From NCBI GenBank assembly GCA_002730035.1, contig PBYU01000023.1, forward strand, positions 94,709 through 158,708: a DNA stretch of 64,000 bases. Reading direction: 5' to 3'. Source of the DNA: Gammaproteobacteria bacterium (lineage in GTDB: Bacteria > Pseudomonadota > Gammaproteobacteria > Pseudomonadales > Pseudohongiellaceae). Under the pieces are notes generated by a model. That model searched no databases, was not told where the DNA came from, and saw nothing but the letters and a program-made list of their open reading frames with translations. Positions 1 to 64,000 of the stretch are shown here, piece by piece. Numbering within the stretch: position 1 is the first letter of the stretch; each line of letters begins with the position of its first letter. The position numbers and the translations under genes were made by a program.

Positions 1-2
1 AG

Positions 3-227
3 CAGGGTAAGGTCATCGAGCGATTCACACGCTACTCTGAAGAGCAGATTCTTTATGAGTTTGAAGTGACTGATCCGGTTTATTACACCGAAAGCTGGCG
101 CGGCGAGATGAGCTTCAATGCGACCGACACTCAGCCTTACGAGTACGCCTGTCACGAAGGTAACTATGGACTGACTGGTATTCTGGCTGGCGCACGCAGA
201 CTAGAGCAATTGGAAGATTCCAATTAG
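3..227 (+). CDS. C-terminal fragment (cut by window edge) of an exported hypothetical protein of the 'DLQGxW...YEYACHEGNY' family
   Basis: Open frame 3 from the window start to TAG at 225-227; translation ends ...DTQPYEYACHEGNYGLTGILAGARRLEQLEDSN. Confidence 0.75.
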   Translation, partial: QGKVIERFTRYSEEQILYEFEVTDPVYYTESWRGEMSFNATDTQPYEYACHEGNYGLTGILAGARRLEQLEDSN

Positions 228-247
228 TGCTTTAGCTTAGATGTCAT

Positions 248-277
248 AAAAAAGGGGCCAGTTGGCCCCTTTTTTTC
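248..277. terminator. Bidirectional Rho-independent terminator
   Basis: AAAAAAGGGGCCAGTTGGCCCCTTTTTTT, a perfect stem with A-tract and T-tract, between the converging genes 3-227(+) and 292-720(-). Confidence 0.9.
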
Positions 278-291
278 GGTTGGCTCATTGT

Positions 292-720
292 CTATTTATC
301 ATCTTTCCAGAACTGCGTCATCTCCATGAACATAAAGGAGGCAGACCACGTGATGAGGGATAGGCCAGTAATAGCTTCCAGCCCGGATAGAAACCTTAAT
401 TGACCAAATGGCTCGATGTCGCCGTAGCCTACTGTTGTGTAATTAGAGAATGAAAAATACACGCAGTCGATCAGACTGCCATCGAAATTGCCCGCCAGAT
501 GACCAAACCCACCATTTTGATTCATTAAGTAGAACGCTACGCCGAACATCCACACTTCCACGACATGCGCGCAGATCGTACCGAACACGCCAATAATCAC
601 TCTCAACCGATGTTTGATTCTTAGCTTGGGAATAATAATGGAGAGAAACCGTAGAATTTCATAATGCAGCACAACTGCTGCAGTCACCAGCAGCGTAATA
701 ATTAGGAATGCGCTGACCAT
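292..720 (-). CDS. Two-TM potassium channel family protein (Ion_trans_2)
   Basis: K+ selectivity filter 'NYTTVGYGDIEPFG' and flanking hydrophobic helices. Confidence 0.85.
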   Translation of the reverse strand: MVSAFLIITLLVTAAVVLHYEILRFLSIIIPKLRIKHRLRVIIGVFGTICAHVVEVWMFGVAFYLMNQNGGFGHLAGNFDGSLIDCVYFSFSNYTTVGYGDIEPFGQLRFLSGLEAITGLSLITWSASFMFMEMTQFWKDDK

Positions 721-804
721 CTAAAGATTCTATAGTAGAGAGAGAAACTAAGGGTAGAATGCCTTTCAACGAATAGCAACTCCAGGCTCAGGCGGTAGCA
801 CAAG

Positions 805-2196
805 ATGAAGATTTGGAACTCAGTAATTCTACTGGCGATCATGCTGGCAACCATTACTGTCAGCGCACAACGGGATATACCGGCGGATGACCAACAGTTA
901 TTGGTTGAGATTTACAAGGAATTGGTCGAGTATAAGACCACGGCTTCCGAGCAGAACAACACACGCGCCGTGGAAGGGATGGCAGCCTGGCTGCAGGCTG
1001 CCGGATTTGCCGCCGAGGATATCTTTATTGGCGGCGCACTACCTCATAAAGGCAACCTGGTTGTGCGCTACCGCGGCACTGGCTCGCGTCAGCCAATCAT
1101 CCTGATGGCTCATATCGATGTGGTGGAAGCGGAGCGAGATGATTGGAACCTCGATCCATTCGTGTTGAATGAAGACGAGGATTACTTCTATGGTCGGGGT
1201 ACCCTCGATGACAAGGCAATGGCGGCGATCTTCACTGCCAATCTGGTGCGTTTCAAGCGGGAAGGGTATGTGCCGAACCGGGATATCGTGGTGGCGCTTA
1301 CCTCTGATGAGGAAACCGGGGGCAGCAACGGCATCAATTGGCTGCTGGCTAATCAACCTGGATTGATTCGAGGAGACCTGGCGATTAACGAGGGTGGGTA
1401 CGGGTTATTGCAGGACGGACAACCGCTTGCCACCACCATTCAGATAGCCGAAAAAATCTTCGCCACGTTCCAGGTAACTGCCCGCAATCCGGGTGGGCAT
1501 TCCTCCCTGCCTAGGGATGACAATGCGATCTACGATCTGGCGGTAGCCCTGTTGAAAATAAGGGATTTCGATTTTCCAGTGCAGCTGAATGATGTGATGC
1601 GTGTCAGTTTTGAACGCCAGGCTGAGATAAATAGCGGCCAGCGAGCCGAAGATTTTCGCGCGTTACTACAAGAGCCGATTCCTCAAGATTCGTTGGGTCG
1701 GCTCAGTGCGGAAGCGGCGATTAATGCCCAGCTGCGCACGACCGCGGTGGCAACCCTGCTCGATGGAGGTCACGCGTCGAATGCGCTGGCCCAGACAGCC
1801 GTGGCGACGGTGAATGTTAGAATGCTGCCGGGCTCCGATCCCCAGGATGTGCTCCGGACCTTGACCCGGGTGGTAGACAACTCTGAACTTGAAGTCGTCT
1901 ACCGTGGCGGTGGCAGGATGTCCGAACCTTCTCCCCTGACTGAAGAGATAATGAATGCCGTAGAGTCGGTAACCGAATCAATGTGGCCAGGTGTCACAGT
2001 TATGCCGACCATGTCTACAGGTGCTACCGATGGCGCCAAGATGCGCATTGCCGGTATCCCCACCTATGGCGTATCCGGAATATTCGTAGATCGTAACGAC
2101 ATGCGTATCCATGGGCAGGATGAACGCCTGCTCAAGAAATCACTTTATGAGGGCTATGATTTTCTATATCGCCTGGCACAAGAACTAAGTCAGTAG
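805..2196 (+). CDS. Exported M20-family metallopeptidase
   Basis: Signal peptide; 'LMAHIDVVEAERDDW', 'YGRGTLDDKAMAA', 'TSDEETGG', 'GGHSSLPRDDNAI' match the M20 catalytic and dimerisation motifs. Confidence 0.9.
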   Translation: MKIWNSVILLAIMLATITVSAQRDIPADDQQLLVEIYKELVEYKTTASEQNNTRAVEGMAAWLQAAGFAAEDIFIGGALPHKGNLVVRYRGTGSRQPIILMAHIDVVEAERDDWNLDPFVLNEDEDYFYGRGTLDDKAMAAIFTANLVRFKREGYVPNRDIVVALTSDEETGGSNGINWLLANQPGLIRGDLAINEGGYGLLQDGQPLATTIQIAEKIFATFQVTARNPGGHSSLPRDDNAIYDLAVALLKIRDFDFPVQLNDVMRVSFERQAEINSGQRAEDFRALLQEPIPQDSLGRLSAEAAINAQLRTTAVATLLDGGHASNALAQTAVATVNVRMLPGSDPQDVLRTLTRVVDNSELEVVYRGGGRMSEPSPLTEEIMNAVESVTESMWPGVTVMPTMSTGATDGAKMRIAGIPTYGVSGIFVDRNDMRIHGQDERLLKKSLYEGYDFLYRLAQELSQ

Positions 2197-2230
2197 CCAA
2201 TGATCATTTGGATTTGATACGGGAACGACC

Positions 2231-2629
2231 ATGAAAAATTTCTATTTTTGTAAAATCCTATCACTACTCGTACTGATTGTGTGGTCCGGCCAACTGTATG
2301 CCGCTGATGCACCACTGAACACAACATTTGAACTGCCTGCGATGCTGCAGGGCCAGGAGATGCGCATCGTCGAAGTCAATCTGGCACCCGGCCAGGCGTC
2401 ATCGCCGCATCGGCACAACGCACACGTCTATGTCTATGTGCTGCAGGGCGAAGTCGAGATGCAGGTCAGAGGCGGGCCGATTAGAAGGCTTAAGGTGGGA
2501 GACACATTCTATGAATTACCGGATGACATTCATCAGGTGAGCAGAAATGTCAGTACCTCGGCACCGGCAAAGTTCCTGGTGCACATGATTAAGAAAGCAG
2601 GAGAACCGGCAACTGTGCCAGTTCCGTAG
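2231..2629 (+). CDS. Exported cupin-domain protein
   Basis: Signal peptide; cupin motif 'SSPHRHNAHVYVYVLQGEVEMQVRGG'. Confidence 0.85.
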   Translation: MKNFYFCKILSLLVLIVWSGQLYAADAPLNTTFELPAMLQGQEMRIVEVNLAPGQASSPHRHNAHVYVYVLQGEVEMQVRGGPIRRLKVGDTFYELPDDIHQVSRNVSTSAPAKFLVHMIKKAGEPATVPVP

Positions 2630-2661
2630 CTTGCCTGACCAGCGCAACCGATGGCCGGGGT

Positions 2662-3417
2662 TTAATGGGTGAGTGAGTAGATCAGGTAGTTTATGCCGAG
2701 CTGGTAGGCCGAATTGGCATATTGGGTGGGATACCATTGATCGTAGGTATGTTCCCAGCCATCGCCCATGTCTGAATTCCAGTTAATCAGCACCATTATC
2801 CGGCCGGAGTCGTCCAGGATGGCATGGTTGCTGGCAACGTCTATACCTGCCTGACCGAAACCCTGTCGCCCTCGACGACCCGGTATCATCTGCGCCCCGT
2901 TAATATCGTAGAATGTATGGAAGATTTCGTGATTGGATTGCAGTTCTATTAATTCGCGGTCGGGAAACAACAGCGCAAAATCACGGTAGAAGGAATCCCA
3001 CTGCCGCACACCCCAGAAGTCGTCGATCAGCAGAAAACCGCCACGCAGCAGATATTCCCGCAGATTCTCTATTTCCCTTGGTGTCAGAGAGAGGCCACCG
3101 CCGCGACCCATCTCCAGAGCATAGAGAAAGGGGTAGTCAAAAATCTCCTCATCATCGAAGCGCAGCACAATTGGCTGACTCATTACTCGCACATTAGTGA
3201 GTCTCGCCACGCCACGCAGGAAATTCTCATCGGCAGCTGGAAAGTCCGTGAGCCAGGGGCCGCCGTAATAGCCGCCGGAGAAATAGCTGTCGTATTGGAT
3301 GCGAACGAAGGCGAATTCGCCGGCGATATCATAAAGATCTGGATTGTCCAGCTGCGCCTGGGATGGCTGGGCAATAGGTAGAATCAGTAGTGCCAGGGCG
3401 AAAACTTGTAGTCTCAT
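2662..3417 (-). CDS. DUF4159-domain exported protein
   Basis: Signal peptide; 'LREYLLRGGFLLIDDFWG' and 'GQAGIDVASNHAILDDSGRIMVLINWNSDMGDGWE' are typical of DUF4159. Confidence 0.75.
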   Translation of the reverse strand: MRLQVFALALLILPIAQPSQAQLDNPDLYDIAGEFAFVRIQYDSYFSGGYYGGPWLTDFPAADENFLRGVARLTNVRVMSQPIVLRFDDEEIFDYPFLYALEMGRGGGLSLTPREIENLREYLLRGGFLLIDDFWGVRQWDSFYRDFALLFPDRELIELQSNHEIFHTFYDINGAQMIPGRRGRQGFGQAGIDVASNHAILDDSGRIMVLINWNSDMGDGWEHTYDQWYPTQYANSAYQLGINYLIYSLTH

Positions 3418-3525
3418 AGGATTGAACGATCGTATTCACGGAATTGACCGCCGCTAGTTTGTATCGACAAGCTGCAGAGATCAAGTTATTGTCAGGAGTC
3501 AAACCCTGCGGCGGTCTTCATTACT

Positions 3526-4950
3526 ATGAATCGTCTGTTCAACAGATGCCACTCTCTCTGTCTGTGTGTTTCTCTAGTGTTCCTGCCGTTGGCCGCTCTA
3601 AGCCAGGATCAGGCCACTGTAAGCAATGATGTGCTGCGAGATATTCAGCGCTACCAGGCTCAGTTGGAGGAACTGGAATCCGGATTCGGGCCCTTCGACA
3701 GCAGCTTATTGGAACCGCTTGGCGCCATCGCAGAATTGTTAACCCGAGCCGGTGCCTATCAGCAGGTCACCGAGATTCAGAATCGTCAACTGGCGCTACT
3801 GCGTACTTCCCTGGGGCTCGAGCATCCAGACCTGGTGCCCATGGTGCGTGCCATCATTGATAACCAGCGACGCCTGGGCAACTGGCAGGAAATTTCCGAT
3901 CGCCTCGAATACATTCGATTTCTACAGGCGGCAAACCATGGCAATGAGTCCGATGAGATGTTCGCCGCTATCGAGAACCAGGCTCAGTGGTACCAAGCGC
4001 GAGTCGCTATCGATGGGTCGACCTCACCGACACGCAATTTCATGAAGGCACATGAGTTGTACGAAGAGTTGGAAGAGCTTGCCGAAGATCGCTTCGGTAG
4101 AGACAGCCCCGAATTGATTCCCTGGTACTACAAGCGTGCGACCAGTTTTTCACGCATGGTGTCGCTGTTGAACAGTGATCAAAGATGGTCCGGGCGCATG
4201 CTTCAGGAAGTAATCCGTGCCGATGGCACCATGCGGCTCGAGCAATACACGCCGCGTGGGCTATCGAGTAACAATTTTTTCTTTGGCAACGGGCGACGTA
4301 CCCCGGCGCTCAATGGAGATCTGTTGATCGGGGAGGCTTACCTGCGCGACGGACTGAGCCTGATCAACAAAGTACGCGACATCGCAGAGCAATCTGCTAA
4401 TCTCGAAATGGAAGCGATGGCCGACCTGTATCACGGCGATTTCTACGTGTTGCTCAATCGTGGTACTGGCTCCCGTGACTACCGCAAGGCCCATGCAAAA
4501 TTTCTGCAGGCCGGCATAAGCCCACAACGGGTGGAGGCAGTGTTTAACCGCCCGATGCCAATACCAATGGCGGATTTCTTTAGCGGTTTCTCTGAGTTGG
4601 AAGCCTACCAGGCTGCGAATCTGGCACAGCTGCAATCGAATTCCACTGCGAGAACCCACGTAGGGTTATTTACTGCCTGGCATGAGGACGCGCGATCCAT
4701 CCTCAAACCGGTTACTAACGATCCATTGCTGCGCATTGATTTACCTTATGAAATAGTCGAATTGAATTTTCGATTGAGTTCTCGAGGCAAGGCTTCTTCC
4801 ATCAAATATGTTGTGGAGCGAGATGCAACAAGTGCCGATAGACAAGCCTATCGTGCCCTGCGCGACATACGCTTCAGACCCGCTATTATAGAAGGCAAGC
4901 CCAAGCGACTTCGAGAATTGCAGCTGCGTTATCTGTTGTTTGAGGGGTAG
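3526..4950 (+). CDS. Exported protein with TPR-like helical region and TonB-like C-terminus
   Basis: Signal peptide; C-terminal 'IVELNFRLSSRGKASSIKYV...RALRDIRFRPAIIEGKP' resembles a TonB C-terminal fold. Confidence 0.6.
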   Translation: MNRLFNRCHSLCLCVSLVFLPLAALSQDQATVSNDVLRDIQRYQAQLEELESGFGPFDSSLLEPLGAIAELLTRAGAYQQVTEIQNRQLALLRTSLGLEHPDLVPMVRAIIDNQRRLGNWQEISDRLEYIRFLQAANHGNESDEMFAAIENQAQWYQARVAIDGSTSPTRNFMKAHELYEELEELAEDRFGRDSPELIPWYYKRATSFSRMVSLLNSDQRWSGRMLQEVIRADGTMRLEQYTPRGLSSNNFFFGNGRRTPALNGDLLIGEAYLRDGLSLINKVRDIAEQSANLEMEAMADLYHGDFYVLLNRGTGSRDYRKAHAKFLQAGISPQRVEAVFNRPMPIPMADFFSGFSELEAYQAANLAQLQSNSTARTHVGLFTAWHEDARSILKPVTNDPLLRIDLPYEIVELNFRLSSRGKASSIKYVVERDATSADRQAYRALRDIRFRPAIIEGKPKRLRELQLRYLLFEG

Positions 4951-5083
4951 TCTGCCAGGACACAGCGACTATGTTGCGCGTGGCTCGCATGAAAGAGCAG
5001 GGGCCAGGAGTCTTTCTTTGGCATCTCTATAGTAATCTGCCAGCTCTTCTTATTCATGTTGAGTTGGGATATGCTCAGCCGCC

Positions 5084-6307
5084 ATGAACCAAACAGATAC
5101 CATCTGGCGTAGCCTGGAGTTTCGGCACTATCTTGGCTCCACAGCATTCTCCGGAATCGCCTTCGCCATGCAGCAATTGCTGCTGGCCTGGATACTGATT
5201 GGGATTCTGGAATTACCTGCCACTCAGGTAGGCATCATCCAGGCGGCGGTGGGTATCCCCGGCATCTTCCTCATGCTGCTGGGAGGTGCGAGGGCGGATG
5301 ACATCGATCCGCGCAGCCTGCTCATCCAGGTGTATTCAGTTGCGCCGTTATTGCCGTTGTTCCTGATCGCCATCATCAATTTCGAACTGTTGAGTATCTG
5401 GTCCGTGCTGATCTGGGGTCTGGGAATGAGTGTGGTGGTCTCCTATTCGAGCCCGGCACAACAGGCCATCCTCAACCGGGTGGCGAGTAGTGAAGTTCAG
5501 AAGGCGGTGTCGGCAGCGACCGCAATCGGATTCATGGTGCAGATATTGGGGCTCGGTGTGGCAGGCACCATGGATGCCCTCGGGCTCATTCCAGTATTGA
5601 GTTTTCAGGCACTATGTGTGGGACTGGGCGCCTTCGCGGTGCGTCGCCTCAACCCACAGACACCCACCCAAACCAACACCGAGCCCGCTTTGAGAAATAT
5701 CGTAGCCGGGCTTAATGCGGTGTATCGTCACAAGGTCATCCTGCAGACACTGGTGATTAATTTCGTGTCGAGCATCTTCAATGCCGGTGCCTTCATGACC
5801 GTGTTTCCATTTATCATCAAGCGTATCTACGAAGGTGATGCACTGCTGTTGTCGATGATGATGATCATCTTCTATGGCGGTGCCACGGCGTCGAATTTCA
5901 TTATGATTCGCCTCATGCCTCTGTTGCGTCCCGGCAGAATCTATCTTCTCATGCAATTTTCACGCATGTTGATACTGGGACTAATGTGGATTCAACCCAA
6001 TTTCTGGTTGTTTGCCGTCGCCACGGTGGGATGGGGATTGAACATGGGAGTCACGCTGACGCTGGCCCGTACCATCGTGCAGGAATCTGCCAGTGAAGAA
6101 TACCGGGCACGGATTATGTCAGTCTACAGCCTGGGACTACTAGGCAGTGCGCCCATCGGCGCGCTGTTGCTAGGCTGGATCATCGAATCCTTCGGCACAT
6201 TAAACGCACTGCTGCCGGCAATGTGTCTCTCGGTTATCCTGTTTGCCTACGGTGTTCTGTACAGCGATGTCTATAGTTACGAGTCGCCGCGCGATAAACA
6301 CATTTAA
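5084..6307 (+). CDS. MFS transporter
   Basis: About 12 hydrophobic segments; the 'GGARADDIDPRSLLI' loop and overall MFS_3-like layout. Confidence 0.8.
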   Translation: MNQTDTIWRSLEFRHYLGSTAFSGIAFAMQQLLLAWILIGILELPATQVGIIQAAVGIPGIFLMLLGGARADDIDPRSLLIQVYSVAPLLPLFLIAIINFELLSIWSVLIWGLGMSVVVSYSSPAQQAILNRVASSEVQKAVSAATAIGFMVQILGLGVAGTMDALGLIPVLSFQALCVGLGAFAVRRLNPQTPTQTNTEPALRNIVAGLNAVYRHKVILQTLVINFVSSIFNAGAFMTVFPFIIKRIYEGDALLLSMMMIIFYGGATASNFIMIRLMPLLRPGRIYLLMQFSRMLILGLMWIQPNFWLFAVATVGWGLNMGVTLTLARTIVQESASEEYRARIMSVYSLGLLGSAPIGALLLGWIIESFGTLNALLPAMCLSVILFAYGVLYSDVYSYESPRDKHI

Positions 6308-6469
6308 CTATTTTGAAACCACGTGAGTGTCAGAAAATTCGTTCCGACGCGCCAGGCTCTCTCCATAGCAGAAATCGGCATAATTTGCCTAGTTCAGGAT
6401 CCGGCAAAACCCCCTTGATACCTGGCCTGCAACAAGAAAATATCTATAAATGTAACGGCTCGTCAGGAA

Positions 6470-6485
6470 TTTGATCTAAATCAAA
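6470..6485. promoter_or_regulatory. FNR/ANR-type binding site (perfect palindrome)
   Basis: TTTGATCTAAATCAAA contains TTGAT-N4-ATCAA exactly (6471-6484), about 165 bp upstream of the start of the 6648 gene. Confidence 0.7.
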
Positions 6486-6647
6486 GATGGTAGGGGCTGG
6501 CAACCTAGTCTGCTCGAGTTTATGAGATAGTTTCAGCTCAAGAATAAGCAGGGATCTTAAGTCAACGCTTTGCTGGCATTGGCAGCTACAGGAAAGATTG
6601 AAACTGCGTTTGTGAAACTCAGTAAATCTATAGCATAGGAGCTAACC

Positions 6648-8363
6648 ATGAAAAAAATTCTAGTGATATGTCTGTTCGCCCTGGCGTCAGTACAGCTTAA
6701 CGCCGCCGATCGAGTAGGCGATTTCGTACTGCTGGATCAGGACGGCTATGCCCACCTGATGAGTTGGTATGACGATCATGCCGCCATCGCCCTGCTAGTG
6801 CAGGCTAATGGCAGTAGAGCCACCGTCAATTCGATAGCCAAGTTTGAGGAACTGCAAGCCCGCTATGAAGAGCAGGGCATCGAGTTTTTCATGCTCAATC
6901 CTACCGGCAGCCAGGACCGCCAGTCCGTGCAAGCTGAGATGGTCCGTCAAAATAGCGACATGAAAGTGTTGATGGATGATACCCAGTTTATTTCTGAAGT
7001 CCTGGGGGTGGAAAAAACCGGGGAAGTATTGATCTTCGATCCCAAGTCTTTCACCGTGGAATTTCGTGGCCCGGTAGGCGCCGAGTTTGAGAGAGCCCTG
7101 GATGCCACGCTGGCGGGTCAGCCCATTGCCAATCCGGTGGTGGCCAGCACCGGCGACACCGTGCTGTATCCGGCCAGGCTTGCCCATCAACGGAATGTGC
7201 CTTCCTATAGCGGAGAAATCGCTCCCATCATCATCGACAATTGCGCCACCTGCCACCGCGAAAACGGCATCGCGCCGTTTGCGATGAATAACCACGGCAT
7301 GATGCAGGCCTGGTCACCGGTGATTCGTGAAGTGTTGATGACCAAGCGTATGCCACCAGGCCAGGTTGACCCGCACATTGGTGAGTTCACCAATGGAGGT
7401 GTAATAGCGAATGGCGATATTCAGAAACTGCTGCATTGGATAGATGCTGGTGCACCCAGAGACGGCGCGGAGGACCCCTTGGCCGACTTGACCTGGCCAG
7501 AAACCAAGTGGGCTTTCGGTGAGCCGGACGCCATTATCAAGGTTCCGCCACAGGAAATCCCCGCTACTGGGGCAATACCGTACAGATATGTAACGGCAGC
7601 TATTGATATTGATGAAGACAGGTGGGTACGCGCCAGCCAGTATATTGCCGGTGATCGTGGGGTGTTACACCATGCCCTGCATACGGTTATTCCCCCGGAA
7701 GCCGCCGGTCAGAATATGGGTTTTGGAGGGGGGCTTTTTCCTACTGGCGATGATCCCGACATTGTCGCCTACGTTCCCGGCGCCGAGCCGCGTATACAGA
7801 CACCCAATACCGGGGGTCTGTTAAAGAAAGGATCCGAATTAGCCCTGCAACTGCACTACACTGCAAATGGTAGACAAACTGTAGACGCCGGCGAGATTGG
7901 TCTCTGGTTTTATCCAAAAGGTGAAGTGCCAACGGAAAGAATGTCCGGGAATTGTGCCTGCATATTTACCCCTACCTGGACTACTATTCCGCCCCATGCC
8001 AAGGAATTCATTCAGGAAGCCAGCATCACCCTGACCCAGGATGCTGCGCTACACGGCTATCTCTCCCACATGCACTTCCGTGGCAAGTACATGCGTTTCT
8101 ATGCCGACTATCCAGACGGTAATCGGGAAGAGCTACTCAACATTGCCAAGTATGACTACGCCTGGCAGTGGTTTTACGACTACGAATATCCGAAATTCAT
8201 GCCGGCAGGTACCGTGTTGACGGCGGTCGGTGCTTTCGATAATTCCGCCCAGAACGCCGCTAATCCCGACCCAACTGTTGCCTTGGAATGGGGCGAGATG
8301 AGCTGGGATGAGATGTTCTTCGGCGCCTTCCGCTGGAAGTATCTTGACGAGGGTGACGATTAA
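6648..8363 (+). CDS. Redoxin-like / c-type cytochrome / copper type II ascorbate-dependent monooxygenase-like fusion protein
   Basis: Signal peptide; thioredoxin-like N-terminus; heme motif 'CATCH'; PHM-like His motifs 'LHHALH', 'LQLHYTANG', 'SHMHFRGKYM'. Confidence 0.8.
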   Translation: MKKILVICLFALASVQLNAADRVGDFVLLDQDGYAHLMSWYDDHAAIALLVQANGSRATVNSIAKFEELQARYEEQGIEFFMLNPTGSQDRQSVQAEMVRQNSDMKVLMDDTQFISEVLGVEKTGEVLIFDPKSFTVEFRGPVGAEFERALDATLAGQPIANPVVASTGDTVLYPARLAHQRNVPSYSGEIAPIIIDNCATCHRENGIAPFAMNNHGMMQAWSPVIREVLMTKRMPPGQVDPHIGEFTNGGVIANGDIQKLLHWIDAGAPRDGAEDPLADLTWPETKWAFGEPDAIIKVPPQEIPATGAIPYRYVTAAIDIDEDRWVRASQYIAGDRGVLHHALHTVIPPEAAGQNMGFGGGLFPTGDDPDIVAYVPGAEPRIQTPNTGGLLKKGSELALQLHYTANGRQTVDAGEIGLWFYPKGEVPTERMSGNCACIFTPTWTTIPPHAKEFIQEASITLTQDAALHGYLSHMHFRGKYMRFYADYPDGNREELLNIAKYDYAWQWFYDYEYPKFMPAGTVLTAVGAFDNSAQNAANPDPTVALEWGEMSWDEMFFGAFRWKYLDEGDD

Positions 8364-8425
8364 AAATCGGCGCTACACCGATCCGTAGCAATACCGATCG
8401 GTGTAAGCTGTGTAACAAGACTTTA

Positions 8426-8455
8426 CAGAACGCCCCGCTGTGTCGGGGCGTTCTG
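8426..8455. terminator. Strong stem-loop between converging genes, probable terminator
   Basis: CAGAACGCCCCG-CTGTGT-CGGGGCGTTCTG, perfect 12-bp stem with 6-nt loop, between the 6648(+) and 8500(-) genes. No clear U-tract. Confidence 0.65.
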
Positions 8456-8499
8456 CTAGCTGCAATTGGCATTTTGAATGTCGACCTCAGAATGCCCGG

Positions 8500-9447
8500 T
8501 CAGTAGTCAAAGCGGTACGAATCTGCGTCGCTCACTATCTTCCCCGCCGTGGGTACAGCAAAATGGGTGCCGATCACCAGCGTAGTGGAGTCGGCCAACT
8601 CCTTGAGTACCCGATGACGGCAAAGTGCTGCCGCCTGCTGGTCTTCATCGAAACCCACGGTCCAATCGGGACGTGCGATCTGACAGGGGTGGTGCATCAT
8701 GTCGCCGGTGATCATCGCCTTCTGATGCTTAGATTCGATGAGCACGCTAACATGCCCGGGCGTGTGCCCGGTGGTGGGTAGCAGACGCACCTCGTCGGAG
8801 ATCTTGTGGTCGGTTTCCACCAGGTCCACCAATCCCGCCTCGAAGATTGGCTGGACTGAATCCTCCATGACCGGTATCTGGTCTTCTGCTTTACTCTTCG
8901 ACCAGTACTCATACTCGTTTCGACCCAGCAGGTAGCGCGCATTGGGAAATGTGGGTTGCCAGCTATCTGCCACTTTCATGGTATTCCAACCCACGTGATC
9001 GACATGCAGGTGGGTGCACACCACGTAGTCGATCGTTTCGCGGTCACAGCCGGTCGCAGCGAGATCATGCAGAAACTCCGTGTGCAGTGCCTGATTGGAG
9101 GTAATCTTGCGCGGTTTGTCATTTCCCACACAGGTATCTACCAACAGATTGAATTCAGGGGTCTGTACCAGCAGGGCGTGAATGGAAATGAGGAGTTCTC
9201 CCTCCGTAGACACGAAGTTGGGATAGAGCCAGGGAATTTCCTGCAGCGCCGCTGGTCTGGCCTCTCGCATGAATGGGTATTTTTCGTAGTACTCTACCGA
9301 GAGCACCAGTTCCAGTATGCGAGTGATGGTGACATCGCCTATTTTCCAGCGTAGTGTCTGGCCTTGTGCCATTGGATTACTTCCTGCCTGTGTGTTGATA
9401 TCAGGGACTCGTGCGCGGGAATTGTAGCAATTGCAACTCTTAAGCAC
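8500..9447 (-). CDS. MBL-fold metallo-hydrolase
   Basis: 'CTHLHVDHVGWN' (HxHxDH), 'TTGHTPGHVSVLI', 'ITGDMMHHP'. Confidence 0.9.
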   Translation of the reverse strand: MLKSCNCYNSRARVPDINTQAGSNPMAQGQTLRWKIGDVTITRILELVLSVEYYEKYPFMREARPAALQEIPWLYPNFVSTEGELLISIHALLVQTPEFNLLVDTCVGNDKPRKITSNQALHTEFLHDLAATGCDRETIDYVVCTHLHVDHVGWNTMKVADSWQPTFPNARYLLGRNEYEYWSKSKAEDQIPVMEDSVQPIFEAGLVDLVETDHKISDEVRLLPTTGHTPGHVSVLIESKHQKAMITGDMMHHPCQIARPDWTVGFDEDQQAAALCRHRVLKELADSTTLVIGTHFAVPTAGKIVSDADSYRFDY

Positions 9448-9518
9448 TTGCTATAAACCGGCGTCTCTGATGAAAATACACAAAAGCGCCAAAAAAATTC
9501 ACTCAGCAAGGAATTCTT

Positions 9519-10058
9519 ATGAGCAAGTCACAAATAACAACTCGATTCTGCAGTGCACTTATGGTGCTGTTCATCGCCGCCTGCACCAGCACTGGCGGAC
9601 TGGACATGGACGCACTGAATGCCGCCGAGATCAATAATTTCAGAGCACCAGATTCCAGCCTGCTCTCCAGCGGCCAGCCTACCCAGGCACAGTTCCAGAT
9701 AATAGCGCGCGCTGGTGTGCGCCACGTTATTAATTTGCGCACCCCTTCAGAAGAGGTCGATTTCGCAGAACAGGCCGCTGTCGAAGCGCTGGGTATGGAG
9801 TACTACTCGATTCCTGTGGCCGGCGGAGGAGGAATTAACAGTGCCAACGCAGCGTCTCTGGCAAGCATTCTGGAGGGTCTGGATGGCGAGCCGGCGCTGG
9901 TTCACTGTGCAAGCGGTAATCGCGTTGGGGGATTATTCGCCGTCAATGCCTTCGCCGGTGGTTCCAGTCTCGATGCGGCAATTTCCGAAGGTGCGCGCTG
10001 GGGCATGACATCGGAACGCCTACAGCAGGCTGTGCGGCAGAATCTATCAGGGAATTGA
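9519..10058 (+). CDS. DUF442/protein tyrosine phosphatase-like lipoprotein
   Basis: Lipobox 'LFIAAC'; 'SSGQPTQAQFQIIARAGVRHVINLRTPSEE' and 'VHCASGNRVGGLFAV'. Confidence 0.75.
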   Translation: MSKSQITTRFCSALMVLFIAACTSTGGLDMDALNAAEINNFRAPDSSLLSSGQPTQAQFQIIARAGVRHVINLRTPSEEVDFAEQAAVEALGMEYYSIPVAGGGGINSANAASLASILEGLDGEPALVHCASGNRVGGLFAVNAFAGGSSLDAAISEGARWGMTSERLQQAVRQNLSGN

Positions 10059-10119
10059 TTTATATCAGCAAGAAATCCATCTGCTATGGAAGAGTGGCAG
10101 ATGGGTTCCTGAGATTCCA

Positions 10120-10329
10120 GTGCGCCCGTGGTTCTGGACAATGTGTAAATCGATCACCAGCTTACTCTTCATCGTAATCACCCTATTCAGCCTGCCTGTC
10201 TTGGCTCAGGACACTCAGGGTTGGACAGTGCCGCGAACTGAATTCGGCCGCCCCGATTTGCAGGGCAATTGGAGTAATCGAACTGTACCCCGTCAGCACC
10301 TATGGAACAGATATAGCACTTTTGTATAG
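10120..10329 (+). pseudogene. Truncated N-terminus of an exported protein of the 'DLQGxW' family
   Basis: Signal peptide followed by 'WTVPRTEFGRPDLQGNWSN', then an early stop. Same family as the partial CDS at 3-227. Confidence 0.6.
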
Positions 10330-10543
10330 TCCTCACAACAGTTGGACCAAGCTGACACAGTTTTGTTGCTAAACATTGTTATCGATTGATTCTGACTGAG
10401 AAATAAACATTGCCATTGAAAAAGTTTAGCCATTTAATCGATCAATCAGACCCACGAAAATCCCTTGAATGTTGGGGGCCTTCACCAGACAAGGGGAGCA
10501 GCTTTTGAAGCGCTTCTGTCCAGAACCATCGGGGTGCAGTTTA

Positions 10544-11074
10544 ATGAAATTTGTACTTATTTCTGCAACCTGCTTGGCATTTCTAGCATGTCAAAGTAAC
10601 AGAATCGCACAGTGGCCAGATGCGCTTCCTGATCGTGAATTATTTATCGCAGCCTACACTGAAGATATTGCCAACCAGGGTCGCCAAACCCAACGCGAAT
10701 ACCTTACATGGATACTGAGTTTTTATGAGGGTAATCTGATATATGCCAGTGGCTGGGTCGACGTGCAGGCAATGGTATTGGCCAACACTGCGCCATTGGA
10801 TCGGAACGGCTTGCACGTCAGCTTGCAGGAGTTAGGTGCCAGTATTGCCGCAGAGTGGGCCAAGCACAACGATCTACGCGGCATCGATAGCAGGATGTTG
10901 TCTTTGTGGGGGTCTGTACTGCAGATTGCTTCCTCCAGTGAAGCCCGTCAGCATTCCATCGAAGTGATCAGTGCCGATGTCGATAGCTTGCTCAACGGAT
11001 CCCTGTTGGCTGCGGAAATCCAGGATTCCCGTTACGAGCAGATCTTGGAATTGGACCTGTTCGGCGGTTTCTAA
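10544..11074 (+). CDS. Hypothetical lipoprotein
   Basis: ATG at 10544; lipobox 'CLAFLACQSN'. The listed ORF starts upstream at 10469. Confidence 0.65.
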   Translation: MKFVLISATCLAFLACQSNRIAQWPDALPDRELFIAAYTEDIANQGRQTQREYLTWILSFYEGNLIYASGWVDVQAMVLANTAPLDRNGLHVSLQELGASIAAEWAKHNDLRGIDSRMLSLWGSVLQIASSSEARQHSIEVISADVDSLLNGSLLAAEIQDSRYEQILELDLFGGF

Positions 11075-11165
11075 GGGCTGCCAGTCGCGCTTCCCGGTTC
11101 GCTTTGTCCGTAGAATCGGGCTTTTCAGCGCCAATATCCTTGACGTATGCAAATTTGGCCTTATA

Positions 11166-11208
11166 TTTGGTCAGACCAAATTGGTCAGACCAAATTGGTC
11201 TGACCAAA
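11166..11208. promoter_or_regulatory. Three tandem palindromic operators for the adjacent FCD/GntR regulator
   Basis: TTGGTCAGACCAA (11167-11179), TTGGTCAGACCAA (11181-11193), TTGGTCTGACCAA (11195-11207): 14-bp period, resembles the TTGGTnnnACCAA operators of the PdhR/LldR class. Confidence 0.75.
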
Positions 11209-11266
11209 TTAGTGCAGTTTGCACGCTGTTCAGACAGCGTTATTAAAGGAAGTTGGAAGGTCCGGA

Positions 11267-11983
11267 ATGCCCACCACTAGCTCCATTAGCCACGAGATCG
11301 CGGATACACTGCGCAGTGAAATATTGCGCCAGCAGTATCGTAGTGGAGAACGCTTGCCTTCCGAGCGCGACCTTGCCTCCCGGTTTGACGCCAACCGAGG
11401 CGCGGTACGAGAGGCACACTCCCAGCTTGAACAGGCTGGTCTAATCACCATTCAGCCAGGCGGGGCTCGTGTACAAGCTATCGAATCCGCCAGCATTGCG
11501 ATACTCGGCCCATTAATTAATCTCGAAGAATTTCCCGACCCGGAGCTAGTTAGCCAGTTTCTGCGTACTTTTGGAGCGCTTGCTGCCGGCAGCGCCCGGG
11601 AAGCGCTGGAAAGAGCCAATGCGGATCAATTGGGCCGGATGCAGGCTATGGTCGTATCCCTCGCTAAGCATTCCAAGGAAATCGAAGTCGTGCAGCCTCT
11701 TTGGGTGGAATTTATTGAGTACATGGTGGAGGTTGCCGACAATCTGGTGGTTCGATTGATTGGTAATGACCTCAAGGCACAGTTTGTCGAGCAGATGGTG
11801 CAGTTTCGATTTAAACCAAAATTGAACAAAAAAATAATAGATGAAGTTTTAGATTCTCTGCAGCAGGGTTTGACCAGGCGCGATGGAGAGCGGGTGGGTG
11901 CAGCCATTCAAATATACTTCGATGAATTACGCTTCTCGATTGTGCAGGACATCGATTTAAGGCTAGATACATTACAGAAGTAG
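11267..11983 (+). CDS. FadR/FCD-subfamily GntR transcriptional regulator
   Basis: wHTH 'LRSEILRQQYRSGERLPSERDLASRFDANRGAVREAHSQLEQAGLITIQPGGARV'. ATG at 11267 preferred over the upstream TTG at 11219. Confidence 0.85.
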   Translation: MPTTSSISHEIADTLRSEILRQQYRSGERLPSERDLASRFDANRGAVREAHSQLEQAGLITIQPGGARVQAIESASIAILGPLINLEEFPDPELVSQFLRTFGALAAGSAREALERANADQLGRMQAMVVSLAKHSKEIEVVQPLWVEFIEYMVEVADNLVVRLIGNDLKAQFVEQMVQFRFKPKLNKKIIDEVLDSLQQGLTRRDGERVGAAIQIYFDELRFSIVQDIDLRLDTLQK

Positions 11984-12106
11984 ACAAGCTGATCCCTCAC
12001 GGGAAAAGTGATAACCATAAACAGAATTCTTATGGGGACCTTAATAGTAGATGAGAGTACAAAGAATACAAAGAACTAGCCACAAGAATGGATCAGGAGT
12101 AGTTGA

Positions 12107-13276
12107 ATGATGCGAGTAGTAATTCCAATCAGTTTACTGTTGGGTTGTATTCTGTTTGCAGGATACCTGATCAGGACGCCCAATGAGTTGGAAGAATCAT
12201 CTCCTGAGATCATTCCTGTTGCTGTGCGCGTGGCTGAAGTGAGGCTTGAATCGGTTCTGCTCACGGTGGAATCCCAGGGCAAAGTACAGGCCGCGCAGAC
12301 AGCCAGCCTTTCGGCGCCTGTTGCCGGACCTATCGCCTGGATATCTCCGGCAATGGAAGCAGGGGGATTTGTTGAGGAAGGTCAGACACTGCTGCGATTG
12401 GATACCAGCGACTTCGAAACTGCCCGGTTGCGCAGTAATGCTGCCTTGCAACAGGCCCAGGCTGAATCCCAGCATGCCAGCAGTGAACTGGAGCGTATCA
12501 AAGAATTAGCTAAAGACCGACTGGTCAGCGAATCTCAGTTACAGGACGCACGTCGCTCAGCGGAAGTAAATCGTGCTCGATTGACGGACGCCGAAGCCAG
12601 CTTTCGCCAAGCGGAACTGGATTTGGAAAGGACAGAGATCAAAGCACCTTTTACAGCCATCGTTGAAACCCGTGAAGTGGAACTTGGCCAGTACGTGAAT
12701 CGCGCACAAAGCATCGCAATCCTCTATGGTGCTGACGAAGTAGAAGTTCGCGTGCCTCTGGCTATTCGACAATTAGGATTCCTGGATGTTCCGCTCGAAA
12801 CCCGCGGAGAATTAATAGGCAATGAAGCGCCCGATGTCACTCTAACTGGCTTCTATGGTGGTGAAGAACATCACTGGCAAGGCAAATTGGTACGTACCGA
12901 GGCAACCATCGATCCGAATAGCAACACAGTGCAAACAATTATCCGTGTACAACAGCCAACGAACATAGACAAGCTCAGTCCGGTTGGTGCCCACAATATT
13001 CCACTTCCCATTGGATTATTCGTGCAGGCAAACATTGTCGGAAAACGCGTTAATGACATCATCGCATTACCCCGGTCAGTAATCCGCAACAACAATCAGG
13101 TTCTGGTCGTTGATAGAGAAAACAAGATGTATTTCCGTGATGTCGAGATCTATCGCCTTGAGGAAGAGCGCGTGCTGATCAATGCAGGGCTGCTTCCCGG
13201 AGAGGTGATTTGCATTTCGCCTATTCAGGCAGTGATAGATGGCATGTCTGTGCAGCCCATCCAGGAAATTATTTAG
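12107..13276 (+). CDS. RND efflux periplasmic adaptor (HlyD/MFP family)
   Basis: 'GKVQAAQTASLSAPVAGPIAWISPAMEAGGFVEEGQTLLRLD', coiled-coil, 'KAPFTAIVETREVELGQYV'. Confidence 0.9.
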   Translation: MMRVVIPISLLLGCILFAGYLIRTPNELEESSPEIIPVAVRVAEVRLESVLLTVESQGKVQAAQTASLSAPVAGPIAWISPAMEAGGFVEEGQTLLRLDTSDFETARLRSNAALQQAQAESQHASSELERIKELAKDRLVSESQLQDARRSAEVNRARLTDAEASFRQAELDLERTEIKAPFTAIVETREVELGQYVNRAQSIAILYGADEVEVRVPLAIRQLGFLDVPLETRGELIGNEAPDVTLTGFYGGEEHHWQGKLVRTEATIDPNSNTVQTIIRVQQPTNIDKLSPVGAHNIPLPIGLFVQANIVGKRVNDIIALPRSVIRNNNQVLVVDRENKMYFRDVEIYRLEEERVLINAGLLPGEVICISPIQAVIDGMSVQPIQEII

Positions 13277-13296
13277 CGAGTGATAAGGGAACTGTA

Positions 13297-16200
13297 GTGC
13301 GTACCCCAATTACCTGGTTTGTTAAGAATCCTGTCGCTACCAATCTGATGATGTGGTTGTTCCTGGCGGGTGGATTTATCTCCTACCTTAACCTCAATCA
13401 GGAAGAGTTTCCCGATATAGATTTTGGGATGATACAGGTGAGTGTGGCTTATCTCGGTGCCACGCCGGCTGAGTCAGAGTCCGGTGTGTGCCTGCGCATT
13501 GAAGAAGCTTTGGAAGGCGCCGAAGATATCGAACAGATGACTACGACGGCCCGTGAAGGTGGTTGTGATGCGACGCTGCAGCTCACCACCGGTGCCGATC
13601 TGAATCGTGCGCTTAACGATATCAAAGGCAAGATTGACGCCATTACAACCTTCCCGACCGAAACTGAAAAACCCATTGTTCGCGCCTTCAGCAATAGTGG
13701 CAACGTGATGACCTTGGCGCTGGCTTCCGATTCTGATGATCACAACCTCAAAATTGTCGCCGAACAGGTACGCAATGACCTGCTGGATCTGGAGGGCATC
13801 TCCACGGTTAATATCGAATATATCCGACCCCTGGAAATTTCCATTGAAGTTTCAGAATTTAATCTGCGCCAGTACGGTCTGACACTGGATCAGGTTTCCC
13901 AAGCAATCTCCAGAGCCTCACTAGACCTGCCGGGTGGAACCATTCGTACCGATTCCGGTGAAATTCTGCTGCGGACCAAAGGTCAGGTTTACAGTGGTGA
14001 AGAATATTCAGATATTGTAGTGCAATCCTATCCGGATGGGACCCAACTACGCTTAAGTGATATTGCCACGGTCAAAGACGACTTCGAGGAGGGCTATCTC
14101 GATGCCCGGCTAAATGGTGTCAATGCCGCCATCATTGATGTGATGCGGATCGGCGATGAAGATATTGTTCGTTCGGCCCGTCAGGTGCATGCCTGGATGG
14201 AATCTACCGACATGAGTTTGCCAGAAGGCATGACGCTGCAGGTAATTTCCGACGCTGCCCTCGCGACCCAGGAACGTATCGGCACTGTGTCGAGAAATGC
14301 CTATACCGGTCTGATACTCGTGTTACTTATTCTCGCCTTGTTTCTGAGATTCAAACTTGCCATCTGGGTAGCGGCGGGGATTCCAATAGCCGTCGCTGGT
14401 GCCTTGAGCCTGTTTCCATCGATTGGCCTTACTATCAGCTCTCTCACGGTGATGGGATTTATCCTGGTACTGGGAATTATCGTCGATGATGCCATCGTGG
14501 TGGGGGAACGCATACACACTTATGAACAAAAGGGTTACAGCAAACAAGAGGCCGCCATTGAGGGCACCATGGAGGTCTCGGTGCCGGTGATTTTTGGTGT
14601 GGCCACCACAATTGCTGCGTTTCTTCCTATTTTGCTGCTTGCCGGTCAAATGGGCGCTTTCTTCAATGCCATTGGCGGAGTGGTCGTGCTTTGTCTGCTA
14701 GCCAGCCTGGTTGAGTCACAACTAGTCCTGCCAGGTCACATTGCGCACCGTAAGACCGAGAACTATTTCATGGAAAACAGTTTCCTGGTCAAAGGTTGGC
14801 AGCGTTTTCAGGGCAAAATTTCTAAAGGCATGGAATATTTTGCTGAACATGGTTATCACCGCGCACTTAAAAAAGTGCTCGCCTATCGCTACGCCTGTTG
14901 GGCGACTGCTACAGGTGTAATCGTGATTACAGTAGCGCTGTTTATTAGTGGTCGTGTCATCTTCCAATTCATGCCATCGGTAGAAGGCGATACTGTGTAC
15001 GGGACTGTGCAGATGCCTCCAGGTGTGCCGGGTCACATTACTCGAAGTGCCATTGCAGTGCTGGAGGAGAAAGCGATTGAAGTTGCAGCTGAGTTGGATG
15101 AAGAGCTTATCGAATTAAAAGCCAGTGGCATGGTGCCGGAGTCTACTGAAAGAGCCGTGGACAGCATCTTAACAATTGTGGGTGGCCGCGCTCCTCGTGA
15201 AGGGCCAGGGCGAGCCGCCGGTGCAATGAGAAGTGCAGGCTCGAGCGATGTTGCTGAAGTTGTGTTGTACCTGACTCCTTTCTTTGATCGCGGTAAGCTA
15301 AGCTCTGCTATAATAAGAGATCGCTGGCGAGAAAAAGTTGGCACCATAACAGATGCTCTCGAATTGACATTTAATTCCGACGCATTCTCAGCGGGAGAAG
15401 CTATTAACTTTCGTCTCGAAGGCAGGGACGAGGAAAATCTCAAGATTGCTTCTACGCAATTGCGTGCCGAGTTGGCTCGCTTCCCGGGAGTGTTCGACAT
15501 TGCTGATTCCTTCCGTGCCGGCAAGCAGGAAGTTCAGATTCAATTGCTGGAGCGCGGCAAGACGTTGGGCCTTACTCTGAACGATCTAGCTATGCAGGTC
15601 CGACAGGCATTCTATGGTGCTGAATCTCAGCGTATCCAGCGTGATACCGACGACATACGAGTCATGGTGCGCTATCCGGAACCGGAGCGAGAGTCGCTGG
15701 GTAATCTGGAAGATTTGATGATACGCACACCCAGTGGTGCGGAGGTGCCCTTCTTGAGTATCGCCAATTTTTCACTGGGCAACGGCTATTCCAGCATCAA
15801 CCGTCAGGATGGTCGGCGCGTCATTACAGTCAGAGCCGATATCGATCGAACTATCGTAACACCAGACGAGATTCGCAATGAAATTATCGACAAGTACCTG
15901 CAGGAATGGAATAGAAATCTTGATGTGCGGATGGTTGTCGGTGGCGAAGGGGAACAACAGCTGGAGTCTATGGATGAACTATTCTCCAGCTTTCCGCTGG
16001 CGATGCTGGTTATTTACGCGCTGCTGGCGATACCCCTTAAATCTTATACCCAACCCCTGATCATCATGAGTGTCATTCCTTTCGGAGCCATCGGCGCCAT
16101 CTGTGGTCACTACATCATGAATGCGGATCTGGTGTTCTTTTCGTTGCTGGGAATCATTGCGCTTAGTGGAGTGGTGGTGAATGCTAGCCTGGTGCTGGTG

Positions 16201-16506
16201 GTGACTATCAATCGGTTACGAAAAGATGGGCTCAGTTTGGTGGAGGCCGTCTCCCAAGCTGGCATGATGCGCTTTCGGCCGATTATCCTGACATCGGCGA
16301 CCACCTTCATGGGCCTGGTACCCTTGATGCTTACGGCCAATCCAGCCACCTTCTTTATCATCCCCATGGCCATATCACTGGCTTTCGGCATATTGTTTGC
16401 CACCGTCATTACCTTGTTTCTGGTGCCAAGTCTGTATTTGATTCTGTATGACTTTACAGGGCACACCGATACCAAAGAAGAGCGGGCGCTGGCCTATCAG
16501 GACTAG
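13297..16506 (+). CDS. RND-family efflux permease
   Basis: GTG start with 'RTPITWFVKNPVATNLMMW'; 'GIIVDDAIVVGERI'; large AcrB-like architecture. Confidence 0.92.
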   Translation: MRTPITWFVKNPVATNLMMWLFLAGGFISYLNLNQEEFPDIDFGMIQVSVAYLGATPAESESGVCLRIEEALEGAEDIEQMTTTAREGGCDATLQLTTGADLNRALNDIKGKIDAITTFPTETEKPIVRAFSNSGNVMTLALASDSDDHNLKIVAEQVRNDLLDLEGISTVNIEYIRPLEISIEVSEFNLRQYGLTLDQVSQAISRASLDLPGGTIRTDSGEILLRTKGQVYSGEEYSDIVVQSYPDGTQLRLSDIATVKDDFEEGYLDARLNGVNAAIIDVMRIGDEDIVRSARQVHAWMESTDMSLPEGMTLQVISDAALATQERIGTVSRNAYTGLILVLLILALFLRFKLAIWVAAGIPIAVAGALSLFPSIGLTISSLTVMGFILVLGIIVDDAIVVGERIHTYEQKGYSKQEAAIEGTMEVSVPVIFGVATTIAAFLPILLLAGQMGAFFNAIGGVVVLCLLASLVESQLVLPGHIAHRKTENYFMENSFLVKGWQRFQGKISKGMEYFAEHGYHRALKKVLAYRYACWATATGVIVITVALFISGRVIFQFMPSVEGDTVYGTVQMPPGVPGHITRSAIAVLEEKAIEVAAELDEELIELKASGMVPESTERAVDSILTIVGGRAPREGPGRAAGAMRSAGSSDVAEVVLYLTPFFDRGKLSSAIIRDRWREKVGTITDALELTFNSDAFSAGEAINFRLEGRDEENLKIASTQLRAELARFPGVFDIADSFRAGKQEVQIQLLERGKTLGLTLNDLAMQVRQAFYGAESQRIQRDTDDIRVMVRYPEPERESLGNLEDLMIRTPSGAEVPFLSIANFSLGNGYSSINRQDGRRVITVRADIDRTIVTPDEIRNEIIDKYLQEWNRNLDVRMVVGGEGEQQLESMDELFSSFPLAMLVIYALLAIPLKSYTQPLIIMSVIPFGAIGAICGHYIMNADLVFFSLLGIIALSGVVVNASLVLVVTINRLRKDGLSLVEAVSQAGMMRFRPIILTSATTFMGLVPLMLTANPATFFIIPMAISLAFGILFATVITLFLVPSLYLILYDFTGHTDTKEERALAYQD

Positions 16507-16611
16507 CCGCCATTACCTTGCTTTCCATAATAAGCAACTGAATGAATATAAGATGGTGTTCAGGAATCTGGCCCCATTTTTGATCTTATCCGCATTCAAA
16601 CTCAATTGTCG

Positions 16612-17994
16612 ATGAATGAATCTAAAAAAGAGACCCGCTTTCTGAGAGTGTTGGGTCGCCGCGAAGTGCTGGCGCTTGCTTTCGGTGCCATGATTGGCTG
16701 GAGCTGGGTGGTCCTGTCGGGAACCTGGATATCCTCCGCCGGTACTCTGGGTGCCATACTCGCTTTCCTGCTCGGTGGGGCAATTATGCTGGTTATCGGG
16801 CTTACCTATGCAGAGCTCGCCTCCGCTTTACCCTTTGCCGGCGGCGAACACGTTTATAGTCATCGTGCATTAGGGGCAGGTGCCTCATTTATCTGCACCT
16901 GGGCAATAATTCTCGGTTATGTCTCGGTCGTTACCTTTGAAGCCGTAGCATTACCCACTGTACTTGACTCGTTAGTGCCTGGTCTGGATAGAGTATTCCT
17001 GTGGCATATAGCCGGCTGGGATGTCTATCTAAGCTGGGTGTTAACTGGTGTTGCCGGTGCTGTAGTAATGACGATCCTCAATATCCTCGGAGTACGCATG
17101 GCTGCGATCGTGCAGTCTGTCGTGGTGATAATAATCCTGTTGGTGGGCATACTGTTTGTAAGCGGCGCATTATTCACCGGCGATATCGGCAACATGCAAC
17201 CGCTGGTTAAAGATGGAGAGTCTGGAATTGCACTTGTGCTGGTTATGGTGCCTTTCATGTTTGTCGGCTTCGATACCATTCCCCAAGCAGCAGAAGAGAT
17301 CGACTTGCCGTATCGAGACATCGGGCTGGTACTGATGGTGTCGGTATGCATGGCCATCGCCTGGTACAGCCTGATTGTACTCGGTGTCGGATTAGTCATG
17401 AATGAGGCAGCCGTTAGCGCAGCCGGTAATGTTCTCACCGCCGAAGCAGCCGCAAAAATCTACGGTCAGCTCGGGAGCACCGTGTTGTTGTCGGCAGGCC
17501 TTGCGGGCATCATCACCAGTTGGAATGCATTCATCGTCGGCGGTAGCCGCGCGATCTACGCGCTAGCCCGTGCCGGACTATTACCTGCTTCCCTTGGTAC
17601 ACTACATCCGACCTACCGTACACCTCACAATGCAATACTGTTAATTGGCGGCTTGTCTATAATCGGGCCCTTCTTCGGCCGACAGGTGCTGGTCTGGCTG
17701 GTCGATGCCGGTGGGCTTGGTATCGTTATCGCCTACGCGATGGTGGCTTTATCGTTTCTGGTACTGCGCAGCAAAGAACCAGAACTGCAACGGCCCTACA
17801 AGGTTCATATGGGCAATGCCATTGGCATCGCTGCTCTAGTTCTTTCTATAGGACTAGGAATTCTGTACCTGCCCGGTAGCCCGTCCGCTCTGCTATGGCC
17901 ACAGGAATGGGCCATCCTTATCGGATGGAGTGTGCTCGGACTGTTGTTGTTTGCCATAGCGCGATCCCGAGTTAGAAAACAGCACCGGGAATAG
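16612..17994 (+). CDS. APC-family amino acid permease
   Basis: About 12 TM segments; 'ALAFGAMIGWSWVVLSG', 'TYAELASALPFAGGEHVYSHRALG'. Confidence 0.88.
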   Translation: MNESKKETRFLRVLGRREVLALAFGAMIGWSWVVLSGTWISSAGTLGAILAFLLGGAIMLVIGLTYAELASALPFAGGEHVYSHRALGAGASFICTWAIILGYVSVVTFEAVALPTVLDSLVPGLDRVFLWHIAGWDVYLSWVLTGVAGAVVMTILNILGVRMAAIVQSVVVIIILLVGILFVSGALFTGDIGNMQPLVKDGESGIALVLVMVPFMFVGFDTIPQAAEEIDLPYRDIGLVLMVSVCMAIAWYSLIVLGVGLVMNEAAVSAAGNVLTAEAAAKIYGQLGSTVLLSAGLAGIITSWNAFIVGGSRAIYALARAGLLPASLGTLHPTYRTPHNAILLIGGLSIIGPFFGRQVLVWLVDAGGLGIVIAYAMVALSFLVLRSKEPELQRPYKVHMGNAIGIAALVLSIGLGILYLPGSPSALLWPQEWAILIGWSVLGLLLFAIARSRVRKQHRE

Positions 17995-18212
17995 TTTGCT
18001 ACCCTGAGCAGGCAATGGTTAGCATTGTGTAGGCAGGGCTTCAACCAGCAATCGAGTCGGCAACCATCTAAGTGTAGCGCGGCTGGGGTGTCGTGGAAGA
18101 CAAAATGACCACAGGCCCAGGCGGAGAACGCCTATATGGCTATTTGATTGGAGATTTATGGGATACACTCGGGTGGTTGTACACAAAACCTGCTTGCTCT
18201 ATGGAGAATATC

Positions 18213-18593
18213 ATGAAAATAATAAATAAATTCCTGTTAATCGTTGTAATTGGACTCTTTCCCCAGCTTTCACTGGCACAAGGCGCCGGCGGCGTACTTA
18301 AAGAGATTGCCGATATTGTCGCTTCCATAAATCACTTTCCGTCTGATGCGGACAAGACCAAGTTAATGGCCATTTCCGACAATGGTAACTTGCCGCAAGG
18401 TTTGCGTGACATGGCTACTGCGGTTGCCACTATTAACCATTCAACCAATGCAGAGGGTAAAGAGGCACTGGCCCGCATTGCCGCAAGTGACCAAGCGCCA
18501 GATCGTGCGAAGGCATTGGCTGGGATAATTTCAGATCTCAACCATGTTCCCAGCGACGAAGCAAAATCCACGCTGGCTGAGTTGTTCCCATAG
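18213..18593 (+). CDS. Small exported protein with internal repeats
   Basis: Signal peptide 'MKIINKFLLIVVIGLFPQLSLAQ' plus three repeat units around 'SINHFPSDADK', 'TINHSTNAEGK', 'DLNHVPSDEAK'. Confidence 0.65.
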   Translation: MKIINKFLLIVVIGLFPQLSLAQGAGGVLKEIADIVASINHFPSDADKTKLMAISDNGNLPQGLRDMATAVATINHSTNAEGKEALARIAASDQAPDRAKALAGIISDLNHVPSDEAKSTLAELFP

Positions 18594-18757
18594 CAACAGC
18601 TAAAAATTGATGAATGGCCTTGCTCTGCTGTAGAGCGAGGTCCTGATTTTGACTAAATCAATCGGCGCCTACATACGGTGGAAGGGGCAGGCGCTGTGGT
18701 TTGTGCTGCACGTTAGTCGCTGAATACACGCATAAATGGCTTCTCGGAATCATCAAA

Positions 18758-20482
18758 ATGGAAAAAAGAAAGTTTACTCTTGATGGCAGCTTTTCGAGTG
18801 TGCAGAAAAATCGTCGCCAATTTGCCAGTCCAGGCCTTTCAGCAGGATCAGGAATAGATCGACGCAAGTTTCTGGCAGGCACCGCCGGTGGTATGGCGGC
18901 GGCACTGTTAAACAGCTGGCCTTTGCAGGCAATGGCCGCGCAAGCGTTGCCAGTTGCGGCGGATAGTGACTGGGACGCTGGCGTAGTGCGCCATCTATTG
19001 CCGACAGTCAACGACACGCGCATACTGCTGAAGACTTCATTGCTTCGCCCACTGGCGACGCCACCGCTATTGCGTATCGAAGGTGGCGGTACTACGCGCC
19101 GAATCGAGGGCCGAATGAATGACACCAGCGGTGAGTTCTGGCAATTCTATGCCGAAGACCTGACACCCTCAATTCACTACCAACTGTCATTACAGGATGG
19201 GAGTGGTGCTTCACTCTGCGAGCCCTGGCCACTAGCCACTTTTCCCGCCCCACAGCAGCGGCCTGATCAGGCACGGATGATGTTTTACACTTGTGCAGGC
19301 GGACCTCAGGGGAGTTATCGCGGCATCGGTGACCGTAGCGGGAACCTTCCCACAGAAATTCGAAATCGCCTGTTGCGGCGTGGCCTGTCATTCACGCCCG
19401 ATGCCGTGATCGCCAATGGTGATCATATCTACTGGGATCTGCATACCTGGCAGGGCGAGAATCCGGGTGGCCTGAGCGCTGCCGGGCAGCGCTCGAATTT
19501 CGATTATCAGGGACAGGTATTTGGCGGCAGCAATGAGGCGGCGATGAAGATGGCTGTCGATTCGCAGATTATCCCGGTATACGGCACTGACTTTCGCTCA
19601 ACACCGGTGTTCTTTCTGCAGGATGACCATGATCACTGGGAAAACGACTCCCCTCTGAGCTATCCGGTGCCATGGTTCCAGTTGCAACTGGCGCGGGCCA
19701 CACAACAACTTTACTATCCTGAGTTTCTTGCAGACTCGGCTCGTCCGGCTGGTCTGCCCTGGTCAATGCGCAGCGAGCGGGGCGATCTGTCGGAGAGTTT
19801 CGGGACTTTGCGTTATGGGCAGCTGGCCGAGGTACTGCTTTATGATGTCAGGCGAACGCTAAACGTCGGCGATCTTAACGCCGCATTCCTCGATTCTGCT
19901 GTCGAGCAGTGGTTGCATGAGCGCACTGCTTCTCATGACACACGTCATCTGGTGCACGTACCTTCAAACCCACCGGGCTGGTCAGCAGGAAAGTGGGGTG
20001 AATGGTATCCCGATGTGTTGGATCGCGACACGGGCTCCCTGACGACAAGTGTCACAAAACCATACTGGCGACAAGGCTGGCTCGACCAACATGACCGGCT
20101 GCTGCAGTCGCTCACGGACATGCGACACAGGACTCCGCTGGTGATAAGCGGCGATCTTCACGCCATCGGCATGGGCGAAATTCAGCGCTCGGGCAGTCTG
20201 GATTTAAGGGCCAATCCGGTTACGACAGTTTTGAGTGGGCCCGTAGGTACTTCGATTCGCGGCTTCCCTTCGGTGGTGAGAGGAATCGGATCCACACCCT
20301 CTGCACATCTGGATCTGAATGAGCAAGTTGCTCCTCTGGAAGAACACGGTTTTACGCTTGTCGACTTTCTTCAGGATCGCACCGAAGTGCGCTTGTTCAA
20401 GTGGGATGTAAACAGCCAATCCGTGGATGCTATCGACACTCTGGAACCCTTCCACACAATTGAGCTGGAAGCACCGGCTTAA
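18758..20482 (+). CDS. PhoD-like metallophosphatase with Tat signal
   Basis: Tat motif 'DRRKFLAGTAGGMAAALL'; 'ANGDHIYWDLHTWQG', 'FLQDDHDHWEND', 'VISGDLHAIGMG'. Confidence 0.8.
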   Translation: MEKRKFTLDGSFSSVQKNRRQFASPGLSAGSGIDRRKFLAGTAGGMAAALLNSWPLQAMAAQALPVAADSDWDAGVVRHLLPTVNDTRILLKTSLLRPLATPPLLRIEGGGTTRRIEGRMNDTSGEFWQFYAEDLTPSIHYQLSLQDGSGASLCEPWPLATFPAPQQRPDQARMMFYTCAGGPQGSYRGIGDRSGNLPTEIRNRLLRRGLSFTPDAVIANGDHIYWDLHTWQGENPGGLSAAGQRSNFDYQGQVFGGSNEAAMKMAVDSQIIPVYGTDFRSTPVFFLQDDHDHWENDSPLSYPVPWFQLQLARATQQLYYPEFLADSARPAGLPWSMRSERGDLSESFGTLRYGQLAEVLLYDVRRTLNVGDLNAAFLDSAVEQWLHERTASHDTRHLVHVPSNPPGWSAGKWGEWYPDVLDRDTGSLTTSVTKPYWRQGWLDQHDRLLQSLTDMRHRTPLVISGDLHAIGMGEIQRSGSLDLRANPVTTVLSGPVGTSIRGFPSVVRGIGSTPSAHLDLNEQVAPLEEHGFTLVDFLQDRTEVRLFKWDVNSQSVDAIDTLEPFHTIELEAPA

Positions 20483-20530
20483 TTAGTAGCGTCATTGTGT
20501 GTGCATTGCCAGACCGCTCGGAATAGAGAA

Positions 20531-20556
20531 AACCCGAAGCCCGTCGGCTTGGGGTT
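20531..20556. terminator. Possible stem-loop terminator
   Basis: AACCCGAAGCC-CGTC-GGCTTGGGGTT, 11-bp stem with one mismatch after the 20482 stop. No T-tract. Confidence 0.35.
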
Positions 20557-20811
20557 AAACTCGCCGTTCAATTAAGAGGCAACAGCCCACGACTAACCCG
20601 GGCAGACTAGTGCTATACCTTTCATCAATGCTCTGGTAAAACAGTGGTTCGGGTGCGGGAAATGTGGGGGTCTTCTGCACAGAGCCTGTAGCTCGTGGAG
20701 TTCAAATAGCAATAAAAAGTGTGGCCGTTGCGAGTCAAGCCTCCCAATTGCTGCGCAGCATCCAGCTTAGTTTGCCAGTGGGCATCCACAAGAATAAGAG
20801 GAGCATTTGCC

Positions 20812-21972
20812 ATGCGTACGAAATCTTCCACTATCGTCAGCCTGTTGCTGGCGATGCCAATCACCTTGCTATCCAGCTGGGCTGCCGCCCAGGCGATGGA
20901 GAGCGTGGAATCCTTTAATGTTGCCACCTACGCCATGAATGGTGAACAGAATATCGGCCTGGTACTGCGTAATCAGTTTGTGGTCGAGATCGATGCCGCT
21001 AATGCTAATTTACAGCAGAATCCCGCCTATCCTGAAATGGCCATGCCCGAGGATATGCTTGGCCTGATTGGGCTGTATGAATACGGCCTGAAATCCCGCC
21101 TCTACGAGATCGTGAATCATCTGGTAGAAGATGGCCTGCTCACCGGGAGCGACCGGCCGGGCTTTATCCATGAGGTGGCGAATGTCGATTTGCAGGCACC
21201 TATCCAATATCCGGGCAAGATTATGAATGCGGCCGGCAATTTCTATACTCACATCTGTGAAGGGTGCACTGAGGAAGAGTTGGCCGAATCCAGCCGGGAA
21301 CGGCGGGAAAACCGCGGTATTCCCTACCTGTTTCTCAAGCCGAGCAGGGGTGCTGTGATCGGTACCGGAGAAAACATTGAGATCCCAACCGGACGTACGC
21401 GCACTGACTGGGAGATCGAGTTCGGCACGGTCATCGGCCGAACCGGCAAGTATATTCCCGCCTCCGAAGCCGAGGACTACATCTTCGGCTACATGGTGAC
21501 TATCGATATTTCAGACCGGGGCGGTCGCGGTGAAGCTTCACCGCGATCAGACTGGTTCGTCGGCAAGGGGCACGACACGTTCGCACCCCAGGGCCCGTGG
21601 ATCGTGCCAAAGGAATTCTACGGAAATCCCATGGAGCGCCTACACCAGCAGCTTTCCATCGATGGCGTGCTGGTCCAGGAGGCCCGGGCCGGCGACATGA
21701 TCTTCAACATCTGGGAACTCATGGAGTACGCGTCCTCACTCATCACCTTGTTCCCAGGGGATGTGTTGAATAGCGGCACCACCGGCGGTACATCCTTCGG
21801 TGCGTTTGAGACTGGTTTGCGCAGCGGCTATCTAGAGCCTGGCGAGCGCATCGAGGCGACTATCGAAGGTATCGGTACACTCGAGCACGTGGTGGTTGCC
21901 GGCGACGAGCCTCCGGGCAATCTCTCCGGAGCCCAGTTGCCACCCGTTGATGGTCTACGAGTTAATAGATAA
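20812..21972 (+). CDS. Exported fumarylacetoacetate hydrolase family protein
   Basis: Signal peptide from ATG 20812 behind AAGAGGAG; 'YPGKIMNAAGNFYTH', 'PTGRTRTDWEIEFGTVIGRTGKYI', 'FGYMVTIDISDRGGRG'. Confidence 0.85.
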   Translation: MRTKSSTIVSLLLAMPITLLSSWAAAQAMESVESFNVATYAMNGEQNIGLVLRNQFVVEIDAANANLQQNPAYPEMAMPEDMLGLIGLYEYGLKSRLYEIVNHLVEDGLLTGSDRPGFIHEVANVDLQAPIQYPGKIMNAAGNFYTHICEGCTEEELAESSRERRENRGIPYLFLKPSRGAVIGTGENIEIPTGRTRTDWEIEFGTVIGRTGKYIPASEAEDYIFGYMVTIDISDRGGRGEASPRSDWFVGKGHDTFAPQGPWIVPKEFYGNPMERLHQQLSIDGVLVQEARAGDMIFNIWELMEYASSLITLFPGDVLNSGTTGGTSFGAFETGLRSGYLEPGERIEATIEGIGTLEHVVVAGDEPPGNLSGAQLPPVDGLRVNR

Positions 21973-22039
21973 GACAACACGGGGCAGGCCACGTTTTCAG
22001 TTAACCCTGGCCTGTCCGCCATTTCAGAGGAAACCGGAT

Positions 22040-23200
22040 ATGAAACATTCAAATCTCAGCAGCTGCTTGTTCGGCGTAATTTCACTCACTATTGCTGCGT
22101 CGTCGCAGGCCCAGAATTCATTGGTCCCGGAGCAGTTCGGGCCGTATCCCGTTGGCGTGACTTCTTTGCAGCTCGATGATCATAGCCGGGTGGACCCGGA
22201 AACCGGCGGACCGCGACAGCTGCTCACCGAGATATGGTACCCCGCCATCGATAGTGCAAGCGATCTGGCTCCGAACAAGTTTTCTGAATTTATTCTGCGC
22301 GGCGCAGCAGAGGATTTCATCGAAGTAGCCGAAGAGGGGCTCAGTGGTTATCGAGAAGGAATTACCGTAGCCGAGTTGGATCAAAGCTTTGAAAATATCG
22401 CTGTGCGTGATGTGGGTGTACGCGATGGAGAATGGCCGTTAATCCTGTTCTCGCACGGCAGTGGTGGCACACGATTTGGCTACATCTATTTCGTAGAGCA
22501 CATGGCATCCCATGGATACGTTGTTATGTCGGCGGATCACACCGGCAATGCACGCTTTACATTTCTCGACGGCAAACCGGTTGTGAGCGGTGGTGAGCGC
22601 GCTGCCAACTCGGCAACCGACCGCCCCAATGACATCAGTTTCCTTCTTGACAGCATGATCAAGATGAATGCCGGGACCGACAGCCGCTTCGCCGGGCGGG
22701 TAAATCTGGACCAGGTCGCCGTGAGCGGCATGTCCTTCGGTGGCTCAACCAGTATCAACGTCCTGAATCAGGATGCGCGGGTCAAAGCCGGTGTGATGTT
22801 GGCACCGGGTGGTCCGACAATGGAGCGAAAAAATCCAACCACCCCGATCATGATGGTGATTGGCACCGAAGACTCAGTGATCGGTGCTGCGGGTAACGCA
22901 AGGAATCGCAACTACTATGAAACATCGGAAGGACCACGCTACCTGGTGGAAATTCTGGATGCTGGTCACATGACATTCACCAGTGTCAACCAATATAACC
23001 CGAACTACGGCAGAGGCTTCGGCACGGGTACACGAATCACCAACGATGAACCGCTGACGTACATCGATGCGGACGAAGCACATACCATAACAGCAGCCTA
23101 CGCGCTGGCTTTCTTCAATACCTATGTCAGGGGAATAGATGGCTTTGCAGGATTTTTGCGGGAGAACCATTACGGCGACAAGATAATCTTTAGACGCTGA
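22040..23200 (+). CDS. Exported alpha/beta hydrolase (dienelactone / PAF-acetylhydrolase-like)
   Basis: Signal peptide; 'PLILFSHGSGGTRFGYIYFVEHMASHGYVV', nucleophile elbow 'VSGMSFGGSTS'. Confidence 0.85.
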   Translation: MKHSNLSSCLFGVISLTIAASSQAQNSLVPEQFGPYPVGVTSLQLDDHSRVDPETGGPRQLLTEIWYPAIDSASDLAPNKFSEFILRGAAEDFIEVAEEGLSGYREGITVAELDQSFENIAVRDVGVRDGEWPLILFSHGSGGTRFGYIYFVEHMASHGYVVMSADHTGNARFTFLDGKPVVSGGERAANSATDRPNDISFLLDSMIKMNAGTDSRFAGRVNLDQVAVSGMSFGGSTSINVLNQDARVKAGVMLAPGGPTMERKNPTTPIMMVIGTEDSVIGAAGNARNRNYYETSEGPRYLVEILDAGHMTFTSVNQYNPNYGRGFGTGTRITNDEPLTYIDADEAHTITAAYALAFFNTYVRGIDGFAGFLRENHYGDKIIFRR

Positions 23201-23270
23201 TATCTCTGGCGTGGTATGTAATGAAGCAAAAAATACAACAGTCATCTTTTGTAGATTGGGAGCGTATGGA

Positions 23271-24617
23271 GTGAACAAAAAGACCTACCGGATTATAGAT
23301 AGATACTCATCGAGTGTGGCGAATGGCATGGGGTGCGTGTGTCTGGCAGTCACACTCTCGATGATCCCATCGAGTGCCTGGGCATCTGAAATGCTAGCAA
23401 GTGTCCAGTCAGAATCAGTCGGAATGTCAGCGGAAAGACTGCAGCGGGTCGACGAGTATTTTCAACGTTTTATCGACAACAACCAGATCGCCGGGGCAGT
23501 GACTCTAATAGCAAGGCGAGGCAAGGTAGTGCATCACTCGGCCGTGGGCTGGAAATATCGCGAGCAGAACATCCCGATGAGCACCGATACGATATTTTCA
23601 CTGGCGTCGATGACCAAGCCGATCGTGTCGACAGCCCTGATGATGCTATTCGAAGAGGGCCGCTTCCGACTGGACGATCCAATTTCCGACTGGATTCCCG
23701 AGTACGCCGATCACATGGTACGGGAAAGCGAGGGACCGCGTCAGCGTCGCGTGCCAGAAGCGCGCCCGGTCACCATTCGCCACGTGCTGACCCACACGTC
23801 GGGCTTGTCGCTCAACCCGAACAATTCAGGCCTCACAGAGGAAGAACTCAGATGGGTAAGCAACAATGGCGAGTCATTCGAGACCCTGGGTGAGCGGGTG
23901 TCGCGAGCGGCTCTGATTCCCGCCGCCTTCCATCCGGGTGATTACTGGCAGTACGGTTCATCGACTGATTTTGTAGCCGTGCTGGTCGAGAAGATTTCCG
24001 GTCAATCGATCGATCAATTTCTGCAGCAGAGAATCTTCGCACCACTCGGTATGCATGACACGTTTTACAACGTGCCGAGGGATAAGGTCGACCGCGTGGC
24101 CGCGTTATACAGTCCCACCGAGAACGGTGAGTCGGAGCTACGGCGTGCACCCGAATACCAGCAGCCGTCCACTTACTTCCCCGGCGTGGCTGGGCTGAAG
24201 AGCACCTCTTCCGATTACATTCGATTCGCACAGATGATCGCCAACGGTGGCGAGCTGGACGGGATTCGGCTGTTGGGAAGAATGACGGTCGACCTCATGA
24301 TCAGCAATCACACCGGAGACAAAGAAGTCTACATTCGCGGCGCGGGTTATGGTTTCGGTTTGGGTTTTGGAGTACTCGTAGATCCAACCGTGTCATTCGA
24401 TATGCTGTCACCCGGCAGCTATGGTTGGGGCGGCGCATTTGGCACCTTGTACTGGGCTGATCCGGTCGAGGATCTGGTCGGGCTCATGTTCATCCAACTT
24501 GCGGGACACGGGCCGTTGAACATCCGGCAGCGCTTCACTAACGTAGTAACACAGGCAGTCGTGGACAGTGTAGCGGATCAGGGTGCTACGGTAAGGGGCT
24601 ATTCATTCGGGCAGTAA
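23271..24617 (+). CDS. Exported serine hydrolase (class C beta-lactamase-like)
   Basis: 'FSLASMTKPIVSTALMMLFEEGRF' (SxxK), 'YGSSTDFVAVLVEKISGQ' (YxS). Start uncertain: listed ORF begins at 23211, a GTG lies at 23271. Confidence 0.85.
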   Translation: MNKKTYRIIDRYSSSVANGMGCVCLAVTLSMIPSSAWASEMLASVQSESVGMSAERLQRVDEYFQRFIDNNQIAGAVTLIARRGKVVHHSAVGWKYREQNIPMSTDTIFSLASMTKPIVSTALMMLFEEGRFRLDDPISDWIPEYADHMVRESEGPRQRRVPEARPVTIRHVLTHTSGLSLNPNNSGLTEEELRWVSNNGESFETLGERVSRAALIPAAFHPGDYWQYGSSTDFVAVLVEKISGQSIDQFLQQRIFAPLGMHDTFYNVPRDKVDRVAALYSPTENGESELRRAPEYQQPSTYFPGVAGLKSTSSDYIRFAQMIANGGELDGIRLLGRMTVDLMISNHTGDKEVYIRGAGYGFGLGFGVLVDPTVSFDMLSPGSYGWGGAFGTLYWADPVEDLVGLMFIQLAGHGPLNIRQRFTNVVTQAVVDSVADQGATVRGYSFGQ

Positions 24618-24685
24618 TTGAAGGGGTCAATTGGGGGTTCAGAGATGGGCCTAGCGCGAAATAAGAATTAAAAAAAGGGAAAAAG

Positions 24686-25611
24686 ATGTCTGATACACCT
24701 GAACTACGCCACATCTATCAAAACCATCACCTCGATACACACCATTGGGATAATTTCCAACCCCGATCGGGTGATATTGTAATTTCCACTTCCTACAAGG
24801 GGGGACTACGCTGACCCAGACTATTGTTACTAACCTGCTGTTTCCCAACGATGACATGCCCGGGTCGGTGAGTTCCATATCTCCCTGGCTGGACATGCGC
24901 CTGTCGCCACTGGATGAGACTCTGGCGACTTTGGAAGCACAGACCCATCGGCGCTGCATTAAGACGCACCTGGCACTGGACGGACTGGCCTATTTCGACG
25001 AGCTTAAATATGTGGTCGTCGGGCGGGACCCCAGAGATGTGTTCATGTCACTGGTGAATCATTACGGTGGGCACACAGCACAGTTCTTTGAGGCCATGAA
25101 CGGCCTGCCGGGGCGGATAGGCGATCCGTTTCCAGAGTACGATGGTGATATTCACAAACTCTGGAAAAACTGGATCACCCGTGGCTGGTTCGAGTGGGAG
25201 AGTGATGGTTATCCTTATTGGTCACATTTGCATCATGCCAAAACCTGGTGGGAGTTTCGACACCTGCCGAACATCCATCTCATTCACTACAGCGACTTGC
25301 GATCCGATCTCGAGGGACAGATGCGAGCGCTGGCAGCCTATCTTGACATCGAAGTGCCAGAAGAGCGCTGGCCGAGCGTTGTTCATGAGTGCCAGTTCGA
25401 AACCGTCAAGACGAATCCGGAGAAGGTGCTGGACCCAATGATCGATATTATGTTCAAGGGTGGCAGCGATACCTTCTTATACAAGGCCACCAACGGTCGC
25501 TGGAAAGACATCCTATCGGTCGAAGAACTCGCGCTTTATCGGCAGGCGATGGAGAGCACCTTGCCTGCAGATTGCGCAGCCTGGCTCGAGTCTGGTGGTG
25601 CCTATGAATGA
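24686..25611 (+). pseudogene. Sulfotransferase-family protein with apparent -1 frameshift
   Basis: ATG 24686: MSDTPELRHIYQNHHLDTHHWDNFQPRSGDIVISTSYKGGLR* in one frame, then '..TLTQTIVTNLLFPN' and 'KYVVVGRDPRDVFMSLVNHYGGHT' in the next. One extra G in the run at 24799-24804 restores 'STSYKGGTTLTQT'. Confidence 0.8.
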
Positions 25612-25669
25612 GTTACATCGAGACCAGGGCAAGCTGCAATTCCTTGAGTAAGTAGAAAAGCGAAAAACC

Positions 25670-27232
25670 ATGCTGCTGCACGATTACCTTGAATACTTCG
25701 CCCGGGAAATTCCGCGGCATCCGCTCGTAGAAATGGGGGATGCGACCCTTTCCTACCGGGAAACGGACGAGCAGGCCAATCGGTTTGCTAACTCACTACT
25801 TTCCAATGGTTTGGTCAAGGGCGATCGCTTCGCCTATATCTCCAAGAATTCCATCGACATGGTCATCATGTACTACGGTGCTTCGAAAGTGGGTGTTATT
25901 CCCGTGCCCTTGAATTATTGCCTCGCCCCACGGGAGTCGTTGTATATCATTAATGACTCCGGCAGCAAAATGGTTTTCTGCCAGCCCGAATTTATCGCCG
26001 GGATTGAATCTGTAAGAAATGAACTGGATTCGGTCTCTGCCTTTATTGTGGTCGATGGTGATGCCGAAATAGTGGGCTGGGCCTCCCTCGAATCCTGGCG
26101 TGTTGAAGATGCTAACAATCCCCGAGCGAAGGTCAGCGAGTCGGAACAGCTGTACCAGATGTACACCAGTGGCACCACCGGTCTGCCCAAAGGTGCCATG
26201 TTGAGTCAGCATTCGGTGTGCTCCAATGTGGAGATGGTGACGCTCTTCGCAAAGATGGCTGTTTCCAACGATCGCAACCTGATTGTCGCGCCTATCTATC
26301 ACGCGGCAGCCGGCATGACTATGATGTCGGTAGTTTCAAATGGCAACACTTTGGTATTGCTCCCGGAATTTGATGCGAGAACAGTTGTCGAGAGTCTGGA
26401 AAAAGATCGCATTACCATGGTGACGCTGGTGCCCGCCATGATCCAGGCCTGTTTGATTGACGTGCCCGACCTGGGTGAGCGTGATTTTCCCCAGCTGCGC
26501 CGCATTACCTATGGCGCCAGTCCAATTGCGCTGGAGACATTGCAGAATGCCATGCAGAAATTCCGTTGCGACTTTGCGCAAGGCTTTGGCATGACAGAGA
26601 TATCCTGTCTTGGTGCAGGCATGGGTCCGGAGATCCACCGACGGGCGCTGGCCGGAGAACCCGGCTTGCTGCTCTCCGCCGGCCGCGCGGTGCTGGGTAC
26701 TGAAATCAGAATCGCCGATGAGAACGATATTGAAGTACCTCGTGGCACTGTTGGAGAAATTCAGGTGCGCGGCCCGCATGTGATGATGGGTTACTGGAAT
26801 AAACCTGAAGCTAGCGAGAAAGCGCTGCGCGGCGGTTGGATGCATAGCGGTGATGCAGCGTGTATGGACGATGAAGGATTTATTTACATTCAGGACCGCA
26901 TCAAGGACATGATCATCTCTGGGGCGGAGAATATCTATCCTGCGGAAATAGAGAGCGCCCTGTTTCAGCATTCTGCTGTGGCCGATGCGGCAGTGATCGG
27001 CATCCCAAGCGATAAATGGGGAGAGTCTGTGCTGGCTTTCCTGGTATTGAAGGAAGGTGAATCGCTCGAGGTGGATGAGGTGGTCGAGTTTTGCCGATCC
27101 CGCCTGGCCGGTTACAAGATTCCCCGCCGGGTAGAATTTATCGAGGAAATTCCACGTAATGCCAGCGGCAAGGTGCTTAAGAGGGACTTGAGGGAGCCCT
27201 ACTGGAAGGGACATGAGAGGAGGGTGGTCTAG
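25670..27232 (+). CDS. AMP-dependent acyl-CoA synthetase
   Basis: 'YTSGTTGLPKGAMLSQHS', 'QGFGMTEIS', 'GWMHSGDAACMDDEGFIYIQDRIKDMIISGAENIYPAEIE', 'NASGKVLKRDLR'. Confidence 0.93.
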   Translation: MLLHDYLEYFAREIPRHPLVEMGDATLSYRETDEQANRFANSLLSNGLVKGDRFAYISKNSIDMVIMYYGASKVGVIPVPLNYCLAPRESLYIINDSGSKMVFCQPEFIAGIESVRNELDSVSAFIVVDGDAEIVGWASLESWRVEDANNPRAKVSESEQLYQMYTSGTTGLPKGAMLSQHSVCSNVEMVTLFAKMAVSNDRNLIVAPIYHAAAGMTMMSVVSNGNTLVLLPEFDARTVVESLEKDRITMVTLVPAMIQACLIDVPDLGERDFPQLRRITYGASPIALETLQNAMQKFRCDFAQGFGMTEISCLGAGMGPEIHRRALAGEPGLLLSAGRAVLGTEIRIADENDIEVPRGTVGEIQVRGPHVMMGYWNKPEASEKALRGGWMHSGDAACMDDEGFIYIQDRIKDMIISGAENIYPAEIESALFQHSAVADAAVIGIPSDKWGESVLAFLVLKEGESLEVDEVVEFCRSRLAGYKIPRRVEFIEEIPRNASGKVLKRDLREPYWKGHERRVV

Positions 27233-27465
27233 AAACTGGAGACTCCAATCCCGGGGCTGACAGGTAGCAATTTCTGCTACTGTACGGCGGCCTCTGTTAC
27301 TCTTTGTTTGCTTTTGATATTGCAGTAAAAACTCGCCTGAGGTAGTGTTTTCCAGTTAGTTAAATAAGAAATGAGAGGCACAGCAGACAGCTAGTTGTCG
27401 CAGGCCAGAAAACCCTGCCAGACCGCCTGAATTGCCCGTAATCCGACCCCGTTGCAGGAGTCACA

Positions 27466-29994
27466 ATGCGCTTGAGAAGCAGGAAATGGATTGGTATGGG
27501 CGGCACGTTCATCGTGGTGCTGGCGGCAGCTCTATTTGGGGGGCTGAATCCCCTCCAGGGGCTTGGTAATTCTGCTACAGCACAGCAAGCCTTCGACGCC
27601 AACGACATGCAGCAGGTGGTAAATTCCTATTGTCTGGCCTGTCATAGCGATGCGCTGGCGACCGCCGGCCTGTCGCTACAGCAAATCGACTTCGCGAATC
27701 CCGGTGCACACTCTGAAATCCTCGAAGCGGTGGTGAAGAAATTGCGCGCTCACATGATGCCTCCCTCGGGTATGCCAAGGCCGACTTTCGAAACCTACGG
27801 AATTATAACCGATTGGTTGGAAAGCGAACTCGATCAGGCCTGGGCAGCCGATCCAGATCCCGGTCGTGTCACTCCCCTGCATCGGATGAGCCGGTATGAA
27901 TACAACAATACGATTAATGATCTGTTAGGTCTTAATGTCGATGTCATGGACCTGTTACCCGGCGATCCAACCGCCGACGGGAGTTTCGATAACATCGCCG
28001 CGGCGCTGCCATTCTCAACCGCCCACATGGAGCGCTACATGTCCGTGGCCCGCCAGGTAACACGCCTGGCAACAGGATTGCCTCCGGCCGGTCCCAGCGT
28101 CACCACCTACGAGACCCCGGTTTATATGAGCCAGGACTGGCGCCAGACCGAAGACATGCCATTTGGGTCTCGTGGCGGCATCTCGGTGACCCATGATTTC
28201 CCCGTCGATGGCGAGTACCAGATTAACATCGAACTCGAAACCAATTATCAGGATTACGTTAAAGGGCTGGGCTGGGCTCAGCAACTCGATGTGCGTCTGG
28301 ACGGTCGCCTGCTGGAGCGTTTTAGCGTGGGCGGCGAAGCACCTGGAACGCCCACGCCATTAAGTTTCAGTGGCACCGGCGAGCCTGGCAGCATCGACTG
28401 GGAACAGTACATGCTTTACCAGGCAACGGAAGGCCTTCAGGTGCGTGTGCCGGTGCAGGCTGGACCTCACTCGGTAACAGTTTCCTACATCAGGCAGCAG
28501 GTCGAAGAAGAGGAAATTCCCCAACCCCGGCAGGGCGGACGACTGCCGGCAAACTCCGAAGCCTACCTTGCCTATCAGAAGGTGCACGCCGTAGAAATAG
28601 GCGGGCCTTACCTCGATGCCAGCGCGGCAGCGGGCTTTGGAGAATCACCCAGTCGCCAGTTAATCTTCTCCTGCTATCCCGAACGTCAGGCAGAAGAGAG
28701 TACCTGTGCTGCAGAAATTCTGACCCGCATGGCACGCCAGGCCTACCGACGCGGCGTAACTGACAACGATGCCGAACTGCTGCTGGAATTCTTCAACCAG
28801 GGTCGCGAGCAGGGCGCTAATTTCGACTCCGGTATTCAGTTCGCCCTGGAATTCATGCTCAGCGATCCGGATTTTCTGATCCGCAGTTACGATGCACCCC
28901 CACAGACCGCCGCTGCAGCTCTGTTTGAGCTCAGCGATCTTGAATTGGCTTCACGACTGGCTTTCTTCCTGTGGAGTAGCGCGCCGGATGAGACTCTGCT
29001 GGCGCTGGCAGAACAAGGCAGGCTCTCCGATCCGCGCATCTACCAGCAGCAGGTGCGGCGCATGCTGGCGGACCAGCGTGGTGTGAAGACGCTGGTCGAG
29101 GACTTTGCGGCCCAGTGGCTCAATTTGCGACGTCTCGATGAAGTGAATATCAATACGGTGCTGTTTCCGCAATACGATGTGAGTCTTATCGAGGCCTTCG
29201 GTCGCGAGACTGAACTGTTTATTGCCGAGACTCTGCAAACTAACGCCAGCATCCTTGAGCTGTTAGGCGCAGACTACACTTTTGTGAATGAACGGCTCGC
29301 CAGGCACTACGGCGTGGAAGGCATCTATGGCAGTCGTTTCCGTAAGGCGATGTTGCCGGATACAACACAACGCGGTGGGCTATTGGCACAGGGTGCCCTG
29401 CTAACCGTAACATCTTATCCTGGCCGGACATCACCAGTTTTGCGCGGCAAGTGGCTGTTGGACAATATGCTCGGCACGCCACCACCACCACCGCCACCGA
29501 ATGTACCGATTCTTCCGGGAGCGGGCGCGGGTGAAGCACCGGCTTCGATTCGTGAGCGGCTGGCACAACACCGGGCCGACCCGATCTGTTCATCCTGTCA
29601 TACCGTGATTGATCCAATTGGCTTCGCGTTGGAGAATTTCGACGTCATTGGTGCCTGGCGCGAGTTCGACGAAGTGGGCAATCCTGTGGATCCCAATGGC
29701 ACCTATCCGGGTGGCGTGGAGTTCGCCGGTTATGCCGACTTGCGAGACTGGATGCTGGATCGTCCCGATCGCTTTGCCCATACCCTGACAGAGAAGCTGA
29801 TGACTTACGCCCTCGGGCGGCGCGTCGAATACTATGATCAGCCCGTAGTCAGGCAGATCGTACGCGATGCAGCGCTTGAAGATTACAGCTGGTCGGCGAT
29901 CGTACTGGGAATCGTGGAGAGTCCGGCGTTCAAGATGAGTCGGGCTCCAGTTCAACTGGCCGAGAACAATAACAATGAAGCAGTCGATCCCTAG
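27466..29994 (+). CDS. DUF1592-family (DUF1587/1595/1592/1588/1585) exported cytochrome c-like protein
   Basis: Heme motif 'CLACHSDAL'; 'LHRMSRYEYNNTINDLLGL'; 'FLWSSAPDETLLALAEQGRL'; 'CSSCHTVIDPIGFALENFDVIGAWRE'; 'KLMTYALGRRVEYYD'. Confidence 0.9.
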   Translation: MRLRSRKWIGMGGTFIVVLAAALFGGLNPLQGLGNSATAQQAFDANDMQQVVNSYCLACHSDALATAGLSLQQIDFANPGAHSEILEAVVKKLRAHMMPPSGMPRPTFETYGIITDWLESELDQAWAADPDPGRVTPLHRMSRYEYNNTINDLLGLNVDVMDLLPGDPTADGSFDNIAAALPFSTAHMERYMSVARQVTRLATGLPPAGPSVTTYETPVYMSQDWRQTEDMPFGSRGGISVTHDFPVDGEYQINIELETNYQDYVKGLGWAQQLDVRLDGRLLERFSVGGEAPGTPTPLSFSGTGEPGSIDWEQYMLYQATEGLQVRVPVQAGPHSVTVSYIRQQVEEEEIPQPRQGGRLPANSEAYLAYQKVHAVEIGGPYLDASAAAGFGESPSRQLIFSCYPERQAEESTCAAEILTRMARQAYRRGVTDNDAELLLEFFNQGREQGANFDSGIQFALEFMLSDPDFLIRSYDAPPQTAAAALFELSDLELASRLAFFLWSSAPDETLLALAEQGRLSDPRIYQQQVRRMLADQRGVKTLVEDFAAQWLNLRRLDEVNINTVLFPQYDVSLIEAFGRETELFIAETLQTNASILELLGADYTFVNERLARHYGVEGIYGSRFRKAMLPDTTQRGGLLAQGALLTVTSYPGRTSPVLRGKWLLDNMLGTPPPPPPPNVPILPGAGAGEAPASIRERLAQHRADPICSSCHTVIDPIGFALENFDVIGAWREFDEVGNPVDPNGTYPGGVEFAGYADLRDWMLDRPDRFAHTLTEKLMTYALGRRVEYYDQPVVRQIVRDAALEDYSWSAIVLGIVESPAFKMSRAPVQLAENNNNEAVDP

Positions 29995-30096
29995 CTCGAC
30001 TGAGTGAGTCAAGGCGGTCTGGAATCAAGTTACTCTGACCCCGTTGATCTGCAACATTTACGAGAATAGCTGTCCCTGCTGAGAGGAAACGAAAAG

Positions 30097-31440
30097 ATGC
30101 GTAACGGCAAACAAGAGCTCAATAGAGTGGTAAACATCAGTACCGGCAAGTCGCTTTCCCGCCGCACGCTGCTCAAGGGTGCTGGTGCCGCGTTGGCGCT
30201 GCCAATGCTGGACGCCATGACGCCGGCATTTGCACAGTCTCCCGCCCCGATTCATCGTTTTCAAACCGTCTATATACCCAATGGCATGGCCATGGATTAC
30301 TGGTTGCCTACCAGCGTTGGACGGGATTACGAATTAACACCAGTCCTCAAGCCTCTTGCCAGATACCGTGACAAGATGATGGTGCTGTCGGGGCTCAACG
30401 CCAACTGGAATGTTGCCCACGCCGGTGCCGGTGGTTCATTTCTGACTGGTATCACCCGTGGTGGCAAAAACGAGACCGATATTCTGGCCGACATCTCTAT
30501 CGACCAGCTGTTGGCGAATAAACTGGGCAAGGAGACACAACTGTCTTCACTGGAACTGTCCATGGATGCACCAGCGCTGGCCGGTGCCTGCACAGTAAAC
30601 CTGAGCTGTGTGTATACCCACACACTCTCCTGGCGTGGTGCGACCGATCCGTTGCCAACAGAACACAATCCCAGGGCCTTTTTTGAACGCCTGTTCGGCG
30701 ATAGTGGCAGTACGGCACGGGATGCCCGGGAAGCCCGGCTGAGGCAACAGAGCAGCATCCTCGATGCGGTATTGCAAAGGTTGTCTACCCTGGAATCACA
30801 ACTCGGGGCGGAAGACCGGCACCTGGTCAATAGCTACACCGATTCGGTGCGCGATATCGAGCGCCGCATTCAGAAGGCCGAAGAACAGATCGATCTGGAC
30901 CTGCCGGAACTGGCCCAACCCGCCGGTGTTCCGCCAGTGTTCGAAGACCACATGGAAATTATGCAGGACCTGCAGGTATTAGCGCTGCAAACCGACTTGA
31001 CTCGAGTGATCACGTTCATGATGAGTAAAGAGCAGAGCGCGCGGCCCTATCCGCAGATCGGCGTGCCCGATGCCCACCATCCGCTGTCGCATCACAACAA
31101 TGTCACGGATCTGGTCGACCGGATGTCCAAGATCAATACCCACCACACCACACTGTTCTCCAACTACTTAGGCAAACTGGCGGCTATTCCGGAAGGCGAT
31201 GGCAGCTTGCTGGACAACATGACCATTCTGTACGGTGGTGGCTTGTCCAACAGCACGGTGCACTCGGGTACTAACCTGCCCATTCTGCTGGTCGGCGGTG
31301 GAGCTGGCTGGTTGAAGGGCGGTGAGCACAGACACTACCCGAACGAACCGACCATGGCCGATTTGCATCTGAGCCTGATGCAGAAGTTCGATCTTCATGT
31401 CGACAAACTCGGCGGTAGCAGCGGACCCATATCTATCTAG
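30097..31440 (+). CDS. DUF1552-family protein with Tat signal
   Basis: 'SRRTLLKGAGAALALPMLDAMTPAFA'; 'LSHHNNVTDLVDRMSKINTHHTTLFSNYLGKLAAIPEGDGSLLDNMTILYGGGLSNS'. Confidence 0.9.
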   Translation: MRNGKQELNRVVNISTGKSLSRRTLLKGAGAALALPMLDAMTPAFAQSPAPIHRFQTVYIPNGMAMDYWLPTSVGRDYELTPVLKPLARYRDKMMVLSGLNANWNVAHAGAGGSFLTGITRGGKNETDILADISIDQLLANKLGKETQLSSLELSMDAPALAGACTVNLSCVYTHTLSWRGATDPLPTEHNPRAFFERLFGDSGSTARDAREARLRQQSSILDAVLQRLSTLESQLGAEDRHLVNSYTDSVRDIERRIQKAEEQIDLDLPELAQPAGVPPVFEDHMEIMQDLQVLALQTDLTRVITFMMSKEQSARPYPQIGVPDAHHPLSHHNNVTDLVDRMSKINTHHTTLFSNYLGKLAAIPEGDGSLLDNMTILYGGGLSNSTVHSGTNLPILLVGGGAGWLKGGEHRHYPNEPTMADLHLSLMQKFDLHVDKLGGSSGPISI

Positions 31441-31496
31441 CCCACACCTTAAGGATCAGAGCAAAGACTCACTAGTCTCAGCTGGACATAGCATTC

Positions 31497-32894
31497 ATGA
31501 AGTCATCCAAGAAAAACCACTGTCTATTCATTCTGGCCCCAATTCTCTGCTTCCTGGCGGCACAGGCATTTGCCCAGAACATACCGGTACTAGTCAGCCT
31601 GGCCAAGGATGCCAAGTGGGTAGAGCTGGAAAACCTGCTCGAAGACGGATTGAATCCCAACGTTGTTTACGGAGACGGCAGTACGGCGCTGCACTGGTCC
31701 AGTTACCATGACAGCGTAGCTAGCACACGTTTATTACTCGACGCTGGCGCCGACGTGAACGCCGTAACCGACCTGGGTGTAACTGCTCTATGGCTGGCCG
31801 CTGAAAATGGCAATGCCACCCTGGTGGAGGCCTTATTGCAGGCCGGTGCAGATCCGACTATTCCCTTGCTCTCTGGCGAAACCATCGTCATGACGGCGGC
31901 CCAGAGTGGTAACGGCGACGTGGTCCGTGCCTTGCTCGCCGCCGGTGCCGATCCCAACGCTGCCGTTACCCGAGAACAGACCGCCCTGATGTGGGCTGCT
32001 TCGCGGGGACACTCCAGTGCCGTAGAAGCACTGTTAGAGTTCGGTGCCGACGTGGATGCCAGATCACTGGTGCGTACCCAATATGTGAAGTCAGAGAAAG
32101 AACAGGACAGTCATCCAGACTACAAGTATTGGATCGAGCAGGGCGGCAATACGGCCTTGATTTTTGCCGCGCGCTCCGGCGATTTGCGCTCAGCTCAATT
32201 ACTCGTCGAAGCGGGTAGCGACATAAATGGATTATCAGCCTTCGGGACCAGCCCGGCCATCATGGCAGTACACGGAGGCAATGCCGAGTTACTGGACTAT
32301 CTGTTACAGAATGGTGCCGACACCGAATCGAACAACAGCGGCCACACTGCCCTGCACGCCGCCGTACAACGTGGCGATCGTGATGCCGTAAACGTATTGT
32401 TGAGGCATGGTGCAAATGTGGAAGCGATTCTCGAGAAACCGACTCCAGTGCGACGCCAGGCTGCGGACTACAACTTTCACGATGCCTTGCTCGGATCTAC
32501 GCCCCTATGGCTTGCAGCAAGGTTTTCCGAACCCTTGATCATGGAAGTCTTGTTAGGGGTAGGTGCCGATCCGCTGACGGTTAACAACATGAGTTACCCG
32601 GCACAGCGCCTCGGTGAGCCTTATATTGCGGACGAAGGTGCGATAAATCTGGTCATGGCCGCAATGGGCATGGGTCATGCACGCCTGCGCATCAGCTGGG
32701 GCACTCCGGAACGCCGCGCCGGCCAACTGCAGGACCGAGAGTCCCTGGCACTCGATTCGGTAATGCTTGCCGTGCAAGCCGGGGCCGACATCAACGCAAC
32801 AAATGCCGAGGGACAGACTGCGCTGGCCTTTGCCAAACAACGCCGCTATGCATCGATTGTATCTTTCCTCGAGGCAGCGGGTGCTACTGAGTAG
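31497..32894 (+). CDS. Exported ankyrin-repeat protein
   Basis: Signal peptide; multiple 'GxTALxxAxxxGxxxxVxxLLxxGADxN' repeats. Confidence 0.92.
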   Translation: MKSSKKNHCLFILAPILCFLAAQAFAQNIPVLVSLAKDAKWVELENLLEDGLNPNVVYGDGSTALHWSSYHDSVASTRLLLDAGADVNAVTDLGVTALWLAAENGNATLVEALLQAGADPTIPLLSGETIVMTAAQSGNGDVVRALLAAGADPNAAVTREQTALMWAASRGHSSAVEALLEFGADVDARSLVRTQYVKSEKEQDSHPDYKYWIEQGGNTALIFAARSGDLRSAQLLVEAGSDINGLSAFGTSPAIMAVHGGNAELLDYLLQNGADTESNNSGHTALHAAVQRGDRDAVNVLLRHGANVEAILEKPTPVRRQAADYNFHDALLGSTPLWLAARFSEPLIMEVLLGVGADPLTVNNMSYPAQRLGEPYIADEGAINLVMAAMGMGHARLRISWGTPERRAGQLQDRESLALDSVMLAVQAGADINATNAEGQTALAFAKQRRYASIVSFLEAAGATE

Positions 32895-32999
32895 ATATTC
32901 GTGGACAGATTTATTTTCTTCCAGGAATTCGGTTCTCTGTAAACCTCATCTCGAGTCACTGAAAAATGGATCTATCCCTAAGTCAACAGGGAATAAAAA

Positions 33000-34544
33000 A
33001 TGATGAAGCTGCGTTATAAGATTTCTCTGTTAGTATTTCCCGCTATTCTGATAATCCCAGTGACTGCCTTCTCGCAGGCTGAAGCGTACTCCGGTGTTAC
33101 CGCTTCTATGCGCATGTTCCAGGACAACTGTGCGGTGTGCCATGGTGAGAACCTGGAAGGAGCGGCACAGGGAACACCACTGCGAGGTGTGCTTCGCCAT
33201 GGCGAGTCCATGGGTGATCTGATTGCCAGTATCAGTAGAGGGTATGAGACCTCGGGAATGCCTACCTGGCGGGATATCTTCAGTCCGACACAAATTCGCA
33301 GCATCGCGATGTATATTCTGGAGACTCGCGCCAACGTGGACTATGTGACTTCAAATTTCGAAATGCCGCTCTCGGTCCCAGAAGATGAAATCGAGAGTGA
33401 GCTACATAGTTTCCGGTTGGAGACACTCGTCAGTGACCTGAATCCACTGCCGTTCTCTATCGAACCATTACCCGATGGCCGCCTGTTACTGACAGAGAAG
33501 ACCCAGGGTGTCAGCATCATCAGCCTGGATGGGGAACAGTCGGAGCTGATTCGTGGTATTCCGAAGGCCTATGATGATATCTACCGACTGGATACACGCC
33601 TGGATATAGAAAGAGGCATGGGGTGGATGTTTGATATTGTGCTGCATCCGAATTACGCAGAGAACAGTTGGGTATACCTCTACTTTAGTGATCGCTGTGA
33701 GGATTGCAATGAGCTGAGTAAGGAAAGAGATCGCCCGGTGTCCATGAACAAACTGGTGCGCGGCAGGATTGAAGGAGGGCAGTGGCAGGACGAGGAAATT
33801 ATCTGGCAAGCTCAAGCGGAACATTACTCACTTGCAGGCGACGTGGGCGCCGGCGGCCGTGTTGCCTTCGACAATTTCGGCCGTGTCTATTTCAGCGTAG
33901 GGATGAAAGGCGGGGGCAATGCCCGTGGCATACAAGATCTGTCCACACCCTGGGGCAAGATTCACCGGGTCAATGATGACGGCAGCATTCCGCAGGACAA
34001 TCCCTTCGCCGGTCGCGACGATGTCTATAGAAGCATCTTTACTTTCGGCCATCGCAGCCCCCAGGGGCTGGAGTTTGATACTCAGACTGGCCAGTTATGG
34101 GGAACAGAACATGGGCCTCGGGGTGGGGACGAGGTCAATCTCCTGCTAGCGGGTCGCAACTATGGTTGGCCGCTCTATTCCCTGGGCATGGACTACGATG
34201 GTACGCCGGTGGAGTACGGCAAGGACCTGGGTATAGCATTCGAGTTGTCCGATATCGAACAGCCAGTGGTGGATTTGACACCTTCTCCTGCCGTATCCAG
34301 CTTTATTATTTCAGACAGTATAAATTTTCCCGAATGGGAGGGAGATTTCCTGGTCGGTTCGCTAAAGGCACGCAGCCTGTTTCGTTTCGTTATCGAGAAT
34401 AATGAACTGGTGCATCGAGAGACTCTAATAGAGGGCTTCGGCCGCATTCGTGATATCGAAGCAGGATTCGACGGTGATATTTACCTATTGCTGGAGCATA
34501 GCTCAGGCGGCAAAATTGTCAGGCTGGTCCCTGTGGAAAAATAG
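33000..34544 (+). CDS. Cytochrome c plus PQQ-dependent sugar dehydrogenase-like protein
   Basis: Signal peptide; heme motif 'CAVCHGENLEGAAQGTPLRG'; beta-propeller motifs 'GWMFDIVLHPNYAENSWVYLYFSD', 'GHRSPQGLEFDTQTGQLWGTEHGPRGGDEVNLL'. Confidence 0.88.
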   Translation: MMKLRYKISLLVFPAILIIPVTAFSQAEAYSGVTASMRMFQDNCAVCHGENLEGAAQGTPLRGVLRHGESMGDLIASISRGYETSGMPTWRDIFSPTQIRSIAMYILETRANVDYVTSNFEMPLSVPEDEIESELHSFRLETLVSDLNPLPFSIEPLPDGRLLLTEKTQGVSIISLDGEQSELIRGIPKAYDDIYRLDTRLDIERGMGWMFDIVLHPNYAENSWVYLYFSDRCEDCNELSKERDRPVSMNKLVRGRIEGGQWQDEEIIWQAQAEHYSLAGDVGAGGRVAFDNFGRVYFSVGMKGGGNARGIQDLSTPWGKIHRVNDDGSIPQDNPFAGRDDVYRSIFTFGHRSPQGLEFDTQTGQLWGTEHGPRGGDEVNLLLAGRNYGWPLYSLGMDYDGTPVEYGKDLGIAFELSDIEQPVVDLTPSPAVSSFIISDSINFPEWEGDFLVGSLKARSLFRFVIENNELVHRETLIEGFGRIRDIEAGFDGDIYLLLEHSSGGKIVRLVPVEK

Positions 34545-34600
34545 ATCTATTCAAAATTGTTTCTTTTTACGTAGATTGACAGCGGTTTCAGGAGTAGGCA

Positions 34601-34732
34601 ATGGTTGAACAAAAGCGAAATGAAAAGGGTCGGAGAGGCGGCGATCGTAGGACTAATAAGCAGGCATCTGAAGAGTACCAGGAGAAGGATCGCAGAATAT
34701 CCAATCGCAGAGAGGGACAGCGAAGGAAATAG
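34601..34732 (+). CDS. 43-aa highly basic small protein (not in supplied ORF list)
   Basis: ATG with upstream CAGGAG; MVEQKRNEKGRRGGDRRTNKQASEEYQEKDRRISNRREGQRRK*. Confidence 0.45.
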   Translation: MVEQKRNEKGRRGGDRRTNKQASEEYQEKDRRISNRREGQRRK

Positions 34733-34799
34733 GTATTGGTGCCTTACTCTCTACAGGCACATAATCAAGGTGGCAGGGAACAATAGGTGGTGATAAAGC

Positions 34800-35537
34800 G
34801 TGGAAAATGATTCAGCAATCCAGCAAACTAGGCACTGGGTCCATCGGCACAGCTACAATGCCCGAATCTCTCATTGGATCAATGTCCTCTGCTTTGTCTA
34901 CCTGTTGCTGAGTGGCCTCATGATGTTCCTGCAATTTCCCGAGCTTTATTGGGGGAAGGTTGGTTTCCAAGGCTATGATGCCGTATTTAAACTGTCTGAT
35001 TGGGGACTCTCCTGGGAAGAAGCGGATGCGCTGGGCAACCGGCGTTGGGGTAGAAATTATCACTATCTGTTCGCCTGGGTATTTGTCATTAATGGACTGA
35101 TCTTTTTGGGATGGAATCTTTGGCAGAAGCGTTTCTACAGCAAAATGCTGCCGAGCCGTGAAGAACTATCCCGTAAGCATCTCATAGCAGATATGAAGAA
35201 TCATATACAGTTTCGTGCGCCAACAGGTACAGCAACGCGGCAGTACAGTGTGCTTCAGAAAATTTCTTACTTGATAGTGTTGTTTGTGTTGTTCCCTTTC
35301 ATGATTGTCAGCGGCCTCGCACAAACGCCAGCTTTTACTGCTATCTCGCCCGAGCTAATCGACCTGTTCGGGGGGCGACAAACAGCTCGGACCCTGCATG
35401 TCGTCTGTACCGTGTTGTTGTTGCTATTTGTGGTTATTCACCTGATCGAAGTATTTATTGCCGGCGTTGTAAATCAAGTCCGCTCGATGATCACTGGCAA
35501 GTACGCAGTACTAACCCAGAGTGCTGAGGGAGATTAA
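34800..35537 (+). CDS. Cytochrome b (b561-like) membrane subunit
   Basis: GTG start; 'HSYNARISHWINVLCFVYLLLSGLMM', 'RTLHVVCTVLLLLFVVIHLIEVFIAG' with paired TM histidines. Confidence 0.82.
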   Translation: MENDSAIQQTRHWVHRHSYNARISHWINVLCFVYLLLSGLMMFLQFPELYWGKVGFQGYDAVFKLSDWGLSWEEADALGNRRWGRNYHYLFAWVFVINGLIFLGWNLWQKRFYSKMLPSREELSRKHLIADMKNHIQFRAPTGTATRQYSVLQKISYLIVLFVLFPFMIVSGLAQTPAFTAISPELIDLFGGRQTARTLHVVCTVLLLLFVVIHLIEVFIAGVVNQVRSMITGKYAVLTQSAEGD

Positions 35538-35540
35538 GAA

Positions 35541-36305
35541 ATGAAAAAACCCAATCCTGAAACGTTGTCACGCCGTAAGTTCATTACCCGAGCCGGGGCA
35601 GTAGGCGGATTGCTGCTTACCGGATGCGATACCGATCTGTATAGGCCACCGGTGATAAGAGATGGTCTGATGGGGGTGGCTGACGTTCTGACCATGGCCT
35701 CGCAGCGCCTGCTGCTTTCCGGGCAACCACTGGTGCAGGAGCACGATGTTAGCGAGATCACCAAAAACTTCCCGGTGTGGAATCAGAGCAACCCTGAGGA
35801 CGAGGAATACCAGCGGCTGCGACAGGGAAATTATACGGATTGGCAGCTGCCAATCAGCGGCATGGTAAACCGACCGACGTCTCTTTCGCTGGAAGACCTG
35901 AAGCGTCTACCCCGGCGCACCCAGATCACGTCCCATATCTGCGAACAGGGCTGGTCTGCCATTGCCCAATGGACTGGGGCACCCCTGTTGAATGTGCTCG
36001 AAGCTGCTGGCGGCGTAACGCCCGAGGCGCGTTACGTGCTCATTGATGCCTACGGTGGTTGGTACGAAGGCTATGACATGTTCGACGCGGTTCACCCGCA
36101 AACCATACTTGCTTATGGGATGAATGGAAAAGAGTTACCTCTGGGCCATGGTGCCCCGGCCCGCTTGAGAGTGGAGCGCCATTGTGGCTATAAACAGATC
36201 AAATTTGTGAAGTCCATACGGGTGGTTTCAAACATGGATGGTTTTGGTAGAGGTACCGGCGGGCTTAATTCTGATTTTGGTTTTCACTGGTATGCGGGAG
36301 CGTAG
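35541..36305 (+). CDS. YedY/sulfite oxidase-like molybdopterin-dependent oxidoreductase, Tat-exported
   Basis: 'SRRKFITRAGAVGGLLLTGC'; 'LPRRTQITSHICEQGWSAIAQWTGAPL'; 'GYKQIKFVKSIRVV'. Confidence 0.85.
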   Translation: MKKPNPETLSRRKFITRAGAVGGLLLTGCDTDLYRPPVIRDGLMGVADVLTMASQRLLLSGQPLVQEHDVSEITKNFPVWNQSNPEDEEYQRLRQGNYTDWQLPISGMVNRPTSLSLEDLKRLPRRTQITSHICEQGWSAIAQWTGAPLLNVLEAAGGVTPEARYVLIDAYGGWYEGYDMFDAVHPQTILAYGMNGKELPLGHGAPARLRVERHCGYKQIKFVKSIRVVSNMDGFGRGTGGLNSDFGFHWYAGA

Positions 36306-36390
36306 CTAGAAACTAGAGCCTCGCTGCAAAGTGGTTAATCGCCAGTAGCGCACCTCAGAATGTATCCAGATCGCCGGTAAGGTATTGAAG

Positions 36391-38262
36391 ATGGATCGAA
36401 GAAAGTTCATACGAAAATCTTCCCTGGCTTCCTTCTGGCTGTGGCTAACTGGAAATTCGATTGCCGCCGAAGCCGATAAGCCCAATATTCTCTGGATCAC
36501 CAGCGAAGATCACGGACCCCATTTGGGTTGTTATGGTGATCTGTATGCCGATACGCCCAACCTGGACCTGCTGGCCGAGCAGGGTATGTTGTTCAAACGT
36601 GCTTGGTCTACCGCGCCGGTCTGTGCAGCGGCACGCACCGCGTTGATCACCGGTGTCTATCCTCCGAGCCTAGGTGCGGAACACATGCGCTCACTGGTGG
36701 CGATGCCGCCCTTCATGAAGATGTATCCGCAGTATCTGCGCGAAGCCGGCTATTACTGCAGCAACAACAGCAAAGAAGATTACAACCTCATCAAACCTGA
36801 TGGAGTGTGGGATGACTCGAGCTCCCAGGCACACTGGTTGAACCGTCCTCAGGACCAGCCGTTCTTTTCAGTGTTCAACTACACGATGACCCACGAGAGT
36901 CAGATTCGTGCATCCGACGCGAATACTACCCATGATCCGGCGGGTGTGCGGGTGCCGGCCTACCAACCGGATACACCGGAAGTCAGGTCCAACTGGGCGC
37001 AATATTACGATCGCATTACCCAACTCGACGCAGTCGTTGCAGATCGCCTGAACGAACTGAATGAAGCCGGTCTGGCGGAAGACACGATCGTGTTTTTCTA
37101 TTCGGATCACGGCTCCGGCATCCCCCGCAGTAAGCGCTGGCCTTACAACTCCGGCCTGCATGTACCGATGATCCTCTTTTTCCCGGATAAATGGCGACAC
37201 CTCGCACCGGATGAGTATGCAGCGGGAGTGAAGTCCGACCGGCTGGTGGATTTCATGGACCTGGCACCCACAGTGCTGAGCATGGTCGGCATCGAGCCGC
37301 CGACGCACATGCAGGGCCGGGCCTTCGCCGGCAATTTCCAACAGGCGCCCAAGCCTTACATGATGGCGTTTCGGGGACGCATGGACGAACGCTACGACTT
37401 GGCACGTGCAGTAACCGATGGGCGCTACCTTTATATGCGCCAGTACATGCCACATCGTATCTATGGTCAGTATCTGGAGTACATGTTCCAGACCCAGGCC
37501 ACCCAGGTGTGGAAACGTATGTACGATGAAGGCCGCCTGAATGAGGCGCAGCGCAGGTTTTGGGAAACCAAGCCGCCCGAGGAGTTGTATGATCTCGAAA
37601 TCGATAACGACGAGATCGACAACCTGGTTGATTCACCGGCTCATCAATCAAAACTGGCCGAGCTGCGGCAGGTGCAACAGGCCTGGATTCGGGAAGCGAA
37701 GGATATCGGTTTCTTACCAGAAAATGAGATTCGCAATCGCTCCGTGGATTCGACACCCTATGAAACCGCCCGCGACCCGAATCGCTACCCACTCGAGCGC
37801 ATCGCCTCGATGGCGGACAGGGCATCCTCTCTCGCACCGGAGGCAACGCCCGAATTGGTCGCCGCCCTGCAAGATCCCGACAGCGCCGTGCGCTACTGGG
37901 CGGCGTTGGGTCTGCTCATGCGCAGGGAAGCGGGAATAAATGCCGGTAGAGATCAACTACGGGATGCATTGACCGACCCGGCTCCGGCCGTGCGGGTCGC
38001 GGCTGCGGAGGCGCTGGGTGTGTACGGCGCTGAACCCGAACTGGAGGCTGCCCTTTCTACATTTGCTGAACTGATCGATGTGGAAGGCAACGAAATCTTC
38101 ATACCGATGATGGCGCTTTCGGCGCTGGATGAGATGCATGAAAAAGCCAGTCCGTTGCGTAGACAGATTGAGGCGATCGACGTAAGCAGTGTTACACGAA
38201 CTCGTCCAGAAGGCCGAGAAATAGAAAGATTGAAAGCAAAGCTGTTAGGTGATCTTGGTTAA
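36391..38262 (+). CDS. Sulfatase with C-terminal HEAT-like repeats
   Basis: 'NILWITSEDHGPHLGCYGD'; catalytic CxAxR 'APVCAAARTALITGVYP'; 'ALQDPDSAVRYWAALGLLMR...LTDPAPAVRVAAAEALG'. Confidence 0.92.
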   Translation: MDRRKFIRKSSLASFWLWLTGNSIAAEADKPNILWITSEDHGPHLGCYGDLYADTPNLDLLAEQGMLFKRAWSTAPVCAAARTALITGVYPPSLGAEHMRSLVAMPPFMKMYPQYLREAGYYCSNNSKEDYNLIKPDGVWDDSSSQAHWLNRPQDQPFFSVFNYTMTHESQIRASDANTTHDPAGVRVPAYQPDTPEVRSNWAQYYDRITQLDAVVADRLNELNEAGLAEDTIVFFYSDHGSGIPRSKRWPYNSGLHVPMILFFPDKWRHLAPDEYAAGVKSDRLVDFMDLAPTVLSMVGIEPPTHMQGRAFAGNFQQAPKPYMMAFRGRMDERYDLARAVTDGRYLYMRQYMPHRIYGQYLEYMFQTQATQVWKRMYDEGRLNEAQRRFWETKPPEELYDLEIDNDEIDNLVDSPAHQSKLAELRQVQQAWIREAKDIGFLPENEIRNRSVDSTPYETARDPNRYPLERIASMADRASSLAPEATPELVAALQDPDSAVRYWAALGLLMRREAGINAGRDQLRDALTDPAPAVRVAAAEALGVYGAEPELEAALSTFAELIDVEGNEIFIPMMALSALDEMHEKASPLRRQIEAIDVSSVTRTRPEGREIERLKAKLLGDLG

Positions 38263-38366
38263 CGCTAGATGCAAAAAAGTTGAGTTGGGTGGCGTCAGTC
38301 GTATTCTTCTTTTACACACGGCAGGAAATCAGCGAGCATACTGATAACCAATAGGAGAGCATTAAT

Positions 38367-38948
38367 ATGGATATTCCAGAGATAACCATCGTAAAAGAAG
38401 CAGACCGGCAGCGAGCCATCGATACGGTGCTACTGGGTTTTTCAACCGATCCCTTCCTAAGGTGGTTGTATCCTAGTGCTGACCTCTATCTCAAAGCTGG
38501 GCCAGCCATGCATGCCTTCGGTGGTGCTGCGATCGATCACCACTCGGCCTATATGGCGAATGATTCCCAGGGGGTCGCGCTGTGGATTCCTCCTGGCGTC
38601 GAACCCGATGAAGAGCGTTTCATGGCTGAAGTGTTGAAATATGTGCCAGAAGAAAAGCACGAAACACTATTTGCCATTCTGGAAAAAATGGAGGAGTACC
38701 ACCCAAACGAAGATACCTGGTACTTGCCCATTATCGCTGTGGATCCGGCCTTCCAGGGGCAGGGCCTGGGTTCTCAATTAATGAAAGCCGGCCTGGAGAG
38801 AGTCGATACTGAAGGACTCCCTGCTTATCTCGAAAGCACCAATCCACGCAACATGTCGCTCTACGAGCGGTGTGGATTCGTCACCGTAGGCAAAATAGAA
38901 ATTGGCGACTGCCCCCCGATACACCCAATGTTCAGAGCGGTAAGATAG
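38367..38948 (+). CDS. GNAT-family N-acetyltransferase
   Basis: 'LPIIAVDPAFQGQGLGSQLMKAGLERVDTEGLPAYLESTNPRNMSLYERCGF'. Confidence 0.92.
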   Translation: MDIPEITIVKEADRQRAIDTVLLGFSTDPFLRWLYPSADLYLKAGPAMHAFGGAAIDHHSAYMANDSQGVALWIPPGVEPDEERFMAEVLKYVPEEKHETLFAILEKMEEYHPNEDTWYLPIIAVDPAFQGQGLGSQLMKAGLERVDTEGLPAYLESTNPRNMSLYERCGFVTVGKIEIGDCPPIHPMFRAVR

Positions 38949-39050
38949 TTGCTTACGGCATGACGAAAATCGTGTACCGATTATTTGGAAGATTTGGTAG
39001 CGGAGTTTTTCGACCGCGCTCATGAATACTTACAGGAACAATAGAACTGT

Positions 39051-40571
39051 ATGAGAAGAACAATACCTGGCCTGGCGTTTTTTCTAGTATGTGTACTGTA
39101 TTCCTCTACAGCAGTAACACAGATAATCGAGTGGGAAGTTGGGCTTACTTCGAATCGAGCTCTTATCCGAGCGCGCGGAGTCAGCGCTGCAGTGCAAGCT
39201 GCGCCCACGATTCTGTATCTGGCAGGATTGACGGGTAATACGGGCTTTTCGGATGAACTGGAGTCGATCCTCGAAAACTATGCACGAACTGAGGAGCGTT
39301 CCAGACCAGTCAAGCTGATAATCATCCCAGTTGCGAACCCGGATGGCGAAGAACTAATCTTCCCGCCGCTGGGCAGGGCTTATGCTGAGAACCCGGTCTC
39401 CCATGCACTATGGCGATGGATAGGCACCCATGCACCCGACCTGGTGATTGTGGCTGGGCAGGATGCCGGTGGATTTGTCGATGCACTACAGGGTGAAGCC
39501 GTGGCGAGCTTCGGCTCGATTCCAGTGCAGGTATTCTCTACACGAACGACAGGCCTGAACTTCCTGCTCGCTTTGCAACAAGCGGAAGCATCGGAAGCGA
39601 GTCTGGAGTTGGCTCGCCGGCTAGTTCGAACTCCTGCTGAACTCGCAGATCAACTGGCGCAAAGCTACGGCTATAATTTTTCCACCCCTGCCTACGTGCC
39701 GGGAATGAGTTTGATCGGGCGCATGCGATTGGGCCAGATGCAGGAAATAGAAATCCAACTGCAACCCTACCTTACGGGATCAGCCATTGAGGTCTACAAT
39801 GCCTCAGTGATGGCCGGTCAGTTGGTATTTGCCGAGTTCGCCGAGCGAACCGGCAATGCGGCGGCCCGACAGTTGACCATCAACGCCGCCGAGTTGGCCT
39901 TCGATGAACAGGGCAATCCGCGGGCAGCCATGCCCATGCACGCCGAGATGAGTGATTCATTCTTCATGGTTACGCCGTTGTTGGTAAAAGCGGGTAAGTT
40001 GACAGCTGAGAGCAAGTATTTCGATATGGCCGCCCGGCACGTGAACTACATGCGCGAGATGCTGGTACAGGAAAACGGTTTGTATCGTCATTCCCCGGAA
40101 GCCGATGTCGCCTGGAGTCGGGGCAATGGTTTTCCGGCGTTGGGCATGGCGCTGAGTCTCAGTGATTTTCCTGAAACCCACCCGGCCTATGGCGCATTGA
40201 TGAGTATCTTCATTCATCATCTCGAATCTCTGCTGCCCTATCAGGATGTCGATGGCATGTGGCATGAAGTGATCGATTATCCGGGCTCTTTTGCCGAGAT
40301 TACCTCCACCGCAATGATTGGGATTGCCATCAAGCGCGGCCTCGATCGCAACTGGCTGCCAGCTGCTACTTATCAGCCGGTGCTCGACAAGATTTGGCGC
40401 GCCGTGAGCATCCGCACCAGTCTCGGCGGCGAATTCATCAATGCCTGTACTTCTACCGGCAAAATGCTCTCACTGGATGCTTACCTCGATCGACCGGCGA
40501 TACTCGGCCGAGACGACCGGGCAGGGGGCGTGGTCATGCTGTTTGCTAATGAAATGGCGGGCAATAGGTGA
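39051..40571 (+). CDS. GH88/GH105-like glycoside hydrolase with unusual N-terminal M14-like region
   Basis: C-terminal half 'YFDMAARHVNYMREMLVQENGLYRHSPEADVAWSRGNGFPALGMALSL'; N-terminal 'VKLIIIPVANPDGEE'. Confidence 0.75.
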   Translation: MRRTIPGLAFFLVCVLYSSTAVTQIIEWEVGLTSNRALIRARGVSAAVQAAPTILYLAGLTGNTGFSDELESILENYARTEERSRPVKLIIIPVANPDGEELIFPPLGRAYAENPVSHALWRWIGTHAPDLVIVAGQDAGGFVDALQGEAVASFGSIPVQVFSTRTTGLNFLLALQQAEASEASLELARRLVRTPAELADQLAQSYGYNFSTPAYVPGMSLIGRMRLGQMQEIEIQLQPYLTGSAIEVYNASVMAGQLVFAEFAERTGNAAARQLTINAAELAFDEQGNPRAAMPMHAEMSDSFFMVTPLLVKAGKLTAESKYFDMAARHVNYMREMLVQENGLYRHSPEADVAWSRGNGFPALGMALSLSDFPETHPAYGALMSIFIHHLESLLPYQDVDGMWHEVIDYPGSFAEITSTAMIGIAIKRGLDRNWLPAATYQPVLDKIWRAVSIRTSLGGEFINACTSTGKMLSLDAYLDRPAILGRDDRAGGVVMLFANEMAGNR

Positions 40572-40708
40572 TATTTACAACAGGCTGATAAGAACTAGCT
40601 GAGAAGTATTTTACTGGACGCTGCGTTAACCCACGCAGAGTTCCGCAGCGCGCGGAGCGTAATCGGCAGGGATTGCCAGTACCAGACGACAGACAGAGGT
40701 AATCCGGT

Positions 40709-41992
40709 ATGAAAAGAATACTGCCACGTATCGCAACTGGAGTACTGCTTGTCGCCTTGCCGGTGTTCTTGGCGTTTCCTGCCCCCACCGTGTTTCCCAC
40801 GGGCACTACGATCTACTACCCCGATCAGGCCCACGGCAGCTACATCCTCGTCTCTGACCACAACAACGTCAGCAACCACCCGCAAGCTTCGGTGCGCGCG
40901 CAAGGCGTTGTGCCCGACGATGTGCGCCTGATCGACATGAATGGCAACGTCGTGCATGCCTGGCGGGTAGAACCCTATTTCAATAAACGCAGCCGATTAC
41001 TGCCAAATGGCAACCTGGTTACCGTCGGTAATAATCGCCGCATTGTGGAGTACGACTGGGACGGCAATATCGTCTGGACTCACGAAGGTATCGGCTCGGT
41101 CAACGACATGCGCGTGCTGGCTAACGGCAATAGGTTGCTGGTTGCACATGACCCGATGCCTGCGGAGTTCCAGCAACAAGTCATAGATCAGGCTGCCACA
41201 CAGTGGTGGGGTGCGCGCAATCGGGGCAGCGAAGAGGTGCAGCAAAGCGCAGATCTGTACGAGGTCAATGTCGAGGGCGAGGTCGTGTGGGAATGGCACG
41301 CCTATAACCACCTCGATCTGAACCGCTGGTCGCCGGCCACACCTGAGGGTGACTGGTTGCATGTTAACTCCATGGCACCGATTCCAGAGAATAAGTGGTA
41401 TGACGCAGGAGACGAACGCTTCAAGCCAGGCAATATTCTCCTCAATGCCAGAAATATCAACACCATGTACATAATTGACAAGAACAGCAAACAGGTCGTA
41501 TGGGAGGGAACCCATAATTATAACGGCGGTATGTCTCACTCCCACGAACCGGAGATGATAGAAAAAGGCAGGCCGGGAGCCGGCAACATCATTCTATTTG
41601 ATAACGGGCTCTTCACCACGAATCGAGTCCATACCGGGCAGACCTATATCGTGGAATTGAATCCGGTAACTTGGGACGTGGTGTGGGTTTACGAAACCGA
41701 AGGTTATGCAAATATCAAGTTCTTCAGTAAGACCATGGGCAGCCAGAAGCGTCTTCCCAATGGCAACACGTTTATCGCCGAAGACAATACCGGTCGTTTG
41801 TTTCAGGTTAAACCGGACAAATCCATAGTCTGGGAATATGTCAATCGGGGAGGAACTACCCGACCCTCGGTTGTACCCTATGATTTCACGCCACAGTTGC
41901 GTGCCATGGACAGGCCGCAGGAGCTAGCGGTGACGCCGCCGAACAATCTCGAGTGGCAGATTCAACCAGACATTTACAGAGACGCGAATTAG
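40709..41992 (+). CDS. Arylsulfotransferase (ASST)-family protein
   Basis: 'VRLIDMNGNVVHAWRVEPYFNKRSRLLPNGNLVTVGNNRRIVEYDWDGNIVWTHEG' and 'MSHSHEPEMI...' typical of ASST/ArylS propeller proteins. Confidence 0.8.
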   Translation: MKRILPRIATGVLLVALPVFLAFPAPTVFPTGTTIYYPDQAHGSYILVSDHNNVSNHPQASVRAQGVVPDDVRLIDMNGNVVHAWRVEPYFNKRSRLLPNGNLVTVGNNRRIVEYDWDGNIVWTHEGIGSVNDMRVLANGNRLLVAHDPMPAEFQQQVIDQAATQWWGARNRGSEEVQQSADLYEVNVEGEVVWEWHAYNHLDLNRWSPATPEGDWLHVNSMAPIPENKWYDAGDERFKPGNILLNARNINTMYIIDKNSKQVVWEGTHNYNGGMSHSHEPEMIEKGRPGAGNIILFDNGLFTTNRVHTGQTYIVELNPVTWDVVWVYETEGYANIKFFSKTMGSQKRLPNGNTFIAEDNTGRLFQVKPDKSIVWEYVNRGGTTRPSVVPYDFTPQLRAMDRPQELAVTPPNNLEWQIQPDIYRDAN

Positions 41993-42023
41993 TCCATAGG
42001 CAATATCAATCCGGTGGATTCTG

Positions 42024-42581
42024 TTGTGGTACAGTGGTTCTACAAGCGATAACCAGTCCGGAGGCGCCAGCAAACCCATGAAAAAATTCCTATTAATAAT
42101 TCTTACCATTGTGGCAACTGCAGTTACGACTTCAGCGCAGGACTCGGGTGCACCGCCTGCCATTTACAAGTCCGAGGCAGATATTCTGACGGGACTGGAA
42201 CAGGCGGCAGCCTCGTCTGCTTCTGCTGGAGGCTGGTCGGTTACGGTCTCACCCGGTATCACCGTGCGCCGCCGCAGCAGCTCGGTGGAACAATATGCGA
42301 TCTTTCATCCGTACAGCGTGGAGATTTACAGGATCCTGGAAGGCAGTGGCACACTGGTCACCGGTGGCCTGCTGAAGTTACCCCTGGCGGAGTCGCCGAA
42401 TCCCAATATAATCCGCACGGCCAACGGCATCGAGGGTGGGCTGGCCAGACGAGTCAGTGAAGGAGACATCCTGGTACTGCAACCCGGTACCCCGCACTGG
42501 TTCAGTTCCATCGATGGCGATTCCATCACCTACATGGAGTCGCGCGTCCGCATTGCCACCAATCCTGTGCAGTATCAGTAG
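42024..42581 (+). CDS. Exported cupin-like protein
   Basis: 'FHPYSVEIYRILEGSGTLVTGG', 'ILVLQPGTPHWFSSIDGDSITYMESRV'. Confidence 0.75.
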   Translation: MWYSGSTSDNQSGGASKPMKKFLLIILTIVATAVTTSAQDSGAPPAIYKSEADILTGLEQAAASSASAGGWSVTVSPGITVRRRSSSVEQYAIFHPYSVEIYRILEGSGTLVTGGLLKLPLAESPNPNIIRTANGIEGGLARRVSEGDILVLQPGTPHWFSSIDGDSITYMESRVRIATNPVQYQ

Positions 42582-42622
42582 ATTGGAGTAGAGTGTCGGT
42601 GATGCCCTCGGAGGAATGCCCA

Positions 42623-42898
42623 ATGAAGAAAATGACATTTGCAAGTGCCGTGCTGCTGACTTTGTTTGCATGTGGCTCGAGCGCCAATTTCAACATGATG
42701 AGCAACGATGAGATTACCAGTTACAATCAATCCGTTGGCACTTGGGAGCAAGTGATATGCCGAGAGGAAGACCATGTACGCAGTCGGATTCCCCGGCGTC
42801 GCTGCCAGACTCGACTAGCATGGCAACAAGGTGTGATCGGCGATGTTGGCCAGTTAGGCACTGCCAGTCCCGGCAAGGACCAGATTGGTGTCGACTAG
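42623..42898 (+). CDS. Small conserved lipoprotein
   Basis: Lipobox 'LLTLFACGSS'; 'VICREEDHVRSRIPRRRCQTRLAWQ' arrangement. Confidence 0.65.
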   Translation: MKKMTFASAVLLTLFACGSSANFNMMSNDEITSYNQSVGTWEQVICREEDHVRSRIPRRRCQTRLAWQQGVIGDVGQLGTASPGKDQIGVD

Positions 42899-42907
42899 TA
42901 ATAGAAT

Positions 42908-43222
42908 TTAGACTTTAGCTGCAGATTTGCTTGTCGGATTGATCGCCAGCCGTATCGGCTTGACAGAAATATCCTGCCAGACACCTCCCGTGACATAGGG
43001 ATCATTTTCCAGCCAGTGATCCAGCGCCTGTCGTGAATCAAAATCCACGTAGAGTGTCGATCCGATCATCTGGTCTTCATCATCGAGAATAGCGCCACCG
43101 GCGATGATGTGGCCAGATTCCTTGAGCAGCCCGGCACCATCGATATGGGCAGGCCGGGCAGCCATGCGCCGGTCGTTAGCTTGTTCATCGGTGCCGTCGT
43201 AGGCGATTACTAAAAACTGCAT
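42908..43222 (-). CDS. YciI-family protein
   Basis: 'MQFLVIAYDGTDEQANDRRMAARPAHID...LYVDFDSRQALDHWLENDPYVTGGVW'. Confidence 0.88.
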   Translation of the reverse strand: MQFLVIAYDGTDEQANDRRMAARPAHIDGAGLLKESGHIIAGGAILDDEDQMIGSTLYVDFDSRQALDHWLENDPYVTGGVWQDISVKPIRLAINPTSKSAAKV

Positions 43223-43253
43223 AACAAATATCCTTGGTCCTTGGGAGCAATAG

Positions 43254-44786
43254 TTAAAGTATTCCCTGGTTGCGATGATCGCCTTGTTTGGGACGTACCA
43301 CATTCTTAAGCGGGATGTTCATCCCACCGGTTGATTCCAGCCATTGGTAGACATCGTTGGCAAAGCCTTCGATGCGTTGCTGATGCTCTGGCGAATCGAT
43401 CAGGTTCTGCGTCTCATTCGGGTCGTTCTGCAGATCATAAAATTCGTTGGTGTCCCAGATGCCATGGTAACGAATATACTTATAGCGATCCGTGCGTACA
43501 CCGAACATGGTCGGCGTCTGCGGATAGTCCATCTCCCAGTAGTATTCGTAGAAGATCCGATCACGCCATGCCGTGTCCTGCCGGTTAAGCAGTGGTGTTA
43601 TCGACATGCCTTGCATATGAGCCGGCATCTGTAGACCGGCGGCTTCCAGTATGGTGGGTGCGATATCGATATTCTGTACCAGCGCTCCGATCGGCGCGCC
43701 ACCGCGGAGGCGTTCCGGCCATCGCATCAGTAATGGTACTTTTGCCGATTCTTCGTAGAAGTGGCGCTTATCGATGAGGCCATGTTCGCCAAAGGAAAAG
43801 CCGTTATCCCCCATGTAGATAACCAGGGTGTCTTGTGCCATGTCATTTGCATCCAGATAATCCAGCACCGTACCGACACTCTCATCGACACCCATCAGCG
43901 TTTCGGTGTAACGATAGAAGAACTCCTCGAAGTCGATGCTGCCATGATACATGTAGTCCACTCCGTGCCAGGATTCGCGCTGCTGCTTGACCCAGTCCGG
44001 TGTGCGGTTTTCGCCATAGTACTCGCGTCCACGTAAGGGTTCGCCATCGGCACCGGAAGAGGGTTGCGGTGGTGTGCCATACAGCGGTACTTCGTAGCTC
44101 GGTGGGTAGATGATTTCTTGCTCGTCATACTGGCCCTGATGGCGTTCGGCCGGTTCGAACCGGGCGTGCACTGCCTTGTGTGACAGGTACATGAAGAAGG
44201 GCTGTTCTTCGTCTCGAGTATCCAGCCAGTTGATGGCGTGCTCGGTAAGCAGGTCCGAGATGTAGGTGGTTTCATCGTAACTGACCTGCTCACCATTGAT
44301 GTTCAGTGTTGGACTGTAATAAACACCCTGGTCGCGAAAACTTTCCCAGTGATCGAAGCCGGGTTGCGGTGCGTCGCTGAGAGCGCCCATGTGCCACTTG
44401 CCAAAGAACCCGGTCTGGTAACCGGCGCTCTGCAGGTACTGGGGAAAATAGGTGAGATTGCCGGGGTCCGGTGCGGCATTATCGATCACCGTGTGGCTAT
44501 GGGAATACAGACCAGTAAGAATTGAAGCACGGCTCGGTGAGCACAGTGCAGTGGTCACGTAGGCATTAGGAAAGTAAGCGCCTTCCCGGGCCAGACGATC
44601 CAGGTTCGGCGTCTCCAGCCAGGGCACCTTGCCGGTGAATCCCATGAAATCGAAACGATGGTCGTCGCTGAGTATGAAGATAACGTTCTTCGGTGTCGAA
44701 TCTGGCAGCGCTACGAGCTGCAGCGGATTCTCTTCAGCTGTACAGGCAGTAAGGAAGGTTATAAACAGAAACAGCGACTTATGCAT
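43254..44786 (-). CDS. Sulfatase lipoprotein
   Basis: Lipobox 'FLTACTAEE'; catalytic 'TTALCSPSRASILTGLYSHSH'; 'MGDNGFSFGEHGLIDKRHFYEES'. Confidence 0.94.
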   Translation of the reverse strand: MHKSLFLFITFLTACTAEENPLQLVALPDSTPKNVIFILSDDHRFDFMGFTGKVPWLETPNLDRLAREGAYFPNAYVTTALCSPSRASILTGLYSHSHTVIDNAAPDPGNLTYFPQYLQSAGYQTGFFGKWHMGALSDAPQPGFDHWESFRDQGVYYSPTLNINGEQVSYDETTYISDLLTEHAINWLDTRDEEQPFFMYLSHKAVHARFEPAERHQGQYDEQEIIYPPSYEVPLYGTPPQPSSGADGEPLRGREYYGENRTPDWVKQQRESWHGVDYMYHGSIDFEEFFYRYTETLMGVDESVGTVLDYLDANDMAQDTLVIYMGDNGFSFGEHGLIDKRHFYEESAKVPLLMRWPERLRGGAPIGALVQNIDIAPTILEAAGLQMPAHMQGMSITPLLNRQDTAWRDRIFYEYYWEMDYPQTPTMFGVRTDRYKYIRYHGIWDTNEFYDLQNDPNETQNLIDSPEHQQRIEGFANDVYQWLESTGGMNIPLKNVVRPKQGDHRNQGIL

Positions 44787-44849
44787 GATTGACCACCTCT
44801 TTGATGTAGTGTTGTTGTTCTAAGGACCCTAATCAATCCAACAAATCTG

Positions 44850-45461
44850 TTAACTGACTAACTGCTTATACAGATCCATGAAAACCGGTATCAGGGAGCC
44901 CATTAACAACAATGCCATGCTGACATTGAAGATTCTCACATTGGAAGGATTCTTCAAAATGGTTTTTAAGGAAGTGCCAAACAATAACCACAACATAATA
45001 CACGGCGAGCCGAACACTAGAAAAATGAGTGCAATAGTCAATACCTGTAATAAATAGGAGTTGGAGATTACTGTGTAGGTCACCGTGGCGCCGATGGCCA
45101 GCACCCAGGCCTTCGGATTGACCCATTGAAAGGCAGCGGCCTGTACAAAGGAGAAGGGTTTGCCCTGGATTTTATTCAATTGCGAGACCGGAGCAGTGGC
45201 TATCTTCCAGGCCAGGTAGCTGAGATAGCCGGCACCGGCCACTTTCAGAATGACTTGCAAAATGGGCACTTGTTCAAACAACTGGGCCATGCCCAGCCCC
45301 ACCGCAATCACCATGGCGGGAAAGCCGAGGCAGATGCCAGTGTAGTGGGGCAGGCTGCGGCGGATGCCGTAGTTCAGCCCCGATGTCATGATCATGGCGT
45401 TATTGGGGCCGGGTGTCACACAGGTGCTGATAGCAAAGCTGATGATTGCCAGGTATTCCAA
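44850..45461 (-). CDS. LysE-family translocator
   Basis: 'STCVTPGPNNAMIMTSGLNYGIRRSLPHYTGICLGF', 6 TM layout. Confidence 0.92.
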   Translation of the reverse strand: MEYLAIISFAISTCVTPGPNNAMIMTSGLNYGIRRSLPHYTGICLGFPAMVIAVGLGMAQLFEQVPILQVILKVAGAGYLSYLAWKIATAPVSQLNKIQGKPFSFVQAAAFQWVNPKAWVLAIGATVTYTVISNSYLLQVLTIALIFLVFGSPCIMLWLLFGTSLKTILKNPSNVRIFNVSMALLLMGSLIPVFMDLYKQLVS

Positions 45462-45621
45462 TGGAACTAGAACTCATTTTTTTCGCAGGATAGGTTCCCG
45501 AAATGTTATTAAATAAACGACCCTAATGAAAGCGCCTGATTTACTTGGACATCTGCAAAGTAGAGGATTACTCTCTGGAGCATAGGCTGTTCAATAACGA
45601 TAAAGACTCAGGTGGTTAATC

Positions 45622-47502
45622 ATGCGATCGTTTATAGGGATCAATACTCTAGCTTTTCTCCTTAGTACTCTCGTGGCGTGTTCAGATCAATCGACTTCCG
45701 AACCGGCTGCTCCCGAACCTGTTGCTGCTCCCGCTACGGCAGCAGCAAGTGTCGAATACAACACTGAGCGCAACGCCTATTTCGGCGATCTGCACGTGCA
45801 CACCATGTATTCCTTCGATGCCTTTATCTTCGGTACCACGTCGTCACCGGACGATGCCTACGAGTTTGCCAAGGGCGGCACGATTACCCATCCGGCCGGC
45901 TTCGACATGACGCTGGATGTGCCGCTGGATTTTTACGGTGTAAGTGATCATGCGTTTTATCTCGGTGTATTGAGGGAGATGGCGAATCCTGATTCGGAGA
46001 TTTCTAAGCACGAGGCGGCCGCTGGAATGACTACGCTGGCTGGCGCTGCTGATAGAAGAGCAAAATTTCAGAGCATTCTGGGGGTTCTGCGTTCGCCTCG
46101 GGGACGCGAGCTCAATGATCCCGGCATAGTCAAATCTGCCTGGGACGACATCGTCGCCGCCGCCAATCGCCACAATGACCCGGGAAATTTCACCACCTTT
46201 ATCGCTTATGAATACACTACAACTGCTAGGGATGGTGGGAACCTGCACCGCAATGTCATTTTTCAGGGCGATACGGGATCGGAATTACCCTTCTCCAGGC
46301 TCGATTCGAGCAATCCGGAAGACCTGTGGGACTGGATGGATAGCAATCGCGCGGCAGGCATCGAGAGCCTGGCGATTCCGCACAACTCCAATGGCTCCAA
46401 TGGCAATATGTTCATGCTGGTGGATTCGGCCGGACAACCGCTAGACGATGCCTATGCCAACCAGCGCATGCGTAACGAACCGCTGGTTGAGATCACTCAG
46501 GTCAAGGGTACCTCCGATACCCATCCGGCCCTGTCACCGAACGACGAGTGGGCCGATTTCGAGATCATGCCGTATATGGTGGCATCGACTCTGTCCAGCC
46601 AGCCAGTGGGTAGTTATGTGCGGGAGGCGCTTATCAATGGTCTGCAGATGCAGGCGGAGCAGGGATTTAATCCCTACAAGCTCGGTTTCATCGGCTCCAG
46701 CGATACCCACAATGCCACCTATGCCGGCGACGAAGACGATTACTGGTCCAAGGTGGGCGTGGTGGATGGCACGCCTGAGCGGCGCAGCTCTATACCCTTG
46801 TCCGAACCGCTTCCGAATGGTGATCTCTATGCCGACGTCTATTACGATACGTGGGGCGCGGCCGGATTGGCCGGTGTGTGGGCCGAAGAAAACACCCGCG
46901 AGGCGATTTACGATGCCTTCCGCCGCAAGGAAACCTTCGGCACCTCCGGACCACGCATGAAGGTGCGCTTCTTCGCCGGCCATGACCTGCCGGCTGTCGA
47001 TGATAGCGACATGCTAGCCGCGGCTTATGCCTCGGGAGTAACCATGGGCAGTGACCTGATCGCCGCTGCCAATCAGCAACCATCCTTTATCGTATGGGCG
47101 GCGAAAGATCCCAACAGTGCGCCGCTGCAACGGGTACAGATCGTTAAGGGCTGGGTGGAGAACGGCGAAACCCGGGAGCAAGTGTACGACGTGGCTTGTG
47201 CCGATGGGGGATTGGTCGATCCGGCCACTAACCGCTGTCCAGAAAATGGGGCGACCGTAAATCTCAGTGATTGCAGCATCAGCGCAGGATTAGGAGCCAC
47301 CGAACTGAAGGCAGGCTGGCGGGACCCGCAGTACGATCCCTCTCAGCATGCCATGTACTATGTGCGCGCATTGGAGAATCCCAGCTGCCGCTGGTCCACC
47401 TGGGATGCGATTCGAGCCGGTGTTGCGCCGCGTCAGGACCTGGCGGCTACCATCCAGGAACGCGTGTGGTCTTCTCCTATCTGGATCACTCCTACCCAGT
47501 GA
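45622..47502 (+). CDS. DUF3604-domain lipoprotein (PHP-like)
   Basis: Lipobox 'STLVACSDQS'; 'NAYFGDLHVHTMYSFDAF'; 'GFIGSSDTHNATYAG'. Confidence 0.9.
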   Translation: MRSFIGINTLAFLLSTLVACSDQSTSEPAAPEPVAAPATAAASVEYNTERNAYFGDLHVHTMYSFDAFIFGTTSSPDDAYEFAKGGTITHPAGFDMTLDVPLDFYGVSDHAFYLGVLREMANPDSEISKHEAAAGMTTLAGAADRRAKFQSILGVLRSPRGRELNDPGIVKSAWDDIVAAANRHNDPGNFTTFIAYEYTTTARDGGNLHRNVIFQGDTGSELPFSRLDSSNPEDLWDWMDSNRAAGIESLAIPHNSNGSNGNMFMLVDSAGQPLDDAYANQRMRNEPLVEITQVKGTSDTHPALSPNDEWADFEIMPYMVASTLSSQPVGSYVREALINGLQMQAEQGFNPYKLGFIGSSDTHNATYAGDEDDYWSKVGVVDGTPERRSSIPLSEPLPNGDLYADVYYDTWGAAGLAGVWAEENTREAIYDAFRRKETFGTSGPRMKVRFFAGHDLPAVDDSDMLAAAYASGVTMGSDLIAAANQQPSFIVWAAKDPNSAPLQRVQIVKGWVENGETREQVYDVACADGGLVDPATNRCPENGATVNLSDCSISAGLGATELKAGWRDPQYDPSQHAMYYVRALENPSCRWSTWDAIRAGVAPRQDLAATIQERVWSSPIWITPTQ

Positions 47503-47522
47503 CCTGCGATGAGTAGCAAAGT

Positions 47523-48311
47523 ATGAATCGCGGGTTGCGACAGCCCCTGCTGTGGTTTGCACTAATCGGCGTATTCCTGTTCGTGGTCGATGCCCGCTTC
47601 TCGGTCGATCGTAGCGAGATCGTTGTCTCCGTTGCCCAGCAGGAAAGGCTGGCCACCCTGTGGCAGACCCAGACTGGATTGATCGCCTCAACCGCAGAGC
47701 TCAGTGCGCTGGTCGATAGCTGGATTCGTGAAGAAGTGCTCTACCGTGAGGCACTGCGGTTGGGATTAGACGCTGCAGACACCATCATCCGCCGCCGCCT
47801 GGTGCAGAAACTCGGTTTTATCGCTGAATCGGAACCGAGCGAAATACCCACCACTACCGAATTACAGGCTTACTACCGGGACAACCTGGCGGATTACACC
47901 TTGCCAGTACGCTACTCCTTTCGTCAGCGTTATTTTCAGACCATCGAGGCTGCCGAGCAGGCACTGCAACAAATCAGCCAGGGCCGCGATGCCAGCGAGT
48001 TCGGCGAATCCAGCATGCTTAACGCCGACTACGCCTACCGCAGTGTGCTGGACCTCAACGCAAACTTCGGCATCGGTTTTGCCGACAATCTGGTCGGATT
48101 GAGTGTAGGGCTCTGGGAAGGTCCTTTGCACAGCGGCCTGGGCTTTCACCTCGTGCAATTAACCGCGCTTCACCCGGCAGAGAATTCTCCATTTCCCAGC
48201 GTGCGCACACAGGTCGCGATGGACTACCAGCAGGCACGGCAGGTAAATGCCAGGGAAGATTACATCGATGATTTAATGGATCGCTATACGATCATCAGGG
48301 AATCGCGTTGA
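47523..48311 (+). CDS. Membrane-anchored PpiC-type peptidyl-prolyl isomerase-like protein
   Basis: N-terminal TM; 'SWIREEVLYREALRLGLDAADTIIRRRLVQKL', 'SVGLWEGPLHSGLGFHLVQLTALHP'. Confidence 0.78.
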   Translation: MNRGLRQPLLWFALIGVFLFVVDARFSVDRSEIVVSVAQQERLATLWQTQTGLIASTAELSALVDSWIREEVLYREALRLGLDAADTIIRRRLVQKLGFIAESEPSEIPTTTELQAYYRDNLADYTLPVRYSFRQRYFQTIEAAEQALQQISQGRDASEFGESSMLNADYAYRSVLDLNANFGIGFADNLVGLSVGLWEGPLHSGLGFHLVQLTALHPAENSPFPSVRTQVAMDYQQARQVNAREDYIDDLMDRYTIIRESR

Positions 48312-49267
48312 GAAGCTTGCTGGCACTGGTTCTATTGTTGTGTGCAGGAAGTGCATTCTGCCATGAGGTGCGACCGGCATTCCTGCAAATAGAAGAGCTG
48401 GACAGTGAGATCGCCTACCAAGCCTCCTTTCGTCAGCCACAAATCGGTGGCCGCTACCTGGGTCTCAGCCTGATAACAAACTGCGAACAGACCAGCCTGT
48501 CTGCCGGACTGAACGATGGTGCACTCACTGAAAATTTCGCCCTGAGTTGTATCGATGCGCCGCTTTCAGTCATTGAGATTGTCGGCCTGGAACGCACTCT
48601 GATCGATACCTTGGTAAACATTAGAAGCCTCGACGGCAGCGAGGCGAATTTTCTTATTAGCGGCGATGAGCCGTTCCTCGATATAAGCGCCGCCACCCCG
48701 ACTCTGCCGGTCTACCTGGCCATTGGAATCGAACACCTGCTACTGGGCTATGACCATATACTGTTCGTGCTGATGTTACTGTACCTGGTGCGCAAACCGC
48801 TGGATGTCATCAAGGTGGTCACCAGTTTCACGGTGGCTCATTCCTTAACACTGGCGCTGGCGGCTTTCGATGTGGTGCGATTATCGCAGTCACCGGTGGA
48901 GGCAGTGATAGCAGGCAGTATTGTCTTGCTGGCTTATGAAAATCTTCAGAAGCAACGTAGTCTGAGCAGCAGTTTTCCTGTGCTCATTGCCTTTGGCTTC
49001 GGCCTGTTGCACGGGTTGGGGTTTGCAGGTGCCCTGGCCGAGATCGGCCTGCCTGAGTCTAGCCAGTTGCTGGCGCTATTCCTGTTTAACGTGGGTATAG
49101 AGCTGGGGCAGCTGACTATTATTGCCGTGGTACTGCTGCTGTTGGCCAGCATGCGATTCAAGCTCAATCGAATTTTCTATGAAGCACCAATCTATCTGAC
49201 CGGCGGCATCGCCAGCTTCTGGTTTATCCAGCGCGCCTGGCTGATTCTTCTACCGGTAGTAAGCTGA
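48308..49267 (+). CDS. HupE/UreJ-family membrane protein
   Basis: 'GIEHLLLGYDHILFVLMLLYLVR', 'SFTVAHSLTLALA', 'AFGFGLLHGLGFAGALAE'; 4-nt overlap with upstream gene. Confidence 0.88.
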   Translation: MRSLLALVLLLCAGSAFCHEVRPAFLQIEELDSEIAYQASFRQPQIGGRYLGLSLITNCEQTSLSAGLNDGALTENFALSCIDAPLSVIEIVGLERTLIDTLVNIRSLDGSEANFLISGDEPFLDISAATPTLPVYLAIGIEHLLLGYDHILFVLMLLYLVRKPLDVIKVVTSFTVAHSLTLALAAFDVVRLSQSPVEAVIAGSIVLLAYENLQKQRSLSSSFPVLIAFGFGLLHGLGFAGALAEIGLPESSQLLALFLFNVGIELGQLTIIAVVLLLLASMRFKLNRIFYEAPIYLTGGIASFWFIQRAWLILLPVVS

Positions 49268-49278
49268 GGAATTACGCA

Positions 49279-50976
49279 TCAGGCGCCATACATCGTAGTA
49301 CCACCCACCACGGTTCTTACGATCTCGGTGTTCTTGATCTGATCGGGATCGACTTCATGCGGGTCGTCGGCCAGGATCACGAAGTCGGCTAGCTTGCCGG
49401 CGGTGATGCTGCCCTTGCTGTCCTCCTCGAAGGACGCGTAGGCACCGTTGCGCGTGCAGATACGAATCGCCTGATCTAGCGTGATGCGCTGGTTCGGTCC
49501 CCAGACCCTGCCGTCGAAATCCTTGCGTGTCACCATGCTTTGCAGGGCCATCAAAGGTTCATAGGGACCAGGTGTGTAGTCTGAAGCAGGCGCCACTGGA
49601 ATGCCGTAGTCCAGAAACGATTTGTGGGCAAACATCCAGCGCATCTTCTCTTCGCCGTAGTCCACCCATTTGTTGCCATGATAATGGATATAAGTATAGA
49701 AGGGAGCAGGTATCACACCTAAATCCTTAATTCGTTGCAGCAGAGTCGGATTTACCAGAGAGCAATGCTCGATGCGATGTCGAGTGTTCTCTCTTGGCCA
49801 CAGTCGCTGCACTCGCTCGTAGGCATTGAGCACCATCTCGATGGTGACGTCACCGTTGGCATGTATGCCGATCTGGAAGTCATTGCGGTGCGCATTCTCA
49901 ACCGCCTCGTGTATTTCCTCCTGGCTCATGGTGAGGATGCCGAAGTCGTCGGGCCGACCTTCATAAGGCGTGCTCATGCGCATGGTTCGCTCCGAAGCAG
50001 AACCGTCGGCCATGAATTTAACCGCACCGATACGAAACACCGAATCGCCGAATCCGGTGCGGATGCCCGCGTTTACCAGGTCATCAAATATTCGCCCGCG
50101 AGCAAACAAATACATGCGAAATCGCATGTCACCATCGGCACGGGCATCCTCATAGGCGATCATGTCGTTGCGACCGCCACCGGTTTGATGCACCGACGTA
50201 AGGCCGGCCCGAGTCATTAGCTCGCTAATCAATTTCACGCCATCGCGGCGCTGCTCACGGCTGGAGTCGGAAGGAATCAGTGAGTTCAACGGGTAGCGTG
50301 CCCGCTCTGCCGCCAGGCCGGTAAGCACGCCATTGCTGTCGCGATAGAAACGCCCGCCTGGCGGATCCGGAGTTTCCGACGTGATGCCAGCCAGGGCCAG
50401 CGCCATGGAGTTATAAACGCCGGTGTGCCCGCCACGATGCCCCACCACGACCGGGTTATTCGGCGCCACTTCATCGATATCGAAGCGGTTGATGGGGCGG
50501 CCTTCCGCCAGCTTGGTGTCATCGTATTTAAAGGCGCGAATCCATTGTCCGTCGGGGGTAATTTGTGCGCGCTGTTGCAAGGCCTGTTTGATCTCGGCGA
50601 TGGATCTCAGATCGGCATTGACCTGCACTAACTCATTCACCCCGGCGCCGGAAGGATGGGAGTGGGCATCGATAAAGCCCGGTGTCACCGTCATCCCCTC
50701 GGCATCGATAATCTCGGACCGCGACGACGCCAGGTTGCGAATATCGCTGGAAGAGCCCACTGCAATAAACCGATCTCCCTTAACGGCAAAGGCTTCGGCC
50801 TGAGGCTGGTCATCATCTACGGTGAACACCCTGGCATTGAGCACCACGTAATCAGGAGCGGCCTGGATCGAGATCGGTGCCGCAGCTGCCAGCGCGGCTT
50901 GCGTGGGGAGTCCCAAGCCAACCGCAGCCAACGCTGTGCTGGAACCTATGAATTTACGACGGGAAAATTTTGCCAC
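49279..50976 (-). CDS. YtcJ-like amidohydrolase with Tat-like signal
   Basis: 'SRRKFIGSSTALAAVGLGLP'; 'VTPGFIDAHSHPSGAG'; 'HANGDVTIEMVLNAYE', 'RHRIEHCSLV'. Confidence 0.92.
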   Translation of the reverse strand: MAKFSRRKFIGSSTALAAVGLGLPTQAALAAAAPISIQAAPDYVVLNARVFTVDDDQPQAEAFAVKGDRFIAVGSSSDIRNLASSRSEIIDAEGMTVTPGFIDAHSHPSGAGVNELVQVNADLRSIAEIKQALQQRAQITPDGQWIRAFKYDDTKLAEGRPINRFDIDEVAPNNPVVVGHRGGHTGVYNSMALALAGITSETPDPPGGRFYRDSNGVLTGLAAERARYPLNSLIPSDSSREQRRDGVKLISELMTRAGLTSVHQTGGGRNDMIAYEDARADGDMRFRMYLFARGRIFDDLVNAGIRTGFGDSVFRIGAVKFMADGSASERTMRMSTPYEGRPDDFGILTMSQEEIHEAVENAHRNDFQIGIHANGDVTIEMVLNAYERVQRLWPRENTRHRIEHCSLVNPTLLQRIKDLGVIPAPFYTYIHYHGNKWVDYGEEKMRWMFAHKSFLDYGIPVAPASDYTPGPYEPLMALQSMVTRKDFDGRVWGPNQRITLDQAIRICTRNGAYASFEEDSKGSITAGKLADFVILADDPHEVDPDQIKNTEIVRTVVGGTTMYGA

Positions 50977-51199
50977 GAGGAGCCTCCTCTTTTTTTATGG
51001 GTCACCGGAGCAGTCCACGCAATCTGGTGTCTGCTCCCGAAGGGTTATTACAACGTGCTGCCAGGTACCTGGGAAGGCTTACTATAGCCTGTGGTGGAGG
51101 GGAGCGCAAAGCCCGTTACGCGGCGCAAATCAAGGCTTGAAGCGGGGTTGTGCTACAGCTAAACTGGAATCCGTAACTGGTTACGTAATTGGTGAGAAT

Positions 51200-52147
51200 A
51201 TGCTGGAACTCTACCAACAAACTGGAAAAATGGCGCTCGGCAGCCGGCTGCGTCAACTCAGTGAAGCATTGGCCGCGCAAGCTGCCAGGGTGTATCCGCT
51301 TTACCATGTCGAGATTGATCCGAAGTGGTTTCCCGTGTTCTTCATGCTGCGTTCCGGGAACAGCCTGTCGATCTCGGTATTGGCTGACGCCATCGGTCAT
51401 TCCCATGCCTCGGTCAGCAAAATCGTCAAGGAGATGACCGCCGCAGGGCTGATAGTCAATGAAAAAACGCCGGCTGACGGACGCATCAACCAGGTCCGTC
51501 TCAGCGACAAGGCGAAGCAATTTGTGCCGAATCTGCAGCGACAGTGCGATGATGCAGAGGCGGTGGTGGAGGAATTGCTGCAGCAATCTCAGCACAAGCT
51601 GTGGGAGGCAATATCGGAAGTAGAATACCTGTTGAATGAAGAGGATTTTTATTCCCGCATGAAGAACAAGTACTCGGCAGGCGAGCGCCACAAGATTGAT
51701 TTAGTCGAGTACCGGAACAGTCACCGTGAAGCGTTTCGTGATCTTAATTACGACTGGATCGAGCGGCACTTCACGGTGGAAGAGTCAGATCGGGCGCAGC
51801 TGGAAGCGCCGCGAGAATACATTCTCGACAAGGGAGGCTACATCGTAATGGCACTCTACGAAGGCCAGGCTGTGGGCACCTGTGCCCTGATCCGCCATGG
51901 CAATGGCAGCTGGGAACTGGCGAAAATGGCGGTATCCGATGTGGCGAAGGGCAAGGGTATTGGCTATCTGTTGGGCATGGATATTATCAGCAAGGCACGT
52001 GAATTCGGCGCCAACAAACTGTTTCTTGAAAGCAATACCACGCTGTCTCCGGCGATTAATCTCTACAAGAAACTCGGCTTCAAGCGCATAGTGGGTGAGC
52101 CTTCGCCTTATGCCCGCTGCAATATCCAGATGGAGCAGGAATTGTAA
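51200..52147 (+). CDS. MarR-type HTH / GNAT bifunctional protein
   Basis: 'LSISVLADAIGHSHASVSKIVKEMTAAGLIVNEKTPADGRINQVRLSDKA' (MarR wing); C-terminal 'KMAVSDVAKGKGIGYLLGMDIISKAREFGANKLFLESNTTLSPAINLYKKLGF' (GNAT). Confidence 0.9.
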   Translation: MLELYQQTGKMALGSRLRQLSEALAAQAARVYPLYHVEIDPKWFPVFFMLRSGNSLSISVLADAIGHSHASVSKIVKEMTAAGLIVNEKTPADGRINQVRLSDKAKQFVPNLQRQCDDAEAVVEELLQQSQHKLWEAISEVEYLLNEEDFYSRMKNKYSAGERHKIDLVEYRNSHREAFRDLNYDWIERHFTVEESDRAQLEAPREYILDKGGYIVMALYEGQAVGTCALIRHGNGSWELAKMAVSDVAKGKGIGYLLGMDIISKAREFGANKLFLESNTTLSPAINLYKKLGFKRIVGEPSPYARCNIQMEQEL

Positions 52148-52250
52148 GCAGCCCTCCACCCAGTTGATACTCGACTTTCATAGGCTTTGAGGATGTAACC
52201 GTCGCCGCTGAAGGGTATTATCCGAGAACTTTAAAGCAGGCTTTATAACG

Positions 52251-53819
52251 ATGTTCGAAAGCTATTTCATGATCTTATTGTATTTCTCCGTGCTGATGTT
52301 CCTGGGCTACCGGGCATCGCTGCGCGTTCGCAGCATGAATGATTTCGTGATTGGGGGTAAATCTCTCAGCTTCTGGGTTGCCGCCTTTTCTGCCCAGGCT
52401 ACCGGGGAATCCGCCTGGTTATTGTTGGGGCTCACCGGCATGGGTGCCATGGTGGGCTTTTCTGCCTATTGGGTGGTAGTCGGTGAATTTCTGGGAGTGG
52501 CGGCTGCCTGGTTTCTGATGGCGACCCGCTTCAAACGCCTCACCGACAAATACGACTCCATGACCGTAATTGATTACATGGTCAGTCGCTTCAAGTCCAA
52601 GACTCATCTGCTGCGCGTTTTATCAGCCCTGGTGCTATCAATCTTCGTGATGATTTACATCTCTGCCCAAATCGATGCCACGGGATCCGCATTCGAGACC
52701 TTCCTGAATTGGAATTACCTGACCGGCGCCATCGTCGGTTTCGTTTTCGTCGCCACTTATTGCATTGCCGGCGGATTTCTCGCCGCCGCCTGGACGGATA
52801 TGTTTCAAGGCGCAGTGATGCTCATCTGCCTGATGTTGTTGCCGCTGGTGACCTTTCTGTCTCTGAGCAATGCCGGCTCAATCTATGAAGGACTGCGGGC
52901 TATCGAACCGGGCCTGGTCAACATGTGGGGATCGGGTGGTTTCAACCTGATGAACCTATCAGTCGTTATCGGGATGGGATTAATCGGTCTCGGCTTTCTC
53001 GGCTCGCCCCAGGTGTTCGCACGCTTAATTGCAATACGTAGCGAAACTCAGATCAATCGTGGCAAATGGGTGGCAATTCTGTTCACTATACTGGTGGATT
53101 TTTCCGCCGTCAGTATAGGAGTGCTGGGACGTTACATCTTTACCACTCAAGGTGTTGAACCGGATACCGTACTGGGTAATGGTGCGCAGAATGTCCTGTC
53201 TGAACTGGTGGAGTACACGTTTCCTCCGTGGCTTGTCGGCCTGTATGTGGCCGCAGTCTTATCGGCCATCATGTCCACCGTGTCCTCCCTGCTGGTGATG
53301 GCAGCTGGTTCGATCACCCATGATCTGTACGAGAAGATCTATAACCCGATGCTGACCGACGTCGACGCTGCGCGCCTGTGTCGGCGCATAACAATAGTGT
53401 TAGCGGCGTGTTCGCTGGGGGTAGCCATTGTCGTGTCGATACTCTCGCCGGATCGTACTATTTTCTGGTTCGTGATTTTTGGCTGGGCTGGTATCGCCGC
53501 TACGTTTTGCCCGATGATTATTCTATCGCTGTTCTGGCCACGCTTTACCGAACGCGCCGCCATAGCCTCCATGTTGACAGGCTTCTCCATGACAATCATC
53601 AGCAAATTCGTGTTACAGACACTCGATGGGGTTGGACCCTATTTCGTAGCGCTTGAAACCATGCCGCCTTCTTTTCTATCGGCATTGATTGTGGGCTACC
53701 TGGTTACTATCATGTGGCCGGACGAAGAACTGGAAGCCTCTTACCGTCAGGAATTGGCCAGCCTTGAAGAATTATCTGTAAACGTGGAGTTACCGCCGAG
53801 TACCGCGAGTAACGCCTGA
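52251..53819 (+). CDS. Sodium:solute symporter (SSS family)
   Basis: 'RSMNDFVIGGKSLSFWVAAFSAQATGESAWLLLGLTGMGA', 'CIAGGFLAAAWTDMFQGAVML', 'VLSAIMSTVSSLLVMAAGSITHDLYEK'. Confidence 0.92.
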   Translation: MFESYFMILLYFSVLMFLGYRASLRVRSMNDFVIGGKSLSFWVAAFSAQATGESAWLLLGLTGMGAMVGFSAYWVVVGEFLGVAAAWFLMATRFKRLTDKYDSMTVIDYMVSRFKSKTHLLRVLSALVLSIFVMIYISAQIDATGSAFETFLNWNYLTGAIVGFVFVATYCIAGGFLAAAWTDMFQGAVMLICLMLLPLVTFLSLSNAGSIYEGLRAIEPGLVNMWGSGGFNLMNLSVVIGMGLIGLGFLGSPQVFARLIAIRSETQINRGKWVAILFTILVDFSAVSIGVLGRYIFTTQGVEPDTVLGNGAQNVLSELVEYTFPPWLVGLYVAAVLSAIMSTVSSLLVMAAGSITHDLYEKIYNPMLTDVDAARLCRRITIVLAACSLGVAIVVSILSPDRTIFWFVIFGWAGIAATFCPMIILSLFWPRFTERAAIASMLTGFSMTIISKFVLQTLDGVGPYFVALETMPPSFLSALIVGYLVTIMWPDEELEASYRQELASLEELSVNVELPPSTASNA

Positions 53820-53836
53820 CTAGTTGGAATGAAGCC

Positions 53837-55153
53837 GTGACACTAACAAACGAAGAACTCAATGCCCACTGGATGCCGTTTACCGGCAATCGTCAGTTCA
53901 AGCAGCATCCACGCCTGTTCGTGGCCGCCGATGGCGCCTACTACACAGATAGCGAGGGCCGGCAGGTGTTCGATGGTCTGTCGGGTTTGTGGACCTGCGG
54001 TCTTGGCCACAGCCGCGATGAAATCAATGCTGCAGTCAGCAAGCAAGTGGCAGACCTGGATTACTCGCCGGGATTTCAATACGGGCATCCGCTGAGTTTT
54101 AAACTCGCCAATAAAGTCGTCGAACTGACTCCCGCCGGGCTCGATCGAGTGTTCTTCACCGATTCCGGTTCAGAGACTGTCGATACTGCATTAAAAATCG
54201 CGCAGGGTTACTGGCGTACTAAGGGCCAACCCGGAAAGTCAAAGTTTATTGGTCGCATCAAGGGTTATCACGGTGTGAATTTTGGTGGTGTCGGCGTGGG
54301 TGGTATCGGTTTCAATCGGAAATTGTTCGATCAATCCGTCGATGCCGATCATATCAGCCACACCCTGCTCGATGAAAATCGCTTCAGCCGGGGTATGCCG
54401 GAGAAGGGTGCGCACCTGGCAGATGAACTGGAAGAGTTGGTGTTGCTGCACGATGCCTCCAACATTGCTGCCGTGATCGTCGAACCCTTATCGGGAACAT
54501 CCGGTGTGTTGCCACCTCCAAAAGGCTATCTCAATCGGTTGCGAGAAATATGCGACAAACATGACATCCTGCTCATATTCGACGAGGTGATCACCGGTTT
54601 CGGCCGCATGGGTTCCATGACCGGAGCCGATGAATTCGGTGTGATTCCGGACATCATGACACTCGCTAAGCAGATTACCAACGGAGCCATCCCGCTGGGC
54701 GCCGTAGTGCTTGGTGCAGAAATCTATGAAACCTTCATGGACAAGGGTGGTCCTGACTACATGGTGGAGTTTCCCCATGGCTATACTTATTCTGCCCACC
54801 CGGTTGCCTGTGCCGCAAGTCTGGCGGCACTTGAAGTGCTGGTTCAAGAGAATCTAGTAGAGCGGGTTAAACAGATGTCGCCGGTTTTTGAGAAAGCACT
54901 GCACAGCCTGAGCACGGCACCCTTTGTCACGGACATACGCAACTATGGTTTCGCCGGTGGACTCAGCCTTGAGCACTACCCCGGTGAGCCACTGCGCCGG
55001 CCTTTCGAGATTGGGCTTAAATGCTTTGAGAAGGGTTTCTACATTAGATGGGGAGCAGATACGCTGCAGCTCGCGCCTCCTTTTATTGCCAGCGAAGCAG
55101 ATATCGATGGGTTGATTAACGCGGTCGGGGAATCTTTACATGAACTCAGCTGA
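53837..55153 (+). CDS. Class III omega-amino acid:pyruvate-type aminotransferase
   Basis: 'HWMPFTGNRQFKQHPRLFVAADGAYYTDSEGRQVFDGLSGLWTCGLGH', 'LIFDEVITGFGRMGSMTGADEFGVIPDIMTLAKQITNG'. Confidence 0.92.
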   Translation: MTLTNEELNAHWMPFTGNRQFKQHPRLFVAADGAYYTDSEGRQVFDGLSGLWTCGLGHSRDEINAAVSKQVADLDYSPGFQYGHPLSFKLANKVVELTPAGLDRVFFTDSGSETVDTALKIAQGYWRTKGQPGKSKFIGRIKGYHGVNFGGVGVGGIGFNRKLFDQSVDADHISHTLLDENRFSRGMPEKGAHLADELEELVLLHDASNIAAVIVEPLSGTSGVLPPPKGYLNRLREICDKHDILLIFDEVITGFGRMGSMTGADEFGVIPDIMTLAKQITNGAIPLGAVVLGAEIYETFMDKGGPDYMVEFPHGYTYSAHPVACAASLAALEVLVQENLVERVKQMSPVFEKALHSLSTAPFVTDIRNYGFAGGLSLEHYPGEPLRRPFEIGLKCFEKGFYIRWGADTLQLAPPFIASEADIDGLINAVGESLHELS

Positions 55154-56654
55154 TACCATTACAGACGTTCTCGGGCATTTCATCGGTGGTAGCGAAGTGC
55201 CTTGCTCCGGGCGCAGTTGTGATATATTCGACCCGGCCACCGGCAAGGTGACCAAACAGGTCGCACTGGCCGACGTGGATGTCATGGAACAGGCAATCTT
55301 CGCCGCCCAGACAGCCTTTCCCGCCTGGCGACATACGCCACCACAGAAGCGGGCGAAGATCCTGTTTCGCTTCAAACAACTATTAGAAGAGCACGCTGAT
55401 GAAATCTGCCAGCTTATTACTTCAGAGCACGGCAAGGTGTTGGACGATGCGCGAGGCGAATTGGGTCGTGGTATCGAAGTGGCCGAATATGCTTGTGGCA
55501 TCTCCGAATTGTTAAAGGGAGAGCACTCCAAGAATGCTGGCCCGGATATCGATAGCTGGTCTGAGTTTCAAGCGCTGGGAATCGTGGCGGGCATCACCCC
55601 GTTCAATTTTCCGGCGATGGTACCCATGTGGATGTTTCCGCTGGCAATCGCCTGCGGCAATACCTTCATCCTGAAACCGTCGGAGCGCGATCCCAGTGCA
55701 TCCCTGCTCATGGCTCGTTTGTTTTCAGAAGCCGGGCTGCCTGATGGTGTGTTTAACGTGGTAAATGGTGACAGGACCACCGTTGAACTAATCCTTAACG
55801 ACGAACGCGTGGAAGCGGTGAGTTTTGTCGGCTCCACGCCCATCGCCGAATCGATCTACCGGCAAGCCACGGCAACCGGTAAACGAGTGCAGGCACTCGG
55901 CGGAGCCAAGAACCACGCCGTGGTGATGCCCGATGCCGACATCGAGAATGCTGTGAATGCCTTGATGGGTGCGGCATACGGATCCTGTGGTGAACGCTGC
56001 ATGGCGATCTCGGTCGCAGTCTGCGTCGGCGAGGAGACTGCCGAGCACGTTGTTACTCGGTTGAAGAATCGCGTAGAAGGTCTGAAAATCGGCCCCGGTT
56101 CCGATACCTCCAACGACATGGGACCGCTGATTACCGCTGAAGCCTTAGCGCGTATTCACTCATACATTGAGCAGGGCTTGGAGCAGGGCGCCGAGTTGGC
56201 TGTTGATGGAAGAAACCTGGTTGTAGAGGGACACGAGGATGGCTTCTTCATCGGCGCTTGCCTGTTCGATGAAGTCAACGAATCCATGAGTGTTTACACG
56301 GACGAAATATTTGGCCCGGTCTTGTGTGTCGTGCGAGTGAAGGACCTGGATGAGGCCATGCTGTTGATCAATGATCACCAATACGGTAACGGCACGTGCA
56401 TCTTCACACGAGATGGCGAGACCGCCCGTTATTTCAGCGATAACGTCAAGGTTGGCATGGTAGGTGTCAACGTGGCATTGCCGGTACCAATTGCCAGCCA
56501 GAGCTTCGGTGGCTGGAAACGTTCACTGTTTGGCGATCTCTACGTGTACGGTCCCGATGCCGTTCGTTTTTACACGCGCCGCAAGACCATGACTCAACGC
56601 TGGCCTGCGACCGATAAGACGGAGCGAGCCCGGTATTCCTTTCCAAGTAGTTAA
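55140..56654 (+). CDS. mmsA: CoA-acylating methylmalonate-semialdehyde dehydrogenase
   Basis: 'GITPFNFPAMVPMWMFPLAIACGNTFILKPSERDPSA', 'ALGGAKNHAVVMPDADIENAVNALMGAAYGSCGERCMAISVAV'. Confidence 0.93.
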   Translation: MNSADTITDVLGHFIGGSEVPCSGRSCDIFDPATGKVTKQVALADVDVMEQAIFAAQTAFPAWRHTPPQKRAKILFRFKQLLEEHADEICQLITSEHGKVLDDARGELGRGIEVAEYACGISELLKGEHSKNAGPDIDSWSEFQALGIVAGITPFNFPAMVPMWMFPLAIACGNTFILKPSERDPSASLLMARLFSEAGLPDGVFNVVNGDRTTVELILNDERVEAVSFVGSTPIAESIYRQATATGKRVQALGGAKNHAVVMPDADIENAVNALMGAAYGSCGERCMAISVAVCVGEETAEHVVTRLKNRVEGLKIGPGSDTSNDMGPLITAEALARIHSYIEQGLEQGAELAVDGRNLVVEGHEDGFFIGACLFDEVNESMSVYTDEIFGPVLCVVRVKDLDEAMLLINDHQYGNGTCIFTRDGETARYFSDNVKVGMVGVNVALPVPIASQSFGGWKRSLFGDLYVYGPDAVRFYTRRKTMTQRWPATDKTERARYSFPSS

Positions 56655-57745
56655 GGACTGGTAATTAACTGATCGACGAACTGCTTGACTGCACCCTGCC
56701 CATCTCGTGTGATGGTGGTGAACTCCATGCTGCTGCGGAAGGCATCTTCAGACGGAAAGCATTTTATAATACGGGCATAGACATCGGTAGTCTTACCAGC
56801 GAACAGATCCAGTGCCAACGACAACTTGATTTCCGACAATTTCTGCAGTCGAACCTCGCTCTCGATCATCATCCCGTTATAACTGATATCCAAGACCTGG
56901 CCCTTGTGAGTTTCCGGTTGTACCAGTTTGCCGCTAAGAATCTGAAATACCAGGGGCATCGAAGTGGATACGCGAGGGCTTTTGCGCTCTTCACGGCGTG
57001 GCACTTCCATATTTTCGGGTCGGGAAGTCGAGAAAACTTCATAGAGATTGACGGCCTCGGTGGCGCCTTTCACTTCAACCTGGTTCGGCGGGCTTACGTC
57101 GATAAAATCTTTAGCTAACTGGTAGGTATTTTCGCCAATGAGAATCTGACCACGCAGGCTGTGTGACTCGATACGCGAAACTAAATTAACTTCGTCCCCG
57201 ATCACCGTATATTCATTGTAATGAGCACAGCCAAGTTCACCAGTCACTACTTCTCCCGAATTAATTCCGATACCCATGAACACGTCAGGCATGTTGATAC
57301 TCTGGTTGTAGTCATTCAGGTCAGACATGGATTGCTGCATTTTCACAGCACAGGCGATGGCTCGTTATACATCATCTTCGTTTGACTCCGGCAGCCCAAA
57401 TACAACCATGATGGAATCTCCCATCAGCTTGTCGATCCTGCCACCGTAGTCGACGATGATGTCACCCATGCGTGAAAAATAGCGGTTCAGCAAGTCAACT
57501 ACATCGGTCGCTGGATAGCTATTGGCGATGGCGGAAAAACCGCGAATGTCCGACAGCAAGATGGTAAGCAGTTTGGTCTGGACGTCTCGCTCTGGATAGC
57601 CCTGCCTGACAAGCAGTGAAGTGACCCCCTCGACAGCCTCATTCAGTTCGGACTCTTCAATATCTTTCTGCAACAGCTGTTTATCACGCAAGATTTGCAG
57701 CATCTGCTCGGCTATTTCTAGCGCATTGCTCTGACGTCTCGGCAC
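56651..57745 (-). pseudogene. Class III adenylate/guanylate cyclase with C-terminal PilZ domain, interrupted by one in-frame TAA
   Basis: ORFs 57365-57745 and 56651-57346 are in the same frame, separated by TAA at 57365-57367: '..GDSIMVVFGLPESNEDDV*RAIACAVKMQQSM..MGIGINSGEVVTGELGCAHYNEYTVIGDEVNLVSRIES..' plus PilZ-like 'RKSPRVSTSMPLVFQIL...VLDISYNGMMIES'. Confidence 0.85.
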
Positions 57746-58160
57746 GATAATCTGCTTATTTTTGGTCTTTAGGCTAATGAGAGGCGCATGCTAACTGTGG
57801 GAGTGCTACATATACAAGCATTAGTTATACACACACCGGGGTAGGCTCCACTATATCCCAAGTATTTAGGCCAGGAATGCGAATCAGTTCAAAGCTTGAA
57901 AGCTTAAAATGAAGCGATGTGCTGACATCCTGCCCTGTTTGCAGCGCGACAGTGCCCCTTGGAGCCAGGTATAGGAACGCCTCCTGAGCTCTGTTGATTT
58001 TCAGTTTCTGATTACCCGCCAGATCTCTTCGTAACCCGCGTCAATTGTGACTTTGCTGCTGCAACGCTTACAAAATGTCACAGTTCAAAGCTCCTCGCTT
58101 CCCTATAATGTGTCGATTAAGTCGTTGTGTGAATTAGTTTCCACCCGCAGGAGCTTTAGT

Positions 58161-60383
58161 GTGAGGACCCATGGCAGCAGTATGAGGATTCCTTGTAGCA
58201 GAGTTTCAGGAAGGCAGCGTTTTTACGCTTTAGTCAGTACCCCGTTATTCTCACTACTTGTTTTCGTCGCCGCAATCACTCCCCAGAATAGCTATGCGCA
58301 GCAGAATGTGGGTGATGATTCTACGGTGGTGTATCCGGCATCCTATTTTGCCGAGTGGGCGCCTGTGACAGCGCAAGACATGTTGAATCGCATTCCCGGT
58401 ATGCAACGATCGAGTGGCTCCAGTCGAGGCGGCAGTTTTCGAAATGCCAGTCGCGGTGGTCGTGGCCTTGGTTCTGGAAGCAGTGGTACACAGATCCTTA
58501 TCAACGGCAAACGCACGCCCGGTAAAAACAACAACTCCCAGACACAACTGACCCGCATCGACGCGGAACAGGTGGAATATATCGAGATCATCCGCAGTAC
58601 GTCAGGTGATCTGGATGTTCGGGGCAGCACTCAGATAGCCAATATCGTGCTCTATGAAGTGCTCTCCACCACAACCCTCAATTATGAAGCTAGTGCCGAC
58701 TACTACCAGGATAGCAAATCCGAACCCGGCGGCTCTCTAACTTACGGAGGCCAGGCAGGCAATCTGAATTTTCTGCTGAATGCCTCTGCCACACCACAAT
58801 ACATTCATCGCGTGGTAAGCGAAGACAGCATCCTGCCGGATATGTCGGCCAATGATTACATACACCAGGATCGTATTCGTGAACAAACCACGTATGTCTT
58901 GTCTACTAATCTGGATTACCAGATCAGTGAAAAAAGCAGTGCCCGATTCAATGCGCTGTTCACCGAGGGCGATAATCCAATGACAGTCGATCGTTTGACT
59001 GTAGATCTACGCAATAATGGATTCCTGCCGAGTTGGGAACGAGAGGATACTCCCGGCACCATGGACAATTGGGAGGTCGGTGGTGACTATGAATTCCGAC
59101 GCGACAATGGTGATCGCTTCAAAGTGTTATTCATAGCCAATGAGACCGACACGGCGAATACCCGCGAGCGCTGGGATGTATTCGGCGACGGCACGGAAGA
59201 GAAAAACCTGTTCCTGGATTCTTTCAGCGTCATAGAAGAACGCATCGTCCGTGGTTCCTATACGATGGACGTATTTGATGGCCAGAGTATCGAGTTCGGT
59301 GCCGAACGGGCACAAACCATCCTGGATTCGAGGCTGCTGCTCGGGATTGCTTCCCTTACGGGTACCCCTTCGGCAGACCATGGCGGCCTGACGGCTGTGA
59401 ATGTTCCCAATGCCAATACCCGTGTTGAAGAGGTGCGTTACGAGCCCTTCGCTATTCACAACTGGCGCATTAATCCACGCATGTCAGTGGAGACGTCGAT
59501 GGTCTATGAATTTTCTGAGATCGAACAGAGTGGTGACTTCAATAACAGCCGCGATTTCAGTTTCTTCAAGCCGAAGATCGACTACCGCTTCGACATTACG
59601 CCACGACTGCAACTGCGCTTCCTGATTGAAAAATTCGTAAGGCAGCTCAGTTTTACCGATTTCGTGGCCTCCACCGATTCTCAAGACGATGATACGAATA
59701 CGCTGGCGGGCAATCGTAACCTGCGACCGGATTTCTGGTGGAACTACAACTTCCTGGCGGAATACCGCCTACCGAATGATACCGGTGTGGTGAGTGCAAA
59801 CATTTACAAGCACCGCCATAAAGATTATCTGCAGCGTATCGACGTGTCATCCGCCGAGGGCGAGGTTAAATCAGCCACCGGTAATATTGGCAACAGCGAA
59901 ATGTGGGTGTTCGACCTGAAGGGCAGTGTTCGACTTAGCATGTTCAATTTACCCAATGTCCTGGTAACCGGCAGCGTCAATCTCACGGATTCCGAGGTAG
60001 CCGACCCGTTCCTGGGCATCACGCGCCGCTTTAACAATTTAGGCCGTGGCAGCATCAACCTGGGTTTCCGACACGATATTCCCCGGTGGCGTATGAACTA
60101 TGGCGTGAGCATGCGCAATCGTATCGATGGTGCTACCAAGCTATGGGATATCGATGATATCGAAGAGGATCATGGCGATCCTTATTTCAATGGCTTTCTC
60201 GAGTTTATCGCATTCGATGATGTCACCTTCCGCTTCGATGCGCGCGACATGACCAATGTCGATACATGCCGCGACCGCACTCGTTACGTGGGACACATCG
60301 CCGATAATGTCCTGGAAGAAATCGAGTACATGTGTGCCTCAATGGGCACAACGGTCTCTCTGAGGGTGAGTGGCACATTCTGA
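58161..60383 (+). CDS. TonB-dependent receptor
   Basis: Plug 'MLNRIPGMQRSSG...SGTQILINGKRTPGK...VEYIEIIRSTSGDLDVRGSTQIANIVL', beta-barrel C-terminus ending in F. GTG 58161 with AGGAG is favoured over the listed start at 58047. Confidence 0.88.
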   Translation: MRTHGSSMRIPCSRVSGRQRFYALVSTPLFSLLVFVAAITPQNSYAQQNVGDDSTVVYPASYFAEWAPVTAQDMLNRIPGMQRSSGSSRGGSFRNASRGGRGLGSGSSGTQILINGKRTPGKNNNSQTQLTRIDAEQVEYIEIIRSTSGDLDVRGSTQIANIVLYEVLSTTTLNYEASADYYQDSKSEPGGSLTYGGQAGNLNFLLNASATPQYIHRVVSEDSILPDMSANDYIHQDRIREQTTYVLSTNLDYQISEKSSARFNALFTEGDNPMTVDRLTVDLRNNGFLPSWEREDTPGTMDNWEVGGDYEFRRDNGDRFKVLFIANETDTANTRERWDVFGDGTEEKNLFLDSFSVIEERIVRGSYTMDVFDGQSIEFGAERAQTILDSRLLLGIASLTGTPSADHGGLTAVNVPNANTRVEEVRYEPFAIHNWRINPRMSVETSMVYEFSEIEQSGDFNNSRDFSFFKPKIDYRFDITPRLQLRFLIEKFVRQLSFTDFVASTDSQDDDTNTLAGNRNLRPDFWWNYNFLAEYRLPNDTGVVSANIYKHRHKDYLQRIDVSSAEGEVKSATGNIGNSEMWVFDLKGSVRLSMFNLPNVLVTGSVNLTDSEVADPFLGITRRFNNLGRGSINLGFRHDIPRWRMNYGVSMRNRIDGATKLWDIDDIEEDHGDPYFNGFLEFIAFDDVTFRFDARDMTNVDTCRDRTRYVGHIADNVLEEIEYMCASMGTTVSLRVSGTF

Positions 60384-60412
60384 TGTAGACTGCCCGCTTG
60401 CCCCGTTCTCCT

Positions 60413-63010
60413 TTAGAGGGATGGGTAGCCCCCAACCCATATCGGGCTGGACCATGCGATGGCATCGTTAGCCTGTTCCACTTTTACATAATAGTAGTCA
60501 CCCTGATCGGTATTGTCTGAGTCGTTGAGCGAGAAAGTGATGTCCCTGCTACCGTCACGAATAACGCGTCGCAGAGTCAGGCCATCGCTTGGATAGTCCT
60601 GGGCGGGCAAGCTGGCCACAAGCGCACCGTCCTGTAGTTCACTCAGATTAAGTACCACGCTAGTTGCCGGAACCGATACATGGGAGCGGTAAAAAGGCGG
60701 CGCTGAGCCACTCTCCAGAGCCTCCTCAAATTCCAGTCGGATGGAAGCATCCGGGCCAACCTCGCTCAACTGCATCAATAGGGAGCTGGTGTCTCCCCGG
60801 GTGTGAGTCCGGAAGCTAACGGTGTTGCCATTCTGTTGCAGAGACTGAGTGGTAGGATTGATGAAGTCCATAGCCTTAATGCTTTCCAGTTGAGCACCCT
60901 CTACCGTCAGAGTACCACGCCAGTGACGCCAACCGCGGGGAGCGTCTCCTGTGTTGACAGGTGTAGGGTCTGACTGGAAGCTGAGCAACAATTCCTGCTC
61001 CTCGCCTGGTTCGACATCCAGCAGGTATTCCTGTTGCCATATCTGCTCATTATTCTTGTACAGGGCTATGGACTTAATCGGCGCCGTGCCGATCGCTCGC
61101 CCGGTGATATTTCTAGAATCGCTATAAGCTGCCCGTTGTCCCATTCCGGTGCCGTTGACATCGAGATTAAGGATAATCCTGTCTCCCGTCGTAGCGTAGG
61201 TGCGTTTGTCCTTCATACCATCGAAGATGGCATCCCGGGAGTGCTCGGGTGCAAACACGGCGCCGAGACCACCACGCTGCGCCAGAGAGTTTCTATTAGG
61301 TGCTGAGTAGCCAGGACGCGACAGGTGATCGTCCGATGCGGCCACCACACCAACCTCATGCCCATGAGACAGGTAAGCCTCCATAAACCATTGAAAGGAG
61401 CCATGCATAGACATAATTTCGATCAGGGGCTCCAGTTGTGGGTCGGACTGACGATAGTCGCCAGGGTTATGCGCGTGAGGAATGACCAGCACGTCATCGG
61501 ACTCGTAGCGCTTATGCAGTTCTGCGTAGAGCTCTGACAGTACCGGAAAGCTCAGGCCGGATACCGGCATCTGGTCTTTTACCTCCCGAAACAACACATT
61601 GTGATGACCGCCGAAGCGGGTGTGACGGGTCCATTCCCAGCCCAGATAAGGTGTAAACTTGCCGGGCTCGTCATATTCGGCAGTGGTTCTGCGCATTAAC
61701 TCCCACTCACCGGCATCGAGCCAAACATCGTGTTCGGAATGTGTTACGAAATCGAGCCGCGCATCATCGCGGGCAAAACGCATAAAATAATCTACTGTGC
61801 CAATGCCTTCGGAATAGCCCGAATGACCGTGGGTATCTCCCCAAAAAATTCGAAACTGGGGATCTTGCTCTACCAATATGGGATTGGCATCGCCGCTGAT
61901 GCTACCGTCTTCCGATTGCAGGCTGATCCAGTACACCCCGGGTTGCTCCAGGCTCATCTCGATCAGCGTAATCGGATCGGTACCAGCTGGTGTGGTAGCC
62001 ATCAGCTCGTCATTGACTAGCACATTGAATGCTGGAATCTCACCAGTGGCCCGATTGAAATAAGTATCTTCGGCCCGCACGGACAATTCGAACGGCTCAC
62101 CGGGTTCCACGACACTGGGTGCAAAGCCATGCACTCCGGCGACCGCAGTTCCCACAATCTCGAATGGCGTAATAGGCAGCGGTCGCCATTCGCTGGACCC
62201 GTCCAGATCGATATAGAGAGGCAAGGGCATGCGCACACTTTCAGTACTGGGCACTTGCAGTCCGGGTCCACCCTCGCTGGTATCGCCATAGGTGATGGTG
62301 ACCGATTCGCCCCGGTCCAGTTGCCCGGCTGCAACGCGAAAGGCGATGGCGGGTTGTGGCGCACGAAATCCACCATGTGGTCCTGATGCCTGGATGGTTT
62401 CCACTTCAAACTCGACATCTCTATCAGTGGTTTCGATAGTGATAAAACCGGCACCGGTCGGGTCGGTAGTTTGAAATTCGCCGAAGAGCGCAGAGAAATG
62501 CTGCGCCACCCAGAAGCCACCGCCGGTCTGAATCGGTCGCGTGCCTGCCCGCCAGGTTTGCCGAATCGTGGCAAAACTGCGAGCTTCGAAAGGACCGAGG
62601 GTTTCTGAGCGCAACACGCCCAGAGCACCGGCTTCCTCTCTTAACACGAACTCACGAACCAGTCGGTCCACCGCGCGTGACTGATTAATTGCGGCGCGGC
62701 CGCTGGGAGGCAAGGTAGACTGCAGCCGGATGCGCGGTCCTTCCAGTCCCACCTCGCCGCCGGCCAGCGCATAGGCGTCGGCCCAATCGGCAACCAGCCC
62801 GGCGCGCTGGGCAATCGTACTCGCATCGGTTGGCTCGCTAGCCACTGCCTGTTTTAAAGCTTCCACCTCGGCACGCAAGGCAGGTGCCATGTAGTCATCT
62901 GTGGCGGCAGTGTCGGGAGTGACCTGTTCCTGTTGTGAACAGGCGGCAACGATGAAGCTAACAGAAATAGCAGCAACAAATTGCTGCAATCGTTTGGATA
63001 AGAAAACCAT
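60413..63010 (-). CDS. Second DUF3604-domain lipoprotein
   Basis: 'FIVAACSQQEQ'; 'FRIFWGDTHGHSGYSEGIGTVDYFMRFARDDARLDFVTHSEHD', 'GVVAASDDHLSRPGYSAPNRNSLAQRGGLGAVFAPEHSRDAIFDGMKDKRTYATTGDRI'. Confidence 0.9.
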   Translation of the reverse strand: MVFLSKRLQQFVAAISVSFIVAACSQQEQVTPDTAATDDYMAPALRAEVEALKQAVASEPTDASTIAQRAGLVADWADAYALAGGEVGLEGPRIRLQSTLPPSGRAAINQSRAVDRLVREFVLREEAGALGVLRSETLGPFEARSFATIRQTWRAGTRPIQTGGGFWVAQHFSALFGEFQTTDPTGAGFITIETTDRDVEFEVETIQASGPHGGFRAPQPAIAFRVAAGQLDRGESVTITYGDTSEGGPGLQVPSTESVRMPLPLYIDLDGSSEWRPLPITPFEIVGTAVAGVHGFAPSVVEPGEPFELSVRAEDTYFNRATGEIPAFNVLVNDELMATTPAGTDPITLIEMSLEQPGVYWISLQSEDGSISGDANPILVEQDPQFRIFWGDTHGHSGYSEGIGTVDYFMRFARDDARLDFVTHSEHDVWLDAGEWELMRRTTAEYDEPGKFTPYLGWEWTRHTRFGGHHNVLFREVKDQMPVSGLSFPVLSELYAELHKRYESDDVLVIPHAHNPGDYRQSDPQLEPLIEIMSMHGSFQWFMEAYLSHGHEVGVVAASDDHLSRPGYSAPNRNSLAQRGGLGAVFAPEHSRDAIFDGMKDKRTYATTGDRIILNLDVNGTGMGQRAAYSDSRNITGRAIGTAPIKSIALYKNNEQIWQQEYLLDVEPGEEQELLLSFQSDPTPVNTGDAPRGWRHWRGTLTVEGAQLESIKAMDFINPTTQSLQQNGNTVSFRTHTRGDTSSLLMQLSEVGPDASIRLEFEEALESGSAPPFYRSHVSVPATSVVLNLSELQDGALVASLPAQDYPSDGLTLRRVIRDGSRDITFSLNDSDNTDQGDYYYVKVEQANDAIAWSSPIWVGGYPSL

Positions 63011-63348
63011 GATTGTTCCTTCTCGAATAAGTCGGCGAACAATTAGAGTTATACGTGAAATTAGAAGGTAGGTAAAACTCGATCTGGACTGGTTTTTAAG
63101 GTCAGGTGAGGAACCAAATCCGACAATTTGGAGCAAAAGAAATCTGCCGATGTCTGGCTTGACTACCCTTATTCACGGAGTTTTCTTTTGGAACGGGCGG
63201 GGCAAACCGGGAATCTAGCACAAATCAAGACCGCCTCGGTCTGCAATCTTCAATTTTGGCTGCAATTACTTGACAAGCTGTTCCAATTCAGAGACTTGAG
63301 TAATAGACTTAAAACAATCGAAAGGTGGATATGGAGGGGGTCTTCATA

Positions 63349-63365
63349 TACACATGTCATGTGTA
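63349..63365. promoter_or_regulatory. Perfect 17-bp palindrome upstream of the kinase ORF
   Basis: TACACATG-T-CATGTGTA, 16 bp before the TTG start at 63381. Confidence 0.45.
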
Positions 63366-63380
63366 CAGTGAGGTAGCGAG

Positions 63381-63875
63381 TTGAGAAATGGAACTTTGTA
63401 TTTTTTCTGTGGGAAAATGGGTGCAGGAAAAACAACTGAATCAAAAGTAGTGGCTAGCAGCGAAAATGCTGTTTTAATTTCTGAAGATGAGTGGCTATCG
63501 ATACTTTATCCAAATCAAATAAACACATTTGAAGAGTATCTCCAATACTCTTCAAGACTAAAGCCGTTGATTTATACTCATGTAGTAAGTATTTTGAAAG
63601 CTGGTTCGAATGTCGTCATGGACTTCCCCGCCAATACGGAGAAGCAACGGGAATGGTACATTAAACTTTCCGGTTTTGCTGGCGCTCAGAGCAAACTTAT
63701 TTATCTAAAAGCAAGTGACGAACTCTGCCTTAAACAAATCGCCAGCAGGCGTATTGAACAGCCTGAACGAGCCAAATTTGATACCAGAATTGTTTTTAAC
63801 GAAGTGAACAAATTCTTTCAAGAACCAAGCGAAAGTGGAGGATTAAACATTCAAGTCATAGAGAAAGACGCATAA
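63381..63875 (+). CDS. P-loop AAA/kinase-like ATPase
   Basis: Walker A 'FFCGKMGAGKTTESK'; 'AVLISEDEWLSILYP', 'VVMDFPANTEKQREWY'. Confidence 0.85.
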   Translation: MRNGTLYFFCGKMGAGKTTESKVVASSENAVLISEDEWLSILYPNQINTFEEYLQYSSRLKPLIYTHVVSILKAGSNVVMDFPANTEKQREWYIKLSGFAGAQSKLIYLKASDELCLKQIASRRIEQPERAKFDTRIVFNEVNKFFQEPSESGGLNIQVIEKDA

Positions 63876-63909
63876 CAAGCGACTGTGGTGTCAATAACAC
63901 CTTTTCTTA

Positions 63910-64000
63910 TTAATACTGCCATTCGCAATCATCCCGCACCATTGCATTCAACATCACAATAAACTTTCGCATACAGGCCGTAAGCGCGACTTTCTTGTGC
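63910..64000 (-). mobile_element. C-terminus of an IS110-family transposase (cut by window edge)
   Basis: Reverse-strand translation HKKVALTACMRKFIVMLNAMVRDDCEWQY*, matching the conserved IS110 'KKVALTACMRKxxxxLNAMxRD' C-terminus. Confidence 0.85.

Follow-up and report, generated by a model that had tools for sequence, protein, structure and literature searches.

A 2017 description of genes that combine PSCyt and PSD domains called them intriguing, their functions being wholly uncharacterised. In Planctomycetes and Verrucomicrobia, the PSCyt3 genes were already known to have a conserved neighbour, itself of uncharacterised function, and a role in carbohydrate use was suspected (PMC5615132). 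The closest precedents are the following. Growth on insoluble cellulose requires Cbp2D of Cellvibrio japonicus, a protein with DUF1587 and c-type cytochrome domains; the X183 heme domain of Cbp2D can reduce an LPMO, albeit slowly (PMC8981238, PMC12542752). In Teredinibacter turnerae, X183 domains taken from one protein failed to drive an LPMO (PMC10916295). In outline, a fungal enzyme, Coprinopsis cinerea CcPDH (AA8-AA12-CBM1), is also similar to relatives described below, uniting a PQQ sugar-dehydrogenase fold, a cytochrome and a CBM in one chain (PMC5960967). Our searches found no published biochemistry for DUF1552 or for the type of DUF1592 protein considered here.

The locus analysed here lies at 27466-36305 of a 64-kb stretch of DNA, referred to throughout as the window. 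The seven same-strand open reading frames that the earlier note had listed for this region are all present, on the plus strand, and the domain names it gave are mostly right by Pfam. The first three genes (27466-32894) encode a DUF1592-type di-heme protein, a DUF1552 protein and an ankyrin-repeat protein, and this trio is a conserved unit across several phyla. The DUF1592/DUF1552 pair was already known, and unexplained; what is added here is the ankyrin partner and a series of fusions. The trio shares with the Planctomycete and Verrucomicrobia system its PSCyt and PSD domain families and the conserved neighbour gene, but it includes an ankyrin gene, of which the main text of PMC5615132 makes no mention. 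No paper linking ankyrin with PSCyt genes was found in the literature searched, in which subscription journals were thinly covered.

Conservation and components of the trio

To collect loci for comparison, a DUF1552 alignment was run against named prokaryote contigs and the 80 best matches were taken, a sample that is biased toward the query because it holds best matches only. They belong to Gammaproteobacteria (including Pseudohongiella), Acidobacteriota, Gemmatimonadota and Acidimicrobiia, in contrast to the Planctomycete and Verrucomicrobia hosts of PMC5615132. Where enough flanking sequence was available among these 80, an ankyrin gene lies within 2.5 kb of DUF1592-DUF1552 in 55 of 58 loci. 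It is most often downstream on the same strand (37 loci); in a smaller group of 12 it is upstream and divergent. Twenty further loci from the genus and family, picked by DUF1552 score, include 17 with the ankyrin gene, and one of the three exceptions is cut by a contig end. As controls, 258 kb around loci of the cytochrome b/YedY-like genes discussed below, most of them from the same genus, gave no ankyrin match, and the whole window contains a single one. Ankyrin was likewise not matched in the ten loci read around CBM-fused forms of DUF1592 from other families of the order; the ankyrin partner is therefore not universal.

Gene arrangement and sequence divergence both bind the three genes together. 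The DUF1592 and DUF1552 genes overlap by exactly 4 bp in 24 of 77 pairs. In the same-genus orthologous loci that were read, the order DUF1592-DUF1552-ankyrin is kept on one strand, while the content downstream varies. For the three proteins, the matrices of pairwise distance are correlated across 95 loci (Mantel r 0.95, 0.93 and 0.91; permutation maxima 0.13 or less), in a set that contains many within-genus paralogues, including deep ones, and to whose r values shared species history contributes. The suggestion that DUF1592 and DUF1552 are exported partners lacking an established function is borne out. Two of the loci, with trios typical of environmental bacteria, lie in records titled as Klebsiella pneumoniae MAGs; these titles are probably wrong. 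In five genomes, DUF1552 or PSCyt3 genes reach 14-16 or more copies each. Such copy numbers suggest many specialised versions of the proteins, and could also have a meaning other than carbohydrate use.

The DUF1592 protein (27466-29994) comprises PSCyt1, PSD3, PSD5, PSD4, PSCyt3 and PSD2; PSD3, PSD5, PSD4, PSCyt3 and PSD2 score above the curated Pfam cut-offs. Its two heme sites, CLACH at residues 56-60 in PSCyt1 and CSSCH at residues 708-712 in PSCyt3, are both conserved in alignments. The AF2 model (pLDDT 85.7) places an inserted beta-sandwich at about residues 210-382, between PSD3 and PSD5, that appears to be CBM35/CBM6-like: Foldseek matches it to CBM35, CBM6 and CBM36 modules, with probabilities mostly near 1 and a weak best E value of 0.002. 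Sequence and profile searches found no solved homologue, and structure search no close solved relative. Cbp2D and the Teredinibacter proteins TERTU_2913 and TERTU_3803 (X183-X132) resemble the DUF1592 protein in having a heme domain, a C-terminal CxxCH domain and a carbohydrate context (PMC8981238, PMC10916295), and Cbp2D is stated to contain DUF1587, that is, PSD3 (PMC8981238). We infer that X132 is equivalent to PSD4/PSCyt3. What ties the DUF1592 protein to Cbp2D is the Pfam DUF1587 assignment given in PMC8981238, together with the fused relatives in the same order; Cbp2D differs in carrying fused CBMs, where the DUF1592 protein of the window has only the inserted CBM35-like sandwich.

The DUF1552 protein (30097-31440) is a member of the HXXSHH family (Pfam, 303 bits), with motif residues H328, S331, H332 and H333 and a twin-arginine-like N-terminus. 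No solved homologue was found by sequence and profile searches. In its AF2 model (pLDDT 82.7), the fold appears to be that of the sulfatase/alkaline-phosphatase superfamily; the best Foldseek matches are to sulfatases and other members of this superfamily, and are remote (E 1.8e-5, TM 0.41 or less). Eight histidines, H108, H285, H328, H332, H333, H350, H389 and H411, are invariant or nearly so, as are C165 and C171, and the histidines could provide a common metal site. The segment HAxxxxxFLTG resembles CxPSRxxxLTG of the superfamily, with H108 standing before FLTG much as the modified Cys stands before LTG in sulfatases. Thus an invariant His would occupy the apparent nucleophile position, which in the superfamily is held by Cys, Ser or Thr. 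This placement is a suggestion only, because the LTG region, although it was the best segment in profile-profile alignment with four sulfatases, did not reach significance. The HXXSHH motif and the lack of a significant profile match further distinguish DUF1552 from the superfamily.

The third member (31497-32894) has ankyrin repeats behind a Sec-like signal, by Pfam. Its assignment to the trio depends on adjacency and on the co-divergence described above. The ankyrin protein Cj1386 hands heme on to a catalase, KatA (PMC11442138), and since ankyrin proteins can serve heme enzymes in this way, an assembly role is possible for that of the trio.

Carbohydrate connections and proposed function

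Other families of the same order contain DUF1592-module proteins of 1043-2157 residues that are fused to CBM26, CBM2, CBM10, CBM49 or chitinase-N/fn3 domains. In four of the five large fused proteins scanned, the chain also includes a glucose/sorbosone dehydrogenase (GSDH) domain, which precedes the cytochrome c and the PSD/PSCyt domains. The architectures include CBM26-GSDH-cyt c-PSD3-PSD5-PSD4-PSCyt3-PSD2, CBM2-GSDH-cyt c-PSD and chitinase-N/fn3-cyt c-PSD, and the fused GSDH domains retain the catalytic His, in the motifs DHKGG and NHNGG. A DUF1552 homologue adjoins the DUF1592-module gene in all ten loci read from those families. At four loci, a DUF1552 gene stands beside a gene whose single chain of 1300-2157 residues unites the PSD/PSCyt module with CBMs, GSDH and cytochrome c. 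It is these fused relatives that CcPDH resembles; the latter is fungal, has an AA8 cytochrome and lacks both PSD/PSCyt domains and DUF1552 (PMC5960967). The GSDH encoded in the window also differs from CcPDH, in that it has no catalytic His.

Genes for carbohydrate enzymes occur near some trios as well. The second gene after the trio is GH88 at four other loci, and four genomes have a cassette behind the trio in which GH88 is accompanied by a creatininase-like gene and a gene for a Tat protein. Beyond the seven genes, the window continues with four more of interest, at 36385-38262, 39051-40571, 40709-41992 and 43254-44786: two belong to the sulfatase family, one of these having HEAT repeats, one encodes an unsaturated uronyl hydrolase of the GH88 type, and one is arylsulfotransferase-like. 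In view of the GH88 genes that follow the trio elsewhere, the GH88 of the window may be a remnant of an older context of the trio. Two DUF3604 proteins are also encoded in the window, at 45622-47502 and 60413-63136, one near full length (754 bits) and the other partial (71 bits). A role as electron donor to LPMO can be set aside for this genome, since no match to LPMO_10 was found in the assembly, which is 93% complete.

The reading that we prefer, and to which we assign about an even chance, is that the trio forms an exported, carbohydrate-directed redox complex and that the cytochrome b/YedY-like pair is separate from it. The trio probably handles electrons during carbohydrate breakdown. Its substrates would derive from oligo- or polysaccharides, and its site of action would be the periplasm or the cell surface. 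The DUF1592 protein would serve as a c-type carrier whose two hemes convey the electrons and whose own inserted sandwich is carbohydrate-binding-like. DUF1552, Tat-exported, rich in His and probably metal-binding, would supply a metal site, and the chemistry would be performed by DUF1552, by an accessory dehydrogenase or by both. The ankyrin protein may be a scaffold or assembly partner that holds the complex together. What the data show are the domains, their conservation, the synteny, the fold-level matches and the fusions; complex formation, metal binding, the substrate and the direction of electron flow are points that we infer.

A bolder version of this proposal makes DUF1552 a new redox metalloenzyme, built on a sulfatase/phosphatase fold in which the usual nucleophile has given way to a His-rich site, that oxidises carbohydrates and delivers electrons to the DUF1592 hemes, the ankyrin protein being an exported scaffold. 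We consider it a long shot. If it were true, the trio would be a multi-paralogue bacterial counterpart of the cellobiose or pyranose dehydrogenases.

The trio might instead be hydrolytic, with DUF1552 a sulfatase- or phosphatase-like glycan esterase that the DUF1592 protein positions on the glycan and with hemes that are structural or sensory. The fold matches of DUF1552, almost all to sulfatases and phosphatases, argue for such an esterase, as do the GH88 and creatininase-like genes near some trios and the sulfatases and GH88 near that of the window. An apparently invariant His at the nucleophile position speaks against it, as far as a placement taken from a non-significant alignment allows, and electron transfer is favoured by the two conserved heme sites and by the relatives fused to both a dehydrogenase and cytochrome c. 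On this evidence hydrolysis seems unlikely, though it is the alternative to be taken most seriously. There is a slimmer chance that the trio is a device for oxidative stress or heme handling, in which a peroxidase-like di-heme DUF1592 protein has its heme loaded or protected by the ankyrin protein. The transfer of heme from Cj1386 to KatA offers a parallel, but Pfam finds no cytochrome c peroxidase/MauG domain in the DUF1592 protein, its module is fused elsewhere to carbohydrate-binding modules and to a sugar-dehydrogenase fold, and there are many paralogues per genome.

The neighbouring redox genes

The fourth gene (33000-34544) encodes a cytochrome c with one CxxCH, joined to a GSDH domain (PF07995, 292 bits) that also has PDB matches. 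The earlier note had called it a PQQ dehydrogenase. The fold is indeed that of PQQ sugar dehydrogenases, but a residue check shows that the catalytic His is missing, and activity as a PQQ dehydrogenase is doubtful. This residue, the His of the HxGG motif, we take to be the catalytic base, as in soluble quinoprotein glucose dehydrogenase. It is absent from all 23 cytochrome c-fused members read, that of the window among them, and is kept in all seven stand-alone GSDH paralogues read. With this His gone, no obvious dehydrogenase is encoded at the locus. A search of the 93%-complete genome did not find pqqC, which the same model detected in 30 of 147 relatives; PQQ can be imported. Orthologues of the cytochrome c-GSDH gene are mostly unlinked in other genomes, so that it is best treated as a separate neighbour. 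The exceptions are G066, a sister species; G044, where a paralogous trio stands about 5 kb from one copy; and G025, in which one copy lies about 3 kb from the cytochrome b pair. The commonest further neighbour of the trio is PQQ-ADH, present at 21 of the 80 best-match loci and mildly enriched close by, a redox connection that counts for the preferred reading.

Between this gene and the pair, the open reading frame call includes a small basic frame of 43 residues (34601-34732), which is an unproven gene. Its frame is intact in the sister G066 only (58% identity), and a conserved function was rejected on that ground. A scan for promoters and terminators was uninformative, the signals being at or below chance level.

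The last two genes encode a cytochrome b561-type membrane protein (34800-35537; PF01292), with near-invariant H25, H88, H135, H200 and H214, and a YedY-like molybdopterin oxidoreductase (35541-36305; Oxidored_molyb, PF00174). The latter is a predicted Tat-exported lipoprotein, with an RR motif and a lipobox-like LLTGC, and its invariant Cys134 is a likely molybdenum ligand. MsrPQ (YedYZ) is likewise an exported molybdopterin protein beside a b-type membrane cytochrome. In the window, however, the cytochrome is of the b561/Ni_hydr_CYTB type, not the ferric-reductase-fold type of MsrQ, and the catalytic subunit scores far below the curated MsrP cut-off (79 versus 207 bits); an assignment as MsrPQ was rejected on both grounds.

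The two genes are conserved as a pair in about 24 genomes. Among the 24 genomes of the genus with a full-length orthologue of the cytochrome b, the pair adjoins the trio in two, the present one and G066, which has the same gene order as the window and proteins about 90% identical. In the single contig of G025, pair and trio lie 3.6 Mb apart. In five genomes the pair stands beside rnr-rlmB-rpsF-rplI genes, neighbours that were named by eye from protein starts. The refuting condition that the earlier note had set thus has a divided outcome. No linkage of the pair with the trio block is seen beyond these two genomes, but at the genome level the two do co-occur within the genus, the trio being present in 23 of 24 genomes with the cytochrome b versus 19 of 60 without it (p 6e-8, a statistic that ignores phylogeny and on which little weight is placed here).

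The preferred reading, taken as a whole and at the even chance given above, includes two further parts: the pair would be a second, independent membrane-anchored molybdoenzyme module, and the stretch 27466-36305 a lineage-specific juxtaposition of separate modules. That the seven genes together make up a single secreted oxidation pathway, with electrons passing through the cytochromes c and b to or from the molybdoenzyme, is very improbable: the shared strand and short gaps, the same order in G066 and the co-occurrence just described are in its favour, but in the other relatives examined the pair and the cytochrome c-GSDH gene are located elsewhere, the pair beside rnr-rlmB-rpsF in several, and the GSDH lacks its catalytic His. 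The seven-gene unit was accordingly rejected on synteny. What survives of the redox reading is the tie, through the fused relatives, between the DUF1592 heme module and a sugar-dehydrogenase fold with cytochrome c; the single seven-gene chain does not.

Implications

The locus is a caution against treating adjacent redox genes as a single pathway. Pairs of DUF1592 and DUF1552 are abundant in environmental bacteria, with counts that reach 16 or more in a single genome. The ankyrin partner, the predicted DUF1552 fold with its apparently altered site and the fusions together provide a testable idea about how bacteria may oxidise glycans.
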